In this document: piece by piece, positions 1-40,961 of the stretch
How the letters are laid out: every line of letters begins with the position of its first letter
Numbering within the stretch: the stretch's first letter is position 1
Source: Merismopedia glauca CCAP 1448/3
GTDB taxonomy: Bacteria; Cyanobacteriota; Cyanobacteriia; Cyanobacteriales; CCAP-1448
NCBI RefSeq assembly: GCF_003003775.1
Contig: NZ_PVWJ01000038.1
Location: 1-40,961 of the forward strand
Direction of reading: 5' to 3'
DNA length: 40,961 nucleotides
Notes under the pieces: generated by a model
Databases searched by the model: none
The model's input: only the letters and a program-made list of their open reading frames with translations
What the model was told of the DNA's origin: nothing
Translations under genes and position numbers: made by a program

Positions 1-223
1 CCCTAATCCCCAATCCCTCAAGAGTAGATCCAATTTATCACTAGCAACTTGGGTTAATAAGTGTTTTTGCGATCGGACAGTCAGAAAAACTATTAGTTTC
101 CTGGTTTAAATAAGCTTAGCTTATCACCGCTATTTGAAGAAAGCGACCGAATGTAGAAAATATCTCTAGATCGGTTTATCCCTTTCATAATGGAATAAGA
201 AGAGCCGATGTGATTAATCATCT

Positions 224-1093
224 ATGTTGCGTAAACTAACAGTTTTTTTGATGTCTGTAGTGCTGTGCGTCAGTACAGTAGCTTGTGGAGGTTCTGAAGT
301 TAGGAACAATCAAAACCCCAACCTCGACACTACCAGCAGACAGACCGCTATAGCTTCTGGTAAGTATCCCGTTCAGCAGGCTACCTACGATGACGCAAAT
401 GGGGAATACACCTTGATGCTACTCAACACCCCTCCTGGTGCGCCTGCAACCTATAGAAGCACCAATGTTCGCATGGCGAGATTAACTGACGAAGAAGTTA
501 AAGAGGGAGAGAAAACCTTCTTAAATGTGAGTAATGAAGGTGCAGATCTCCATTTATCAGAAGATTTCAAAATCGAATACGTCCATAACGTCACCGAAAC
601 CCGCGATAATCCCCAAACAGGTCAGCGAGAAACCGTAGTTATTCGGCAACAATCTAGTTTCTGGACTCCCTTTGCTGGCGCTTTAGCAGGTCAATTGGTG
701 GGTAATTTACTATTTAGACCCCAATACTACGTACCCCCTGTCTATCAGCCAGGAGTAAGCGTTCTACAAGGTTATGGCGGTTACGGGAGCAGTTACAATC
801 AAGCCGTACAAAGTTACCAGACTCGCTACAATGCTCCACCTGCTGCGGTGAGAAATCGCACGACTTTGCGGACTAGCGGTCGTTTGAGACGGCAAGATAA
901 CGGCCAATCTTCCAATACTCGACGACGAGTTTCTGGACAAGGTAGTCGTTCCTCTGGTTCGGGTTTTGGTTCTAGCAATCTCGAATCTTCAGGAAAATCT
1001 CGCACCAATCGTCCTAGCAGTTCTCGTAGCTTTGGTAGTGGTAGAAGTCCTTCACGTAGTAGCGGTTTTGGTTCTCGCAGCCGCCGTAGGTAG
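224..1093 (+). CDS. Putative lipoprotein with Arg/Ser/Gly-rich tail
   Basis: Not recognised as a named family. The 289-residue product starts with a short basic n-region and a hydrophobic stretch ending in STVAC at residue 21, which fits a lipoprotein signal although the -3 residue (Thr) is not ideal. Residues 25-140 are polar and look globular. Around residues 147-170 is a Gly/Ala-rich weakly hydrophobic stretch followed by a Pro/Tyr segment. From about residue 200 the chain is low-complexity, rich in Ser, Arg and Gly, ending in SRSRRR. It probably sits in the cell envelope, with the basic tail interacting with something acidic (inference). It stands alone, the next gene lying on the other strand. 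The ATG at 224 has no strong ribosome site but gives a complete signal sequence. Confidence 0.75.
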   Translation: MLRKLTVFLMSVVLCVSTVACGGSEVRNNQNPNLDTTSRQTAIASGKYPVQQATYDDANGEYTLMLLNTPPGAPATYRSTNVRMARLTDEEVKEGEKTFLNVSNEGADLHLSEDFKIEYVHNVTETRDNPQTGQRETVVIRQQSSFWTPFAGALAGQLVGNLLFRPQYYVPPVYQPGVSVLQGYGGYGSSYNQAVQSYQTRYNAPPAAVRNRTTLRTSGRLRRQDNGQSSNTRRRVSGQGSRSSGSGFGSSNLESSGKSRTNRPSSSRSFGSGRSPSRSSGFGSRSRRR

Positions 1094-1109
1094 TATATTC
1101 TACTCTAGA

Positions 1110-1134
1110 GTAGGGTGGGCATTGCCCACCCTAC
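1110..1134. repeat. 25-bp palindromic repeat, family A (GTAGGGTGGGCA)
   Basis: The two 12-base arms, GTAGGGTGGGCA and TGCCCACCCTAC, pair perfectly around a single central T. It lies 16 bases after the stop of the lipoprotein gene. The same palindrome with a central A occurs at 16014-16038. It may act as a terminator or RNA-stabilising hairpin, but there is no T-run. Confidence 0.85.
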
Positions 1135-1275
1135 CTATGGTGTCTGTGGGTAAGTCCTGCCCATCTTTGAGAAAGCGATCGCTCTATTGTCACCCTGTCA
1201 GCAATTTTCTATTAGCTATGCCAGTTTTTAGCACTGATGGAGGCGGCTTTAGCAAGAGCGATCGCAATTTACCTA

Positions 1276-1614
1276 TTACGAAACCGCAAATTCTGTATAT
1301 TTTCGTTCTGCTATGGTTCTAAAACCCAACACAATCTGCTCTTTGGGAATTCCCGCAGCCACTAACTCTACAGCAATACCCTCTTCTGTACCATCATGCT
1401 GAATCCAGGGTTTATGATCGATCAGATCGACGTGTAACAAAGTTCCATAGATGCGATACCCGTCTTTCCAACCATTTTCTACTAACAGATAGCGATCGCG
1501 ATTGCGATCGAACACTAGTTCTACTTGAACTTCGTTGTCGTTACCCAAAAATTCAGCATATTCTCGCAGCACTTTTTCGATAATGTCACGATACCGATCT
1601 TTCAATGAATCCAT
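1276..1614 (-). CDS. xisI: XisI family protein
   Basis: The 112-residue product matches the XisI (fdxN element excision controlling factor) family in length and pattern: MDSLKDRYRDIIEKVL at the start, a central block with DRYLLVENGW and RIYGTLLHVDLID, and the ending with GIAVELVAAGIPKEQIVLGF. In Anabaena, XisH and XisI are needed with the XisF recombinase for excision of the fdxN element during heterocyst development. Most cyanobacteria carry many xisH/xisI pairs with no element nearby and unknown role. The start overlaps the end of xisH by 13 bases, so the two are almost certainly co-transcribed. No fdxN element or XisF recombinase gene is seen in this window. Confidence 0.9.
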   Translation of the reverse strand: MDSLKDRYRDIIEKVLREYAEFLGNDNEVQVELVFDRNRDRYLLVENGWKDGYRIYGTLLHVDLIDHKPWIQHDGTEEGIAVELVAAGIPKEQIVLGFRTIAERKYTEFAVS

Positions 1615-2021
1615 CTGACAATTTCCTCCTTCAAAACATCGAAGGTAACTAAACGGATCGTGCCATCTTCAATCAAGGTTTGACCGGCTTCTTCCTCAAA
1701 AACTCGCTTGCGGGTGTCTTCGTTGACTGAAAGGTAAAGGATATGTTCGGGATAGTAGCGCTTTAACAAGCGATCGTACAAAACAAACTGACCGAGAGCT
1801 TCTTCCAAATCTTTCATATCTGAAGGACGGGTAAAACTTTTCACCTCAATCGCTATCTTTTCAAGTCCTCGTTCTGCTGCTAGTAACCGCTCTGCGCCTA
1901 GATCGACAAACAGGTTTTTTCCACGAGCTAGACGAATCCGTAATGGATCGTGGGTAATTGTCCAGCCATCTTTAATTAAAGCATTTTTGACCGTTTCGTG
2001 ATAGATGTCTTTTGCTGGCAT
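1602..2021 (-). CDS. xisH: XisH family protein
   Basis: 139-residue XisH-like protein. It begins MPAKDIYHETVKNALIKDGW and contains the segments LFVDLGAERLLAAERG and KIAIEVKSF. This Asp...Glu-x-Lys arrangement (D37-type acid, then EVK) resembles a PD-(D/E)xK nuclease core, as reported for the XisH fold. It lies directly upstream of xisI with a 13-base overlap, and 16 bases downstream of the broken methyltransferase gene, so all three may have formed one transcript. The pair's function outside heterocyst excision is unknown. A toxin/antitoxin- or defence-like role is a hypothesis, not shown here. Confidence 0.9.
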   Translation of the reverse strand: MPAKDIYHETVKNALIKDGWTITHDPLRIRLARGKNLFVDLGAERLLAAERGLEKIAIEVKSFTRPSDMKDLEEALGQFVLYDRLLKRYYPEHILYLSVNEDTRKRVFEEEAGQTLIEDGTIRLVTFDVLKEEIVRWIH

Positions 2022-2037
2022 ACTTATATATTCATTT

Positions 2038-4392
2038 TTATTCCGAGATATTTGGGTTTATCAAGAGACTAGGTATTTTCTGTAAAACTTTTTGGAGATC
2101 GAGATTAGTTTCTATAGATAGTGTCTGATATATCTGAACTATGCGATCACTAAAACTATAAACCAGCTTGTTTTCCATATATAGAGGATGTCCAATATAA
2201 TGAGATTCTTTGAGAAGTCTGTTCATTTTATTCAATCGTTTTGGAGGAATAATTAGAACTATTTTTTGAGCAAGATTTGGGAAAATATTGAGTAATTCCA
2301 TAAAGCGATCGATACCCGTGGTAATTGGCGTGCTAGTTTCTACTTCAAAGGCAAAGACTGCATCATTTAGAGAATCAAACCAGATCAGATCTATCTGCTG
2401 AATTTTATCTTTTTCCCAATCTTTTATAGATTTTTGAATAGGTAACTTTGATAAAGATAAATTGCTAAATGCTTCACCATTCCAACTACTTGTACCTTGT
2501 TCTTTTTTACCGATATGGACTTGTAAACCCGCAGCCAAACCTATCTTTGCTAGGGCATAAATAATAGCATCATGTTCAATTTTGTTAGCATCTTTTGGAA
2601 ACGTAAGGCTTGGCAATAGCTTATTAGCTTCAAAAATACCGAGATCGAGTTCTATTTGTGTGGAGCCTCCTTTTCTTAATTGCCAGTGTTTACTATCAGG
2701 AGAGAATGCGATCGCTTCTAAAACATTAAGAATAGTTTGATTAGCAGGGGTTTTACCATTGATCAAATTAGGCATTACATTCAAAATAATCTGATCGAAA
2801 GTAGCTTTTTTCCCTTCTCGTTCCATTAGTTGTAGATAATCAATTAAATAGAACCGAATTCGATCTTCTAGGGGAATAAAGCAGCCTATTTTGGTATTAG
2901 GTCTGATCCGCCATAAGTTATCTAAATCAGAAAAGATAAATTCTTGCTTGAGAATAGGTGTAATATCATCAATTTGCTTTTTTAATTGCCCTAACAAGCC
3001 ATTTTCTAATAGTTTAGGAATGAGTGAGTTATATATATCCTCTGTTGTAGCACCAGTATTTTTAACAATGGTTAATTCTGCTACTTCTTTGATTAGCTGA
3101 ACTATATCTGTACCAACTTTACTAATGGCGATCGTTTTAGGATTTCTCACCTTGCGAAAATTGAGAACTAATTCACCAGATAGAACTGTAAGAGGATTCT
3201 TTTTCTTATGTAGTGATGGAGTTGCAGAAAATTGAACCGCAGTATTGACATATTCAAAGCCAGTTTCTTGAGCAGATTTGACGATCGCATCCCAATAAGC
3301 AGGATCTTTATGAGCAAACACTATACTCAACCAGCGATCAAACTTCAGAACCTTGAACATTTGTTCGATGGAAGAAGATAGTAAATCGATGTATTCCTGC
3401 TTGGATTTGCCTAAATCTCCTCCTTCAATCGCTTCATATTGCTTTGCTATGTCACTCACTTCAAAGCCTAACCAAGTATTCCACATTGTTGAGAGATCCA
3501 GATAGGCAATATGTTGACCATAAGGTGGATCGGTGTAAATATAATCTATAGATTCGCTGGCAATAGCTTCAGTCAATTTAGTGGCAGAGAGATTGAAAAG
3601 AGATAAATTTTGACCATGAAAACTGCCTATTACTTGTTCTACTTCTAATTTAAATTTGGCTGTGTTGCGGAATTTTTGCTCAAATTGTTCTCATACATTT
3701 AGATCGAGAGTGATTGGTGGAATCCAGTAGCGATAACGGTGCATAATACCGCTATTTCCTCTGCTTGCTAATCTTCCATGAGTAGAGCTAAAAGTAAGGT
3801 TAGTTTTGTTGAGAGTTGCGGAAAAAGTAAACCGCATTAACTCTCTAATAGTTGGATTGCTAATTTGATTTATATGATGAAACAGCAGAGAAAGAGAAAA
3901 TAGTTGGCGTTTGGTAAAAAGTTGCTCGATATATTCTACATCTGCATTTTTAGGTAAACGAATCCCTTTTGGATACCAATACAGAATTTCTAGATTCTCT
4001 ACTTCTGCATCAGGCATAGCATAAACTTCATCGATCGCCCCTTTACAATTTCTCTCTATCTCGTCAAAAGCCGCCCGAAACGCATTAAGATCGACAGGGC
4101 TAATGGCAATCTGAGAACAAATAAAATTTGCCAATGGGTTAATATCGCAGTGAATGGCTTTACGCTTCATAACCAAAGCCTCTACCGCAGTTACCCCCGA
4201 TCCGCCAAATGGATCTAGCACCACATCCCCAACTTGGCTAAAGGTGCTAATGTACTCTTGCACAACATTCCAAGCTCTGCGAGTGAAATAGGGATGACTC
4301 CCCCAGTGACGCTTTGCACCTTGCTTCTTTGGCTCAATAGGAGCAGAAATTGGCTGTATTGCAAGATAGTCAAATTGATTGAGAGCAGACAT
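2038..4392 (-). pseudogene. DNA methyltransferase with nuclease-like tail, interrupted by in-frame TGA
   Basis: Reading from ATG 4392, one frame runs to 2038 (784 codon positions) broken only by a TGA at 3691-3693 (codon 234). Before the stop are HPYFTRRAW and the AdoMet loop VLDPFGGSGVTAVEAL (about residues 58-73). After it the same frame continues through EQFEQKFRN and the catalytic motif YTDPPYGQ. AdoMet loop before DPPY is the order of amino-methyltransferases of the gamma type. The far C-terminus has IDLIWFDS followed by AFEVETS, resembling a PD-(D/E)xK nuclease core, so the intact protein may have joined modification and cleavage or recognition (inference). No frameshift is needed. One base change (for example TGG to TGA) explains the break. 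It precedes xisH by 16 bases. Could be a true nonsense mutation or a sequencing error. Confidence 0.85.
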
Positions 4393-4645
4393 TGCAGATG
4401 ACCATTATTTTGTCTTATTTTATTATATATGCTAGATAATTGCTCTCTAAACTCTTAAATTAAGAATTTTCTGGGTAAACTCAAGTGCAAAATATGGTGC
4501 GTTACATTTCATTAACGTAGCCTACAAGATTGGCGATCGCCCTGTCAATTTTAGACAAAGCGATCGCTCACCCTCTGCCTCACCTTTGATAAACTAAAGA
4601 AACTGGGAACCAGGTGACAAGTCTGAGAATTTAGGTAGATACTGA

Positions 4646-5620
4646 ATGGATATCAAAAATGGGTTTGTAGGGACAGTTGGTAATACACCCCTAATTAGGT
4701 TAAATACATTCAGTGCAGAAACGGGTTGCGAAATTCTCGCCAAAGCTGAGTTTTTGAATCCTGGTGGTTCAGTTAAAGATCGAGCAGCGCTCTATATTAT
4801 TGAAGATGCAGAAGCCAAAGGATTGCTCAAACCTGGTGGTACAGTAGTAGAAGGTACTGCGGGGAATACAGGCATAGGCTTAGCTCATATTTGCAATGCT
4901 AAGGGTTATAAATGCTTGATTATTATCCCCGATACCCAATCTCAAGAGAAAATGGATGCGATGCGGACTTTAGGCGCTGAGGTTCGTCCGGTTCCAGCAG
5001 TTCCTTATAAAGATCCTAACAACTATGTCAAACTCTCTGGCAGAATTGCTAGTGAGATGGAAAATGCTATTTGGGCAAATCAATTCGATAATTTAGCTAA
5101 CCGTAAAGCGCACTACGAAACCACCGGAAGAGAAATTTGGGCGCAAACTGATGGAAAAGTAGATGCTTGGGTAGTCGCAGTGGGAACTGGAGGGACTTTT
5201 GCTGGAGTATCCCTATTTTTAAAAGATCGAAATCCAGCTATTAAAACTGTAGTTGCAGATCCAATGGGTAGCGGTTTATATAGCTACGTGAAAACTGGAG
5301 AAATCAAACTAGAAGGTAGTTCAATTACCGAAGGGATTGGAAACAGCCGGATTACGGCTAATATGGAAGGAGTTCCCATTGATGATGCCATTCAAATTGA
5401 TGATGCTGAATGCGTGCGGGTAGTCTATCGGTTATTGAAGCAAGAAGGTTTATTTGTAGGCGGTTCAACTGGTATTAATGTCGCAGGAGCCGTAGCTTTA
5501 GCCAAAAAATTGGGACCAGGGCATACTATTGTCACGATTCTCTGCGATAGTGGTTCCAGATACCAATCGCGGCTATTTAACGCTGAATGGCTGGCTAGTA
5601 AGGGACTTGCACCGGAATAA
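4646..5620 (+). CDS. cysK: Cysteine synthase family enzyme (PLP-dependent)
   Basis: 324-residue fold-type II PLP enzyme. It has GNTPLIRL near the N-terminus, the PLP lysine K44 in NPGGSVKDRAA, the phosphate/asparagine loop EGTAGNTGIGLA, GTGGTFAGVS and the C-terminal CDSGSRY. The expected reaction is O-acetylserine plus sulfide to cysteine and acetate in the cytosol. Standard CysK/CysM proteins have TSGNTG in the substrate loop, while this one has TAGNTG, as in a separate cysteine-synthase-like subgroup, so the donor substrate may differ. The ATG at 4646 follows a modest purine-rich stretch. It is a single-gene unit. A strong hairpin follows about 190 bases downstream. Confidence 0.85.
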   Translation: MDIKNGFVGTVGNTPLIRLNTFSAETGCEILAKAEFLNPGGSVKDRAALYIIEDAEAKGLLKPGGTVVEGTAGNTGIGLAHICNAKGYKCLIIIPDTQSQEKMDAMRTLGAEVRPVPAVPYKDPNNYVKLSGRIASEMENAIWANQFDNLANRKAHYETTGREIWAQTDGKVDAWVVAVGTGGTFAGVSLFLKDRNPAIKTVVADPMGSGLYSYVKTGEIKLEGSSITEGIGNSRITANMEGVPIDDAIQIDDAECVRVVYRLLKQEGLFVGGSTGINVAGAVALAKKLGPGHTIVTILCDSGSRYQSRLFNAEWLASKGLAPE

Positions 5621-5806
5621 ATTTATTCACTGAAATGGATTGACTAAATTTATTTCACATCCTTCAAAGTCACAGGTATTGCGCGTCATAAGTCAGTCAA
5701 TTGAGCAAATGGGTTCGATTTCAAGGGTAAACATCATAACGGTTTTTATCTTTTTTAGTGTTTAAGTACCGCTAGAAGTTGTCTTAGACAAACTCACAAA
5801 ATATGA

Positions 5807-5836
5807 AGCACCTTGCTGTTACAGCAAGGTGCTTTT
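5807..5836. terminator. Strong hairpin terminator between convergent genes
   Basis: A perfect 12-bp stem (AGCACCTTGCTG and CAGCAAGGTGCT) with a TTA loop runs into TTTT on the plus strand. On the minus strand the stem is followed by TTCATATTTT. It lies between the cysteine synthase gene (plus) and a small exported protein gene (minus), so it probably ends transcription from both sides. Confidence 0.85.
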
Positions 5837-5884
5837 GATTGAGGAATTAATAATTTATCGTATCTAGGCAGATAGTTTTTCAGC

Positions 5885-6106
5885 TTATGTTCTGACGATG
5901 ACGACTACTGTACCACCCCCTTTAACTTTAACTTTCACCTTTTTAGCCATCAAAGTTTGAGTATTTAAGCTAGAAGGTTGAGCTACATGAGGAGTAGATG
6001 TTTCTATTTGTTTAGCATTAACAGCAGTAGTTAAAAACAGAGTAGAAGCAGTCAAAAGTGTAAGAGCAACTAGAGAACGCTTAGGGAGATGTTGGGCAAT
6101 AATCAT
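5885..6106 (-). CDS. Small exported basic protein
   Basis: Not a recognised family. The ATG at 6106 is chosen over 6127 because AAGGA lies 10 bases before it, and because it gives a compact signal peptide. The 73-residue product has a basic start, a hydrophobic core (LVALTLLTASTLFLTTA) and a likely cleavage after AVNA. The mature part is about 45 residues, polar then ending in the alternating basic/valine stretch KKVKVKVKGGGTVVVIV, which would favour beta structure. It is transcribed alone towards the terminator at 5807-5836. Function unknown. Periplasmic location is inferred from the signal. Confidence 0.6.
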   Translation of the reverse strand: MIIAQHLPKRSLVALTLLTASTLFLTTAVNAKQIETSTPHVAQPSSLNTQTLMAKKVKVKVKGGGTVVVIVRT

Positions 6107-6270
6107 AAAATTGACATCCTTGAACATCTAATGTTTTTTTGAAGTGTGAACTTCCTTATTTAACTAATAGGAATGTTTAAGGTTTTTTATGCACTCTTTA
6201 CCTAAAATTATTTATTGGTGAACGATCAAGTTAAAAATCGCAAATAATGCTCCTAAAAGTTGTCTATCAA

Positions 6271-7557
6271 CTATAAAACCCTGAGAATGCTAGGAATGCT
6301 CTCTATTGCCTCCAAGGAGCCAATCTTGGCTAGAGCTTGGCGGAAATCGCCTTCGCGAACATCGTGAGTTACTACGACGATTTCGGCTAAGTCTCCGCGA
6401 ATATCTGCTTGAACAATGGATTCTAAACTGACGTTGCGATCGCCGAAGCAAGTACCGATTTTCCCAATCACTCCAGGGCGATCTTTGGTGAGGAAACGGG
6501 CGTAAAAACGGGTAACTAACTCATCTATCGGGGAAATTTCGCAGTAAACTTCATGAGAACAACTCAGTAAGGGGTGAAGTTCCGAAGCGTCGCCACTTTT
6601 CAATATTCCTACCAGGTTTAAAATATCCCCCACGACAGCACTAGCGGTGGGGCCAGCCCCTGCACCTCTACCATAGAGCATAATTTGCCCGATGGGTTCT
6701 CCTTCAATAAATACGGCGTTGTAGACACCGTTGATACTGGCTAAGGGATGGTTTTTGGGGACTAAGGTGGGGTGAACTCGGACTGAAAGGGATGAATCTG
6801 GATTGGATTTAGCGATCGCTAGTAGTTTAATTACAAATCCTAGTTTATCTGCATAGGCGATCTCGGTGGCGCTGACGTGGCGAATTCCTTCGCAATGCAC
6901 GTCTTTGAGTCTAATTCTCCCGCCAAAGGCTAAAGAGGCGATTATCGCAATTTTATCGCCTGCATCCAAGCCATCGACATCAGCACTAGGATCGGCTTCA
7001 GCATAGCCAAGCGCTTGAGCATCAGCTAATATAGCCTCAAATTCGCCTTTTTCCTCTTGCATCCGGGTAAGAATATAATTAGTTGTCCCGTTGACGATGC
7101 CAGTTACACATTGAATCCGATTTCCTCCCAAAGACTGTTTTAAAGGATGAATAATCGGAATCCCACCCCCGACAGATGCTTCTAGCATTACATAGACACC
7201 AGCTTGATTAGCTGCGGAGAAGATTTCATCTCCATATCGGGAAATAACAGCTTTGTTGGCAGTAACTACGTGCTTACCGTGGGCGATCGCTTTCAATATT
7301 AAGCTTCTGGCTGGTTCTAAACCCCCAATTACCTCAATTATGATATCTATCGCCGGATCTGTAGCGATCGCCTCTAAATCTGTAGTTAGCACTCCTGGAG
7401 CAAATTGTACTTGACGAGGTTTATCAATTGAACTCACCCCTACTCGATAAATTTCTAACTCTTTGAGTAACGGATGACGACCTTCACAATTGAGTAAAAT
7501 TTCGGCGGTTCCCGTACCTACTGTACCTAACCCAAGTAAACCTATTTTATAACCCAC
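6271..7557 (-). CDS. hom: Homoserine dehydrogenase
   Basis: 428-residue enzyme that reduces aspartate semialdehyde to homoserine with NAD(P)H, the branch to threonine and methionine. The N-terminal nucleotide-binding loop is GLLGLGTVGTGTAEIL. The dimer and catalytic region shows GIVNGTTNYILTRM and ADPSADVDGLDAGDKIAIIA with the conserved acidic and lysine residues. The last 75 residues form an ACT domain (RFYARFLTKDRPGVIGKIG), the site of threonine feedback control in this family. Length is typical for the monofunctional enzyme, with no aspartokinase fused. The start is a GTG (7557). No operon partner: the next gene upstream, msrB, begins beyond a 200-base gap with repeats. Confidence 0.97.
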   Translation of the reverse strand: MGYKIGLLGLGTVGTGTAEILLNCEGRHPLLKELEIYRVGVSSIDKPRQVQFAPGVLTTDLEAIATDPAIDIIIEVIGGLEPARSLILKAIAHGKHVVTANKAVISRYGDEIFSAANQAGVYVMLEASVGGGIPIIHPLKQSLGGNRIQCVTGIVNGTTNYILTRMQEEKGEFEAILADAQALGYAEADPSADVDGLDAGDKIAIIASLAFGGRIRLKDVHCEGIRHVSATEIAYADKLGFVIKLLAIAKSNPDSSLSVRVHPTLVPKNHPLASINGVYNAVFIEGEPIGQIMLYGRGAGAGPTASAVVGDILNLVGILKSGDASELHPLLSCSHEVYCEISPIDELVTRFYARFLTKDRPGVIGKIGTCFGDRNVSLESIVQADIRGDLAEIVVVTHDVREGDFRQALAKIGSLEAIESIPSILRVL

Positions 7558-7698
7558 AATTTTATAACTCTAAGACTTGAATTAATCTAATTTTTCGATC
7601 TCAATTCATTTATGCGATCGCCTACTTTAGCTGCCTCTTTTTAGCAAATTTAGGGAAAGCCGCATTCAAATTTCATCTGCACTTTCCCTTCGTCCCTC

Positions 7699-7718
7699 TT
7701 CCTTCTTCCTTCTTCCTT
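7699..7718. repeat. Short tandem heptamer repeat (TTCCTTC)
   Basis: About three copies of the 7-base unit TTCCTTC between hom and msrB. The complementary GGAAGAA run flanks the other end of msrB at 8273-8300. This fits the STRR class of heptamer repeats of cyanobacteria. Confidence 0.75.
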
Positions 7719-7759
7719 ATTTTAAAGTTAGAAATAGGGGCGCGATCGCCCCTCAAACC

Positions 7760-8254
7760 CTAAGCTTCTTCAAACTCCAAAGACACCCCATTCATACAAT
7801 AGCGCTGATGTGTAGGTGCAGGACCATCATTAAATACATGACCTAAATGTCCGCCACACTTACTGCAATGTACCTCAGTTCTAGTCATGAATAAGGATCT
7901 ATCTACAGAAGTTTCAATTGCACCTTCAATTGGAGCATAAAAACTCGGCCAACCAGTCCCACTATCGAACTTAGTTTCTGATGTAAATACTGGCGTTTTA
8001 CAGGCAGCACAAACATAAGTGCCTGGGTCATATATCTTGTCTAGATGGCTAGTTCCCGCTCTTTCTGTACCGTGTTTGCGTAGTACATAAAACTGATCTT
8101 TTGTTAGTTGTTGTTCCCATTCTTTTTCTGATTTCTGGATAGCAAATTCTTTTTTAGAAGCTGTCATTTCTGGTGTTCTCCGCGTCCAATTTGAATAGAT
8201 CCAGGCTGCACCTAATATGGCACTACCACCGATAACAAAATCTCTTTTCTTCAT
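7760..8254 (-). CDS. msrB: Peptide-methionine (R)-S-oxide reductase, membrane-anchored or exported
   Basis: 164-residue MsrB that repairs methionine-R-sulfoxide in proteins. Both zinc CxxC pairs are present (YVCAACK and HCSKCGGHLG), along with FDSGTGWPSFY and the catalytic cysteine in RYCMNGVSLEF. Compared with the ~130-residue cytosolic form, it has an extra N-terminus (MKKRDFVIGGSAILGAAWIY), a short basic start plus hydrophobic stretch that should act as a signal anchor. I therefore infer a role outside the cytosol or on the membrane, repairing oxidised envelope proteins. The KKRD start resembles but does not match a twin-arginine signal. Heptamer repeats flank the gene on both sides. Confidence 0.93.
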   Translation of the reverse strand: MKKRDFVIGGSAILGAAWIYSNWTRRTPEMTASKKEFAIQKSEKEWEQQLTKDQFYVLRKHGTERAGTSHLDKIYDPGTYVCAACKTPVFTSETKFDSGTGWPSFYAPIEGAIETSVDRSLFMTRTEVHCSKCGGHLGHVFNDGPAPTHQRYCMNGVSLEFEEA

Positions 8255-8272
8255 TTTAATCAGATTTAAGGA

Positions 8273-8300
8273 GGAAGGAAGAAGGAAGAAGGAAGAAGGA
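8273..8300. repeat. Short tandem heptamer repeat (GGAAGAA)
   Basis: About four tandem copies of the GGAAGAA unit just upstream of msrB, the reverse complement of the run at 7699-7718. Together they bracket msrB as an inverted pair. Confidence 0.75.
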
Positions 8301-8382
8301 AAATTAAATATGCAAAATTTTGCATAGCAGCTTATTGCCCGACATATTATTAGCTAATCAACATTTTAAAACCTGTAATCTC

Positions 8383-8414
8383 TCTCCGTGTCTCCGTGTC
8401 TCCGTATCTCCGCG
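8383..8414. repeat. Tandem octamer repeat (TCTCCGTG x4)
   Basis: Four consecutive 8-base units: TCTCCGTG, TCTCCGTG, TCTCCGTA and TCTCCGCG, in the gap between the DUF1995 gene and msrB. No function is apparent. Confidence 0.8.
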
Positions 8415-8444
8415 TCAGTCTTAACAAATTCATCAAATATATTA

Positions 8445-9188
8445 CTAATTAGTTAGAGCGCGCCACATTTGTTGTAAGTTGGACAAAAATCCTGGGCGTT
8501 TGAACTGAGAGGTGTTTTCAGCTTCACCGTTGCTACTAGAGTTGCGATCGCCACCTGTCAAAATTTCGATAACTTCATCTCCCATTGGTTTTTCGGCACG
8601 TTCGACTACTAATTGATAGCCTGCTGGTGTTTCTCGTAAAACCTGCCAACCACTAGGATAGCAACGGAATACCGCCGCCCCATCTAATGGTCTAAGATGG
8701 TAACAAGATACTAGCTTGCTGAGGAATCTTTCGCGCAATTGCCGCGCTGCATAGCCAATTCCCACTACTGAAGTATCTTCGAGTTTGGGCATTAACATGA
8801 CTACAGTGCGATCGCCTGCGGCTTGACAGAGTTTTTCAGCTTGACTAACCTCTACTGATGAAGGTTCGATGACAAGTAATAATTTGTCTTCTGGTTGAAT
8901 TTTCTCGGCTACTAAGTCGGGATTCGTCCCCAGATAGTCGATTTTAAACTCAACTTCACCCCAATCTCGTTTTGCTAACGCCGCAGCACCAGCATCGGGG
9001 AACAAGACTCGCAATTGCGATCCTAAATCGCTAAAAGCAGGGATAAAATCTTTGGCAATGGGCATCCCTTTAAGTTCGGGAAACAGGATTTCTACCATTA
9101 AACGAGTGTAACCATCGGCGATCGCACTTGTCGTCGCTTCGCGGGCTTGGGCTATAGCTTCTTCTAATGACTCTGGAAGTTGTACCAT
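8445..9188 (-). CDS. DUF1995 family protein
   Basis: 247-residue protein matching the DUF1995 family of cyanobacteria and plastids. It opens with LPESLEEAIAQAREATTSAI and has MVEILFPELKG, LRVLFPDAGAAALAKRDWG and the late block FRCYPSGWQVLRE. Plant relatives are chloroplast proteins. One has been linked to photosystem II accumulation, but the biochemical activity is unknown. No signal peptide or membrane segment is seen, so it should be cytosolic or thylakoid-associated. The last 30 residues (after TGGDRNSSSNGEAENTS) are a polar linker and a short tail. It is a single transcription unit. A 130-base gap separates it from msrB. Confidence 0.85.
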   Translation of the reverse strand: MVQLPESLEEAIAQAREATTSAIADGYTRLMVEILFPELKGMPIAKDFIPAFSDLGSQLRVLFPDAGAAALAKRDWGEVEFKIDYLGTNPDLVAEKIQPEDKLLLVIEPSSVEVSQAEKLCQAAGDRTVVMLMPKLEDTSVVGIGYAARQLRERFLSKLVSCYHLRPLDGAAVFRCYPSGWQVLRETPAGYQLVVERAEKPMGDEVIEILTGGDRNSSSNGEAENTSQFKRPGFLSNLQQMWRALTN

Positions 9189-9341
9189 CTCAAGATTTAT
9201 CTTATTTTTGGGAAATGAAGGGCAAAATAGTTTTTCGACTAAAATTGTACCTCATTTACACTGGTGGAAATTGAATCGAATTCCTTCTCCTGAAAGCTTC
9301 CCAAACCCATACGATAAAAGATAACCACAAGCGGATACAGA

Positions 9342-9641
9342 ATGGGTAAACTAGATAAGGCTGATGACTACCTAAAGCTCAATTACCCCATCACATTCTA
9401 TCCAGAAACTGATGGAGGATATACCGTCACTGTCAAAGATCTACCTGGCTGTATTTCTCAGGGCGATACTTTGGAAGAAGCCTTTGTCAATATCCAAGAA
9501 GCAAAGCAAGCGTGGATTGAAACTGCTTTGGAGTACCAAGATGAGATACCGCTTCCCAAATTTCAACTAGAATTAATGCCTCACTTGCTGCGCCATTCCA
9601 TGAAAAAGCGATCGCCTTCTAATAAGCTAGAGCCTGAATAA
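9342..9641 (+). CDS. HicB-like antitoxin family protein, no HicA seen
   Basis: 99-residue HicB-type protein with the RNase-H-like fold pattern: YPITFYPETDGGYTVTVKDL, then PGCISQGDTLEEAFVNIQEA and WIETALEYQDEIP. In HicAB modules this protein blocks the HicA mRNA interferase. No HicA-like ORF (small, basic, with a GSH motif) is present on either side, so this is an orphan. It also lacks an obvious C-terminal DNA-binding domain, as its tail is short and basic (MKKRSPSNK). The 3' end overlaps the convergent Uma2 gene by 15 bases. Cyanobacteria carry many such orphan genes, whose role is unknown. Confidence 0.85.
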   Translation: MGKLDKADDYLKLNYPITFYPETDGGYTVTVKDLPGCISQGDTLEEAFVNIQEAKQAWIETALEYQDEIPLPKFQLELMPHLLRHSMKKRSPSNKLEPE

Positions 9642-10178
9642 TCTGCTAATTTCCACCTCAATCTCTGGAAAAGAGAGGGGTGCGATCGCTCCACTGCTCA
9701 AAATCGACTCAGTTTGATAACCTTCATCTGTTAAATCGCGAAAAACGGTTAACTGTGAATCCTGTAAATTCACCACCCAATACTCTGGGATACCCCCTTG
9801 AGCATAGGTATCTTTTTTAACACCCAAATCTTTGTTAAGAGTGGTATGGGAATATTCAATCAGCCAAAAAATATTTTCTGGGTAAGGATGATGTTCCAGA
9901 TAAACTGCATCTAGCGGTTGAACAACTGCAATGTCTGGTTCTGGTTCTGAATCGTTAGGTAATGCGATTGGTTTACCCTCTCTAATCTGAACTCTCTCTC
10001 CCAGTAGTCTTTGCAAAAGTTTAGCCAAGCGATCGCTGAAATAGGCATGAGGTTCACCTTCTGGTGACATGATGACAAGCTCTCCCTTCAGCAACTCCAC
10101 AGGTTGATCGTCAAAAACTCCGGCGGCGATGGCTTGGTGATAGCGATCGATTGTCCATTTGTAGGTGGCAATAGTCAT
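9627..10178 (-). CDS. Uma2 family (DUF820) putative nuclease
   Basis: 183-residue Uma2 protein, a PD-(D/E)xK-fold family greatly expanded in cyanobacteria. The expected acidic and basic positions are visible: VELLKGELVIM, EPEPDIAVV, FWLIEYSHTTL and GVKKDTYAQGGIPEYWVVN. The start is set at ATG 10178 because AGGTGA lies 5 bases upstream of it. A GTG 9 bases earlier (10187) falls inside that ribosome site. No mobile element is adjacent. The family's substrate is unknown. The C-terminus overlaps the HicB-like gene tail to tail. Confidence 0.9.
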   Translation of the reverse strand: MTIATYKWTIDRYHQAIAAGVFDDQPVELLKGELVIMSPEGEPHAYFSDRLAKLLQRLLGERVQIREGKPIALPNDSEPEPDIAVVQPLDAVYLEHHPYPENIFWLIEYSHTTLNKDLGVKKDTYAQGGIPEYWVVNLQDSQLTVFRDLTDEGYQTESILSSGAIAPLSFPEIEVEISRLFRL

Positions 10179-10229
10179 AGCATTCACCTGCTCAATCTTA
10201 GCTCACTACATTTATACCTATCCAGATTG

Positions 10230-11414
10230 CTATCTGCAACTCATCGTTACTTTGACTGGCATTAACCGTTCTAGAACCTGTTTCAAAACCATCGCTGTCC
10301 AATCGATATCTGCCTGTGTGGTGTGTTTGCCCAAGGTAAAGCGGATTCCCCCCAAGGCTGCGGCTGGACTCAGCCCCATCGCCAAAAGAACGGGACTGGG
10401 GCTAGTTTTTCCGCTATGACAAGCCGATCCAGCACTAATGGCGATTCCGGCGAGGTTCATTTGTCTGACGATGGTTCTCCCTGTAATTGGTTCTGAGTCA
10501 CATTGGGGGAAGCAGGGGAGAATGGCGAAACTGACATGGTGGGGTAAACGGTGTTCTAGATGTCCTGTAGGTAACAAACAGGGTAGATTATTAAGTTGGG
10601 AAAAGAGGCTATCTCTGAGACTGAGTAACTCTGATGTAGAAGTTTCCATCTCGGTTTGGGCTAATTCGGCAGCTATCCCAAAACCAGCGATAATAGGTAC
10701 AGCTTGGGTTCCAGAACGCATTCCTCGTTCTTGTCCTCCTCCACCCATTAAGGGGCTGATTTTGACCCCAGGACGAATGTATAATGCTCCTACTCCTTGG
10801 GGACCATAAATTTTATGGCTGGACATAGATAGTAGATCGACTCCCAACTGTTGTACGTTTATGGGTAATCTTCCTGCTACTTGAACCGCATCGGTATGGA
10901 ATTTGACTCCATAGGCTTGGGCAATTTGAGATAATTCGGCGATGGGTTGAACCGTACCAATTTCACTTTGACCGTAAATAATGGAAATTAGAACCGTATT
11001 CGGTTGAATTGCTAGTTCTAAATCTCTGGGATTGACTCTACCATAGGCATCTACAGGTAAACGAGTGATTTCCCATCCCAGTCTTTCTAAGAATGCGGCT
11101 GGTTCGGCGATCGCGGAATGTTCGACGCTGGAAATAATTAAATGCTGTGGGGTAGAGTATTGATGAGCAATGCCCATTATCGCCATGTTATTAGCTTCCG
11201 TTCCGCCAGAAGTAAATATAATGGAGTCAGGATCGGGGGCATTAATTAAATTTGCTACCTGAGATCTAGCCGTTTCGATCGCCAAGGTAGATCTTTCACC
11301 CCACTGATGCAAACTAGAAGGATTACCCCATTGATGAGTCATCACCTGTTGCATAATGGCGATCGCCTCTGGACGGGTTGGGGTCGTAGCACTATAATCT
11401 AGATAAATTTGCAT
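10230..11414 (-). CDS. Cysteine desulfurase (NifS/IscS family)
   Basis: 394-residue class V aminotransferase-fold enzyme that moves sulfur from cysteine onto its own cysteine as persulfide for Fe-S cluster and thio-cofactor assembly. Visible are the start YLDYSATTPTRPEA, GGTEANNMAI, SSVEHSAI, the PLP lysine K201 in SSHKIYGPQG, RSGTQAVP and the catalytic cysteine C332 in SAGSACHSGK. Length is typical of the NifS/IscS group rather than SufS. No iscU, iscA or nif gene lies nearby, so the specific pathway cannot be told. The upstream gene on the other strand begins about 125 bases away, leaving a divergent promoter region that carries a palindromic repeat. Confidence 0.95.
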   Translation of the reverse strand: MQIYLDYSATTPTRPEAIAIMQQVMTHQWGNPSSLHQWGERSTLAIETARSQVANLINAPDPDSIIFTSGGTEANNMAIMGIAHQYSTPQHLIISSVEHSAIAEPAAFLERLGWEITRLPVDAYGRVNPRDLELAIQPNTVLISIIYGQSEIGTVQPIAELSQIAQAYGVKFHTDAVQVAGRLPINVQQLGVDLLSMSSHKIYGPQGVGALYIRPGVKISPLMGGGGQERGMRSGTQAVPIIAGFGIAAELAQTEMETSTSELLSLRDSLFSQLNNLPCLLPTGHLEHRLPHHVSFAILPCFPQCDSEPITGRTIVRQMNLAGIAISAGSACHSGKTSPSPVLLAMGLSPAAALGGIRFTLGKHTTQADIDWTAMVLKQVLERLMPVKVTMSCR

Positions 11415-11487
11415 AAATTAGCTAATATTCAAATACTGACTTCCTCTAATGTTGGGTTTCCTATCGTCAACCCAACCTACCGTTCCT

Positions 11488-11515
11488 GTACGGGCGCAAT
11501 GCATTGCGCCCCTAC
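11488..11515. repeat. 28-bp palindromic repeat, family B (GTAGGGGCGCAATG)
   Basis: Arms GTACGGGCGCAATG and CATTGCGCCCCTAC pair with a single mismatch at 11491. Other copies are at 21544, 23172, 24754 and, with a longer centre, 38621. It lies in front of the PLD-like gene, which argues against translation starting at ATG 11449. Confidence 0.85.
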
Positions 11516-11538
11516 CCCTGACTTCTGACTTATTAAAA

Positions 11539-13161
11539 GTGTTTTTAACTGCTCGTATCAAAACAGTCGATCTGTGGATTACCTTATTATTATTCTGTCT
11601 TAGCAGTTGTCGCTCGCCCGATCCGTCTGGTTCCCCCAAGCAGACTTTGCGGCAAGATCCTTACATCCAAGTTTATTTTAACGACAATCCAGCGTCTAGT
11701 TATACAGAACCATATCGTCACCAAACTAGATCTGGGGACAATCTAGAGACAGAAATTTTATCTGTCATTGGTAGTGCTAAATCTACGATTGATGTGGCAG
11801 TTCAAGAGTTAAAATTACCTCAGATTGCCCAAGCTTTAGCCAAGCAGCAACAAGCTGGTGTCAAGGTGCGAGTTATTTTAGAAAATACCTACGCTCAGCC
11901 CTGGTCTAATTTTACTCCAACTCAAGTTAACCAGTTACCAGCCAGGGAAAAGCAACGCTACGAAGAGTTTTTTAAGTTGGTAGATCGCAATGGTGATCGC
12001 GTTTTGAGTCAAACTGAAATCAATCTAGGAGATGCTGTAGTTATCTTGCGTCAAGCCAAAATTCCCATAGTGGATGACAAGGCTGATGGTTCCCAAGGTA
12101 GCGGTTTGATGCATCACAAGTTTATTATCGTAGACAATCAAAGTGCGATCGTAACTTCAGCTAATTTCACTCATAGCGATGTGTTTGGCGACTTTAGCCA
12201 GCCTAGCAGCCAGGGAAATGCTAATAACTTGTTAAAAATCGATTCTCCAGAGTTAGCCAATCTATTTAACCAAGAATTTAACTTAATGTGGGGAGATGGC
12301 GCTGGTGGCAAGCTAGATAGTCAATTTGGCGTGAAAAAACCGTTTCGCGGCGCAAAAACCGTTACTGTTGGTGAAAGTACCGTGACTGTACAGTTTTCCC
12401 CAACGAGTAAAACTGTTCCTTGGATGGAAAGCACTAACGGAACTATTAGTAATACTTTATTTGGTGCTACCAAACAAGTCGATTTAGCTTTATTTGTGTT
12501 TTCAGAGCAGAATATTGCTAATTTCTTGGAAAGCGATCGCCAAAAAGGGGTACAAATCCGGCTATTAGTAGATAGAGATTTCGCCTATCGTCCCTACAGT
12601 GATGCTTTAGACTTAATGGGAGTCGCAATTCCCCACAATTGCCAGTATGAACCAGGGAATCGCCCTTGGCAATCTCCCATAAATACCGTTGGAGTGCCGA
12701 TTTTACCGCCAGGAGACTTGCTACATCACAAATTTGGGGTAATAGATAGAGAAACCGTCATTACAGGTTCTCACAATTGGTCAGCCGCAGCCAACTATAA
12801 TAACGATGAAACCTTGTTAATTATCCGCAATCCAACGGTAGCGGCGCACTTTCAACAAGAATTTGATAATTTATATAGCAAATCTCAGCTTGGCATTCCG
12901 AAGAAGCTACAAAGTCAGATAGAAACAGGTAATCGGAACTGTTTACCCAAGGTTTCATCTCCTGTCAGTAATCAACGAGTCAACCTGAATACGGCAACTT
13001 TAGCAGAATTAACAGCTTTACCAGGAGTAGGAGATAAACTAGCGATGCGGATTGTCGAAGCGCGTCAGCAAAGTCCCTTTACCTCATTGGAAGATTTAGA
13101 TAGAGTCCCAGGAATAGGGGATAATCTGAAAAAGAAGTTGAGCGATCGCATCACTTTTTAA
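11539..13161 (+). CDS. Phospholipase-D-like lipoprotein with EF-hand loop and HhH tail
   Basis: 540 residues from the GTG at 11539. That start is chosen because the longer frame (ATG 11449) runs through a palindromic repeat, and because GTG gives a clean lipoprotein signal (basic n-region, LWITLLLF core, lipobox LSSC). Two PLD catalytic motifs, HHKFIIVD (about residue 192) and HHKFGVID (about 395), define a two-lobed phosphodiesterase. In the first lobe, LVDRNGDRVLSQTEIN (about 147) is a textbook EF-hand loop, suggesting calcium binding. The C-terminal 60 residues (VNLNTATLAELTALPGVG, then VPGIGDNLKKKL) are a ComEA-like double helix-hairpin-helix, usually non-specific DNA binding. I infer an envelope-anchored nuclease, possibly acting on external DNA; a phospholipase role is the alternative. 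Confidence 0.88.
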   Translation: MFLTARIKTVDLWITLLLFCLSSCRSPDPSGSPKQTLRQDPYIQVYFNDNPASSYTEPYRHQTRSGDNLETEILSVIGSAKSTIDVAVQELKLPQIAQALAKQQQAGVKVRVILENTYAQPWSNFTPTQVNQLPAREKQRYEEFFKLVDRNGDRVLSQTEINLGDAVVILRQAKIPIVDDKADGSQGSGLMHHKFIIVDNQSAIVTSANFTHSDVFGDFSQPSSQGNANNLLKIDSPELANLFNQEFNLMWGDGAGGKLDSQFGVKKPFRGAKTVTVGESTVTVQFSPTSKTVPWMESTNGTISNTLFGATKQVDLALFVFSEQNIANFLESDRQKGVQIRLLVDRDFAYRPYSDALDLMGVAIPHNCQYEPGNRPWQSPINTVGVPILPPGDLLHHKFGVIDRETVITGSHNWSAAANYNNDETLLIIRNPTVAAHFQQEFDNLYSKSQLGIPKKLQSQIETGNRNCLPKVSSPVSNQRVNLNTATLAELTALPGVGDKLAMRIVEARQQSPFTSLEDLDRVPGIGDNLKKKLSDRITF

Positions 13162-13213
13162 GTATCCTCCGCGACTGGGTGGGTGTCAAATTTGCTGATG
13201 AATTTTGAATTGA

Positions 13214-13603
13214 TTATTGGGAAATTTGACAAACGTGGCTAGCGATAGCAGATTGCCTGCTGCCAGTGGGAATCAGCCTCCACTGGCGATCAAGGTTCCC
13301 GCCAAAAATAGCTTCGCCAGATTGATTAAATCCCGCTCCCCTGGAAAACAAATACGCTTGATTCTCACAATCAATCAAACCCTCGATCAAATATGTCTTG
13401 GCTCCGTCTATCCCTTTGGCTCTCAAGCGGCTGCGAGAAATATACGCTACAATCCCATTTCCTTTGGATTCAACTAAATTTTCCTGGACATCCATTGCCG
13501 TAGATGAATCTCTATAAACTTCTACCCATTCAGCATGGGCAACATTAGGAGCAACCAGGGTTAATAAACAAGATGCAGCAATATAAGTAGCTAGTCTTTT
13601 CAT
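13214..13603 (-). CDS. Small exported protein, surface-adhesin-E-like
   Basis: 129 residues with a clear signal peptide (MKRLATYIAASCLLTLVAP, cleavage likely after AHA). The mature part starts EWVEVYRDSSTAMDVQEN and has two cysteines (in LIDCENQAYLF and SHVCQIS) that could form a disulfide in the periplasm. The pattern of an early Trp, a residue run VYRDSSTAMDV and a following beta-rich stretch resembles the surface-adhesin E-like domain common in bacterial exported proteins, but I cannot confirm this without a search. It is convergent with the PLD-like gene, 52 bases away. Confidence 0.7.
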   Translation of the reverse strand: MKRLATYIAASCLLTLVAPNVAHAEWVEVYRDSSTAMDVQENLVESKGNGIVAYISRSRLRAKGIDGAKTYLIEGLIDCENQAYLFSRGAGFNQSGEAIFGGNLDRQWRLIPTGSRQSAIASHVCQISQ

Positions 13604-13643
13604 TTAGTTTAATAATTGGCTTATATCTCTATATTGCTACACC

Positions 13644-13904
13644 TCACATTCCTGTTCCATCCTTGAAAATACTGAACTTTAAACCCTCAACATTTCTGCC
13701 AATAGTTTTGTCTCGCAAATCTGTCAGAATTTCCTCATCAAAATCTATATCTTTGAAAGATGGAGAGTTTCTAAATTTTTCTAAGCTAGTCCAAAAACTA
13801 CTTGATGTTTGAATATCAATTAATATTTCCTGTCCATCAGGAACATTAACTTCTTCGAGCAATTTGATAGTTTTTCCTTGCTTGATTCCTTTAATTAATG
13901 ACAT
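13644..13904 (-). CDS. Orphan VapB-type antitoxin-like protein
   Basis: 86 residues. The first third (GIKQGKTIKLLEEVNVPDGQ then EILIDI) is the pattern of small cyanobacterial antitoxins paired with PIN-domain toxins: a beta-strand DNA-binding head, with a helical tail (DEEILTDLRDKTIGRNVE) that would wrap the toxin. The final GLKFSIFKDGTGM looks like an added tail, as relatives usually end near GREVE. No PIN-domain toxin follows, the next gene downstream being the exported protein at 13603. Either the toxin was lost or the protein has another role. Confidence 0.65.
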   Translation of the reverse strand: MSLIKGIKQGKTIKLLEEVNVPDGQEILIDIQTSSSFWTSLEKFRNSPSFKDIDFDEEILTDLRDKTIGRNVEGLKFSIFKDGTGM

Positions 13905-14020
13905 AGTTATTATTTCTGTTTAATTTAATCAGTCAGCGCAGAAAAGGTTGGGCTTGAGACAGAGCGATCGCATCGACAGCGTTTACTAGATGGTCATAGT
14001 GTAGCAGTTCCTCTAGAAAT

Positions 14021-14054
14021 GAAACCAACCAAAATCTCTATCAGGGATTGAAAC
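14021..14054 (+). other. Single CRISPR-repeat-like sequence
   Basis: The right half, CTATCAGGGATTGAAAC, is the typical 3' end of many cyanobacterial CRISPR repeats, and the unit begins GAAACC, about 34 bases in all. Only one copy is seen in the window and there is no cas gene. It may be a relic of an array or chance similarity. Confidence 0.35.
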
Positions 14055-14201
14055 AAGCTACGCCAGTGCGATCGCTCCCTAATCGTTCAGAATGGATCAG
14101 ATCGGCGATCGCGGAAAAACTTGAGCGAGATCGTATTGAAGGTTGAAGGCTTGGCTACAATCTATATAGCAAGTAACACGCGATCGCTCGCTATATTTAC
14201 C

Positions 14202-14807
14202 ATGACCTATACGTCGGTAAAAACGCTTACCTTTGACAACTTTCTCGCTCAATATCAAGATTGTCCGCGCTACGAACTGGCTGACGGAGAATTGATTGAC
14301 ATGGAACCTACGGGTCTTCACGAAACTGTCAGTGGCAAACTCGCTACTAAAATCGGAATTGCCCTTACTGCTGTTGAACTTCCCTGGTTTATTCCTCGTA
14401 CTTGTATTGTCCGTCCCTTTGCAGAAGCAGCAACTGCTCGCCGTCCCGATGTAGTAGTTTTAGATGAAACTGTCCTCTCCAGCGAACCGTTTTGGGAGCA
14501 AGAACCTGTAATTACTCTGGGACGATCCATCAAGCTGGTAGTCGAAGTTGTCAGCACCAACTGGGAAAATGACTATGCTCGAAAAGTTGAAGAATACGCA
14601 CTTTTGGGAATTCCCGAATATTGGATCGTAGATTATCGAGGGTTAGGTGGCGTAGCCTTTATTGGCAAACCCAAACAACCGACTTTTACTGTTTGCCAAC
14701 TGGTTAGCGAAGAATACGTCCAGCAGCAATATCGTCTCGGACAACCCATTAAATCTCCTCTACTACCCCGTCTACAACTTCGCCTAGACGACATTTTACC
14801 CCGCTAA
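14202..14807 (+). CDS. Uma2 family (DUF820) putative nuclease
   Basis: 201 residues from ATG 14202. The frame extends back to 14121, but that part covers a HIP1 site and has no family match, so the later start is preferred. Motifs: YELADGELIDMEPTG, ARRPDVVVLDE, IKLVVEVVSTNWENDYARK and YALLGIPEYWIVDYRG, giving the Glu, Asp, Glu-x-Val and Lys positions of the PD-(D/E)xK core. It is about as long as typical members and appears intact. It differs clearly from the Uma2 copy at 9.6 kb. It has no partner gene in line with it. Confidence 0.92.
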   Translation: MTYTSVKTLTFDNFLAQYQDCPRYELADGELIDMEPTGLHETVSGKLATKIGIALTAVELPWFIPRTCIVRPFAEAATARRPDVVVLDETVLSSEPFWEQEPVITLGRSIKLVVEVVSTNWENDYARKVEEYALLGIPEYWIVDYRGLGGVAFIGKPKQPTFTVCQLVSEEYVQQQYRLGQPIKSPLLPRLQLRLDDILPR

Positions 14808-14831
14808 ACAACAGTTTCAGTTAGCCAAATC

Positions 14832-15878
14832 TTAAATCAGAAAAATAAGGATCAAAATTAGATTTGAGATTCCAAAACTTGTGGGAAATAACCAACGACA
14901 GATGCGATCCATTTTCATTGATATATCTTCTTTTTTTTCGGCATTAAGGTAATGTTTAATAACTATTTGAATAATTGCCAAACAGATTACTAAATAACTA
15001 ATCAAAATAAATCCATTGATAAAAGTTAAGTAAGCTACTTTGGGTAATTCTTCAGCAATAACTATATTAAAAGCGATCGCGCTGAGCAAACTACTAAAAG
15101 AAATCACGGTATTTGATTCAAAAGACCTCGACCAAAACACGGTAAATGAGACTGCAATTATCAGAAGTAAAGGAACGATAATATTCCAAAAGTAAGAATC
15201 GGAATCTCGGAAAAGATCGATTTCATATATGTATTGGTTTTCTTCAATATTCTCAACTTCAGATTTGGTAATTTCAGCTACAGCGTTCTGTTCGCCTATT
15301 TTCCAACCCGTGAGAAAAGCTTCAGACGATCTACCAGTTTTGCTTTTATCTACATTAAAAATTACTTGCTCGGTATCGTTTAAAGGCGACTCCAAAACTA
15401 ATTTTAGCTTTTGGCGATCAAAAGGAAACCTTCTGACATCCATTTCTGATTTGAATGTTCCTTTAAAACGTTCTTTATAGTTGACTGTACCATCTGGGTT
15501 GACTTTGATTTGAGTATAAGCCTTTTCTCGCTTTAACTCTACATTGGCAAAATGAACGTCGGGCAACCAAATTTCTCCAGGTTTATAAGTTTTAGAACCC
15601 AGATTGTTTTGATTTGCTTGAAAGGCTAAACGTTGATCTTTCCAAGTTAGAAATAAGTAACCATCTAATTTAAAAGATTCATTTTGTTCGTCAAATTTAT
15701 CGAAATCAACTAGATAGATGCCGACAGATACTTGAGTTGGTTCGCTTAGATTAGGTCTAACTTCGGTAAGTTGAGATTTAGTTGTTTTAGAATTAGTTTC
15801 TTGGGCGCGAGAGGGAAGTGTATTTAAAGGTATATAGATCGAAATAAATGTGAGGAAGTAAATTATTTTATGACGCAT
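14832..15878 (-). CDS. Prokaryotic pentameric ligand-gated ion channel
   Basis: 348-residue Cys-loop-receptor homologue of the GLIC/ELIC type, with no intracellular domain. A signal peptide covers residues 1-25 (ending LPSRA). The beta-sandwich binding domain (about 35-227) shows VSVGIYLVDFDKFDE, GEIWLPDVHFAN and the signature segment MDVRRFPFDRQKL, with no loop cysteines, as in bacterial members. Four membrane helices follow: M1 about 229-250 (starting with the family's IIVPLLL), M2 about 254-275 (the pore), M3 about 281-307 and M4 about 329-348. The M3-M4 link is only about 20 residues, as usual in bacteria. The ligand cannot be told. The gene stands alone. Confidence 0.92.
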   Translation of the reverse strand: MRHKIIYFLTFISIYIPLNTLPSRAQETNSKTTKSQLTEVRPNLSEPTQVSVGIYLVDFDKFDEQNESFKLDGYLFLTWKDQRLAFQANQNNLGSKTYKPGEIWLPDVHFANVELKREKAYTQIKVNPDGTVNYKERFKGTFKSEMDVRRFPFDRQKLKLVLESPLNDTEQVIFNVDKSKTGRSSEAFLTGWKIGEQNAVAEITKSEVENIEENQYIYEIDLFRDSDSYFWNIIVPLLLIIAVSFTVFWSRSFESNTVISFSSLLSAIAFNIVIAEELPKVAYLTFINGFILISYLVICLAIIQIVIKHYLNAEKKEDISMKMDRICRWLFPTSFGISNLILILIFLI

Positions 15879-15890
15879 ATAAAGTTAGTT

Positions 15891-15925
15891 AATTGTTAAT
15901 TGTTAATTGTTGATTGTTGATTGAG
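15891..15925. repeat. Tandem heptamer repeat (AATTGTT x5)
   Basis: Five consecutive 7-base units, AATTGTT three times, then GATTGTT and GATTGAG, directly upstream of the ion-channel gene. A typical cyanobacterial STRR. It may fall in that gene's promoter region. Confidence 0.85.
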
Positions 15926-15945
15926 AGTAAAAACTTCTGACTTCT

Positions 15946-15974
15946 GTACAGACGTAGCAGTGCTACGTCTCTAC
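15946..15974. repeat. 29-bp palindromic repeat, family C (ACGTAGCA), inside a ~60-bp unit
   Basis: Near-palindrome with core GACGTAGCA and TGCTACGTC, flanked on both sides by copies of TGACTTC. The whole stretch 15931-15993 is nearly identical to 31316-31378, and the core recurs at 26624-26648. Confidence 0.85.
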
Positions 15975-16013
15975 GAATGACTTCTGACTTATTAGAAGAT
16001 ATGGGGCAGTAGA

Positions 16014-16038
16014 GTAGGGTGGGCAATGCCCACCCTAC
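16014..16038. repeat. 25-bp palindromic repeat, family A (GTAGGGTGGGCA)
   Basis: Second copy of the palindrome at 1110-1134, here with a central A. It lies 17 bases after (in transcription direction) the stop of the epimerase-STAS gene and could serve as an mRNA 3' end hairpin. Confidence 0.85.
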
Positions 16039-16055
16039 TGAGTGATATAATCTAT

Positions 16056-18191
16056 CTAGGCTTCGACTAGGATAATTTCGTCATTCAAGTCACTGTCGGC
16101 GATCGCTTCTTTTACTTCTGGTTGCGCCCCTACTACGGTAATGGAGAAGTTAGCGCCTGCTTTTTGTTTGAAGAAGGCGAGGTAGCGTAAAGCTTCATCG
16201 GAGATAGATTTTAAATCCTCCATCAGCAAAGTTAAACTAGTCGCACCGTGGGCTTTTTCTAGTTCTTCTTTGAGATACTTCAACATACTTGACTCTAAAT
16301 CTCCAGATAAACAGATTTTGGCGTTTCCGTCTGTGAATTCTAGTAAATCAGCGTCAAAGTTGAGGGAAGCGGGTACGATGCGGACTCGGAATTTCATCTC
16401 AGTTTGATCGGTGGGTAAGGTTACAGTTAGAGCTTCCGCATCAAAATCGGTATATTTGTTACCATTGAGCCAAACTTCGTCAATTCGCACACTTCCAGGA
16501 GGTAAAATATCTGGTTGCACCCGCAACAGATTGTCTGGGAATCCTCCTGGTGTGGGTTTGAAGTAGAAATCCATTGGCTCTTGGTTAATCAGCAAGTTGG
16601 TATAAACTGCTGATAGGTAAGCCAACTCAAAAGAGTGATATCCTGCCATAGAATGGCTGCCTTTGCCCCGTTCCGTACCTAGTGAGTAAGGCTGTCCGTT
16701 GGCTAAAACGTTGAAGTAAACCCCACCTGCGTCGGTGTCTAGGAACCAGGAATTGTAGAAAGCGGACGATTCTCGTGCTAAGCGGAGATACTCTGGTTTT
16801 TTCAGAATGCCACCTAAGATCAGATAAGCGAGGATTGCTTGTTCTTGCTGCCACCAAGCCTTGCGGTCGTGCCAAGCAAAACGGTGATATTTCTCACCAG
16901 GGGCAAGGACTCGTTCTACTACGTCGTACCAACCACCGCGCTGGCGATCGCTTCCGACTTCCGGCATAATGTGAGCAATTTTGGTAGCTAAGTCTGTATA
17001 TTCTGACTTGGATTTGAGACTGTCCATTCGCATCAAATTCCAAGCAATTTTCAGGTTATGTCCGACTACAGCGCGGTTTTGCTGCCAACCCCAAGTTTGA
17101 TCTTTAGACCAATCTTCCAGAAACTTCTCTTGCACGAAGGGACTTTCACCGTAATCGGGGAAGCGTTGGGCAATGGTATCAAAAGTATACTCCAAGAAAT
17201 CAGCATATTCACTGGCTCCTGTAGCTAGCCACAGGTTAATTAGATAAGCAGGAGCGTGATCGCCGACGGAATTCCAGTTTTTTCGCGCCCGATTGTGACC
17301 TAAAGATTCACTACGGGGATCTAGGGTAATCGGATCGATGTGGGAGAAGAAACCGCCTTTTTCGGTAGTATCTTTGAAATAGCGATTGAATAGATTGATC
17401 GTGCCCTTGATATCATTGAGGATGCGGCGATCGCCCGTGATGCGGTAAGTTTGAGTTGGTCCTGCTAAGGCGTAAATCTGTTCGTAACAGGGAATTGCGT
17501 CAAAGTCATCGCCAAACTCCGAAGCAAATATTTTCTGTTCTGAGCCATTTTCTTGAATATCGACGGCGTGATACCAATAACAGATATCCTCACTCTTGTC
17601 GCGGAAGCGCATATGTTCTCGCAGGTACTGAGTACCTTTATCTGCTGCTTCTAGATAACGTTCTTCCCCAGTCATTAGGTAAGCAGAAGCAAACCCGTAA
17701 ACCAAACGAGAGATGGTATCAGTTTCTTGTCGCCCAGTTTTTTGGCGATCGCCAGTCATGGTTAAATTGGTACGGTACTTGGTATAGTCGATTTCCTCGT
17801 CGCCAAACTCACATTTAATATAGAAATCGGCTAATTCTCTGACTTGTTTAATCCACCAGTCTTGTTTTTCAAACAAAAACTCGTTTTCCGTGCGTCCAAC
17901 GAAGAGGATATGCTTGGCTTCAAACTTGTAGTCACCATTTGCGCCATCTGGGTAAAAAACGCCATAAGCAAACAGAAATCTGCCAGGAACGAGCATATCC
18001 CGCATTTGGGCAGTAGCATCGTGATAAGCTTCCCCCAAGTTACGGACTAATTCACCGTAAACATTGGCGCTGAAATGAACCAGAAACTCGCGATCGTCTG
18101 AGGTTTTGAGGGTAAAAGCATCTTGGCTTTTGTCAAACCCAGTCACATAACCAGCAATTAAGTCTGAAAACGTAAAATCGATTTTATTCAT
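16056..18191 (-). CDS. AGE-family epimerase-fold protein fused to STAS-like domain
   Basis: 711 residues. About 1-120 is a beta-rich head of unknown type. About 130-560 is an (alpha/alpha)6 barrel of the N-acylglucosamine 2-epimerase family, with NWNSVGDHAPAYLINLW, VVGHNLKIAWNLMRM, FAWHDRKAWWQQEQAI and GSHSMAGYHSFELAYL giving the expected histidine, Trp and acid positions. A linker leads to about 85 C-terminal residues (KICLSGDLESSMLKYLKEEL, then TSLTLLMEDLKSISDEALRYL) that resemble a STAS/anti-anti-sigma domain, with a serine where the phosphorylated residue would sit. That would tie sugar chemistry to partner-switch signalling (inference). AAGGTGAT lies 6 bases before ATG 18191. It lies downstream of glgX on the same strand with a 520-base gap full of palindromes. 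Confidence 0.85.
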   Translation of the reverse strand: MNKIDFTFSDLIAGYVTGFDKSQDAFTLKTSDDREFLVHFSANVYGELVRNLGEAYHDATAQMRDMLVPGRFLFAYGVFYPDGANGDYKFEAKHILFVGRTENEFLFEKQDWWIKQVRELADFYIKCEFGDEEIDYTKYRTNLTMTGDRQKTGRQETDTISRLVYGFASAYLMTGEERYLEAADKGTQYLREHMRFRDKSEDICYWYHAVDIQENGSEQKIFASEFGDDFDAIPCYEQIYALAGPTQTYRITGDRRILNDIKGTINLFNRYFKDTTEKGGFFSHIDPITLDPRSESLGHNRARKNWNSVGDHAPAYLINLWLATGASEYADFLEYTFDTIAQRFPDYGESPFVQEKFLEDWSKDQTWGWQQNRAVVGHNLKIAWNLMRMDSLKSKSEYTDLATKIAHIMPEVGSDRQRGGWYDVVERVLAPGEKYHRFAWHDRKAWWQQEQAILAYLILGGILKKPEYLRLARESSAFYNSWFLDTDAGGVYFNVLANGQPYSLGTERGKGSHSMAGYHSFELAYLSAVYTNLLINQEPMDFYFKPTPGGFPDNLLRVQPDILPPGSVRIDEVWLNGNKYTDFDAEALTVTLPTDQTEMKFRVRIVPASLNFDADLLEFTDGNAKICLSGDLESSMLKYLKEELEKAHGATSLTLLMEDLKSISDEALRYLAFFKQKAGANFSITVVGAQPEVKEAIADSDLNDEIILVEA

Positions 18192-18288
18192 GAGATATCA
18201 CCTTAAGTTGATAAATTTGGAGAATTACATCTGTCTTAGATCTCACCCCCTTCCATTACCCAGATCTAAGGCTGGGCGTTACATCCGC

Positions 18289-18403
18289 CAGGGACTTAAG
18301 TCCCTGTCTCATCGCTAAAGTCGGTTAAAACCGACTAAAAAGCCTTTCTCTTGAGTCCGTTTGAACGGACTTGAGCTATGAGCCACCGAATTGATTCGGT
18401 GGC
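18289..18403. repeat. Composite repeat of four consecutive short palindromes
   Basis: Four hairpins in about 115 bases: CAGGGACTT/AAGTCCCTG (18289-18306), AGTCGGTT/AACCGACT (18319-18336), AGTCCGTT/AACGGACT (18354-18371) and GCCACCGAAT/ATTCGGTGGC (18382-18403). The 523-base gap between glgX and the epimerase gene holds this plus the element at 18655 and no convincing gene. The cluster would form a multi-hairpin RNA or a mobile-repeat relic. Confidence 0.85.
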
Positions 18404-18654
18404 GGAAAGCAAGCGTGGGTAAGGATTTCATCAGATATCGGTAAAGCATAGGCTTGTAGGGAAGGGGGTTTGGTGAAATGGAAATTTAGCGATCGCCGAA
18501 CTGCATTTGTGCGTGTTTTTGCACGTATCTGTACTCTTGCATGAATATAATTGAAAAACGTGCATAATTGTGTAATTCATGTAGCAACCTGCAACTTCAC
18601 AGACAAACGCGCACGAGTGATTAGACAAAAGTAGTTGGGAGTCAGAATCTGGTT

Positions 18655-18713
18655 TCTTGTGGGATAGCCGTCTCGGCTGTCCCTGGGGCAGGCAGGATGC
18701 CTACCCCACAAGA
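18655..18713. repeat. MITE-like element with 9-bp terminal inverted repeats, copy 1
   Basis: Ends TCTTGTGGG and CCCACAAGA. Inside are GATAGCCGTCTCGGCTGTCC and GGGGCAGGCAGGATGCC. The same element lies in opposite orientation, with about 15 extra bases in the middle, at 21600-21673. It stops one base short of the glgX stop codon (18715-18717). Confidence 0.85.
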
Positions 18714-18714
18714 G

Positions 18715-20820
18715 TTATTTAGAAATCAGCACTACCACGCTGCGCCCTGAAACTAGATAATGAGAAGAGGTAATTTCTTCTTCCATACCAGCTTCAGCGA
18801 TATCTTGGGGGGAAACCTGCGCCGTATCGACACTGCGATACCAGCGCCTACCTGGAACCGTAGGAAGGGCAAATTCCAACTGTTCCCAGTACATATTGCA
18901 CATGATGTGGAGATCTGCTTCCCCATCAAAACCACCCAGAGTAAAAGCTAGGGTACGGGCGTTAGGATCGTTCCAGTTAGGGGTATTGAGTTCGCAACCA
19001 TGCCAAGATATATCTGGTAAACCGCGATCGTTAATCGCACCTGTAAAGAAACGGGAACGATGAATCGCTGGATGCTGCTGGCGGAACTTCATCATTAACT
19101 GCCAGAACCGCAGTAAATCGCTGTTTTTTTCGACCAAGTTCCAATCAAACCAGCTAATCTCGTTATCTTGGCAATAGGCGTTATTATTCCCTTTTTGGGT
19201 GCGTCGGACTTCATCACCCATGACGATTGTGGGGACACCTTGAGATAGTAACAGGAGAGTAGCAAAGTTTTTGATTTGGCGATCGCGCAATTCTTCAATT
19301 TCCCGATTCTCCGTCTCTCCTTCTACCCCACTATTCCAACTCAGGTTGTCATTAATCCCATCTTGGTTTCCTTCCCCATTGGCTTCGTTGTGCTTTTCGT
19401 CGTAGGAAACCAGATCGTTGAGGGTAAAACCGTCATGAACGGTAATGAAATTAATGCTATTAATCGGTAAATGTCCGTTACTTTCGTACAAATCGGCACT
19501 GCCAGCGATTCTATTCGCCACTGCACCGATGATCCCAGCTTCTCCCTTGACAAAGCGCCGCATATCGTCCCGATACCTGCCATTCCACTCTGCCCAACGA
19601 TAGCCAGGGAAATAGCCAATTTGATACAATCCCGCCGCATCCCAAGCTTCAGCGATGATTTTGGTATCGGCTAGAGTTTCCGATAATTCGATATTCCAGA
19701 CTACTGGAGGATACTGCAAAGGGACTCCATCTTGTCCGCGAGATAAGACAGAACCTTCATCAAACCGGAAACCATCAACGTGTAACTCTTTAACCCAATA
19801 TTCCAAAGACTCCAGAATCAATTTTTCGGCAATTGGATGATTGCAGTTAAAAGTATTACCGCAACCAGTGTAATCGTAGTAATACTGTTTATTACCTTCA
19901 ACTAGATAGTAGTAGATGCTATTATCTATACCTCTGAAGCAAAAAGTTGGCCCTTGATGATTGCCTTCATCAGTGTGATTGAAGACGACATCCAAAATCA
20001 CCTCAATTCCTGCTTGATGCAGCGCTTTGACTAGATCTCGAAACTCTTTGACGTGTTCCCCCATTTCTGGATTAGTACAATAACCACTATGGGGAGCAAA
20101 ATAGCCCATTGTACTGTAACCCCAGTAGTTAGTTAGAGGTTTCCCATCTACATAGCGCAAAGGTTCGGTGTCATCGAAATCAAAGATTGGCAAAAGTTCA
20201 ACTGCTGTCACCCCTAATTGTTTAAGATAGGGAATTTTCTCGATGATTCCGGCAAAAGTTCCGGGATGATTGACCCCTGATGTGGGAGATTTTGTAAATC
20301 CACCGACATGCATCTCATAGATAATACTTTCAGCCATCGGACGATTGAGAGGGCGATCGCCTTCCCAATCATACTCCTCGGTGTCGATGACCACACTCCG
20401 CATCGATGTGGTTAAATTATCCCCAGGTACGCAGGCATTGCCCCGCTTCCACAAGGTTTTATTATTACCTTTAGCATAGGGATCGATTAACACTTTATTT
20501 TTATCAAATCGATGTCCCGCACTTAAATCTTGAGGACCATCAACTCGATAAGCATAATGGATTCCTGATGGTAAACCTTTCACGTAAATATGCCAAAAAT
20601 GAAAGGTTTTATTAACCGTTGGATCTAGGCTAATAATCTGAATTGGTTCTGGATCGTCATGGTCGTTAAATAATAGTAATTCTACTCCAGTGGCGTGTTC
20701 TGAAAATAGCGAAAAATTCACCCCATTAGCATCAGGAGTAGCACCTAAAGGATGACGAGTGCCTTTAGCTGTTTGATAAATAGTGGGAGAAACTTTAGGA
20801 ATCTCTAATATTGTAGTCAT
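18715..20820 (-). CDS. glgX: Glycogen debranching enzyme (isoamylase type)
   Basis: 701-residue GH13 enzyme that cleaves alpha-1,6 branches of glycogen. An N-terminal beta-sandwich module (to about 150, with HPLGATPDANGVNFSLFSEH) precedes the barrel. Catalytic region: DVVFNHTDEGN, nucleophile in VDGFRFDEGSVL (about residue 352), acid in IIAEAWDAAG (about 390) and VHDGFTLNDL (about 463). The residue after the nucleophile Asp is Glu where Leu is common. The ATG overlaps the stop of the upstream DJ-1/PfpI gene by four bases (ATGA), so the two are translationally coupled. Cytosolic carbon-storage turnover is expected; a narrower substrate is possible given the unusual neighbours. Confidence 0.95.
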   Translation of the reverse strand: MTTILEIPKVSPTIYQTAKGTRHPLGATPDANGVNFSLFSEHATGVELLLFNDHDDPEPIQIISLDPTVNKTFHFWHIYVKGLPSGIHYAYRVDGPQDLSAGHRFDKNKVLIDPYAKGNNKTLWKRGNACVPGDNLTTSMRSVVIDTEEYDWEGDRPLNRPMAESIIYEMHVGGFTKSPTSGVNHPGTFAGIIEKIPYLKQLGVTAVELLPIFDFDDTEPLRYVDGKPLTNYWGYSTMGYFAPHSGYCTNPEMGEHVKEFRDLVKALHQAGIEVILDVVFNHTDEGNHQGPTFCFRGIDNSIYYYLVEGNKQYYYDYTGCGNTFNCNHPIAEKLILESLEYWVKELHVDGFRFDEGSVLSRGQDGVPLQYPPVVWNIELSETLADTKIIAEAWDAAGLYQIGYFPGYRWAEWNGRYRDDMRRFVKGEAGIIGAVANRIAGSADLYESNGHLPINSINFITVHDGFTLNDLVSYDEKHNEANGEGNQDGINDNLSWNSGVEGETENREIEELRDRQIKNFATLLLLSQGVPTIVMGDEVRRTQKGNNNAYCQDNEISWFDWNLVEKNSDLLRFWQLMMKFRQQHPAIHRSRFFTGAINDRGLPDISWHGCELNTPNWNDPNARTLAFTLGGFDGEADLHIMCNMYWEQLEFALPTVPGRRWYRSVDTAQVSPQDIAEAGMEEEITSSHYLVSGRSVVVLISK

Positions 20821-21485
20821 GATTTATTTTCTGAATAAACTTCTACCGCCAGCATATTGATGATTTCTTTAGCAAATAAATGACAGTGCGCGCCAGTTCT
20901 TCCTGTCACTAAATCCCCATCTACAACCACATCTTTATCTGTATAAATTGCCCCCATATTTACTACATCTCCATGCAAGTTATTGTGGCAAGTTACAGGA
21001 CGACCTTTGACTAATTCTGGAACTGAAGCAACTAACCACATTCCATGACAAATGATCCCTTTAAGGATATTTTTTTCGGCAAAAGCTCGTTTAAGAAACT
21101 CGGTTGCAGGAGACAGTTCGCCGACTTTTTCTGAATATCTCAACCTGTCAGAAACAAAAGCCGAAGGTACGATGATAGCTGCATAAGATTTCAGTTCTAC
21201 ATCATCAATATTCTCAAAGCTTTCATGACATTCTAAAGGTGCATGATATTCGTGTCCTTGGAAAGTAAGGGAAGCTTGACCCCACAGACGGGTCAGGAGA
21301 TGAACGTCAGCCCCTTCTTCAGCAAAGCGGTAATGATAATACCAAATCTCGTGTTCGTAAAAGTCACTTTCAATTAAAATTCCAATCTTTTTTCCTGGTA
21401 GTTTGGCGACTGATAGATCTGCTTTTGTGACTCCATTTTTGCCAGGAGGTGCAGCCTGTAATTTATCTAAGGTAGAAACGAGCAT
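20817..21485 (-). CDS. DJ-1/PfpI family protein
   Basis: 222 residues of the DJ-1/PfpI fold. After a ~30-residue N-terminal extension come KKIGILIESDFYEHE (acid at about 39), HEYHAPLECHESF and the nucleophile elbow KGIICHGMWLVASVPE with Cys146 and adjacent His147. The family includes proteases, chaperones and glyoxalase III/deglycase-type enzymes. The Cys-His-Gly elbow fits PfpI-like hydrolase or deglycase chemistry, but substrate is unknown. GGGAAAGAT precedes the ATG at 21485. The end overlaps glgX by four bases, tying it functionally to glycogen breakdown (inference). Confidence 0.9.
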   Translation of the reverse strand: MLVSTLDKLQAAPPGKNGVTKADLSVAKLPGKKIGILIESDFYEHEIWYYHYRFAEEGADVHLLTRLWGQASLTFQGHEYHAPLECHESFENIDDVELKSYAAIIVPSAFVSDRLRYSEKVGELSPATEFLKRAFAEKNILKGIICHGMWLVASVPELVKGRPVTCHNNLHGDVVNMGAIYTDKDVVVDGDLVTGRTGAHCHLFAKEIINMLAVEVYSENKS

Positions 21486-21543
21486 TTTTTATCTTTCCCT
21501 AAACATAATATTTGACATTCATAGCGGAGAATAATTGTCTGGC

Positions 21544-21571
21544 GTAGGGGCGCAACGCATTGCGCCCCTAC
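21544..21571. repeat. 28-bp palindromic repeat, family B (GTAGGGGCGC)
   Basis: Arms GTAGGGGCGCAA and TTGCGCCCCTAC-type halves around an ACGC/GCAT centre. It lies in the 199-base gap upstream of the DJ-1/PfpI gene, 28 bases from the MITE-like copy 2. Confidence 0.85.
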
Positions 21572-21599
21572 AGATATCTGTTGTCCGATCTTTAACCAA

Positions 21600-21673
21600 T
21601 TGTGGGGTGGGCATCCTGCCTGCCCCAGGGATAGCTAAATACCAGGGACAGCCGAGACGGCTATCCCACAAGA
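21600..21673. repeat. MITE-like element, copy 2 (inverted)
   Basis: Inverted relative of 18655-18713: its reverse complement reads TCTTGTGGGATAGCCGTCTC, then GGCTGTCCCTGG, a 15-base insertion, and GGGGCAGGCAGGATGCC. It lies 12 bases after the stop of the ankyrin gene. The inverted pair brackets glgX and the DJ-1/PfpI gene. Confidence 0.85.
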
Positions 21674-21684
21674 GATCGGATTAA

Positions 21685-23145
21685 TTAGTGCCCCATGATT
21701 TTGGCTTTAATTAACGGGACAATTCGCTCATCATCAGCACCCAAAACATCGATCGCAATATCTAAGACTTGTTTGCCGTCATGACCTTTTAAATCTAATC
21801 TGGCACCAGCATTAATTAAGATTTCAGCACATTCGCTAAACCCATGCCAAAGGGCATCGTGAAGGGGTGTATAACCATTAATTGGTCCTTGGATATCTAG
21901 ATCGATATCGGGGTGTTGCACCAACATTTTGAGAATTTCTGGATTGCCATTATAGGTGGCTTTATGAATTGGAGAACCCTTAAATACCCAATCTTCAACT
22001 CTCACTTTCGCACCCGCTTGTAGAAGTTCTTGAACAATTTCTGTATGTCCGTCGCGGGCAGCAACTAGTAGGGGAGTATGACCATCTGAAAATGAATTAA
22101 CATGAGGATAAAGAGTATTAACATCAGCCCCACTAGCAATTAATTCTCGAACTGTTTTTAGATCTCCCTGATTAGTAGCAGCCATCACCGTTTGAGATTC
22201 AATCTGGCTGTGTGCTGTCTTGCTACCCCCATCAATAATCTCTTGCATGACCACAAATTTCTGTTTCTCCTCACCTTGATTGACATTTAGTTCAAATTTG
22301 AGGTGATCTTCTAAAGTAAAGCCGTAATGGGTGCCTAAATTGAGATTTGCGCCATGTTCTACTAATAAATTGACTATTTCGGGCCACTTGTACCACAGAG
22401 CATCCATAATGGGTGTATGTCCCATTGTGGGAGTGACTGCATCGACAAACGCACCTGCATCTAGCAGCAATTTCGCCACTTCGACGCTTCCACCCTGACA
22501 AGCCTTGTGTAAGGGTGTTGCGCCAGTTTTACTATCGGTAGTGAGGAGATCTGCACCTGCATCTAGCAATAATTTGACCATTTCTGGGTTAGCATGACAG
22601 ACAGCAGTCATTAAAACAGTTAAGCCGTTTTCAAGATTGCGAGTGTTAGGATTAGCAGTTTCTTGCAACAGACGTTTAGCTGTATCTAGATCGTCATTTT
22701 CCACCGCCTCAATCAAACGAGAACTTAAATCTCCTCTAAAAGCTGCAATAATTGGGGATGGATCGCAATAAGATTTCCATTTGACAATTTTGCCCCCAGC
22801 AACTTGCATCGAGGTTGCAAAAGTGATGTCAAAAGTAATTCCAGTATCTTTAACCGTAGTAATATCATGGACGACACCAAAAGCGCGATCGCCCTGGACT
22901 ACCAGATCTACGGGTTTAAATAGTTTAACTTGGGCAATGCGATCGCGAGTGGCAAAAGATTCACTCACCTCCTTCACTCCATGAGAGGTCCCAATCCAAG
23001 GAATCACGTCACTTACCCCCGCAACGGGTTGTAAATTCACCCATTCCACATCATCGGCTAAACAACTCATCGCTGTGGCGTAATCCCCTTCGTCGAGGGC
23101 TTTAAACCAGGTTTCTGTTACTCTTTGGGTTTCTGCTTGACTCAT
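21685..23145 (-). CDS. SnoaL/NTF2-like domain fused to ankyrin repeats
   Basis: 486 residues. The first ~140 form a SnoaL/NTF2-like cone (VTETWFKALDEGDYATAMSC, DDVEWVNLQPVAG, then GGKIVKWKSYCDPSPII), a fold used for small hydrophobic ligands, cyclases and isomerases. The rest is about seven ankyrin repeats, clear in ENGLTVLMTAVCHANPEM, GATPLHKACQGGSVEVAKLL, GHTPLLVAARDGHTEIVQEL and GYTPLHDALWHGFSECAEIL. The ankyrin stack implies protein binding, perhaps scaffolding of the cluster's enzymes (inference). GAGGTGAAT precedes ATG 23145. The gap to the GMC gene is 50 bases and holds a palindrome. No signal peptide, so cytosolic. Confidence 0.92.
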   Translation of the reverse strand: MSQAETQRVTETWFKALDEGDYATAMSCLADDVEWVNLQPVAGVSDVIPWIGTSHGVKEVSESFATRDRIAQVKLFKPVDLVVQGDRAFGVVHDITTVKDTGITFDITFATSMQVAGGKIVKWKSYCDPSPIIAAFRGDLSSRLIEAVENDDLDTAKRLLQETANPNTRNLENGLTVLMTAVCHANPEMVKLLLDAGADLLTTDSKTGATPLHKACQGGSVEVAKLLLDAGAFVDAVTPTMGHTPIMDALWYKWPEIVNLLVEHGANLNLGTHYGFTLEDHLKFELNVNQGEEKQKFVVMQEIIDGGSKTAHSQIESQTVMAATNQGDLKTVRELIASGADVNTLYPHVNSFSDGHTPLLVAARDGHTEIVQELLQAGAKVRVEDWVFKGSPIHKATYNGNPEILKMLVQHPDIDLDIQGPINGYTPLHDALWHGFSECAEILINAGARLDLKGHDGKQVLDIAIDVLGADDERIVPLIKAKIMGH

Positions 23146-23171
23146 AATTCACCTCAATGATTGGGTTGACG

Positions 23172-23199
23172 TTAGGGGCGCAACGCATTGCGCCCCTAC
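23172..23199. repeat. 28-bp palindromic repeat, family B, overlapping a stop codon
   Basis: Copy of the GTAGGGGCGC palindrome with the first G replaced by T. On the minus strand its terminal CTAC half supplies the TAG stop (23196-23198) of the GMC oxidoreductase gene. Confidence 0.85.
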
Positions 23200-24701
23200 G
23201 GGGTTATGTCTTGGGCTAAAATACGATCTAGGCAACGTTCGGCGATCGCTGCAATGGTTAAGGCTGGATTGACACAGGTACTAGATCCTGGGAGTAAAGA
23301 ACCATCCACGACGTATAAATTTGGATATCCGAAAACTCTGCCATACTCATCGCAAACCCTTCCCATACAAGCGCCACCTACCTGATGTCCGGTAATTTGG
23401 GCGGCAATTGGAGGCACTTCTCCACCGTTTTTCTCGCTCAATTTTTCGGCTAAATACTTAGCAGCTTCCTTGGCTTTTGGATCGCTGGTAAAATTTAGTT
23501 GAACAGTATCGGAATCGCGATCGTAACTAAAATTACCCCGATGATTAGTCATGGCAAAAACGAAAGTACCAATGACATTTTTCTCAGGGAAATCTTGCTC
23601 AAACCTGGGTAATGGCGCGCGCATCATCACGCAAGGAAGAATGGGATTTTGATAATTTAGAACAGCGATCGCACCTGGCCCTCCTAAGTGTGGATTAGTA
23701 GTTTCTGAAAGATGGGTACGAAAAGCATAAGTATCTCCATCATTCCCAAATCCTTGACCTAACTCATCATTAATTCTGGGTAAGTTTCCTTTGGCTTTTG
23801 CTTTAATTAATAGATCGCAAGTTCCCATCGTTCCCGCCGCCACAAACAAGTATTGGCAAGTTAATATTTGCTGGTCAACTACATCGCCGGAATCATTAAT
23901 TATGTCTACTGAAACTGCATATCCACTTCCAGGATTTTGGGCAATTTTAGTTACTAAATGGTGAGTTCTGATTTCTACATTTCCAGTTGCTTCAGCCAGT
24001 TTTAAATAGTTGCTATCTAGAGTTTTTTTACCTCCGCTATTATTGCCAAACCAAAACTCAGCCGCAATTACAGATGCGACTTTTTTGCCAGCTATTTCCT
24101 CTCTGACAATATCCCAATCTACACCCATTGGAAAACGAGTTACCCCATCCTTTAATCCAGAATTAGATGATTCTGTGTAGGGAAATTCAGATTTCAAAGC
24201 TTGCTGTTCTAATATCTTTAAACCTAGATAATATTCACTCTCTAAAACATCATCTGGAATTGGGGAAGTGCCAATTACCGAATGAACTCTGGGAAAGTAA
24301 ACCGCATCCATTTCTTCGTAACTAATGGAATTAGGAAAAACTTGTTCAAATAGTTCTTTAGGTGGTTGAATTAAAATCCCACCATAAGCCAAAGAACCAC
24401 CGCCAACTCCAGAACCTACTAGAAACTTATAATCTCCTTTTTCAATAACTTCTAATACCCCTGTAGATTTCTGAATCGGAATGCCTTCATAACCTGGAGT
24501 TTTGGTTACAGTGTTGAGCCATTCTGCGCGTCCATCAGGGTTTCTAAAAGTGGCAAAAGTATCATTTGTTGTGGGATCTTTAATCGTCCAACGCCGACCC
24601 CTTTCTAATACAATAGTTCTAATTCCCGCTTCTCCTAAACGTAAAGCCGATACTGCTCCTCCGAAACCGCTACCAATGACAATTGCTGTAATATCAGTCA
24701 T
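23196..24701 (-). CDS. GMC-type FAD oxidoreductase, cholesterol-oxidase-like
   Basis: 501-residue flavoprotein. FAD binding: AIVIGSGFGGAVSALRLGEAG and VLERGRRW at the N-terminus, GSGVGGGSLAYGGILI in the next part, and LFVAAGTMGTCDLLIKA. C-terminus: ITGHQVGGACMGRV and VVDGSLLPGSSTCVNPALTI carry the His and Asn expected at the active site in the cholesterol-oxidase-like GMC branch. It would oxidise an alcohol, typically with oxygen or another acceptor. No signal peptide, so cytosolic. The substrate is unknown; sterols are unlikely in cyanobacteria. Neighbours (SnoaL, VOC, EthD and ThDP enzymes) suggest a small-molecule pathway. The stop codon lies within a palindromic repeat. Confidence 0.92.
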   Translation of the reverse strand: MTDITAIVIGSGFGGAVSALRLGEAGIRTIVLERGRRWTIKDPTTNDTFATFRNPDGRAEWLNTVTKTPGYEGIPIQKSTGVLEVIEKGDYKFLVGSGVGGGSLAYGGILIQPPKELFEQVFPNSISYEEMDAVYFPRVHSVIGTSPIPDDVLESEYYLGLKILEQQALKSEFPYTESSNSGLKDGVTRFPMGVDWDIVREEIAGKKVASVIAAEFWFGNNSGGKKTLDSNYLKLAEATGNVEIRTHHLVTKIAQNPGSGYAVSVDIINDSGDVVDQQILTCQYLFVAAGTMGTCDLLIKAKAKGNLPRINDELGQGFGNDGDTYAFRTHLSETTNPHLGGPGAIAVLNYQNPILPCVMMRAPLPRFEQDFPEKNVIGTFVFAMTNHRGNFSYDRDSDTVQLNFTSDPKAKEAAKYLAEKLSEKNGGEVPPIAAQITGHQVGGACMGRVCDEYGRVFGYPNLYVVDGSLLPGSSTCVNPALTIAAIAERCLDRILAQDITP

Positions 24702-24753
24702 GATTTTTATCTCTAGGCATCATCTGTTTCATAATTTTTTGATTTGTGCGGGT

Positions 24754-24781
24754 GTAGGGGCGCAATGCATTGCGCCCCTAC
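24754..24781. repeat. 28-bp palindromic repeat, family B (GTAGGGGCGCAATG)
   Basis: Perfect palindrome of arms GTAGGGGCGCAATG and CATTGCGCCCCTAC. It lies in the 110-base gap between the VOC and GMC genes. Confidence 0.9.
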
Positions 24782-24811
24782 AATGCCTGTTAAATACAAA
24801 CAAAAAACTAA

Positions 24812-25261
24812 TTATTTGTTCGGTTCAAATGTCTCCACAAACTGTACGATATTACCTTCATTGTCCCTGACAAAAAACTCTTTAAATCCAATATCTTCAA
24901 CTACAATTAAATCCCAGGCAATAGTAATCGGACGACTTTTAACTTTTGCGATTACTTCTTCAATATTGTCAACCTTAAAAGTAATTTGACTAACACCTTG
25001 AATCGTTGTATGTTGAGGTGGATTAGGGCGATCTATGGGATGCCATTTCTGGTCTTCAATTAATTCAATTCTGACAGTATTGACTTCTAGAAATACAATT
25101 CTAGTTCCATACTCAGGAAATTCTCTTCTTAAAACTTCCTCAAAACCCAAATTTTCTTGATACCATTTAGCCGTTTCTTCTAAATTAGATACAGCTAAAG
25201 AAATACCTAAGTTTTTAACAGTTGCTACCACACCCGTATTTTGTTCTGTCATCATGACCAT
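24812..25261 (-). CDS. VOC (glyoxalase/dioxygenase-fold) protein
   Basis: 149-residue vicinal-oxygen-chelate protein. The two beta-alpha-beta-beta-beta halves are seen in KNLGISLAVSNLEETAKWYQ with LGFEEVLRREFPEYG, and in HTTIQGVSQITFKVDNIEEV with GFKEFFVRDNEGNIVQFVE. The last Glu (QFVE) is the usual metal ligand. The first-half metal residue, often His, is not obvious (GISLAVSN), so activity may differ from glyoxalase I. Members act on methylglyoxal-glutathione, catechols or bind drugs. AGAGGAAAG lies upstream of ATG 25261. Cytosolic. Its place in the cluster fits handling of reactive carbonyls or aromatic intermediates (inference). Confidence 0.88.
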   Translation of the reverse strand: MVMMTEQNTGVVATVKNLGISLAVSNLEETAKWYQENLGFEEVLRREFPEYGTRIVFLEVNTVRIELIEDQKWHPIDRPNPPQHTTIQGVSQITFKVDNIEEVIAKVKSRPITIAWDLIVVEDIGFKEFFVRDNEGNIVQFVETFEPNK

Positions 25262-25306
25262 AGTTATCTTTCCTCTAATAGAATATTTTTTTTTGATTTC
25301 AATCGA

Positions 25307-26005
25307 TTAATTACGAAATTCTGGACCAATAATCCAATGTTCGTTAGCTAGAAAACTATGAGCATATTTCATCTCAATAAAATTCTCTAAATCTGCTGTA
25401 GATTCTTGATATTCTGGAGATAGCTTCATCTCTTCAATAGCTTGAACGCTGTCAAACCAAAGAATAGAAACGCAATCTAAGATAGCTTCTCCAATACTGT
25501 AGTAAGAATCTCTAACATGGCATTGCACATAGCGACGCAAACCAGGAAGTTTTAGATCTTTAGCAGCATGAATATCTAAACTATATTTGCGGAAATCTTC
25601 TAGAGACATACCCTCTTTCCGCTTCACCATTGCGAAGATTTTCACCATATTAGAATCTTTTTTTTGAGGCTCTCCTTCAAGTAAAATATGGGAATCGGTA
25701 TCTAGTACCACTGTCCGCCAAAAAGCTGCCCATTTAGGCTCATCTAGACGTGCGCCTTGCAAGAACTCTGGGGTTTGTAACGAGGCTAATTGTTCGGTTT
25801 CATTATTGAGCCAAATTTCAGCTACGCCACTAAATAAAGGATCGGCTGGTTCTGGTTCAACTGGAATTCTAGTATCAATTAAATAACCTTTGATTTGGGG
25901 AATTTTGCTAGCATAATTAACAGCGTGAACGTTAACCCAATAATCTTGAAAATCTTTTTCACTCATGCCTGGTTTAGGGTGAGCAAAGATCAATTGATGA
26001 ATCAT
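25307..26005 (-). CDS. Tandem EthD-domain protein
   Basis: 232 residues made of two similar EthD (ferredoxin-like dimeric alpha/beta barrel) halves. Half one begins MIHQLIFAHPKPGMSEKDFQ with a WVNVHAVNYASKIPQIKGY helix-turn. Half two begins MVKIFAMVKRKEGMSLEDFR with SLDIHAAKDLKLPGLRRYV. Single-domain EthD proteins usually dimerise; here the dimer is a single chain. The family is linked to ether degradation clusters and to polyketide cyclases/oxygenases, with loosely defined activity. Both halves keep the His of the motif (VHAV and IHAA). GAGG precedes the ATG with a 5-base gap. The SnoaL gene ends just 26 bases upstream, so co-transcription is likely. Confidence 0.88.
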   Translation of the reverse strand: MIHQLIFAHPKPGMSEKDFQDYWVNVHAVNYASKIPQIKGYLIDTRIPVEPEPADPLFSGVAEIWLNNETEQLASLQTPEFLQGARLDEPKWAAFWRTVVLDTDSHILLEGEPQKKDSNMVKIFAMVKRKEGMSLEDFRKYSLDIHAAKDLKLPGLRRYVQCHVRDSYYSIGEAILDCVSILWFDSVQAIEEMKLSPEYQESTADLENFIEMKYAHSFLANEHWIIGPEFRN

Positions 26006-26031
26006 ACAAACCTCAAAAAATAAATGAATAA

Positions 26032-26613
26032 TTAACCGGCTGGACTGTTAGGATCTAGGATTAAAGTTCGGCTTTTAAACTTCCAGCGATCACGTATTTT
26101 TACCAATCTATCTTGATAAATTCCACTGCGAATAATCGTGGCGGGATTATTTTTGATATTCATGGCGATGATGTAGCACCCAGATTTAGCACCAGCAACA
26201 TCAGGTTCAATTACTAAGTCATTAATCCAATGACGAGTGGTTTGGATATCAGGAAATGTTTTATAGGTACGAATCAGGTCGTCAAATCCCGTAGCTTTGA
26301 GTAATACTTCTCCATTAGTTTGGACGATAGAAAATGTGCCATCAGGAGTGAATGTATTTGCCCAATTAGTTGCAGGATCGCCAACAATCAACTTATCGAG
26401 TCCATCTAGAACATAGAAATAACGGGTGCTGAGATCTTGAATGGCTAAGATATCTACGGTAGATAAAATCTGAGACTTCTTAGTCGTTCGAGCTAAAATT
26501 GGTGATGAATAAACACTGCTTAATAGCAATGTTGAAAATCCTGCACCACCCAGCCACAAAATTCTACGTCGCGTCAATTTTTTCTGCTCAAAACCAGCAA
26601 TGAAACCTTTCAT
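26032..26613 (-). CDS. Tat-exported SnoaL-like protein
   Basis: 193 residues. The N-terminus has a twin-arginine-like signal: KKLTRRRILWLGGAGFSTLL, likely cleaved after ILA (residue ~40). The rest is a SnoaL-like (NTF2-fold) domain: DILAIQDLSTRYFYVLDGLD, NWANTFTPDGTFSI, TTRHWINDLVIEP and a final RDRWKFKSRTLILDP. SnoaL domains cyclise or hydrate aromatic and terpene intermediates. Export by Tat would place it in the periplasm or thylakoid lumen, apart from the cluster's cytosolic members (inference). The ATG follows GGGAGGAGGT almost directly. A palindromic repeat (family C) occupies the 38-base gap to the ThDP-enzyme gene. Confidence 0.88.
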   Translation of the reverse strand: MKGFIAGFEQKKLTRRRILWLGGAGFSTLLLSSVYSSPILARTTKKSQILSTVDILAIQDLSTRYFYVLDGLDKLIVGDPATNWANTFTPDGTFSIVQTNGEVLLKATGFDDLIRTYKTFPDIQTTRHWINDLVIEPDVAGAKSGCYIIAMNIKNNPATIIRSGIYQDRLVKIRDRWKFKSRTLILDPNSPAG

Positions 26614-26623
26614 ACCTCCTCCC

Positions 26624-26648
26624 AGAGACGTAGCACTGCTACGTCTCT
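26624..26648. repeat. 25-bp perfect palindrome, family C (AGAGACGTAGCA)
   Basis: AGAGACGTAGCA and TGCTACGTCTCT flank one central C, in the 38-base gap between the SnoaL and ThDP genes. Related to 15946-15974 and 31329-31357 but without their TGACTTC flanks. Confidence 0.9.
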
Positions 26649-26651
26649 ACG

Positions 26652-28358
26652 TTATTGTCCGCACCTGATGCCTATCATTTCTGGGTGAACATTACCCTCT
26701 AAAACCAGGTCAATTAGGAATGGTCCATTGTGAGATAATGCTAGAGCGATCGCACCAGCAATTTCTTCTGGTTTCTCTACCCGCACGGCTTCTATCCCCA
26801 ACGCACGAGCCATTTCGTCAAACCGAATCGCAGGGTGCGATAAGTCAAAACTCAAGGGGAAGTCGTGAGTCGGGATATTCTGCTCGTTCCAGTAGGCTTG
26901 AATATTAAGCTGTAAGATGCGGTAAGAGCGGTTGTTGCAAACCACAAATTTGGCATTAATATTGTGACGAGCCGCAGACCAAAGGGCTTGGATGGTATAC
27001 ATAGCGCCACCATCCCCTGTAAAGCCGATTACAGGCTTTTCTGGATGAGCTAGCTTCGCCCCAATAGCCCCTGGTATTCCTACGCCCAAAGAGCCGCCAC
27101 GGGTCAAAAAGTAGTGTCCTGGCTCGGTTGTAGGTCGATATCTGGTAACGGCTGGGGAATTGGTCAGAGCTTCGTCAAAAATGATGGCATCTGGGGGTAA
27201 TTGAGTGGCTAGTTCCGCCATGAATTGAGATAAGTGCAGAGGAGTAGAGTTTTGGAAAGAGCGATCGCGCTCTAACTCTTCCTCTCTCTTTGCCACTTTG
27301 GCTGAGGCTATTTTCTGAGTCCTAGCTTCAGCCTTTGCCTTTTGCTCATCTGTCATCAACCCTTCTAACAGAGTTGCCAACTTAGCCAACGTCAGCTTCG
27401 GATCGCTAACTAAACCTAAATCTACAGGGTGATTTTTGGCAATTTCATAAGCATTCAAGTCAATATGAATTACCTTCGCTCCAGGAGCAAATATATTCCC
27501 CAAGGTGGGAAAAACTTCTGGTAACAAGTAGGTTCCACAGACTAAGTTGACATCTGCTTGAGAAGTAATCGGCAAACTTTGAGAGCCAAACATATGCCCA
27601 GTCGCTCCTTGGTAGAGAGGATGAGCTTGGCTCATATTCAACTCTCCAGCATCCGACTCCCATACCTGAGCGCCCAAAAGCTCGGCAACATGAGTTAATT
27701 CTGCCTGTGCGCCGGAAAAAGCGACCCCATCTCCCACAAAAATGATAGGGTTTTCCGCCGCAGCTAACATCATCGCTGCTGCTTTCAGAGATTCGTCATC
27801 TGGTATAACCCTGGTAGAAGGAAAGGAAGTTGGAAACACCTCTTCGACTACAGGAGCATCTAAAATATCTTGCGGTAAACACACGTATACAGGTCCCATT
27901 GGCGGAGTCGCCGCAATCTTAATCGCCCGTCGCAATACCCGCAGCAAGGAAGATGGTTCTACCACCATCGTCGCCCATTTAGTGACTGGTTCGGCTAAAG
28001 CCACCAAATCCCCCGCCATTTGCGCGTCCATCGCCTGATACTTAATTCCTGCATCTCCACCAATCACTACTAGAGGAGAGTGACCCCGTTTCGCCTGATA
28101 AAGCGCCCCGATCGCATTGCCCAATCCAGGAGTACTATGGATTTGTACTACCGTTGGCTTTTGGGTGGCTCGTGCATAGCCATCAGCAGCCATCACAGCT
28201 ACGGTTTCTTGCAAAGTCAGGATATATTTCAGTTCTGGATATTCTGATAAAGCATCCAAAAAACCTTGCTCAACTGTTCCAGGATTGCCAAATATGTAAT
28301 GAATGCCATCTGCTAAAAATTGCTCTAGGATGGCAAAACGCCCAGTTTTTTTGCTCAT
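26652..28358 (-). CDS. ThDP-dependent enzyme, benzoylformate-decarboxylase-like
   Basis: 568 residues from ATG 28358; a GTG nine bases earlier (28367) is an alternative. The pyrimidine-binding domain has the ThDP glutamate in ILTLQETVAVMAADGYARAT, preceded by FGNPGTVEQGF. The segment QIHSTPGLGNAIGALY matches the HS motif of benzoylformate decarboxylase, whose His is catalytic. The C-terminal domain has GFTGDGGAMYTIQALW and VVCNN, the Mg-ThDP signature. The family also includes acetolactate synthase and oxalyl-CoA decarboxylase. The FGNPG and HS features favour a 2-oxo-acid decarboxylase or carboligase on an aromatic or short substrate. Cytosolic. First or second gene of the minus-strand cluster. 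Confidence 0.9.
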   Translation of the reverse strand: MSKKTGRFAILEQFLADGIHYIFGNPGTVEQGFLDALSEYPELKYILTLQETVAVMAADGYARATQKPTVVQIHSTPGLGNAIGALYQAKRGHSPLVVIGGDAGIKYQAMDAQMAGDLVALAEPVTKWATMVVEPSSLLRVLRRAIKIAATPPMGPVYVCLPQDILDAPVVEEVFPTSFPSTRVIPDDESLKAAAMMLAAAENPIIFVGDGVAFSGAQAELTHVAELLGAQVWESDAGELNMSQAHPLYQGATGHMFGSQSLPITSQADVNLVCGTYLLPEVFPTLGNIFAPGAKVIHIDLNAYEIAKNHPVDLGLVSDPKLTLAKLATLLEGLMTDEQKAKAEARTQKIASAKVAKREEELERDRSFQNSTPLHLSQFMAELATQLPPDAIIFDEALTNSPAVTRYRPTTEPGHYFLTRGGSLGVGIPGAIGAKLAHPEKPVIGFTGDGGAMYTIQALWSAARHNINAKFVVCNNRSYRILQLNIQAYWNEQNIPTHDFPLSFDLSHPAIRFDEMARALGIEAVRVEKPEEIAGAIALALSHNGPFLIDLVLEGNVHPEMIGIRCGQ

Positions 28359-28552
28359 TAATTTCACTTGCTATAGAGTCGCCAAAGGGAGTTTTTTAGC
28401 TCAAACTCTTGTAGAGCAAACATTTTGCCTGACTCTAGAGTTTGTAAACCTCTTGCAAAAGTATTTTTAGGAATCGATACGAACACAAAGGCTTTCAGGA
28501 GAAGATCTTCCCCTTGTTCCCTCTTCCTTCCTCCTTCTTTCTTCACTAAAAA

Positions 28553-29416
28553 CTACCAACCGTAGCGAGTTAACCCTTTTTCCAACACTTCCACTAAAAC
28601 CCGTCCACATTCAACAGAAGAAGCGGTGGAACGACTAGTAATAAAGGGATAATCGACGATTACTGAAGTTTCATGCCCAACTCTACCGATATAAGCGCCA
28701 TCAGGCCCAACTGCATCCCGCAAAATATACTCTAGAGGATAGAAAGGAGCGCCAAAATTGATATATCCATCGCCAAAACCTTTCTTAGAGCCATCTATAG
28801 CATGATGACCTTCAAATCCTGTCCCATCGAGATAATCGTAGTCAATTGGATGTCCGGTGACTTTTTTACCCCAAATTAAGCTCTTTTTATCTCTAAAGTC
28901 GCGAGCAAACGCCAAACAGCTAACCCCATAACATTCAGCCGCAATGGGTTTGTTGAGTTTGACAAAGCCCATCACTAGCTCGTGTATTCTGTGATTATTG
29001 GCTAAATCTACTAATGCCCCACTACCACCGACAATAACTAGAGCATCATAGGCAACTAGTTCCTCAGCTACAATTTTGTCAATTTTTTTGTAGTAGGCTT
29101 CCATATCTCTGAGATAGGTTGGCGAACTAGGGTAAGCTCGCTGAGGAAACCAATCTGCCAAGCTTTTAGGACTATCTAATCTGTTTGAATCATCTATTTG
29201 ACGGGTTTTTTGCCCCATTTCTTCAGAAGTTACCGATCGCCCTAATGGTGGATCTAAGTAACCAGGCGTACAACTTACTGATAATGGAGTAGGTCTTTTC
29301 CCATTTGGAGTTAAGAAAGCAATCTCATATCCAGCCGCATCGCAGGCTTCCAAAGGGCCTATTAACTCTTCACCCCAGTAACCCCATTCTGACAAGACAA
29401 ATAAAACTTTTTTCAT
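28553..29416 (-). CDS. DJ-1/PfpI (class I glutamine amidotransferase-like) protein
   Basis: 287 residues with KKVLFVLSEWGYWGEELIGP, the acid E16 region, DALVIVGGSGALVD and the nucleophile elbow PIAAECYGVSCLAF with Cys162 (E-C-Y-G). Compared with small DJ-1 proteins it has extra loops (about residues 50-115 and after 180), as in the larger Hsp31/glyoxalase-III-like group. The Cys-based hydratase or deglycase activity of that group is plausible but not shown. It is the most upstream gene of the minus-strand cluster; 194 bases separate it from the ThDP gene. With the copy at 20.8-21.5 kb the cluster has two DJ-1 members. Confidence 0.88.
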   Translation of the reverse strand: MKKVLFVLSEWGYWGEELIGPLEACDAAGYEIAFLTPNGKRPTPLSVSCTPGYLDPPLGRSVTSEEMGQKTRQIDDSNRLDSPKSLADWFPQRAYPSSPTYLRDMEAYYKKIDKIVAEELVAYDALVIVGGSGALVDLANNHRIHELVMGFVKLNKPIAAECYGVSCLAFARDFRDKKSLIWGKKVTGHPIDYDYLDGTGFEGHHAIDGSKKGFGDGYINFGAPFYPLEYILRDAVGPDGAYIGRVGHETSVIVDYPFITSRSTASSVECGRVLVEVLEKGLTRYGW

Positions 29417-29827
29417 TATCGGATCGATTCCTGAATGTTGAATAACAGTTCACGCCAAAAATACTATTCCCACATTAATTAAGGAATTAACATTTAATAA
29501 AGCAAATTTGCCAGATAAGGCGGAAATTACTGAGTAATGTCGTTATATTTACTTATAAATACCGTATATTTACTGTTACCAGTTGTGTATTTGGTGCTAT
29601 ATCAAAACCGAATTTTTACTTACCGATACCTAAGAGCAGAATCTCCAGGAATATTGTTATGTCAAAATCCTAGCTATTAGAGATGTCTTAGAGTGAGGTT
29701 TGGGAAAAGCGATCGCCAAACCGAAAAAAAAGCACAACCAATCGACTTTTCTCCCCCCTATCTACCTTAAAAAGCGGGCAAAATTGGGAGATGGGGGGAA
29801 GAAAAGGGCTTGCAACCCAGACGGCTA
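29417..29827. other. Gap between murF and the cluster, no gene seen
   Basis: 411 bases without a convincing gene. It holds the putative promoter area of the DJ-1 gene (29417-29560, AT-rich), one HIP1 octamer near 29710, and a GC-rich imperfect hairpin at about 29750-29800 (CCCCCC paired with GGGGGG), downstream of murF, with no T-run. A small exported or regulatory ORF cannot be excluded. Confidence 0.5.
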
Positions 29828-31159
29828 CTATTGCCTTAATGCTTGAACAATTCGGTCTAATCCTACGGAATGAGAAGCTTTGAATAAAATGCGATCGCCA
29901 CTTTGCATTAAGTTTCTCAGTCTTGCAGTCAGCAGATCGTGACTGGGGAAACACTCTACCATCATACCTGTGGCTGCTGTGGCTATAGCTTGAGCTTCGG
30001 CATCATCAACCAAAACTAGCAATTTATCGATAGGTAACTGGGCGGCTTTAGCTCCCACTCGTTGATGCAGAGTTTCAGAATGGGTTCCTAGTTCTTTCAT
30101 AGTTCCCAAAACGGCAATTCTTCTAGTACCTGGGGTTTCGGCTAAAAGTTCTAAAGCCGCTAGCATGGATTCTAAACCCGCGTTGTAGGTTTCATCTAGC
30201 AAAGAAATATCATTGGGTAGATCGTACCGTTGCGATCGCCCAGAGGGCATATTAATCTCGACTCCAGATTGTAAACTAGTCCAATCGATGTTTAGGACTT
30301 GAGCGACGGCTAAAGCTGCTAAATAATTTAGGGCGTTATGTTTACCAGCTAAGGGTAGATTAAAGGTCAAATCTCCGACTTTTAAGGTATCAGAGGCGAT
30401 TAATTCGCCATTAATGTCTCCTCCCGTCAACCCATAAGTAATGGTTTTCCCTTGCCAAACCGTAGCTGCTGTCTGCATCAATCTGGCATCATCGTTATTT
30501 AGGATAGCGACGCTATCTGAGGGCATTTCGGCGAGTAACTCGCACTTAGCCTCAGAGATCGCTTGTTCTGAGCCTAAAAGTCCAATGTGAGCCGTCCCCA
30601 CGTTAGTAATTATCCCAATAGTCGGAACCGCAATTTGAGCTAATTCCGCAATTTGTCCCCTCCCCCGCATCGCCATTTCAATCACGGCAAATTTATCGTC
30701 TGAACTCAGTTCTAATAAGGTTTTGGGAACGCCAATTTCGTTATTATAGTTAGCTTGAGTTTTCAGAACTTTTCCTTGAGTAGCTAGTACAGAAGCGATT
30801 AACTCCTTAGTCGTGGTTTTACCCACAGAACCCGTGATAGCTATGACTGGAATTTTAAATTGCTCCCGCCACCATCTGCCCAAAGTTTGGTAAGCAACTA
30901 AGGTATCTTGAACTAGTAAGTGGGGTATATTGTCTGAAGGAGAGGTAGAGCAAACACAGGCGATCGCCCCATCTGCAATAGCTCCTACCGCAAAATTATG
31001 TCCATCAAAGTTTTCTCCTTGTAAAGCTACAAATAAATTCCCAGGGTGAATATTTCGACTATCGGTAGTCACACCGTTAATTAACTCTTGAAAATTACAG
31101 TTAACCGCCGTCGCTGAGAGGACTTGAGCTATTTGAGCTAGAGAAACTTGCTGTAGCAT
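29828..31159 (-). CDS. murF: UDP-N-acetylmuramoyl-tripeptide:D-Ala-D-Ala ligase
   Basis: 443-residue Mur ligase that adds the D-Ala-D-Ala dipeptide to the peptidoglycan precursor in the cytosol. It has an N-terminal UDP-binding domain (GVTTDSRNIHPGNLFVALQG), the ATP loop VIAITGSVGKTTTKELIAS (about 108-118), the carbamylated-region block ANYNNEIGVPKTLLEL, VNKG-like TNVGTAHIGLLGS and the C-terminal DETYNAGLESMLAALE and GSMKELG-like GTMKELGTHS. Length and order are typical of MurF. It stands alone, with no other mur or ddl gene beside it, as is common in cyanobacteria. Confidence 0.97.
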   Translation of the reverse strand: MLQQVSLAQIAQVLSATAVNCNFQELINGVTTDSRNIHPGNLFVALQGENFDGHNFAVGAIADGAIACVCSTSPSDNIPHLLVQDTLVAYQTLGRWWREQFKIPVIAITGSVGKTTTKELIASVLATQGKVLKTQANYNNEIGVPKTLLELSSDDKFAVIEMAMRGRGQIAELAQIAVPTIGIITNVGTAHIGLLGSEQAISEAKCELLAEMPSDSVAILNNDDARLMQTAATVWQGKTITYGLTGGDINGELIASDTLKVGDLTFNLPLAGKHNALNYLAALAVAQVLNIDWTSLQSGVEINMPSGRSQRYDLPNDISLLDETYNAGLESMLAALELLAETPGTRRIAVLGTMKELGTHSETLHQRVGAKAAQLPIDKLLVLVDDAEAQAIATAATGMMVECFPSHDLLTARLRNLMQSGDRILFKASHSVGLDRIVQALRQ

Positions 31160-31328
31160 GGCAATAATTTTTTTGGTAATTAGTTTGACTGGACTATTTA
31201 CTGGGAACTATAGAAGTTGACCTAGTTATTAACACTCAAAAATCAAAAGTCGAGAGTATTGCAGTTGTCATCTTGGTTGAGGACATTCTCAAAAAACCGG
31301 ATTTGATCGCATTTTACTTCTGACTTCT

Positions 31329-31357
31329 GTACAGACGTAGCACTGCTACATCTCTAC
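31329..31357. repeat. 29-bp palindromic repeat, family C, in a ~60-bp unit
   Basis: Near-identical to 15946-15974, with one base changed in the right arm. Both copies are preceded by ACTTCTGACTTCTGTAC and followed by GAATGACTTCTGACTT, so the repeated unit is about 60 bases (31316-31378). It ends only 13 bases before the start of the next gene. Confidence 0.85.
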
Positions 31358-31391
31358 GAATGACTTCTGACTTCTGTCATAGCTGGGTATT

Positions 31392-32741
31392 TTGAGCTTA
31401 CCAACGGTGGAACACAACTTGTACAACCAGCAGCCTGTAAGTTTAACTCAAGTGAGTACCTCAATCGCTAACTACCAACACGACTTTCAAACACCTGAGC
31501 AACAAGTTTACGATCACTTGCTCTTTTGCGTGCATTCAGAATCACCCCAGCAATTGATGGAAAGGTTTCGACTGCTGTTTTTGAGCAACGCAGCTTATCC
31601 TCACGAGCAAGTTAATGCTGCTTTGGAAAAAATTATCTTTTCTAGACAAGCTGAAGCGGAATTTCCGTTGTTTTTGAACCGTTGTTGCTACATTTTGGTT
31701 AATTACTGGCAAATGAAGCCGGAAACTCAAGCTGCGGTGCCATACTTAGTCAAAACTCTAGAAAATACTCCCACAACCAATAATGTTTATGCTCGGAAAC
31801 ATAAACGTTTGTTGCAACTAGTAAAATTATTTATCCTAACTCCGCAATTTAACAAATTACAATGTTTAGCAGAATTAATCACTACGCCGCCAGAACGCCA
31901 GCAACAACCAGTTTCCCAGGAGCCTCTTAAACGTTTTATTCGTCGCTATCCTTATCTTTATCAATATTATTTATTAGCAGATGATAGTAGCTACGAACAA
32001 CAACAAGCGGTACGCAAAATGCAAGCGCGCACTCAAGAAAAGTTTGAGATTCAACTATCTCAATATGTAACTTATCAAATGCGTTTAGGACAGTTAACTC
32101 GTCAGGGAGTTTCGGCTTCTCAAGCTCAACGTTTGATTCATCCTGTCAACAACCCAACCCTTTTAAGTGAAAAGGAATTGGGAAAAGCGATCGCTCATTT
32201 TACTGGCAAAATAGATGGGGTCTATACTTATCAAGAAGTTGCCCATAGATTTCAAGCTTATAGCGCCCATCTTCCGGCTTACAAAAACTTTAAAGATAGT
32301 CTTTATCAATACTTAATTTCTACTATTAATACTAGCTATGGTGAGCGGCATTTTAACCAACGTTTATATCAACATTTGCAAAATATTTTACCTGACTGCG
32401 ATCGCAATAAAGTAGATGAGTTCATTCTCGTCAGAACTTGCAATCAGCTACTTAACTTTCTCATAGTTGATAGTCCTCAAAATTTAAATCACTTTGTCTT
32501 CATCGATTTAATTAGTAATCTTGGTTCCCCCAAAACGATTGGGTTAATCCTCAAAATTTTGTTACTTTGTCGCAAAGTGAAGCCACAACTTGAAAAAAGA
32601 TTGACAATCCTTTTTAATCATTATGAATCTTCTAGTACTGAAGGTTTACCCTGGTTAATTACTTCTTTAGAAAACCTGAATGTCGCTTATAGTCTCCATT
32701 TTGGCAAAACCGATGTTTCTTGTCTTAAACAGTTGAAGTGA
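31392..32741 (+). CDS. Unrecognised 449-residue protein
   Basis: I do not recognise a family. The product is mostly alpha-helical, polar, without signal peptide or membrane segment. Noteworthy segments: VYDHLLFCVHSESPQQLMER, IIFSRQAEAEFPLFLNRCCY, LKRFIRRYPYLYQYYLLADD and VDEFILVRTCNQLLNFLIVD. The spacing suggests helical (ARM/HEAT- or TPR-like) repeats, unproven. Cyanobacteria keep many such conserved helical proteins; a role in a complex is plausible. The start at 31392 is TTG. A GTG at 31407 is a similarly weak alternative. It follows a family C repeat and is convergent with the kinase gene. Confidence 0.65.
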   Translation: MSLPTVEHNLYNQQPVSLTQVSTSIANYQHDFQTPEQQVYDHLLFCVHSESPQQLMERFRLLFLSNAAYPHEQVNAALEKIIFSRQAEAEFPLFLNRCCYILVNYWQMKPETQAAVPYLVKTLENTPTTNNVYARKHKRLLQLVKLFILTPQFNKLQCLAELITTPPERQQQPVSQEPLKRFIRRYPYLYQYYLLADDSSYEQQQAVRKMQARTQEKFEIQLSQYVTYQMRLGQLTRQGVSASQAQRLIHPVNNPTLLSEKELGKAIAHFTGKIDGVYTYQEVAHRFQAYSAHLPAYKNFKDSLYQYLISTINTSYGERHFNQRLYQHLQNILPDCDRNKVDEFILVRTCNQLLNFLIVDSPQNLNHFVFIDLISNLGSPKTIGLILKILLLCRKVKPQLEKRLTILFNHYESSSTEGLPWLITSLENLNVAYSLHFGKTDVSCLKQLK

Positions 32742-32759
32742 ATATGAATCGCTCCAAAG

Positions 32760-35700
32760 CTAAAGGCTCACTAAAGTGGTAATTACTTGGACTAGCTGAT
32801 TGGGTTCAATGGGTTTGGTAAGATGCTGTTGAAATCCGGCTTGCAGCGCTTGTTGGCGATCTAAGTCTCCAGCATAAGCTGTCAGGGCGATCGCTGGAAT
32901 TTGCCCTCCTTGGTTTGGCGGTAAGGCTCTGATCTGCTGGATTAGCATATAGCCATCCCTATCTGGCATTCCAATATCGCTCAAAAGCACGTCTGGCTTG
33001 AACTGGGGGAACGTGGAGATCGCCTCCTTGGCTGAAGCACTGGCGCTGACACTTGCCCCATGTAGCTCTAGCAAAAAGGCAACAAATTCACGGCTACTGT
33101 CATCATCATCCACCACCATAATCCGAATGCCCTTCAAATCTAGCGGTGGCTGAGATGATTCTAGCTCTCGCTCGGTTGGGGGTAGATGGGGCATCAATGG
33201 CAGTTTGAGGGTAAAAGTTGCCCCCTGACCTTCCCCTGCGCTTTCTGCCTGTACCGTACCGCCGTGCAGTTCGACTAAGTAACGGACGATCGCCAATCCT
33301 AGCCCCAGTCCGCCAAATCGTCGGGTGATGGCGGCATCTTCTTGGCGGAAGTGGTCAAAGACATAGGGCAGAAAATTAGGGTGAATGCCCTTACCCGTGT
33401 CGCTAATAGTAATTTGAGCGTGACCGTCAATCTCTTCGAGCCGAATATCTACTCGTCCCCCTTCAGGAGTGAATTTAACCGCATTGGAGAGGAAGTTCCA
33501 TACCACTTGCTGTAATCGACCTGGATCGCCCCAAACGTATCCCACTTCGGGATCTAGGCAGGTATGGATCTCAATTGATTTAGCTTGCGCCGCCAAACGC
33601 ACGGTTTCGATTGCTGCTTGAATCGTAGCTCCCAAATCGACCGAGCTAGCATTTAAGCTGAGTTTGCCTCGGAGAATCCGGGATACATCCAGCAGATCGT
33701 CGATCAGTTGAGCCTGCATCAGAGCGTTGCGCTCGATAATCTCTAAAGCTTGTTCTGTTTTGTGCCGATCGAACTGGCGAGTTCGCAACAGCTTTGACCA
33801 ACCGAGAATCGGGTTGAGGGGCGATCGCAATTCATGAGATACGACTGCTAAAAACTCATCTTTAATCCGGTTGGCAGTTTCTGCCGCTTCCCGTGCGGCT
33901 TGTTCGCGAGCCAGGAGTTGTTCTCGTTCTGTTTGCAATTGCTTGCGTTCGGTAATCTCGGTAGATACCCCAATTAAACCAATAGTAGCGCCCTGCACAT
34001 CTCGGTAAGGTGCTTTGACCGACAGAAAGGTGCGAATTCCTCCTGGAAGTTCCATTGTTTCTTCAAACATTTGGACTTGTCCTGTTTTCATCACCTGGCG
34101 ATCGTTTTCCATCACAGGAATGGCTTCATCCTGGTTGATGTAGAAGTCTACTTCAGTCTTGCCAATGACCTCAGAAGCAGATTTACCAAGAAAACTAAGG
34201 GTGGCGGGGTTTGCTATCCTTAACCGTCCCTGTCGATCTTTCATATAGATTAATATCGGTGTGGCTTCGTCAATCGCCTTGAGAATTGCCAAACTTTCGT
34301 GCAAAGATTGTTCGGTAAGCTTGAGATCGCTGATATCATTGACCAGTGCCACAAAGCCCTCGACGGTTCCGTCACTACTCAATCGAGGCACATATGCCAC
34401 AGTTAAATAGCGGGTTTCACCGTTTTTGTTAGGCATCTTCATCTCAAAGCTGACTTGCTGTCCTGCGAGAACTTGTTCGACATAAGGACGAATCTCTTCA
34501 TAGGCAGTGTCACCCAACACCTCTTTGATGTGCTTGCCATATAGTTCCGTTGCTGAGTGTCCGAACCATTGTTCGTAACCTCGATTGTTGAAGCGATAGC
34601 GTTGGTCTGAGTCCACAAAAGATATCAAGGCGGGTACGGCATTAGTGACTAAACGCAGTTCTGTTTCTCGTTGCTGTAAAGCTTCTTCTATTTTCTTGCG
34701 ATCGCTAATATCAATCACGGAGCCGATATAGCCCTTAAACTGACCATCTCCTTCAAACCAGGGACTGGCGGCATCAATCATCCAGTGATACTCGCCGTTT
34801 TTACTTTGCAAGCGGTATTCTAATCGAAAGGCTTCTTGCCGCTCATTGGCTGCTAAAAATATCTCTTGGGTATACTCATAGTCGTCTGGATGCACGATAT
34901 CCAACCACCCAAATCCCAGCCCTGTTTCCTCAGTCTGCCCAGTGAAGTCATACCAACTTTGGTTGAGGTAGGTGCAGTAGCCCTGAGCATCAGTGACCCA
35001 AACCATCATCGGGGCGTTATCAGCCATGCTGCGGAACCGCTCTTCGCTTTGACGTAGTAGTTCTTCGGCTTGTTTGCGATCAGTGATATCTCGCGTGATG
35101 CCTGCCACCGCTTCTACTATGCCATTAGCGCTGAAAATTGGGACTAAAACGTATTCATAGGCGCGGGTGCTGAAGGCGCTGGTGTATGGTGTTTCATCTT
35201 TGAGCGGTTGGCGCGTCTCAATGACTTGCTGAATCTGTCTTTGGAGTCTGGTGGCTAAATCTCTGGGGTAATCCAGGTCGAAAAAGTTTTTGCCGAAGGC
35301 TTCAGTCGCAGTTTTTTGCCACAGATCCAGCAACGGCTGATTGACGTAAGTGAAATTTCCTGACAAATCGAAGGTGTAAATAAAATCGGTTACGGAAGAG
35401 GAAATAGCGTCCATCTTTCGCAATTGGCGTTCGAGTTCGCTGGAGATTTGCTGCAAAGCTTCTTCAGCTTGTTTGCGTTGAGTAATGTCAGCTACCAAAA
35501 TCGCAATCCCATCGGCGGTGGGATAAACCCGATGTTCGATCCAACAGTTCAACCTGGGGTAATAAAACTCAAACTGCACAGCAATTTGTTCGTTCATAGC
35601 CCGATGCAGTCGATCGTAAGATTCTGTGCCCACTATGTCAGGAAATACCTCCCACAGATTTTGACCCATGACCGCTTCGCGATCAAGTTTGAAGATTTCC

Positions 35701-38132
35701 AACTGGCGATCGTTCACGTAGGTATAGCGCCAGTCGCGATCGAATGTGACAAACCCATCGCGCAAGCTAGAGATCACTTGCTCGAAATCGGCTCGATTGG
35801 CTGCGGCTTCCAACTGCAACGCCTGTTCGCGTTCGCGGGCATTTCGACGCAGTTGTGCCAGCTTCAAGGTTGCCTCTACTCGTGCTAACAATTCACGAGC
35901 CGAAAACGGCTTAATCAAGTAGTCATCGGCTCCTGCTTCCAACCCCTCGATTCTGGCTTCTTCTCCCGCGCGGGCAGACAGCAAGATAATTGGCACATCT
36001 AAAGCGATCGCATCTGATCGCAACTCTCGCAACAGTCCAAAGCCATCCAGCCGAGGCATCATCACATCTGTTAAAACCAGATCGGGAACTTGTTGCCGAA
36101 CCGCCGTTAATGCTGCTATCCCATCAACTGCGGTTTCCACCTCATAGCCTCGATCGCTCAACAACCGCTTGACGTAATCGCGCATATCGGTGTTGTCATC
36201 CACCAACAGAATGCGACCAGAATAGGCAGAGGAGCGGAGCAACCGTGGGGCTGAGATGCTGAAAGGCTGAGGCAGATCTTTGCCCTCCTGCTCCCGTACT
36301 TCTTCGGGGAGCCAGCCGAATACTTCTTCAACGTAGGGCGTAGCTCCCGTTGTTGTCGTCGATGTCAAAGTGCGGGTGGTGCTAAGGCAATCGCTCGGTA
36401 GATGAGCGTATCCGGTAGGAATGGATACCGTGAAACTCGTTCCTCGCTCTACGACACTGTTTACCTCAATCGTGCCACCATGCAAGCGCACCAGTTCTCG
36501 AACTAACGATAGACCAATCCCGGAACCCTCATAACTCCGTCCCTTCGCGCCTTCCACCCGATGGAACCGTTCAAAGATGTGAGATAGCTCGTTAGCTGGA
36601 ATCCCCGTACCCGTGTCCCTTACCTCTAGCTCAATGCGATCGCCGTTAGATCGCATAATCACGGCAATTTCTCCTTTTAAGGTGAATTTGAAGGCATTGG
36701 AGAGCAAATTAAAGACTATCTTCTCCCACATCTCTTTGTCTACATATACAGGTTGAGAGATAGGCGAACAGTCTACTAATAAACGCATTCCAGCCCCTTC
36801 GATCGCCGAGCGAAATACCCCAGCCAAATCGCTAGTCAGTACTGCTAGGTCAATCGGCTCATATACCGCTTGCATCCGACCTGCTTCAAGGCGAGAGAAA
36901 TCCAGTAGGGTATTGACCAACTTTAGCAAACGCAATCCATTGCGATGCACCATTTGCAATTGTTCGCAATGCTCTGGCGGCAGTAAGCTAGAACAGTCTG
37001 GCAGTATCTCCTCTAAGGGAGCAAGCATCAGCGTCAAGGGTGTCCGAAACTCATGACTGACGTTACTAAAAAAAGCGGTCTTAGTGCGATCTAGTTCGGC
37101 TAAAGCTTCGGCTCGTTGGCGCTCTTGCTCGTAAGCCTGAGCATTGGAAATACTGGCTGAGATCTGAGCCGCTACTAGCTTGATAAATCCTCTATATTTA
37201 TCATCAAAAAGTCTAAAGGGGTTTAAACCAGCAATCAAAATCCCAGATTTTCCGGTTTGACCGGAGGGCAGAATCGGCTTGACAATTGCTTGATGGGTTG
37301 GCTGCTGCCAAGCACCTGTAGGAAAGTTGCGTTCCTCTCCTCTCCAATCACTAACCAATTTTGCCTTCTGGGTGTTAATAACTTCCGCAAAGGGCCAAAT
37401 CGAATCACTATCAAAAGAAACTGTTTCGGGGACGAGTGAGCGATCAATGCCGCTTGTTCCTGCTAAATCCACGCATCGCCGCTCTAAATCCACCAGATAA
37501 ATCATCGCAAACGTGATGTCATAAGGGTTAGTTGCCAAAGAACTGGCACTCAGTCTACAGGCATCATCAAATGTCCGCGCATCTGCCGTTCTTGCCCCTA
37601 GTTCCCGCAACAGTGCCAACTGACGCTCGCCAATGATGCGCTGGGTGTCGTCTGTGTTGGCGCAGATGATGCCACCTGTTTCCCCCTGGTCATTAGGAAC
37701 TGGACTATAAGAAAAAGTATAATAAGTTTCTTCTGGGTAGCCGTTGCGCTCCATAATCAGCAGTAAGGCTTCATCGTAAGTCCCCTCATTGTTCAGCATG
37801 GCTGATTCTGCTCGTGGACCTACTCGATCCCAAATCTCTTGCCATACCACAGAAGCTGGCTGTCCCAGAGCTTTCGGATGCTTGCCCCCTACAATAGCTT
37901 TGTAGGCATCATTGTAAAGATTAATTAGTTCCTTGCCCCACCAAACAAACATGGGTTGGCGGGAAGTTAGTATGATCCTGACGCTGGTTTTCAGGCTCTG
38001 TGGCCATTGTGAGACAGGTCCCAAAGGCGTTTGCGACCAATCGTAGGCTTTCATCAGTGCCCCCATTTCCCCACCACCAGCAAACAGACTGTCTGCGCCT
38101 TTTACCTTTGCGTCCTCACCCACTCTGCTCAC
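32760..38132 (-). CDS. Multi-PAS hybrid sensor histidine kinase, two kinase cores and two receivers
   Basis: 1790 residues. Order: N-terminal PAS (about 20-165), GAF (about 170-340), HisKA with phosphoacceptor H360 in VSHEFRTPL, HATPase (about 460-575, with SNAFKFT and GSGIGLSLV), receiver (about 638-755; RILLVDDNTDMRDYV, phospho-Asp in LVLTDVMMPRLDG), then about five PAS domains (785-1405), a second HisKA with H1432 in VSHELRSPLNP, HATPase (about 1535-1650), and a C-terminal receiver (about 1668-1788; RIMVVDDDDSSRE, LLSDIGMPDRDG). No membrane segment, so soluble. GTG start overlaps the XRE gene's TGA by four bases, with GAGAAGAGG upstream, so the pair is translationally coupled. A phosphorelay between the two halves is likely. 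The signal is unknown; PAS/GAF suggests light, redox or small molecules. Confidence 0.95.
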   Translation of the reverse strand: MSRVGEDAKVKGADSLFAGGGEMGALMKAYDWSQTPLGPVSQWPQSLKTSVRIILTSRQPMFVWWGKELINLYNDAYKAIVGGKHPKALGQPASVVWQEIWDRVGPRAESAMLNNEGTYDEALLLIMERNGYPEETYYTFSYSPVPNDQGETGGIICANTDDTQRIIGERQLALLRELGARTADARTFDDACRLSASSLATNPYDITFAMIYLVDLERRCVDLAGTSGIDRSLVPETVSFDSDSIWPFAEVINTQKAKLVSDWRGEERNFPTGAWQQPTHQAIVKPILPSGQTGKSGILIAGLNPFRLFDDKYRGFIKLVAAQISASISNAQAYEQERQRAEALAELDRTKTAFFSNVSHEFRTPLTLMLAPLEEILPDCSSLLPPEHCEQLQMVHRNGLRLLKLVNTLLDFSRLEAGRMQAVYEPIDLAVLTSDLAGVFRSAIEGAGMRLLVDCSPISQPVYVDKEMWEKIVFNLLSNAFKFTLKGEIAVIMRSNGDRIELEVRDTGTGIPANELSHIFERFHRVEGAKGRSYEGSGIGLSLVRELVRLHGGTIEVNSVVERGTSFTVSIPTGYAHLPSDCLSTTRTLTSTTTTGATPYVEEVFGWLPEEVREQEGKDLPQPFSISAPRLLRSSAYSGRILLVDDNTDMRDYVKRLLSDRGYEVETAVDGIAALTAVRQQVPDLVLTDVMMPRLDGFGLLRELRSDAIALDVPIILLSARAGEEARIEGLEAGADDYLIKPFSARELLARVEATLKLAQLRRNAREREQALQLEAAANRADFEQVISSLRDGFVTFDRDWRYTYVNDRQLEIFKLDREAVMGQNLWEVFPDIVGTESYDRLHRAMNEQIAVQFEFYYPRLNCWIEHRVYPTADGIAILVADITQRKQAEEALQQISSELERQLRKMDAISSSVTDFIYTFDLSGNFTYVNQPLLDLWQKTATEAFGKNFFDLDYPRDLATRLQRQIQQVIETRQPLKDETPYTSAFSTRAYEYVLVPIFSANGIVEAVAGITRDITDRKQAEELLRQSEERFRSMADNAPMMVWVTDAQGYCTYLNQSWYDFTGQTEETGLGFGWLDIVHPDDYEYTQEIFLAANERQEAFRLEYRLQSKNGEYHWMIDAASPWFEGDGQFKGYIGSVIDISDRKKIEEALQQRETELRLVTNAVPALISFVDSDQRYRFNNRGYEQWFGHSATELYGKHIKEVLGDTAYEEIRPYVEQVLAGQQVSFEMKMPNKNGETRYLTVAYVPRLSSDGTVEGFVALVNDISDLKLTEQSLHESLAILKAIDEATPILIYMKDRQGRLRIANPATLSFLGKSASEVIGKTEVDFYINQDEAIPVMENDRQVMKTGQVQMFEETMELPGGIRTFLSVKAPYRDVQGATIGLIGVSTEITERKQLQTEREQLLAREQAAREAAETANRIKDEFLAVVSHELRSPLNPILGWSKLLRTRQFDRHKTEQALEIIERNALMQAQLIDDLLDVSRILRGKLSLNASSVDLGATIQAAIETVRLAAQAKSIEIHTCLDPEVGYVWGDPGRLQQVVWNFLSNAVKFTPEGGRVDIRLEEIDGHAQITISDTGKGIHPNFLPYVFDHFRQEDAAITRRFGGLGLGLAIVRYLVELHGGTVQAESAGEGQGATFTLKLPLMPHLPPTERELESSQPPLDLKGIRIMVVDDDDSSREFVAFLLELHGASVSASASAKEAISTFPQFKPDVLLSDIGMPDRDGYMLIQQIRALPPNQGGQIPAIALTAYAGDLDRQQALQAGFQQHLTKPIEPNQLVQVITTLVSL

Positions 38133-38425
38133 CTCTTCTCGAAATATTGAGTTAAGAGCCGTTGGCTTTCATCTCGAACTGTTTCTGAAGAGGAATAGCT
38201 TAATGCTTCAGCCAGCGACCGAATTTGCCTCAATGCCAATGAAGAAGGTTGCATATGCCCATTTTCCCAACGGTTAATCGTGCCAAAGGAGACACCTAAC
38301 ACCGCCGCAAATTGTGATTGGTTTAATTGGGTGAGTTGGCGAAGTTTCCGAATTAGCTTACCAACTTCAGGCTGTTTGAGTTCTACAGCAGGTTTGGAAG
38401 TGACGGTTTTGGCAGTAAACCCCAT
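38129..38425 (-). CDS. XRE-family HTH regulator
   Basis: 98 residues from ATG 38425. The frame continues back to a TTG at 38461, but that part lies inside the palindrome at 38438-38459, so ATG 38425 is preferred. The HTH is clear: LRQLTQLNQSQFAAVLGVSF followed by TINRWENGHMQPSSLALRQI. The N-terminal ~25 residues are a polar lead. Members bind palindromes as dimers. The gene overlaps the kinase start by four bases. A self-regulating switch of the sensor operon is the simplest reading (inference). A receiver-HTH pairing across two proteins is another. Confidence 0.88.
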   Translation of the reverse strand: MGFTAKTVTSKPAVELKQPEVGKLIRKLRQLTQLNQSQFAAVLGVSFGTINRWENGHMQPSSLALRQIRSLAEALSYSSSETVRDESQRLLTQYFEKR

Positions 38426-38437
38426 GCGATCGAGTAC

Positions 38438-38459
38438 GAATATAACGGACGTTATATTC
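38438..38459. promoter_or_regulatory. 22-bp palindrome, candidate operator of the XRE-kinase operon
   Basis: Perfect arms GAATATAACG and CGTTATATTC around GA, ending 12 bases before the preferred ATG of the XRE gene (38425). Its TA-rich sides look like -10 elements. Position and symmetry fit a dimeric HTH operator, perhaps for the XRE protein itself (inference). Confidence 0.6.
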
Positions 38460-38620
38460 AATTATTTATCAAAAGGTAGAAGTTTAACTCTGCCTGGAGA
38501 TGGAATCAGTTTTGAACAGAGATAGAGTCCGATACTGTGGGGCGACTCGAAACTCAAAATTAAGCTCATATTGATATTACTTTTGGCAATGCATTTATTA
38601 CTGCTACATATAGATTCCTT

Positions 38621-38658
38621 GTAGGGGCGCACTTCGGCACAGCGAGGTGCGCCCCTAC
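38621..38658. repeat. 38-bp palindromic repeat, family B variant with long centre
   Basis: Arms GTAGGGGCGCAC and GTGCGCCCCTAC around a 14-base centre that pairs further with one mismatch (ACTTCG and CGAGGT). It lies in the ~380-base gap between the XRE regulator and the AAA-like gene. The gap otherwise holds the operator-like palindrome and shows no convincing gene. Confidence 0.85.
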
Positions 38659-38809
38659 CCAAGACGCATCCCCAAGGTGAATTGGTATTAACCACTCAAC
38701 TCACTAGCAATGGCTTGAAGTAAATAAATGTAAATTGTAGCTGCTCTAAAGGGAACAACTCGATCAAACTCTAAGTAAATGTCCAAGGATCATCCAATTT
38801 TGTACTTGC

Positions 38810-40150
38810 ATGACAGAATCAGAGTTTAGTTGGGAAGTAGCCTTAGAATTTGCTGACAAGCTGGTATACAACCATACCAATATTCACTTAAAGGATATTG
38901 AAGTTACAGTCCTTCAAGCTTCCTGGGAAGGTTTGACGTATCAGCAAATAGCAGATAATTATGGTTATAGTGCTGAATATCTGAATAAAGATATTGGTTA
39001 TAAATTGTGGCATAAGCTGACAGAAGCATTAGGAATAGGAGAAAAGGTTAGCAAGCAAAATTTTAAAGAAGCACTAAAGCGGGTATGGAAGGAACATCAA
39101 GGCATAGGTAATGCGATCGCCCAAACACCACAATTATCATTATTACCATCGGATTCCTTCTATATAGAACGTCCTCCCCTAGAAGAACGCTGTTTGACAG
39201 AGATTACTCAACCTGGCTGTCTGCTGAGAATCAAAGCACCTTTGCAGATGGGGAAGACAGAACTGATGTCGAGGATTTTGTATTATGCAAGTCATCAAGG
39301 TTACCGAACGGTAGAATTAAATCTGCGGGATGCGATCGCAGCAGATTTCAGTAAGCTAGATCTATTTTTACAGTGGTTATGCACTAGCATCACGGAAACT
39401 TTGCAGGTGAGTTATCCGGTGATAGAACATTGGCATAAAAGTTTGGGAAATAGCAAGATTAAGTGCAGAACCTATTTTGAAAAATATTTATTAGCAGGAA
39501 ATAATCCTTTAGTTTTAGCTTTAGATGAAGTCGATAAAATGTTCCCCTATCCAGAAATTGCGGGTGAGTTTTTGGGAATGTTACGAACTTGGCATGAGGA
39601 TGCCAAAACTCGTCCTTTGTGGCGACAATTACGGTTAGTTGTCTTGCATACTCAAGCTTATACTCAACTTGATATCAATCAGTCTCCATTTAATGCTGGA
39701 ACTGAGGTTAATTTACCAGATTTTACTGCCGAACAAATACTACTTTTGGCAAAGCAATATGGACTTGATTGGGATCTAGATCGAGTTACACTGTTAAGGA
39801 AAATGGTGGGAGGAAATCCTTATTTAGTTGGAGAAGCCATTAAACAGTTAGTACCAGAGAAGAAGTCTGTAGAAGAAGTTTTGCAAACGGCTCATACCGC
39901 ATGGGGAATTTATCGCTATCATTTACAAAAACATTACCAGAATTTATTAGCTAATTCTCAGTTAGGTGCAGCTTTTAAAAAAGTTGTTTTAGCCGATACT
40001 CCAGTAGAATTTGATTCCTTGTTAAATCAAGATACGGCAGTTAAATTAAATGATTTGGGATTAGTCAATCTTTCTCACAAAAGTGCCACACCGCGTTACG
40101 AATTATATCGACTTTATTTTCGCCAACGCTGCCAAGAAAATGACTTATAG
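38810..40150 (+). CDS. AAA-like ATPase with N-terminal HTH (vWA-MoxR-associated type)
   Basis: 446 residues. Residues 1-95 are a helix-turn-helix-like domain ([20 protein letters not shown] with [12 protein letters not shown]) of the kind at the N-terminus of vWA-MoxR-associated and AAA-like proteins. Then comes an AAA-like (STAND-type) ATPase with P-loop [10 protein letters not shown] (about 143-152), Walker [14 protein letters not shown] (about 232-244) and the late sensor-type segment [14 protein letters not shown]. The family is abundant in cyanobacteria. Links to ternary NTP-dependent conflict systems have been proposed by comparative genomics, but effector or target is unknown here. The stop overlaps the start of the next AAA-like gene by 11 bases, so the two are coupled. 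Confidence 0.88.
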
Positions 40151-40961
40151 CAATTGTTATCAAGTCGGTGGAAGTTTACCTTTTACTGCAACTACTTACG
40201 TTTTGCGATCGGCTGATGAAGAACTGTATGCAGGATTAAAAGCTGGTGCGTTTTGCTATGTGTTAAATTCCCGCCAAATGGGTAAATCTAGTTTGCGGGT
40301 AAGAACTATGAGGAGGTTGGAATCAGATGGATTTGCTTGTTGTGCGATCGAAATGAGAGATCTGTGCAGTTATGAAGTGACACCAGATGAATTTTTTGGT
40401 GGTTTTCTGAGTTTAATAGTCAGTGGTTTCGATCTGACAATTGATGTGGGAGAGTGGTGGTATCAGCATGAATATCTTTCTCCATTGCTGCGATTGATTC
40501 AATTTATCGAAGAATTGTTAGATAAGTTTGAGAAGAATATCGTTATTTTTGTTGATGAAATTGATAATGTTTTAAATTTAGAATTCAAAGACGATTTTTT
40601 TGCTTTTATTAGTAGCTGTTACAATAAAAGAGCCGATAATTATCAATATAATCGCCTAACTTTTGCCTTATTAGGGGTGGCAACTCCCGCAGATTTAATT
40701 GCAGATTCCAAATTTACCTCGTTTAATATTGATAGTCAAGCTGTAGAATTGACTGGATTGGAACTACAGCAAGCAACTCCCCTAGAAGCAGGATTTGTGG
40801 GGATGGTGAGAAATTCTAAAGCTGTATTACAAGAAGTTTTAAATTGGACTGGTGGACAACCATTTTTAACTCAATGGTTGTGTCAATTAATTGGTACATA
40901 TCCTGAGTTAGTAACAGAAAGCGATCGCGAAAACCCCTCTCCAAACCTCTCCCCCACGGGG
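40140..40961 (+). CDS. AAA-like ATPase, partial, runs off the window
   Basis: Starts at ATG 40140, inside the end of the previous gene, and is open through the last base (274 codons, no stop). It begins [20 protein letters not shown], followed by P-loop [15 protein letters not shown] (about 41-55), Walker [16 protein letters not shown] (about 133-147) and [16 protein letters not shown]. This is the standard AAA-like (AAA_35) domain. The visible part lacks the HTH head of its neighbour, so the pair are sisters with different N-termini. Such proteins often continue into WD40, TPR or other repeats, which would lie beyond the window. The last ~27 bases are a C-rich repeat-like stretch. Confidence 0.9.

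Follow-up and report, generated by a model that had tools for sequence, protein, structure and literature searches.

A putative glycogen-linked carbonyl and 2-oxo-acid gene cluster of Merismopedia glauca and its apparent kinship with the icfG-type regulatory locus

Introduction

Within the window (the whole 40,961-nucleotide stretch of Merismopedia glauca CCAP 1448/3 DNA analysed here), positions 16056-29416 of the minus strand bring together genes of families as different as DJ-1, GMC, and GlgX, which raises the question of whether such genes form one system and, if so, what that system does. A first-pass annotation had treated them as a single system with glycogen and carbonyl themes but with no recognised pathway.

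Results

Gene content and spacing

Ten open reading frames, all uninterrupted, occupy the region, and their families (Pfam, NCBIfam) are those the annotation had listed. From the high-coordinate end, the row comprises DJ1a (28553..29416), a ThiJ-like member of the DJ-1 superfamily whose Cys162 is retained in at least 95% of 92 aligned rows; a ThDP-dependent enzyme resembling benzoylformate decarboxylase (26652..28367), in which all 17 compared sequences share Glu54 and His77; a SnoaL_4 protein (26032..26613) with a candidate Tat signal, proposed by eye from an N-terminus that looks twin-arginine-like; a protein with two EthD stretches (25307..26005); a VOC (glyoxalase-fold) protein (24812..25261); a GMC oxidoreductase (23196..24701); a protein joining a SnoaL_2 domain to ankyrin repeats (21685..23145); DJ1b (20817..21485), a DJ-1/PfpI protein whose Cys146-His147 is retained in at least 90% of 60 aligned rows; GlgX, a glycogen debranching enzyme (18715..20820; TIGR02100, 727.7 bits vs. 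a cut-off of 640.9); and an AGE epimerase/isomerase barrel with a putative C-terminal STAS domain (16056..18191). As calculated from the ORF coordinates, some neighbours lie close together (gaps of 26, 38, 45, and 50 nt, plus a single overlap of 4 nt), interspersed with longer intervals between VOC and GMC (110 nt), DJ1a and ThDP (185 nt), SnoaL-ankyrin and DJ1b (199 nt), and GlgX and AGE (523 nt); given this uneven spacing, the cluster may comprise two or three transcription units. Scans of the cluster found no enrichment of promoter-like sites (27 vs. 31.0 in shuffles) or terminator-like sites (13 vs. 13.7), and a common upstream motif was rejected, as no word of 9-12 bases occurs in five or more of the ten upstream regions.

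Comparison with characterised enzymes

The ThDP enzyme matches benzoylformate decarboxylase (1bfd and relatives) over its full length and retains the cofactor Glu and an equivalent of His70, the second catalytic His, whereas its Val285 aligns with His281, the third catalytic His. Its score falls below the NF005485 cut-off (307.4 vs. 493 bits). The GMC protein matches cholesterol oxidase 1b8s over its full length (E 1.5e-83) and lies below the cholesterol oxidase cut-off NF058674 (136.6 vs. 850 bits); the VOC protein also scores below the curated cut-offs of named enzymes. In the AGE protein, His378 and His519 (the latter presumably equivalent to the catalytic His of characterised epimerases) are invariant in 32 sequences, and Lys381 occupies, by alignment, the position of the active-site Glu of 8bry. 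Given this Lys381 exchange and the missed cut-offs of the ThDP, GMC, and VOC proteins, the reactions may differ from those of the named enzymes.

An epimerase fused to a putative STAS domain

The AGE protein exceeds the Pfam cut-off for GlcNAc_2-epimerase (51.7 vs. 23.4 bits). Its structural model predicts, over residues ~102-540, the barrel common to the AGE superfamily (D-mannose isomerase 5x32, Runella glucose-2-epimerase 8h1l, and cellobiose 2-epimerase), and aligns with 5x32 at Z 35.0 and 2.6 Å over 379 residues, a whole-model search that barely probes the N-terminal and STAS folds. Identity to those enzymes is 13-20%, and the window protein differs from them in possessing an extra N-terminal domain and the STAS region (~612-711). 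Pfam made no STAS call in this protein at E<=0.001; the assignment comes from alignment and from tblastn, which matched residues 637-711 to stand-alone genes, two of them, in locus L079, encoding Pfam STAS proteins. The phospho-acceptor column holds Asp in the window and Ser in all 32 stand-alone rows and 10 of 26 fused rows (fused meaning at least 700 residues, with L202 and L214, whose ends are not STAS, removed by hand from an initial 28). Among loci with at least 3.5 kb downstream, an RsbW kinase gene accompanies none of 19 fused AGE-STAS genes vs. 14 of 20 unfused ones; the Fisher p-values, 3e-6 for this comparison and 3e-10 for a second, are overstated because of relatedness and near-duplicate loci (L018/L060, L167/L181, L177/L191, L207/L209-L211, and others). 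The direction of change could not be read from a quick-method AGE tree, in which L169, ending at the locus edge, was counted as fused because its contig is exactly as long as that of L019.

Linkage within and beyond the order

Across 148 sampled genomes of the window's order, ThDP and DJ1a occur in an identical set of 17, in 20 copies each and always paired within ~2 kb. AGE is present in 16 of these 17 vs. 22 of the 131 others, the EthD protein is restricted to nine genomes, each a ThDP genome, and the ten-family order is repeated in four (G015, G017, G118, and G147). The wider survey took the best 80 of at least 585 confirmed ThDP relatives, spanning ~12 phyla as assigned from record titles (many records being MAGs and possibly misbinned), with presence called by tblastn at E<=1e-10 and identity floors of 45% for DJ1a, 33% for DJ1b, 36% for AGE, and 40% for the others. 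Among these best 80 loci, DJ1a accompanies ThDP in 77 (median gap 52 bp), DJ1b in 54, AGE in 43, and GlgX in 32; at least one of the latter three is found at 62 loci, and all three are missing from the fetched stretch at 18. EthD (17/80) and SnoaL-ankyrin (11/80) are less frequent, and the window's kinds of GMC, VOC, and SnoaL_4, recovered at only 5, 3, and 4 of the same best 80 loci, respectively, fall outside the wide core. Tailoring genes differ from locus to locus while the core stays constant, and for that core (DJ1a-ThDP, DJ1b, AGE, and GlgX) the annotation's refuting condition, a neighbourhood confined to close relatives, does not hold.

On complete plasmids from Streptomyces and from Deinococcus, the genes run DJ1a-ThDP-...-DJ1b-...-AGE-STAS-GlgX-STAS-...-SpoIIE. 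In other phyla, the related loci adjoin GlgX, GlgE-type, GlgB, and TreS genes together with further DJ-1, VOC, GMC, and SnoaL genes, in keeping with the glycogen and carbonyl themes proposed beforehand. Both ThDP and AGE show unusual conservation between phyla. Two observations count against the proposed system: the 18 loci lacking DJ1b, AGE, and GlgX, and the poor agreement of distance matrices between ThDP and DJ1a (r 0.19, a value reached in 17 of 999 permutations), between DJ1a and DJ1b (r 0.05), and between EthD and ThDP (r 0.06). To judge from the sequence comparisons as a whole, the gene system is conserved and horizontally spread, reaching many bacterial phyla; the linkage counts and a neighbourhood shared far beyond close relatives lend strong support to the proposal that the ten genes are parts of one system.

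Relationship to the icfG-type locus

A precedent does exist for a cluster once thought to match no recognised pathway. Two reports describe Synechocystis slr1852-1862, an icfG-type locus, with respect to its gene content and its regulatory role in carbon metabolism (PMC8670252; PMC12329169), and slr1853 is annotated as a carboxymuconolactone decarboxylase in a third (PMC3564720). By gene content, the PCC 6803 locus and the window both possess DJ-1, AGE epimerase, STAS, and GlgX; in the window these remain linked, although GlgX precedes AGE, AGE and STAS are fused, and Asp replaces the phospho-acceptor Ser of the icfG-type STAS. Relative to the icfG-type locus, the ThDP, DJ1a, GMC, EthD, and SnoaL-ankyrin genes are additions. 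Two sampled loci are informative here: L072 reads DJ1b, AGE, STAS, GlgX, STAS, SpoIIE-like, RsbW-like, presumably the same order as slr1854-slr1861, and L079, also icfG-like, has a CMD-EthD-VOC-SnoaL fusion upstream. The window AGE shares ~62-69% identity with icfG-like loci in the sample.

No second, stand-alone STAS gene (community 25) lies in the window cluster, and neither an RsbW-like kinase gene (community 26) nor a SpoIIE/PP2C phosphatase gene (community 38) was found in the window. A search of the window's genome, run without a positive control, returned no icfG-type RsbW at E<=1e-6; other HATPase_c_2 proteins are present, two of them strong matches. A literature search for the gene combination, in a collection holding few subscription journals, brought up only a paper on Mycobacterium sigF. 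The window cluster apparently represents a variant of the icfG-type locus, a partner-switching regulator of carbon metabolism, and because the DJ-1/AGE/STAS/GlgX core is common to both, partner-switch regulation would be the nearest precedent by analogy.

A neighbouring GLIC-type channel

The annotation's statement that no transporter gene is present is accurate within 16056-29416; directly downstream, however, at 14832..15878 on the same strand, lies a predicted subunit of a GLIC-type pentameric ligand-gated ion channel (PF02931, 97.3 bits; PF02932, 36.1 bits; each above cut-off). Its gene adjoins the cluster in all five genomes (two families) with a close orthologue, to which extent the conserved neighbourhood appears to reach past the ten genes. 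A general channel-cluster link was not supported: of 50 other genomes bearing the cluster, none showed the adjacency, and only four have a channel homologue (30-32% identity), on other contigs. The window channel shares 38.9% identity over 306 positions with GLIC, the Gloeobacter pentameric channel. Equivalents of GLIC E35, E222, and R85/Y102/E104 are kept in 5/5 neighbouring orthologues, whereas H235 is replaced by Ala in all five, and R77, N152, and E181 are mostly changed; one of the five copies has an in-frame stop. Roles for the retained residues, including carboxylate binding by vestibular R85, Y102, and E104, are given in PMC5760087 and PMC7336382.

It is conceivable, though we think it improbable, that the channel's native ligand is a small carboxylate which the cluster produces or uses up, with AGE-STAS reporting flux to a sigma factor; if true, an enzyme set, a membrane receptor, and a transcriptional relay would be combined in one locus. 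The retained vestibular residues speak for such a ligand, and the restriction of the adjacency to five genomes of two families, the scarcity and different contigs of homologues in the 50 other genomes, the mostly changed intersubunit site, and the interrupted copy speak against it.

Discussion

We favour, with moderate confidence, the explanation that the cluster is a conserved, horizontally spread, glycogen-linked carbonyl and 2-oxo-acid enzyme set whose core is also that of the icfG-type partner-switch locus. Gene content, cross-phylum linkage, conserved nucleophile and cofactor residues, the AGE-STAS fusion, and the local absence of kinase and phosphatase genes are evident from the sequences, and the AGE fold from a model; the substrate, product, and signal we infer. 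GlgX would open glycogen branches, and the AGE barrel would epimerise or isomerise the sugar set free. The ThDP enzyme would decarboxylate or ligate a 2-oxo acid to an aldehyde or acyloin, the GMC, SnoaL, EthD, and VOC proteins would oxidise or rearrange the product, and DJ1a and DJ1b would remove reactive carbonyls or convert them. The link between such genes and a sigma-factor switch is, in icfG-type loci, a STAS protein that can be phosphorylated; because the window STAS is tethered to the epimerase and bears Asp at the phosphosite, a role in reporting the epimerase's state to some partner whose gene lies elsewhere, or a structural one, is more likely for it than that of a local phospho-switch.

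Among the rivals, a dedicated biosynthetic cluster deserves the most attention, unlikely though we judge it: ThDP, GMC, SnoaL, EthD, and VOC proteins would build or tailor a signal, pigment, or modified peptide, with GlgX and AGE only feeding sugar. The variation of tailoring genes around a fixed core fits this idea, as do the accumulation of GMC, alpha/beta hydrolase, and SnoaL genes in related loci and the pairs of Nif11-domain peptides beside EthD or GMC genes (L094, L155, L194, and a Nostoc plasmid). However, no Nif11 gene was seen in the window cluster, PKS and NRPS families are absent from the ten proteins in Pfam and NCBIfam searches, just as the annotation had stated, the core is common to icfG-type regulatory loci, and the cross-phylum conservation of ThDP and AGE is more suggestive of central metabolism.

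Somewhat less probable again is an aldehyde-defence operon, in which DJ-1, VOC, GMC, and ThDP proteins would remove reactive carbonyls arising from glycogen and sugar turnover under stress. Two DJ-1 proteins with conserved Cys plus VOC accord with that role, aldehyde-oxidase, aldo/keto reductase, and more SnoaL genes occur in other loci, and ethanol raises slr1853 and slr1854, according to PMC3564720; yet carbonyls would be products, too, of a GMC oxidase or a 2-oxo-acid decarboxylase, and PMC8670252 has salt repressing slr1852-1862. The notion that unrelated genes merely happen to be neighbours on the same strand is hardly credible. It could appeal to the uneven spacing, with its one 523-nt gap, and to the lack of an upstream word of at least nine bases common to five of ten upstream regions, but it is contradicted by an identical gene order in four further genomes and by linkage that recurs across ~12 phyla; the linkage counts rule out chance clustering of the core, and single tailoring genes could have been placed by chance.

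On this view, one gene set occurs in cyanobacteria as well as in Streptomyces, Bacteroidota, and Deinococcus, and its ThDP and AGE proteins are strongly conserved, which suggests that a part of bacterial carbon metabolism has so far gone unrecognised. The AGE-STAS fusion, which joins an enzyme-like domain and an anti-sigma-antagonist domain in one protein, offers a direct handle on this system, and the nearby GLIC homologue gives a testable way of finding a ligand that a bacterial pentameric channel naturally binds. Finally, these findings recast the icfG operon: across phyla, its switch genes and its DJ-1, AGE, and GlgX genes accompany a larger set of enzymes, one of whose metabolites may therefore serve the switch as input or as output.

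Gene Content and Linkage Within the Order

The ten minus-strand genes that the first-pass annotation had placed at 16056-29416 in Merismopedia glauca CCAP 1448/3 were confirmed in position, and their family names were backed by family searches; in transcription order they encode a ThiJ-like DJ-1 protein (DJ1a), a benzoylformate-decarboxylase-like ThDP enzyme, SnoaL_4, double EthD, VOC, GMC, SnoaL-ankyrin, a DJ-1/PfpI protein (DJ1b), GlgX, and an epimerase/isomerase barrel (AGE) with a C-terminal STAS domain. The conserved neighborhood includes an eleventh gene, a pentameric ligand-gated channel subunit (14832-15878). The conserved order elsewhere that the annotation had proposed as a check was found in genomes G015, G017, G118, and G147, which carry all ten families and the channel gene in the window's order and, together with the window, span two families of the order. 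Within this set, the VOC match is only partial in G017 and G118 (G017 having an additional VOC-like gene), the ThDP frame is split in two in G118 (locus L060), and a single stop lies inside the channel frame of G147 (L061), the latter two reflecting either decay or sequencing error. Leptolyngbya sp. SIOISBB (L158) holds all ten families with VOC at another place, and incomplete versions occur in G026, G050, G016, G043, G131, G008, and G095.

Seventeen of the 148 genomes sampled from the order carry the ThDP enzyme (E<=1e-100), and exactly these 17 also carry DJ1a (E<=1e-40); both genes reach 20 copies, and no ThDP copy is more than about 2 kb from a DJ1a. The double EthD gene occurs in nine of the 148, all within the ThDP-bearing 17, and AGE in 38 (16/17 ThDP-bearing genomes and 22/131 of the remainder).

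Two strong GC-rich hairpins lie in cluster gaps of the window (21645-21667 and 26624-26648) and could be attenuators or repeats. The window's own genome also has a second locus (G000:C40, L058) with GlgX, AGE-STAS (68%), DJ-1 genes, and a second ThDP copy (67%), as well as a response-regulator/thioredoxin-reductase-like fusion and a cNMP-binding histidine kinase.

Spread Across Phyla and Cohesion of the Parts

Of at least 585 relatives confirmed from one scan with the ThDP alignment, the best 80 cover about 12 phyla as labelled in record titles: Cyanobacteriota (26), Actinomycetota (15), Bacteroidota (11), Chloroflexota (8), Pseudomonadota (7), Deinococcota (3), Planctomycetota (3), Deltaproteobacteria/Desulfobulbus (3), and one each of Omnitrophota, Nitrospirota, Acidobacteriota, and Bacillota, all four being MAGs. 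Within these best 80 of 585, DJ1a accompanies ThDP in 77 (median gap 52 bp; 700 bp or less in 74), followed by DJ1b (54), AGE (43), GlgX (32), double EthD (17), and SnoaL-ankyrin (11); 62 loci hold one or more of DJ1b, AGE, and GlgX, and all three are absent from the stretch examined in the other 18, many of which are on short contigs. The window-type GMC (5/80), VOC (3/80), and SnoaL_4 (4/80) are rare in the same best 80, and different GMC, VOC, and SnoaL families stand in for them in related loci.

Binning error cannot explain the linkage, since it is also present in non-MAG records (Streptomyces, Spirosoma, Larkinella, Runella, Dyadobacter, and Nostoc). The ThDP gene is found on 14 PLSDB plasmids; a Streptomyces plasmid reads EthD, DJ1a, ThDP, DJ1b, AGE, STAS, GlgX, STAS, anti-sigma factor, SpoIIE, MinD, a maltotransferase-domain protein (GlgE-like), GlgB, a TrkA-C protein, and a cation:proton antiporter, and a Deinococcus plasmid reads DJ1a, ThDP, two other genes, GMC, DJ1b, VOC, AGE, STAS, GlgX, STAS, SpoIIE, and MinD. 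Distance matrices, the comparison of which is blurred by paralogues, agree well for AGE-DJ1b (r 0.86) and AGE-GlgX (0.68), fairly for ThDP-GlgX (0.57) and ThDP-AGE (0.50), poorly for ThDP-DJ1a (0.19), and not at all for EthD-ThDP (0.06) and DJ1a-DJ1b (0.05). The last three values count against the reading of one system; by this pattern, DJ1b-AGE-GlgX is the stable unit, to which the ThDP-DJ1a pair and the tailoring genes are more loosely attached.

Prochlorococcus-labelled single-cell genomes (L207, L209, L210, and L211) carry GlgX, AGE-STAS, a TPR/2OG-Fe(II) oxygenase-like protein, DJ1a, and ThDP, which is surprising given the small genomes of Prochlorococcus. A protein of about 145 residues (community 3; e.g., L193 11750-12178), absent from the window and without a Pfam match in the two members examined, occurs in 60 of 100 loci compared, often right behind the ThDP gene.

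Enzyme Features and the Adjoining Channel

The predicted AGE-STAS structure (mean pLDDT 86.4) aligns with D-mannose isomerase 5x32 (Z 35.0, 2.6 A, 379 residues), and its top Foldseek match is Runella glucose-2-epimerase 8h1l. His378 and His519 are invariant; Lys381 occupies the position of a Glu in 8bry, so the AGE reaction may differ. The ThDP enzyme scores under the benzoylformate decarboxylase family cut-off; of the cofactor Glu, His70, and His281 of that decarboxylase, the first two have equivalents here and His281 does not. The GMC protein resembles cholesterol oxidase along its whole length, at a score well under that family's cut-off, and both DJ-1 proteins retain the elbow cysteine. 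Judged from sequence and structure prediction, these conserved residues and folds are signs of competence.

The best solved relatives of the channel subunit are GLIC entries (E 1e-72). Its close orthologues (56-59%) lie immediately behind AGE-STAS in all four other sampled genomes that have them, and more distant homologues (23-37%) occur in 11 further sampled genomes. Of the GLIC residues with published roles, the equivalents of E35, E222, and R85/Y102/E104 are conserved in 5/5 orthologues, H235 is replaced by Ala in 5/5, and R77, N152, and E181 are mostly altered. Of 50 further cluster-bearing genomes, taken from the 80 loci, 4 have a homologue, 30-32% identical and on contigs that differ in length from the one with the cluster; the channel is a local companion, outside the core. 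A TMEM175-type potassium channel gene, an assignment confirmed by Pfam in L085 only, lies beside AGE in L081, L085, and L087 and in the same locus in L197, L208, L215, L216, and L220.

Nif11-like leader-peptide gene pairs were seen near ThDP/EthD genes in L234 (17552-18212, Nostoc sp. ATCC 53789 plasmid, with GMC genes behind the pair), L094 (4344-5002), L155 (5879-6530), and L194 (12767-13486), Pfam checks covering one gene per pair in the last three. The pairs hint at a peptide product in some relatives.

Fusion, Putative Phosphosite, and Relation to icfG-Type Loci

Where AGE of the main type is unfused, most loci have one STAS gene between AGE and GlgX and a second behind GlgX, followed by an RsbW-like HATPase and, in some, a SpoIIE phosphatase as well. 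When the comparison is limited to loci that extend 3.5 kb or more past AGE on its downstream side, RsbW was found in 0/19 fused versus 14/20 unfused, the six unfused loci lacking it being those of a distant AGE group. The SAGLR-motif serine, a putative phospho-acceptor on the basis of the motif and earlier work, is kept in 17/17 and 15/15 stand-alone STAS rows and in 10/26 fused rows; the window and six other fused rows have Asp there. Aligned to SpoIIAA, this serine falls one residue ahead of the phospho-serine of that protein. Two changes suffice to place the fused label on the AGE tree, against 18.4 in shuffles, and the 20 icfG-type rows form one group (support 96) lying among fused rows. 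The AGE-STAS fusion is probably old, and it accompanies a probable loss of the local phospho-switch.

A gene set like that of the unfused loci is known in the literature as the icfG cluster, a partner-switch carbon-metabolism locus of Synechocystis PCC 6803; the likeness is one of gene descriptions, including the detailed order slr1854-slr1861. No description of the present gene combination was found in a literature search that reached few subscription journals. One paper places the Slr1855 epimerase, the Slr1856 anti-sigma antagonist, GlgX, and IcfG in operon slr1852-1862, which is repressed by salt (PMC8670252); in another, Slr1861 acts as kinase and anti-SigC factor, Slr1856 and Slr1859 are putative antagonists, IcfG is the phosphatase of Slr1856, and carbon-related mutant phenotypes are described (PMC12329169). 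The icfG-like locus L079 has SnoaL genes and a CMD-EthD-VOC-SnoaL fusion upstream of DJ1b, and slr1853 is annotated as carboxymuconolactone decarboxylase (PMC3564720). The window differs from the icfG kind in its fused AGE-STAS, its added ThDP/GMC/EthD/SnoaL set, and its adjoining GLIC homologue. In summary, the cluster is a real, conserved enzyme-and-switch system, of which the window holds a variant of the icfG kind.
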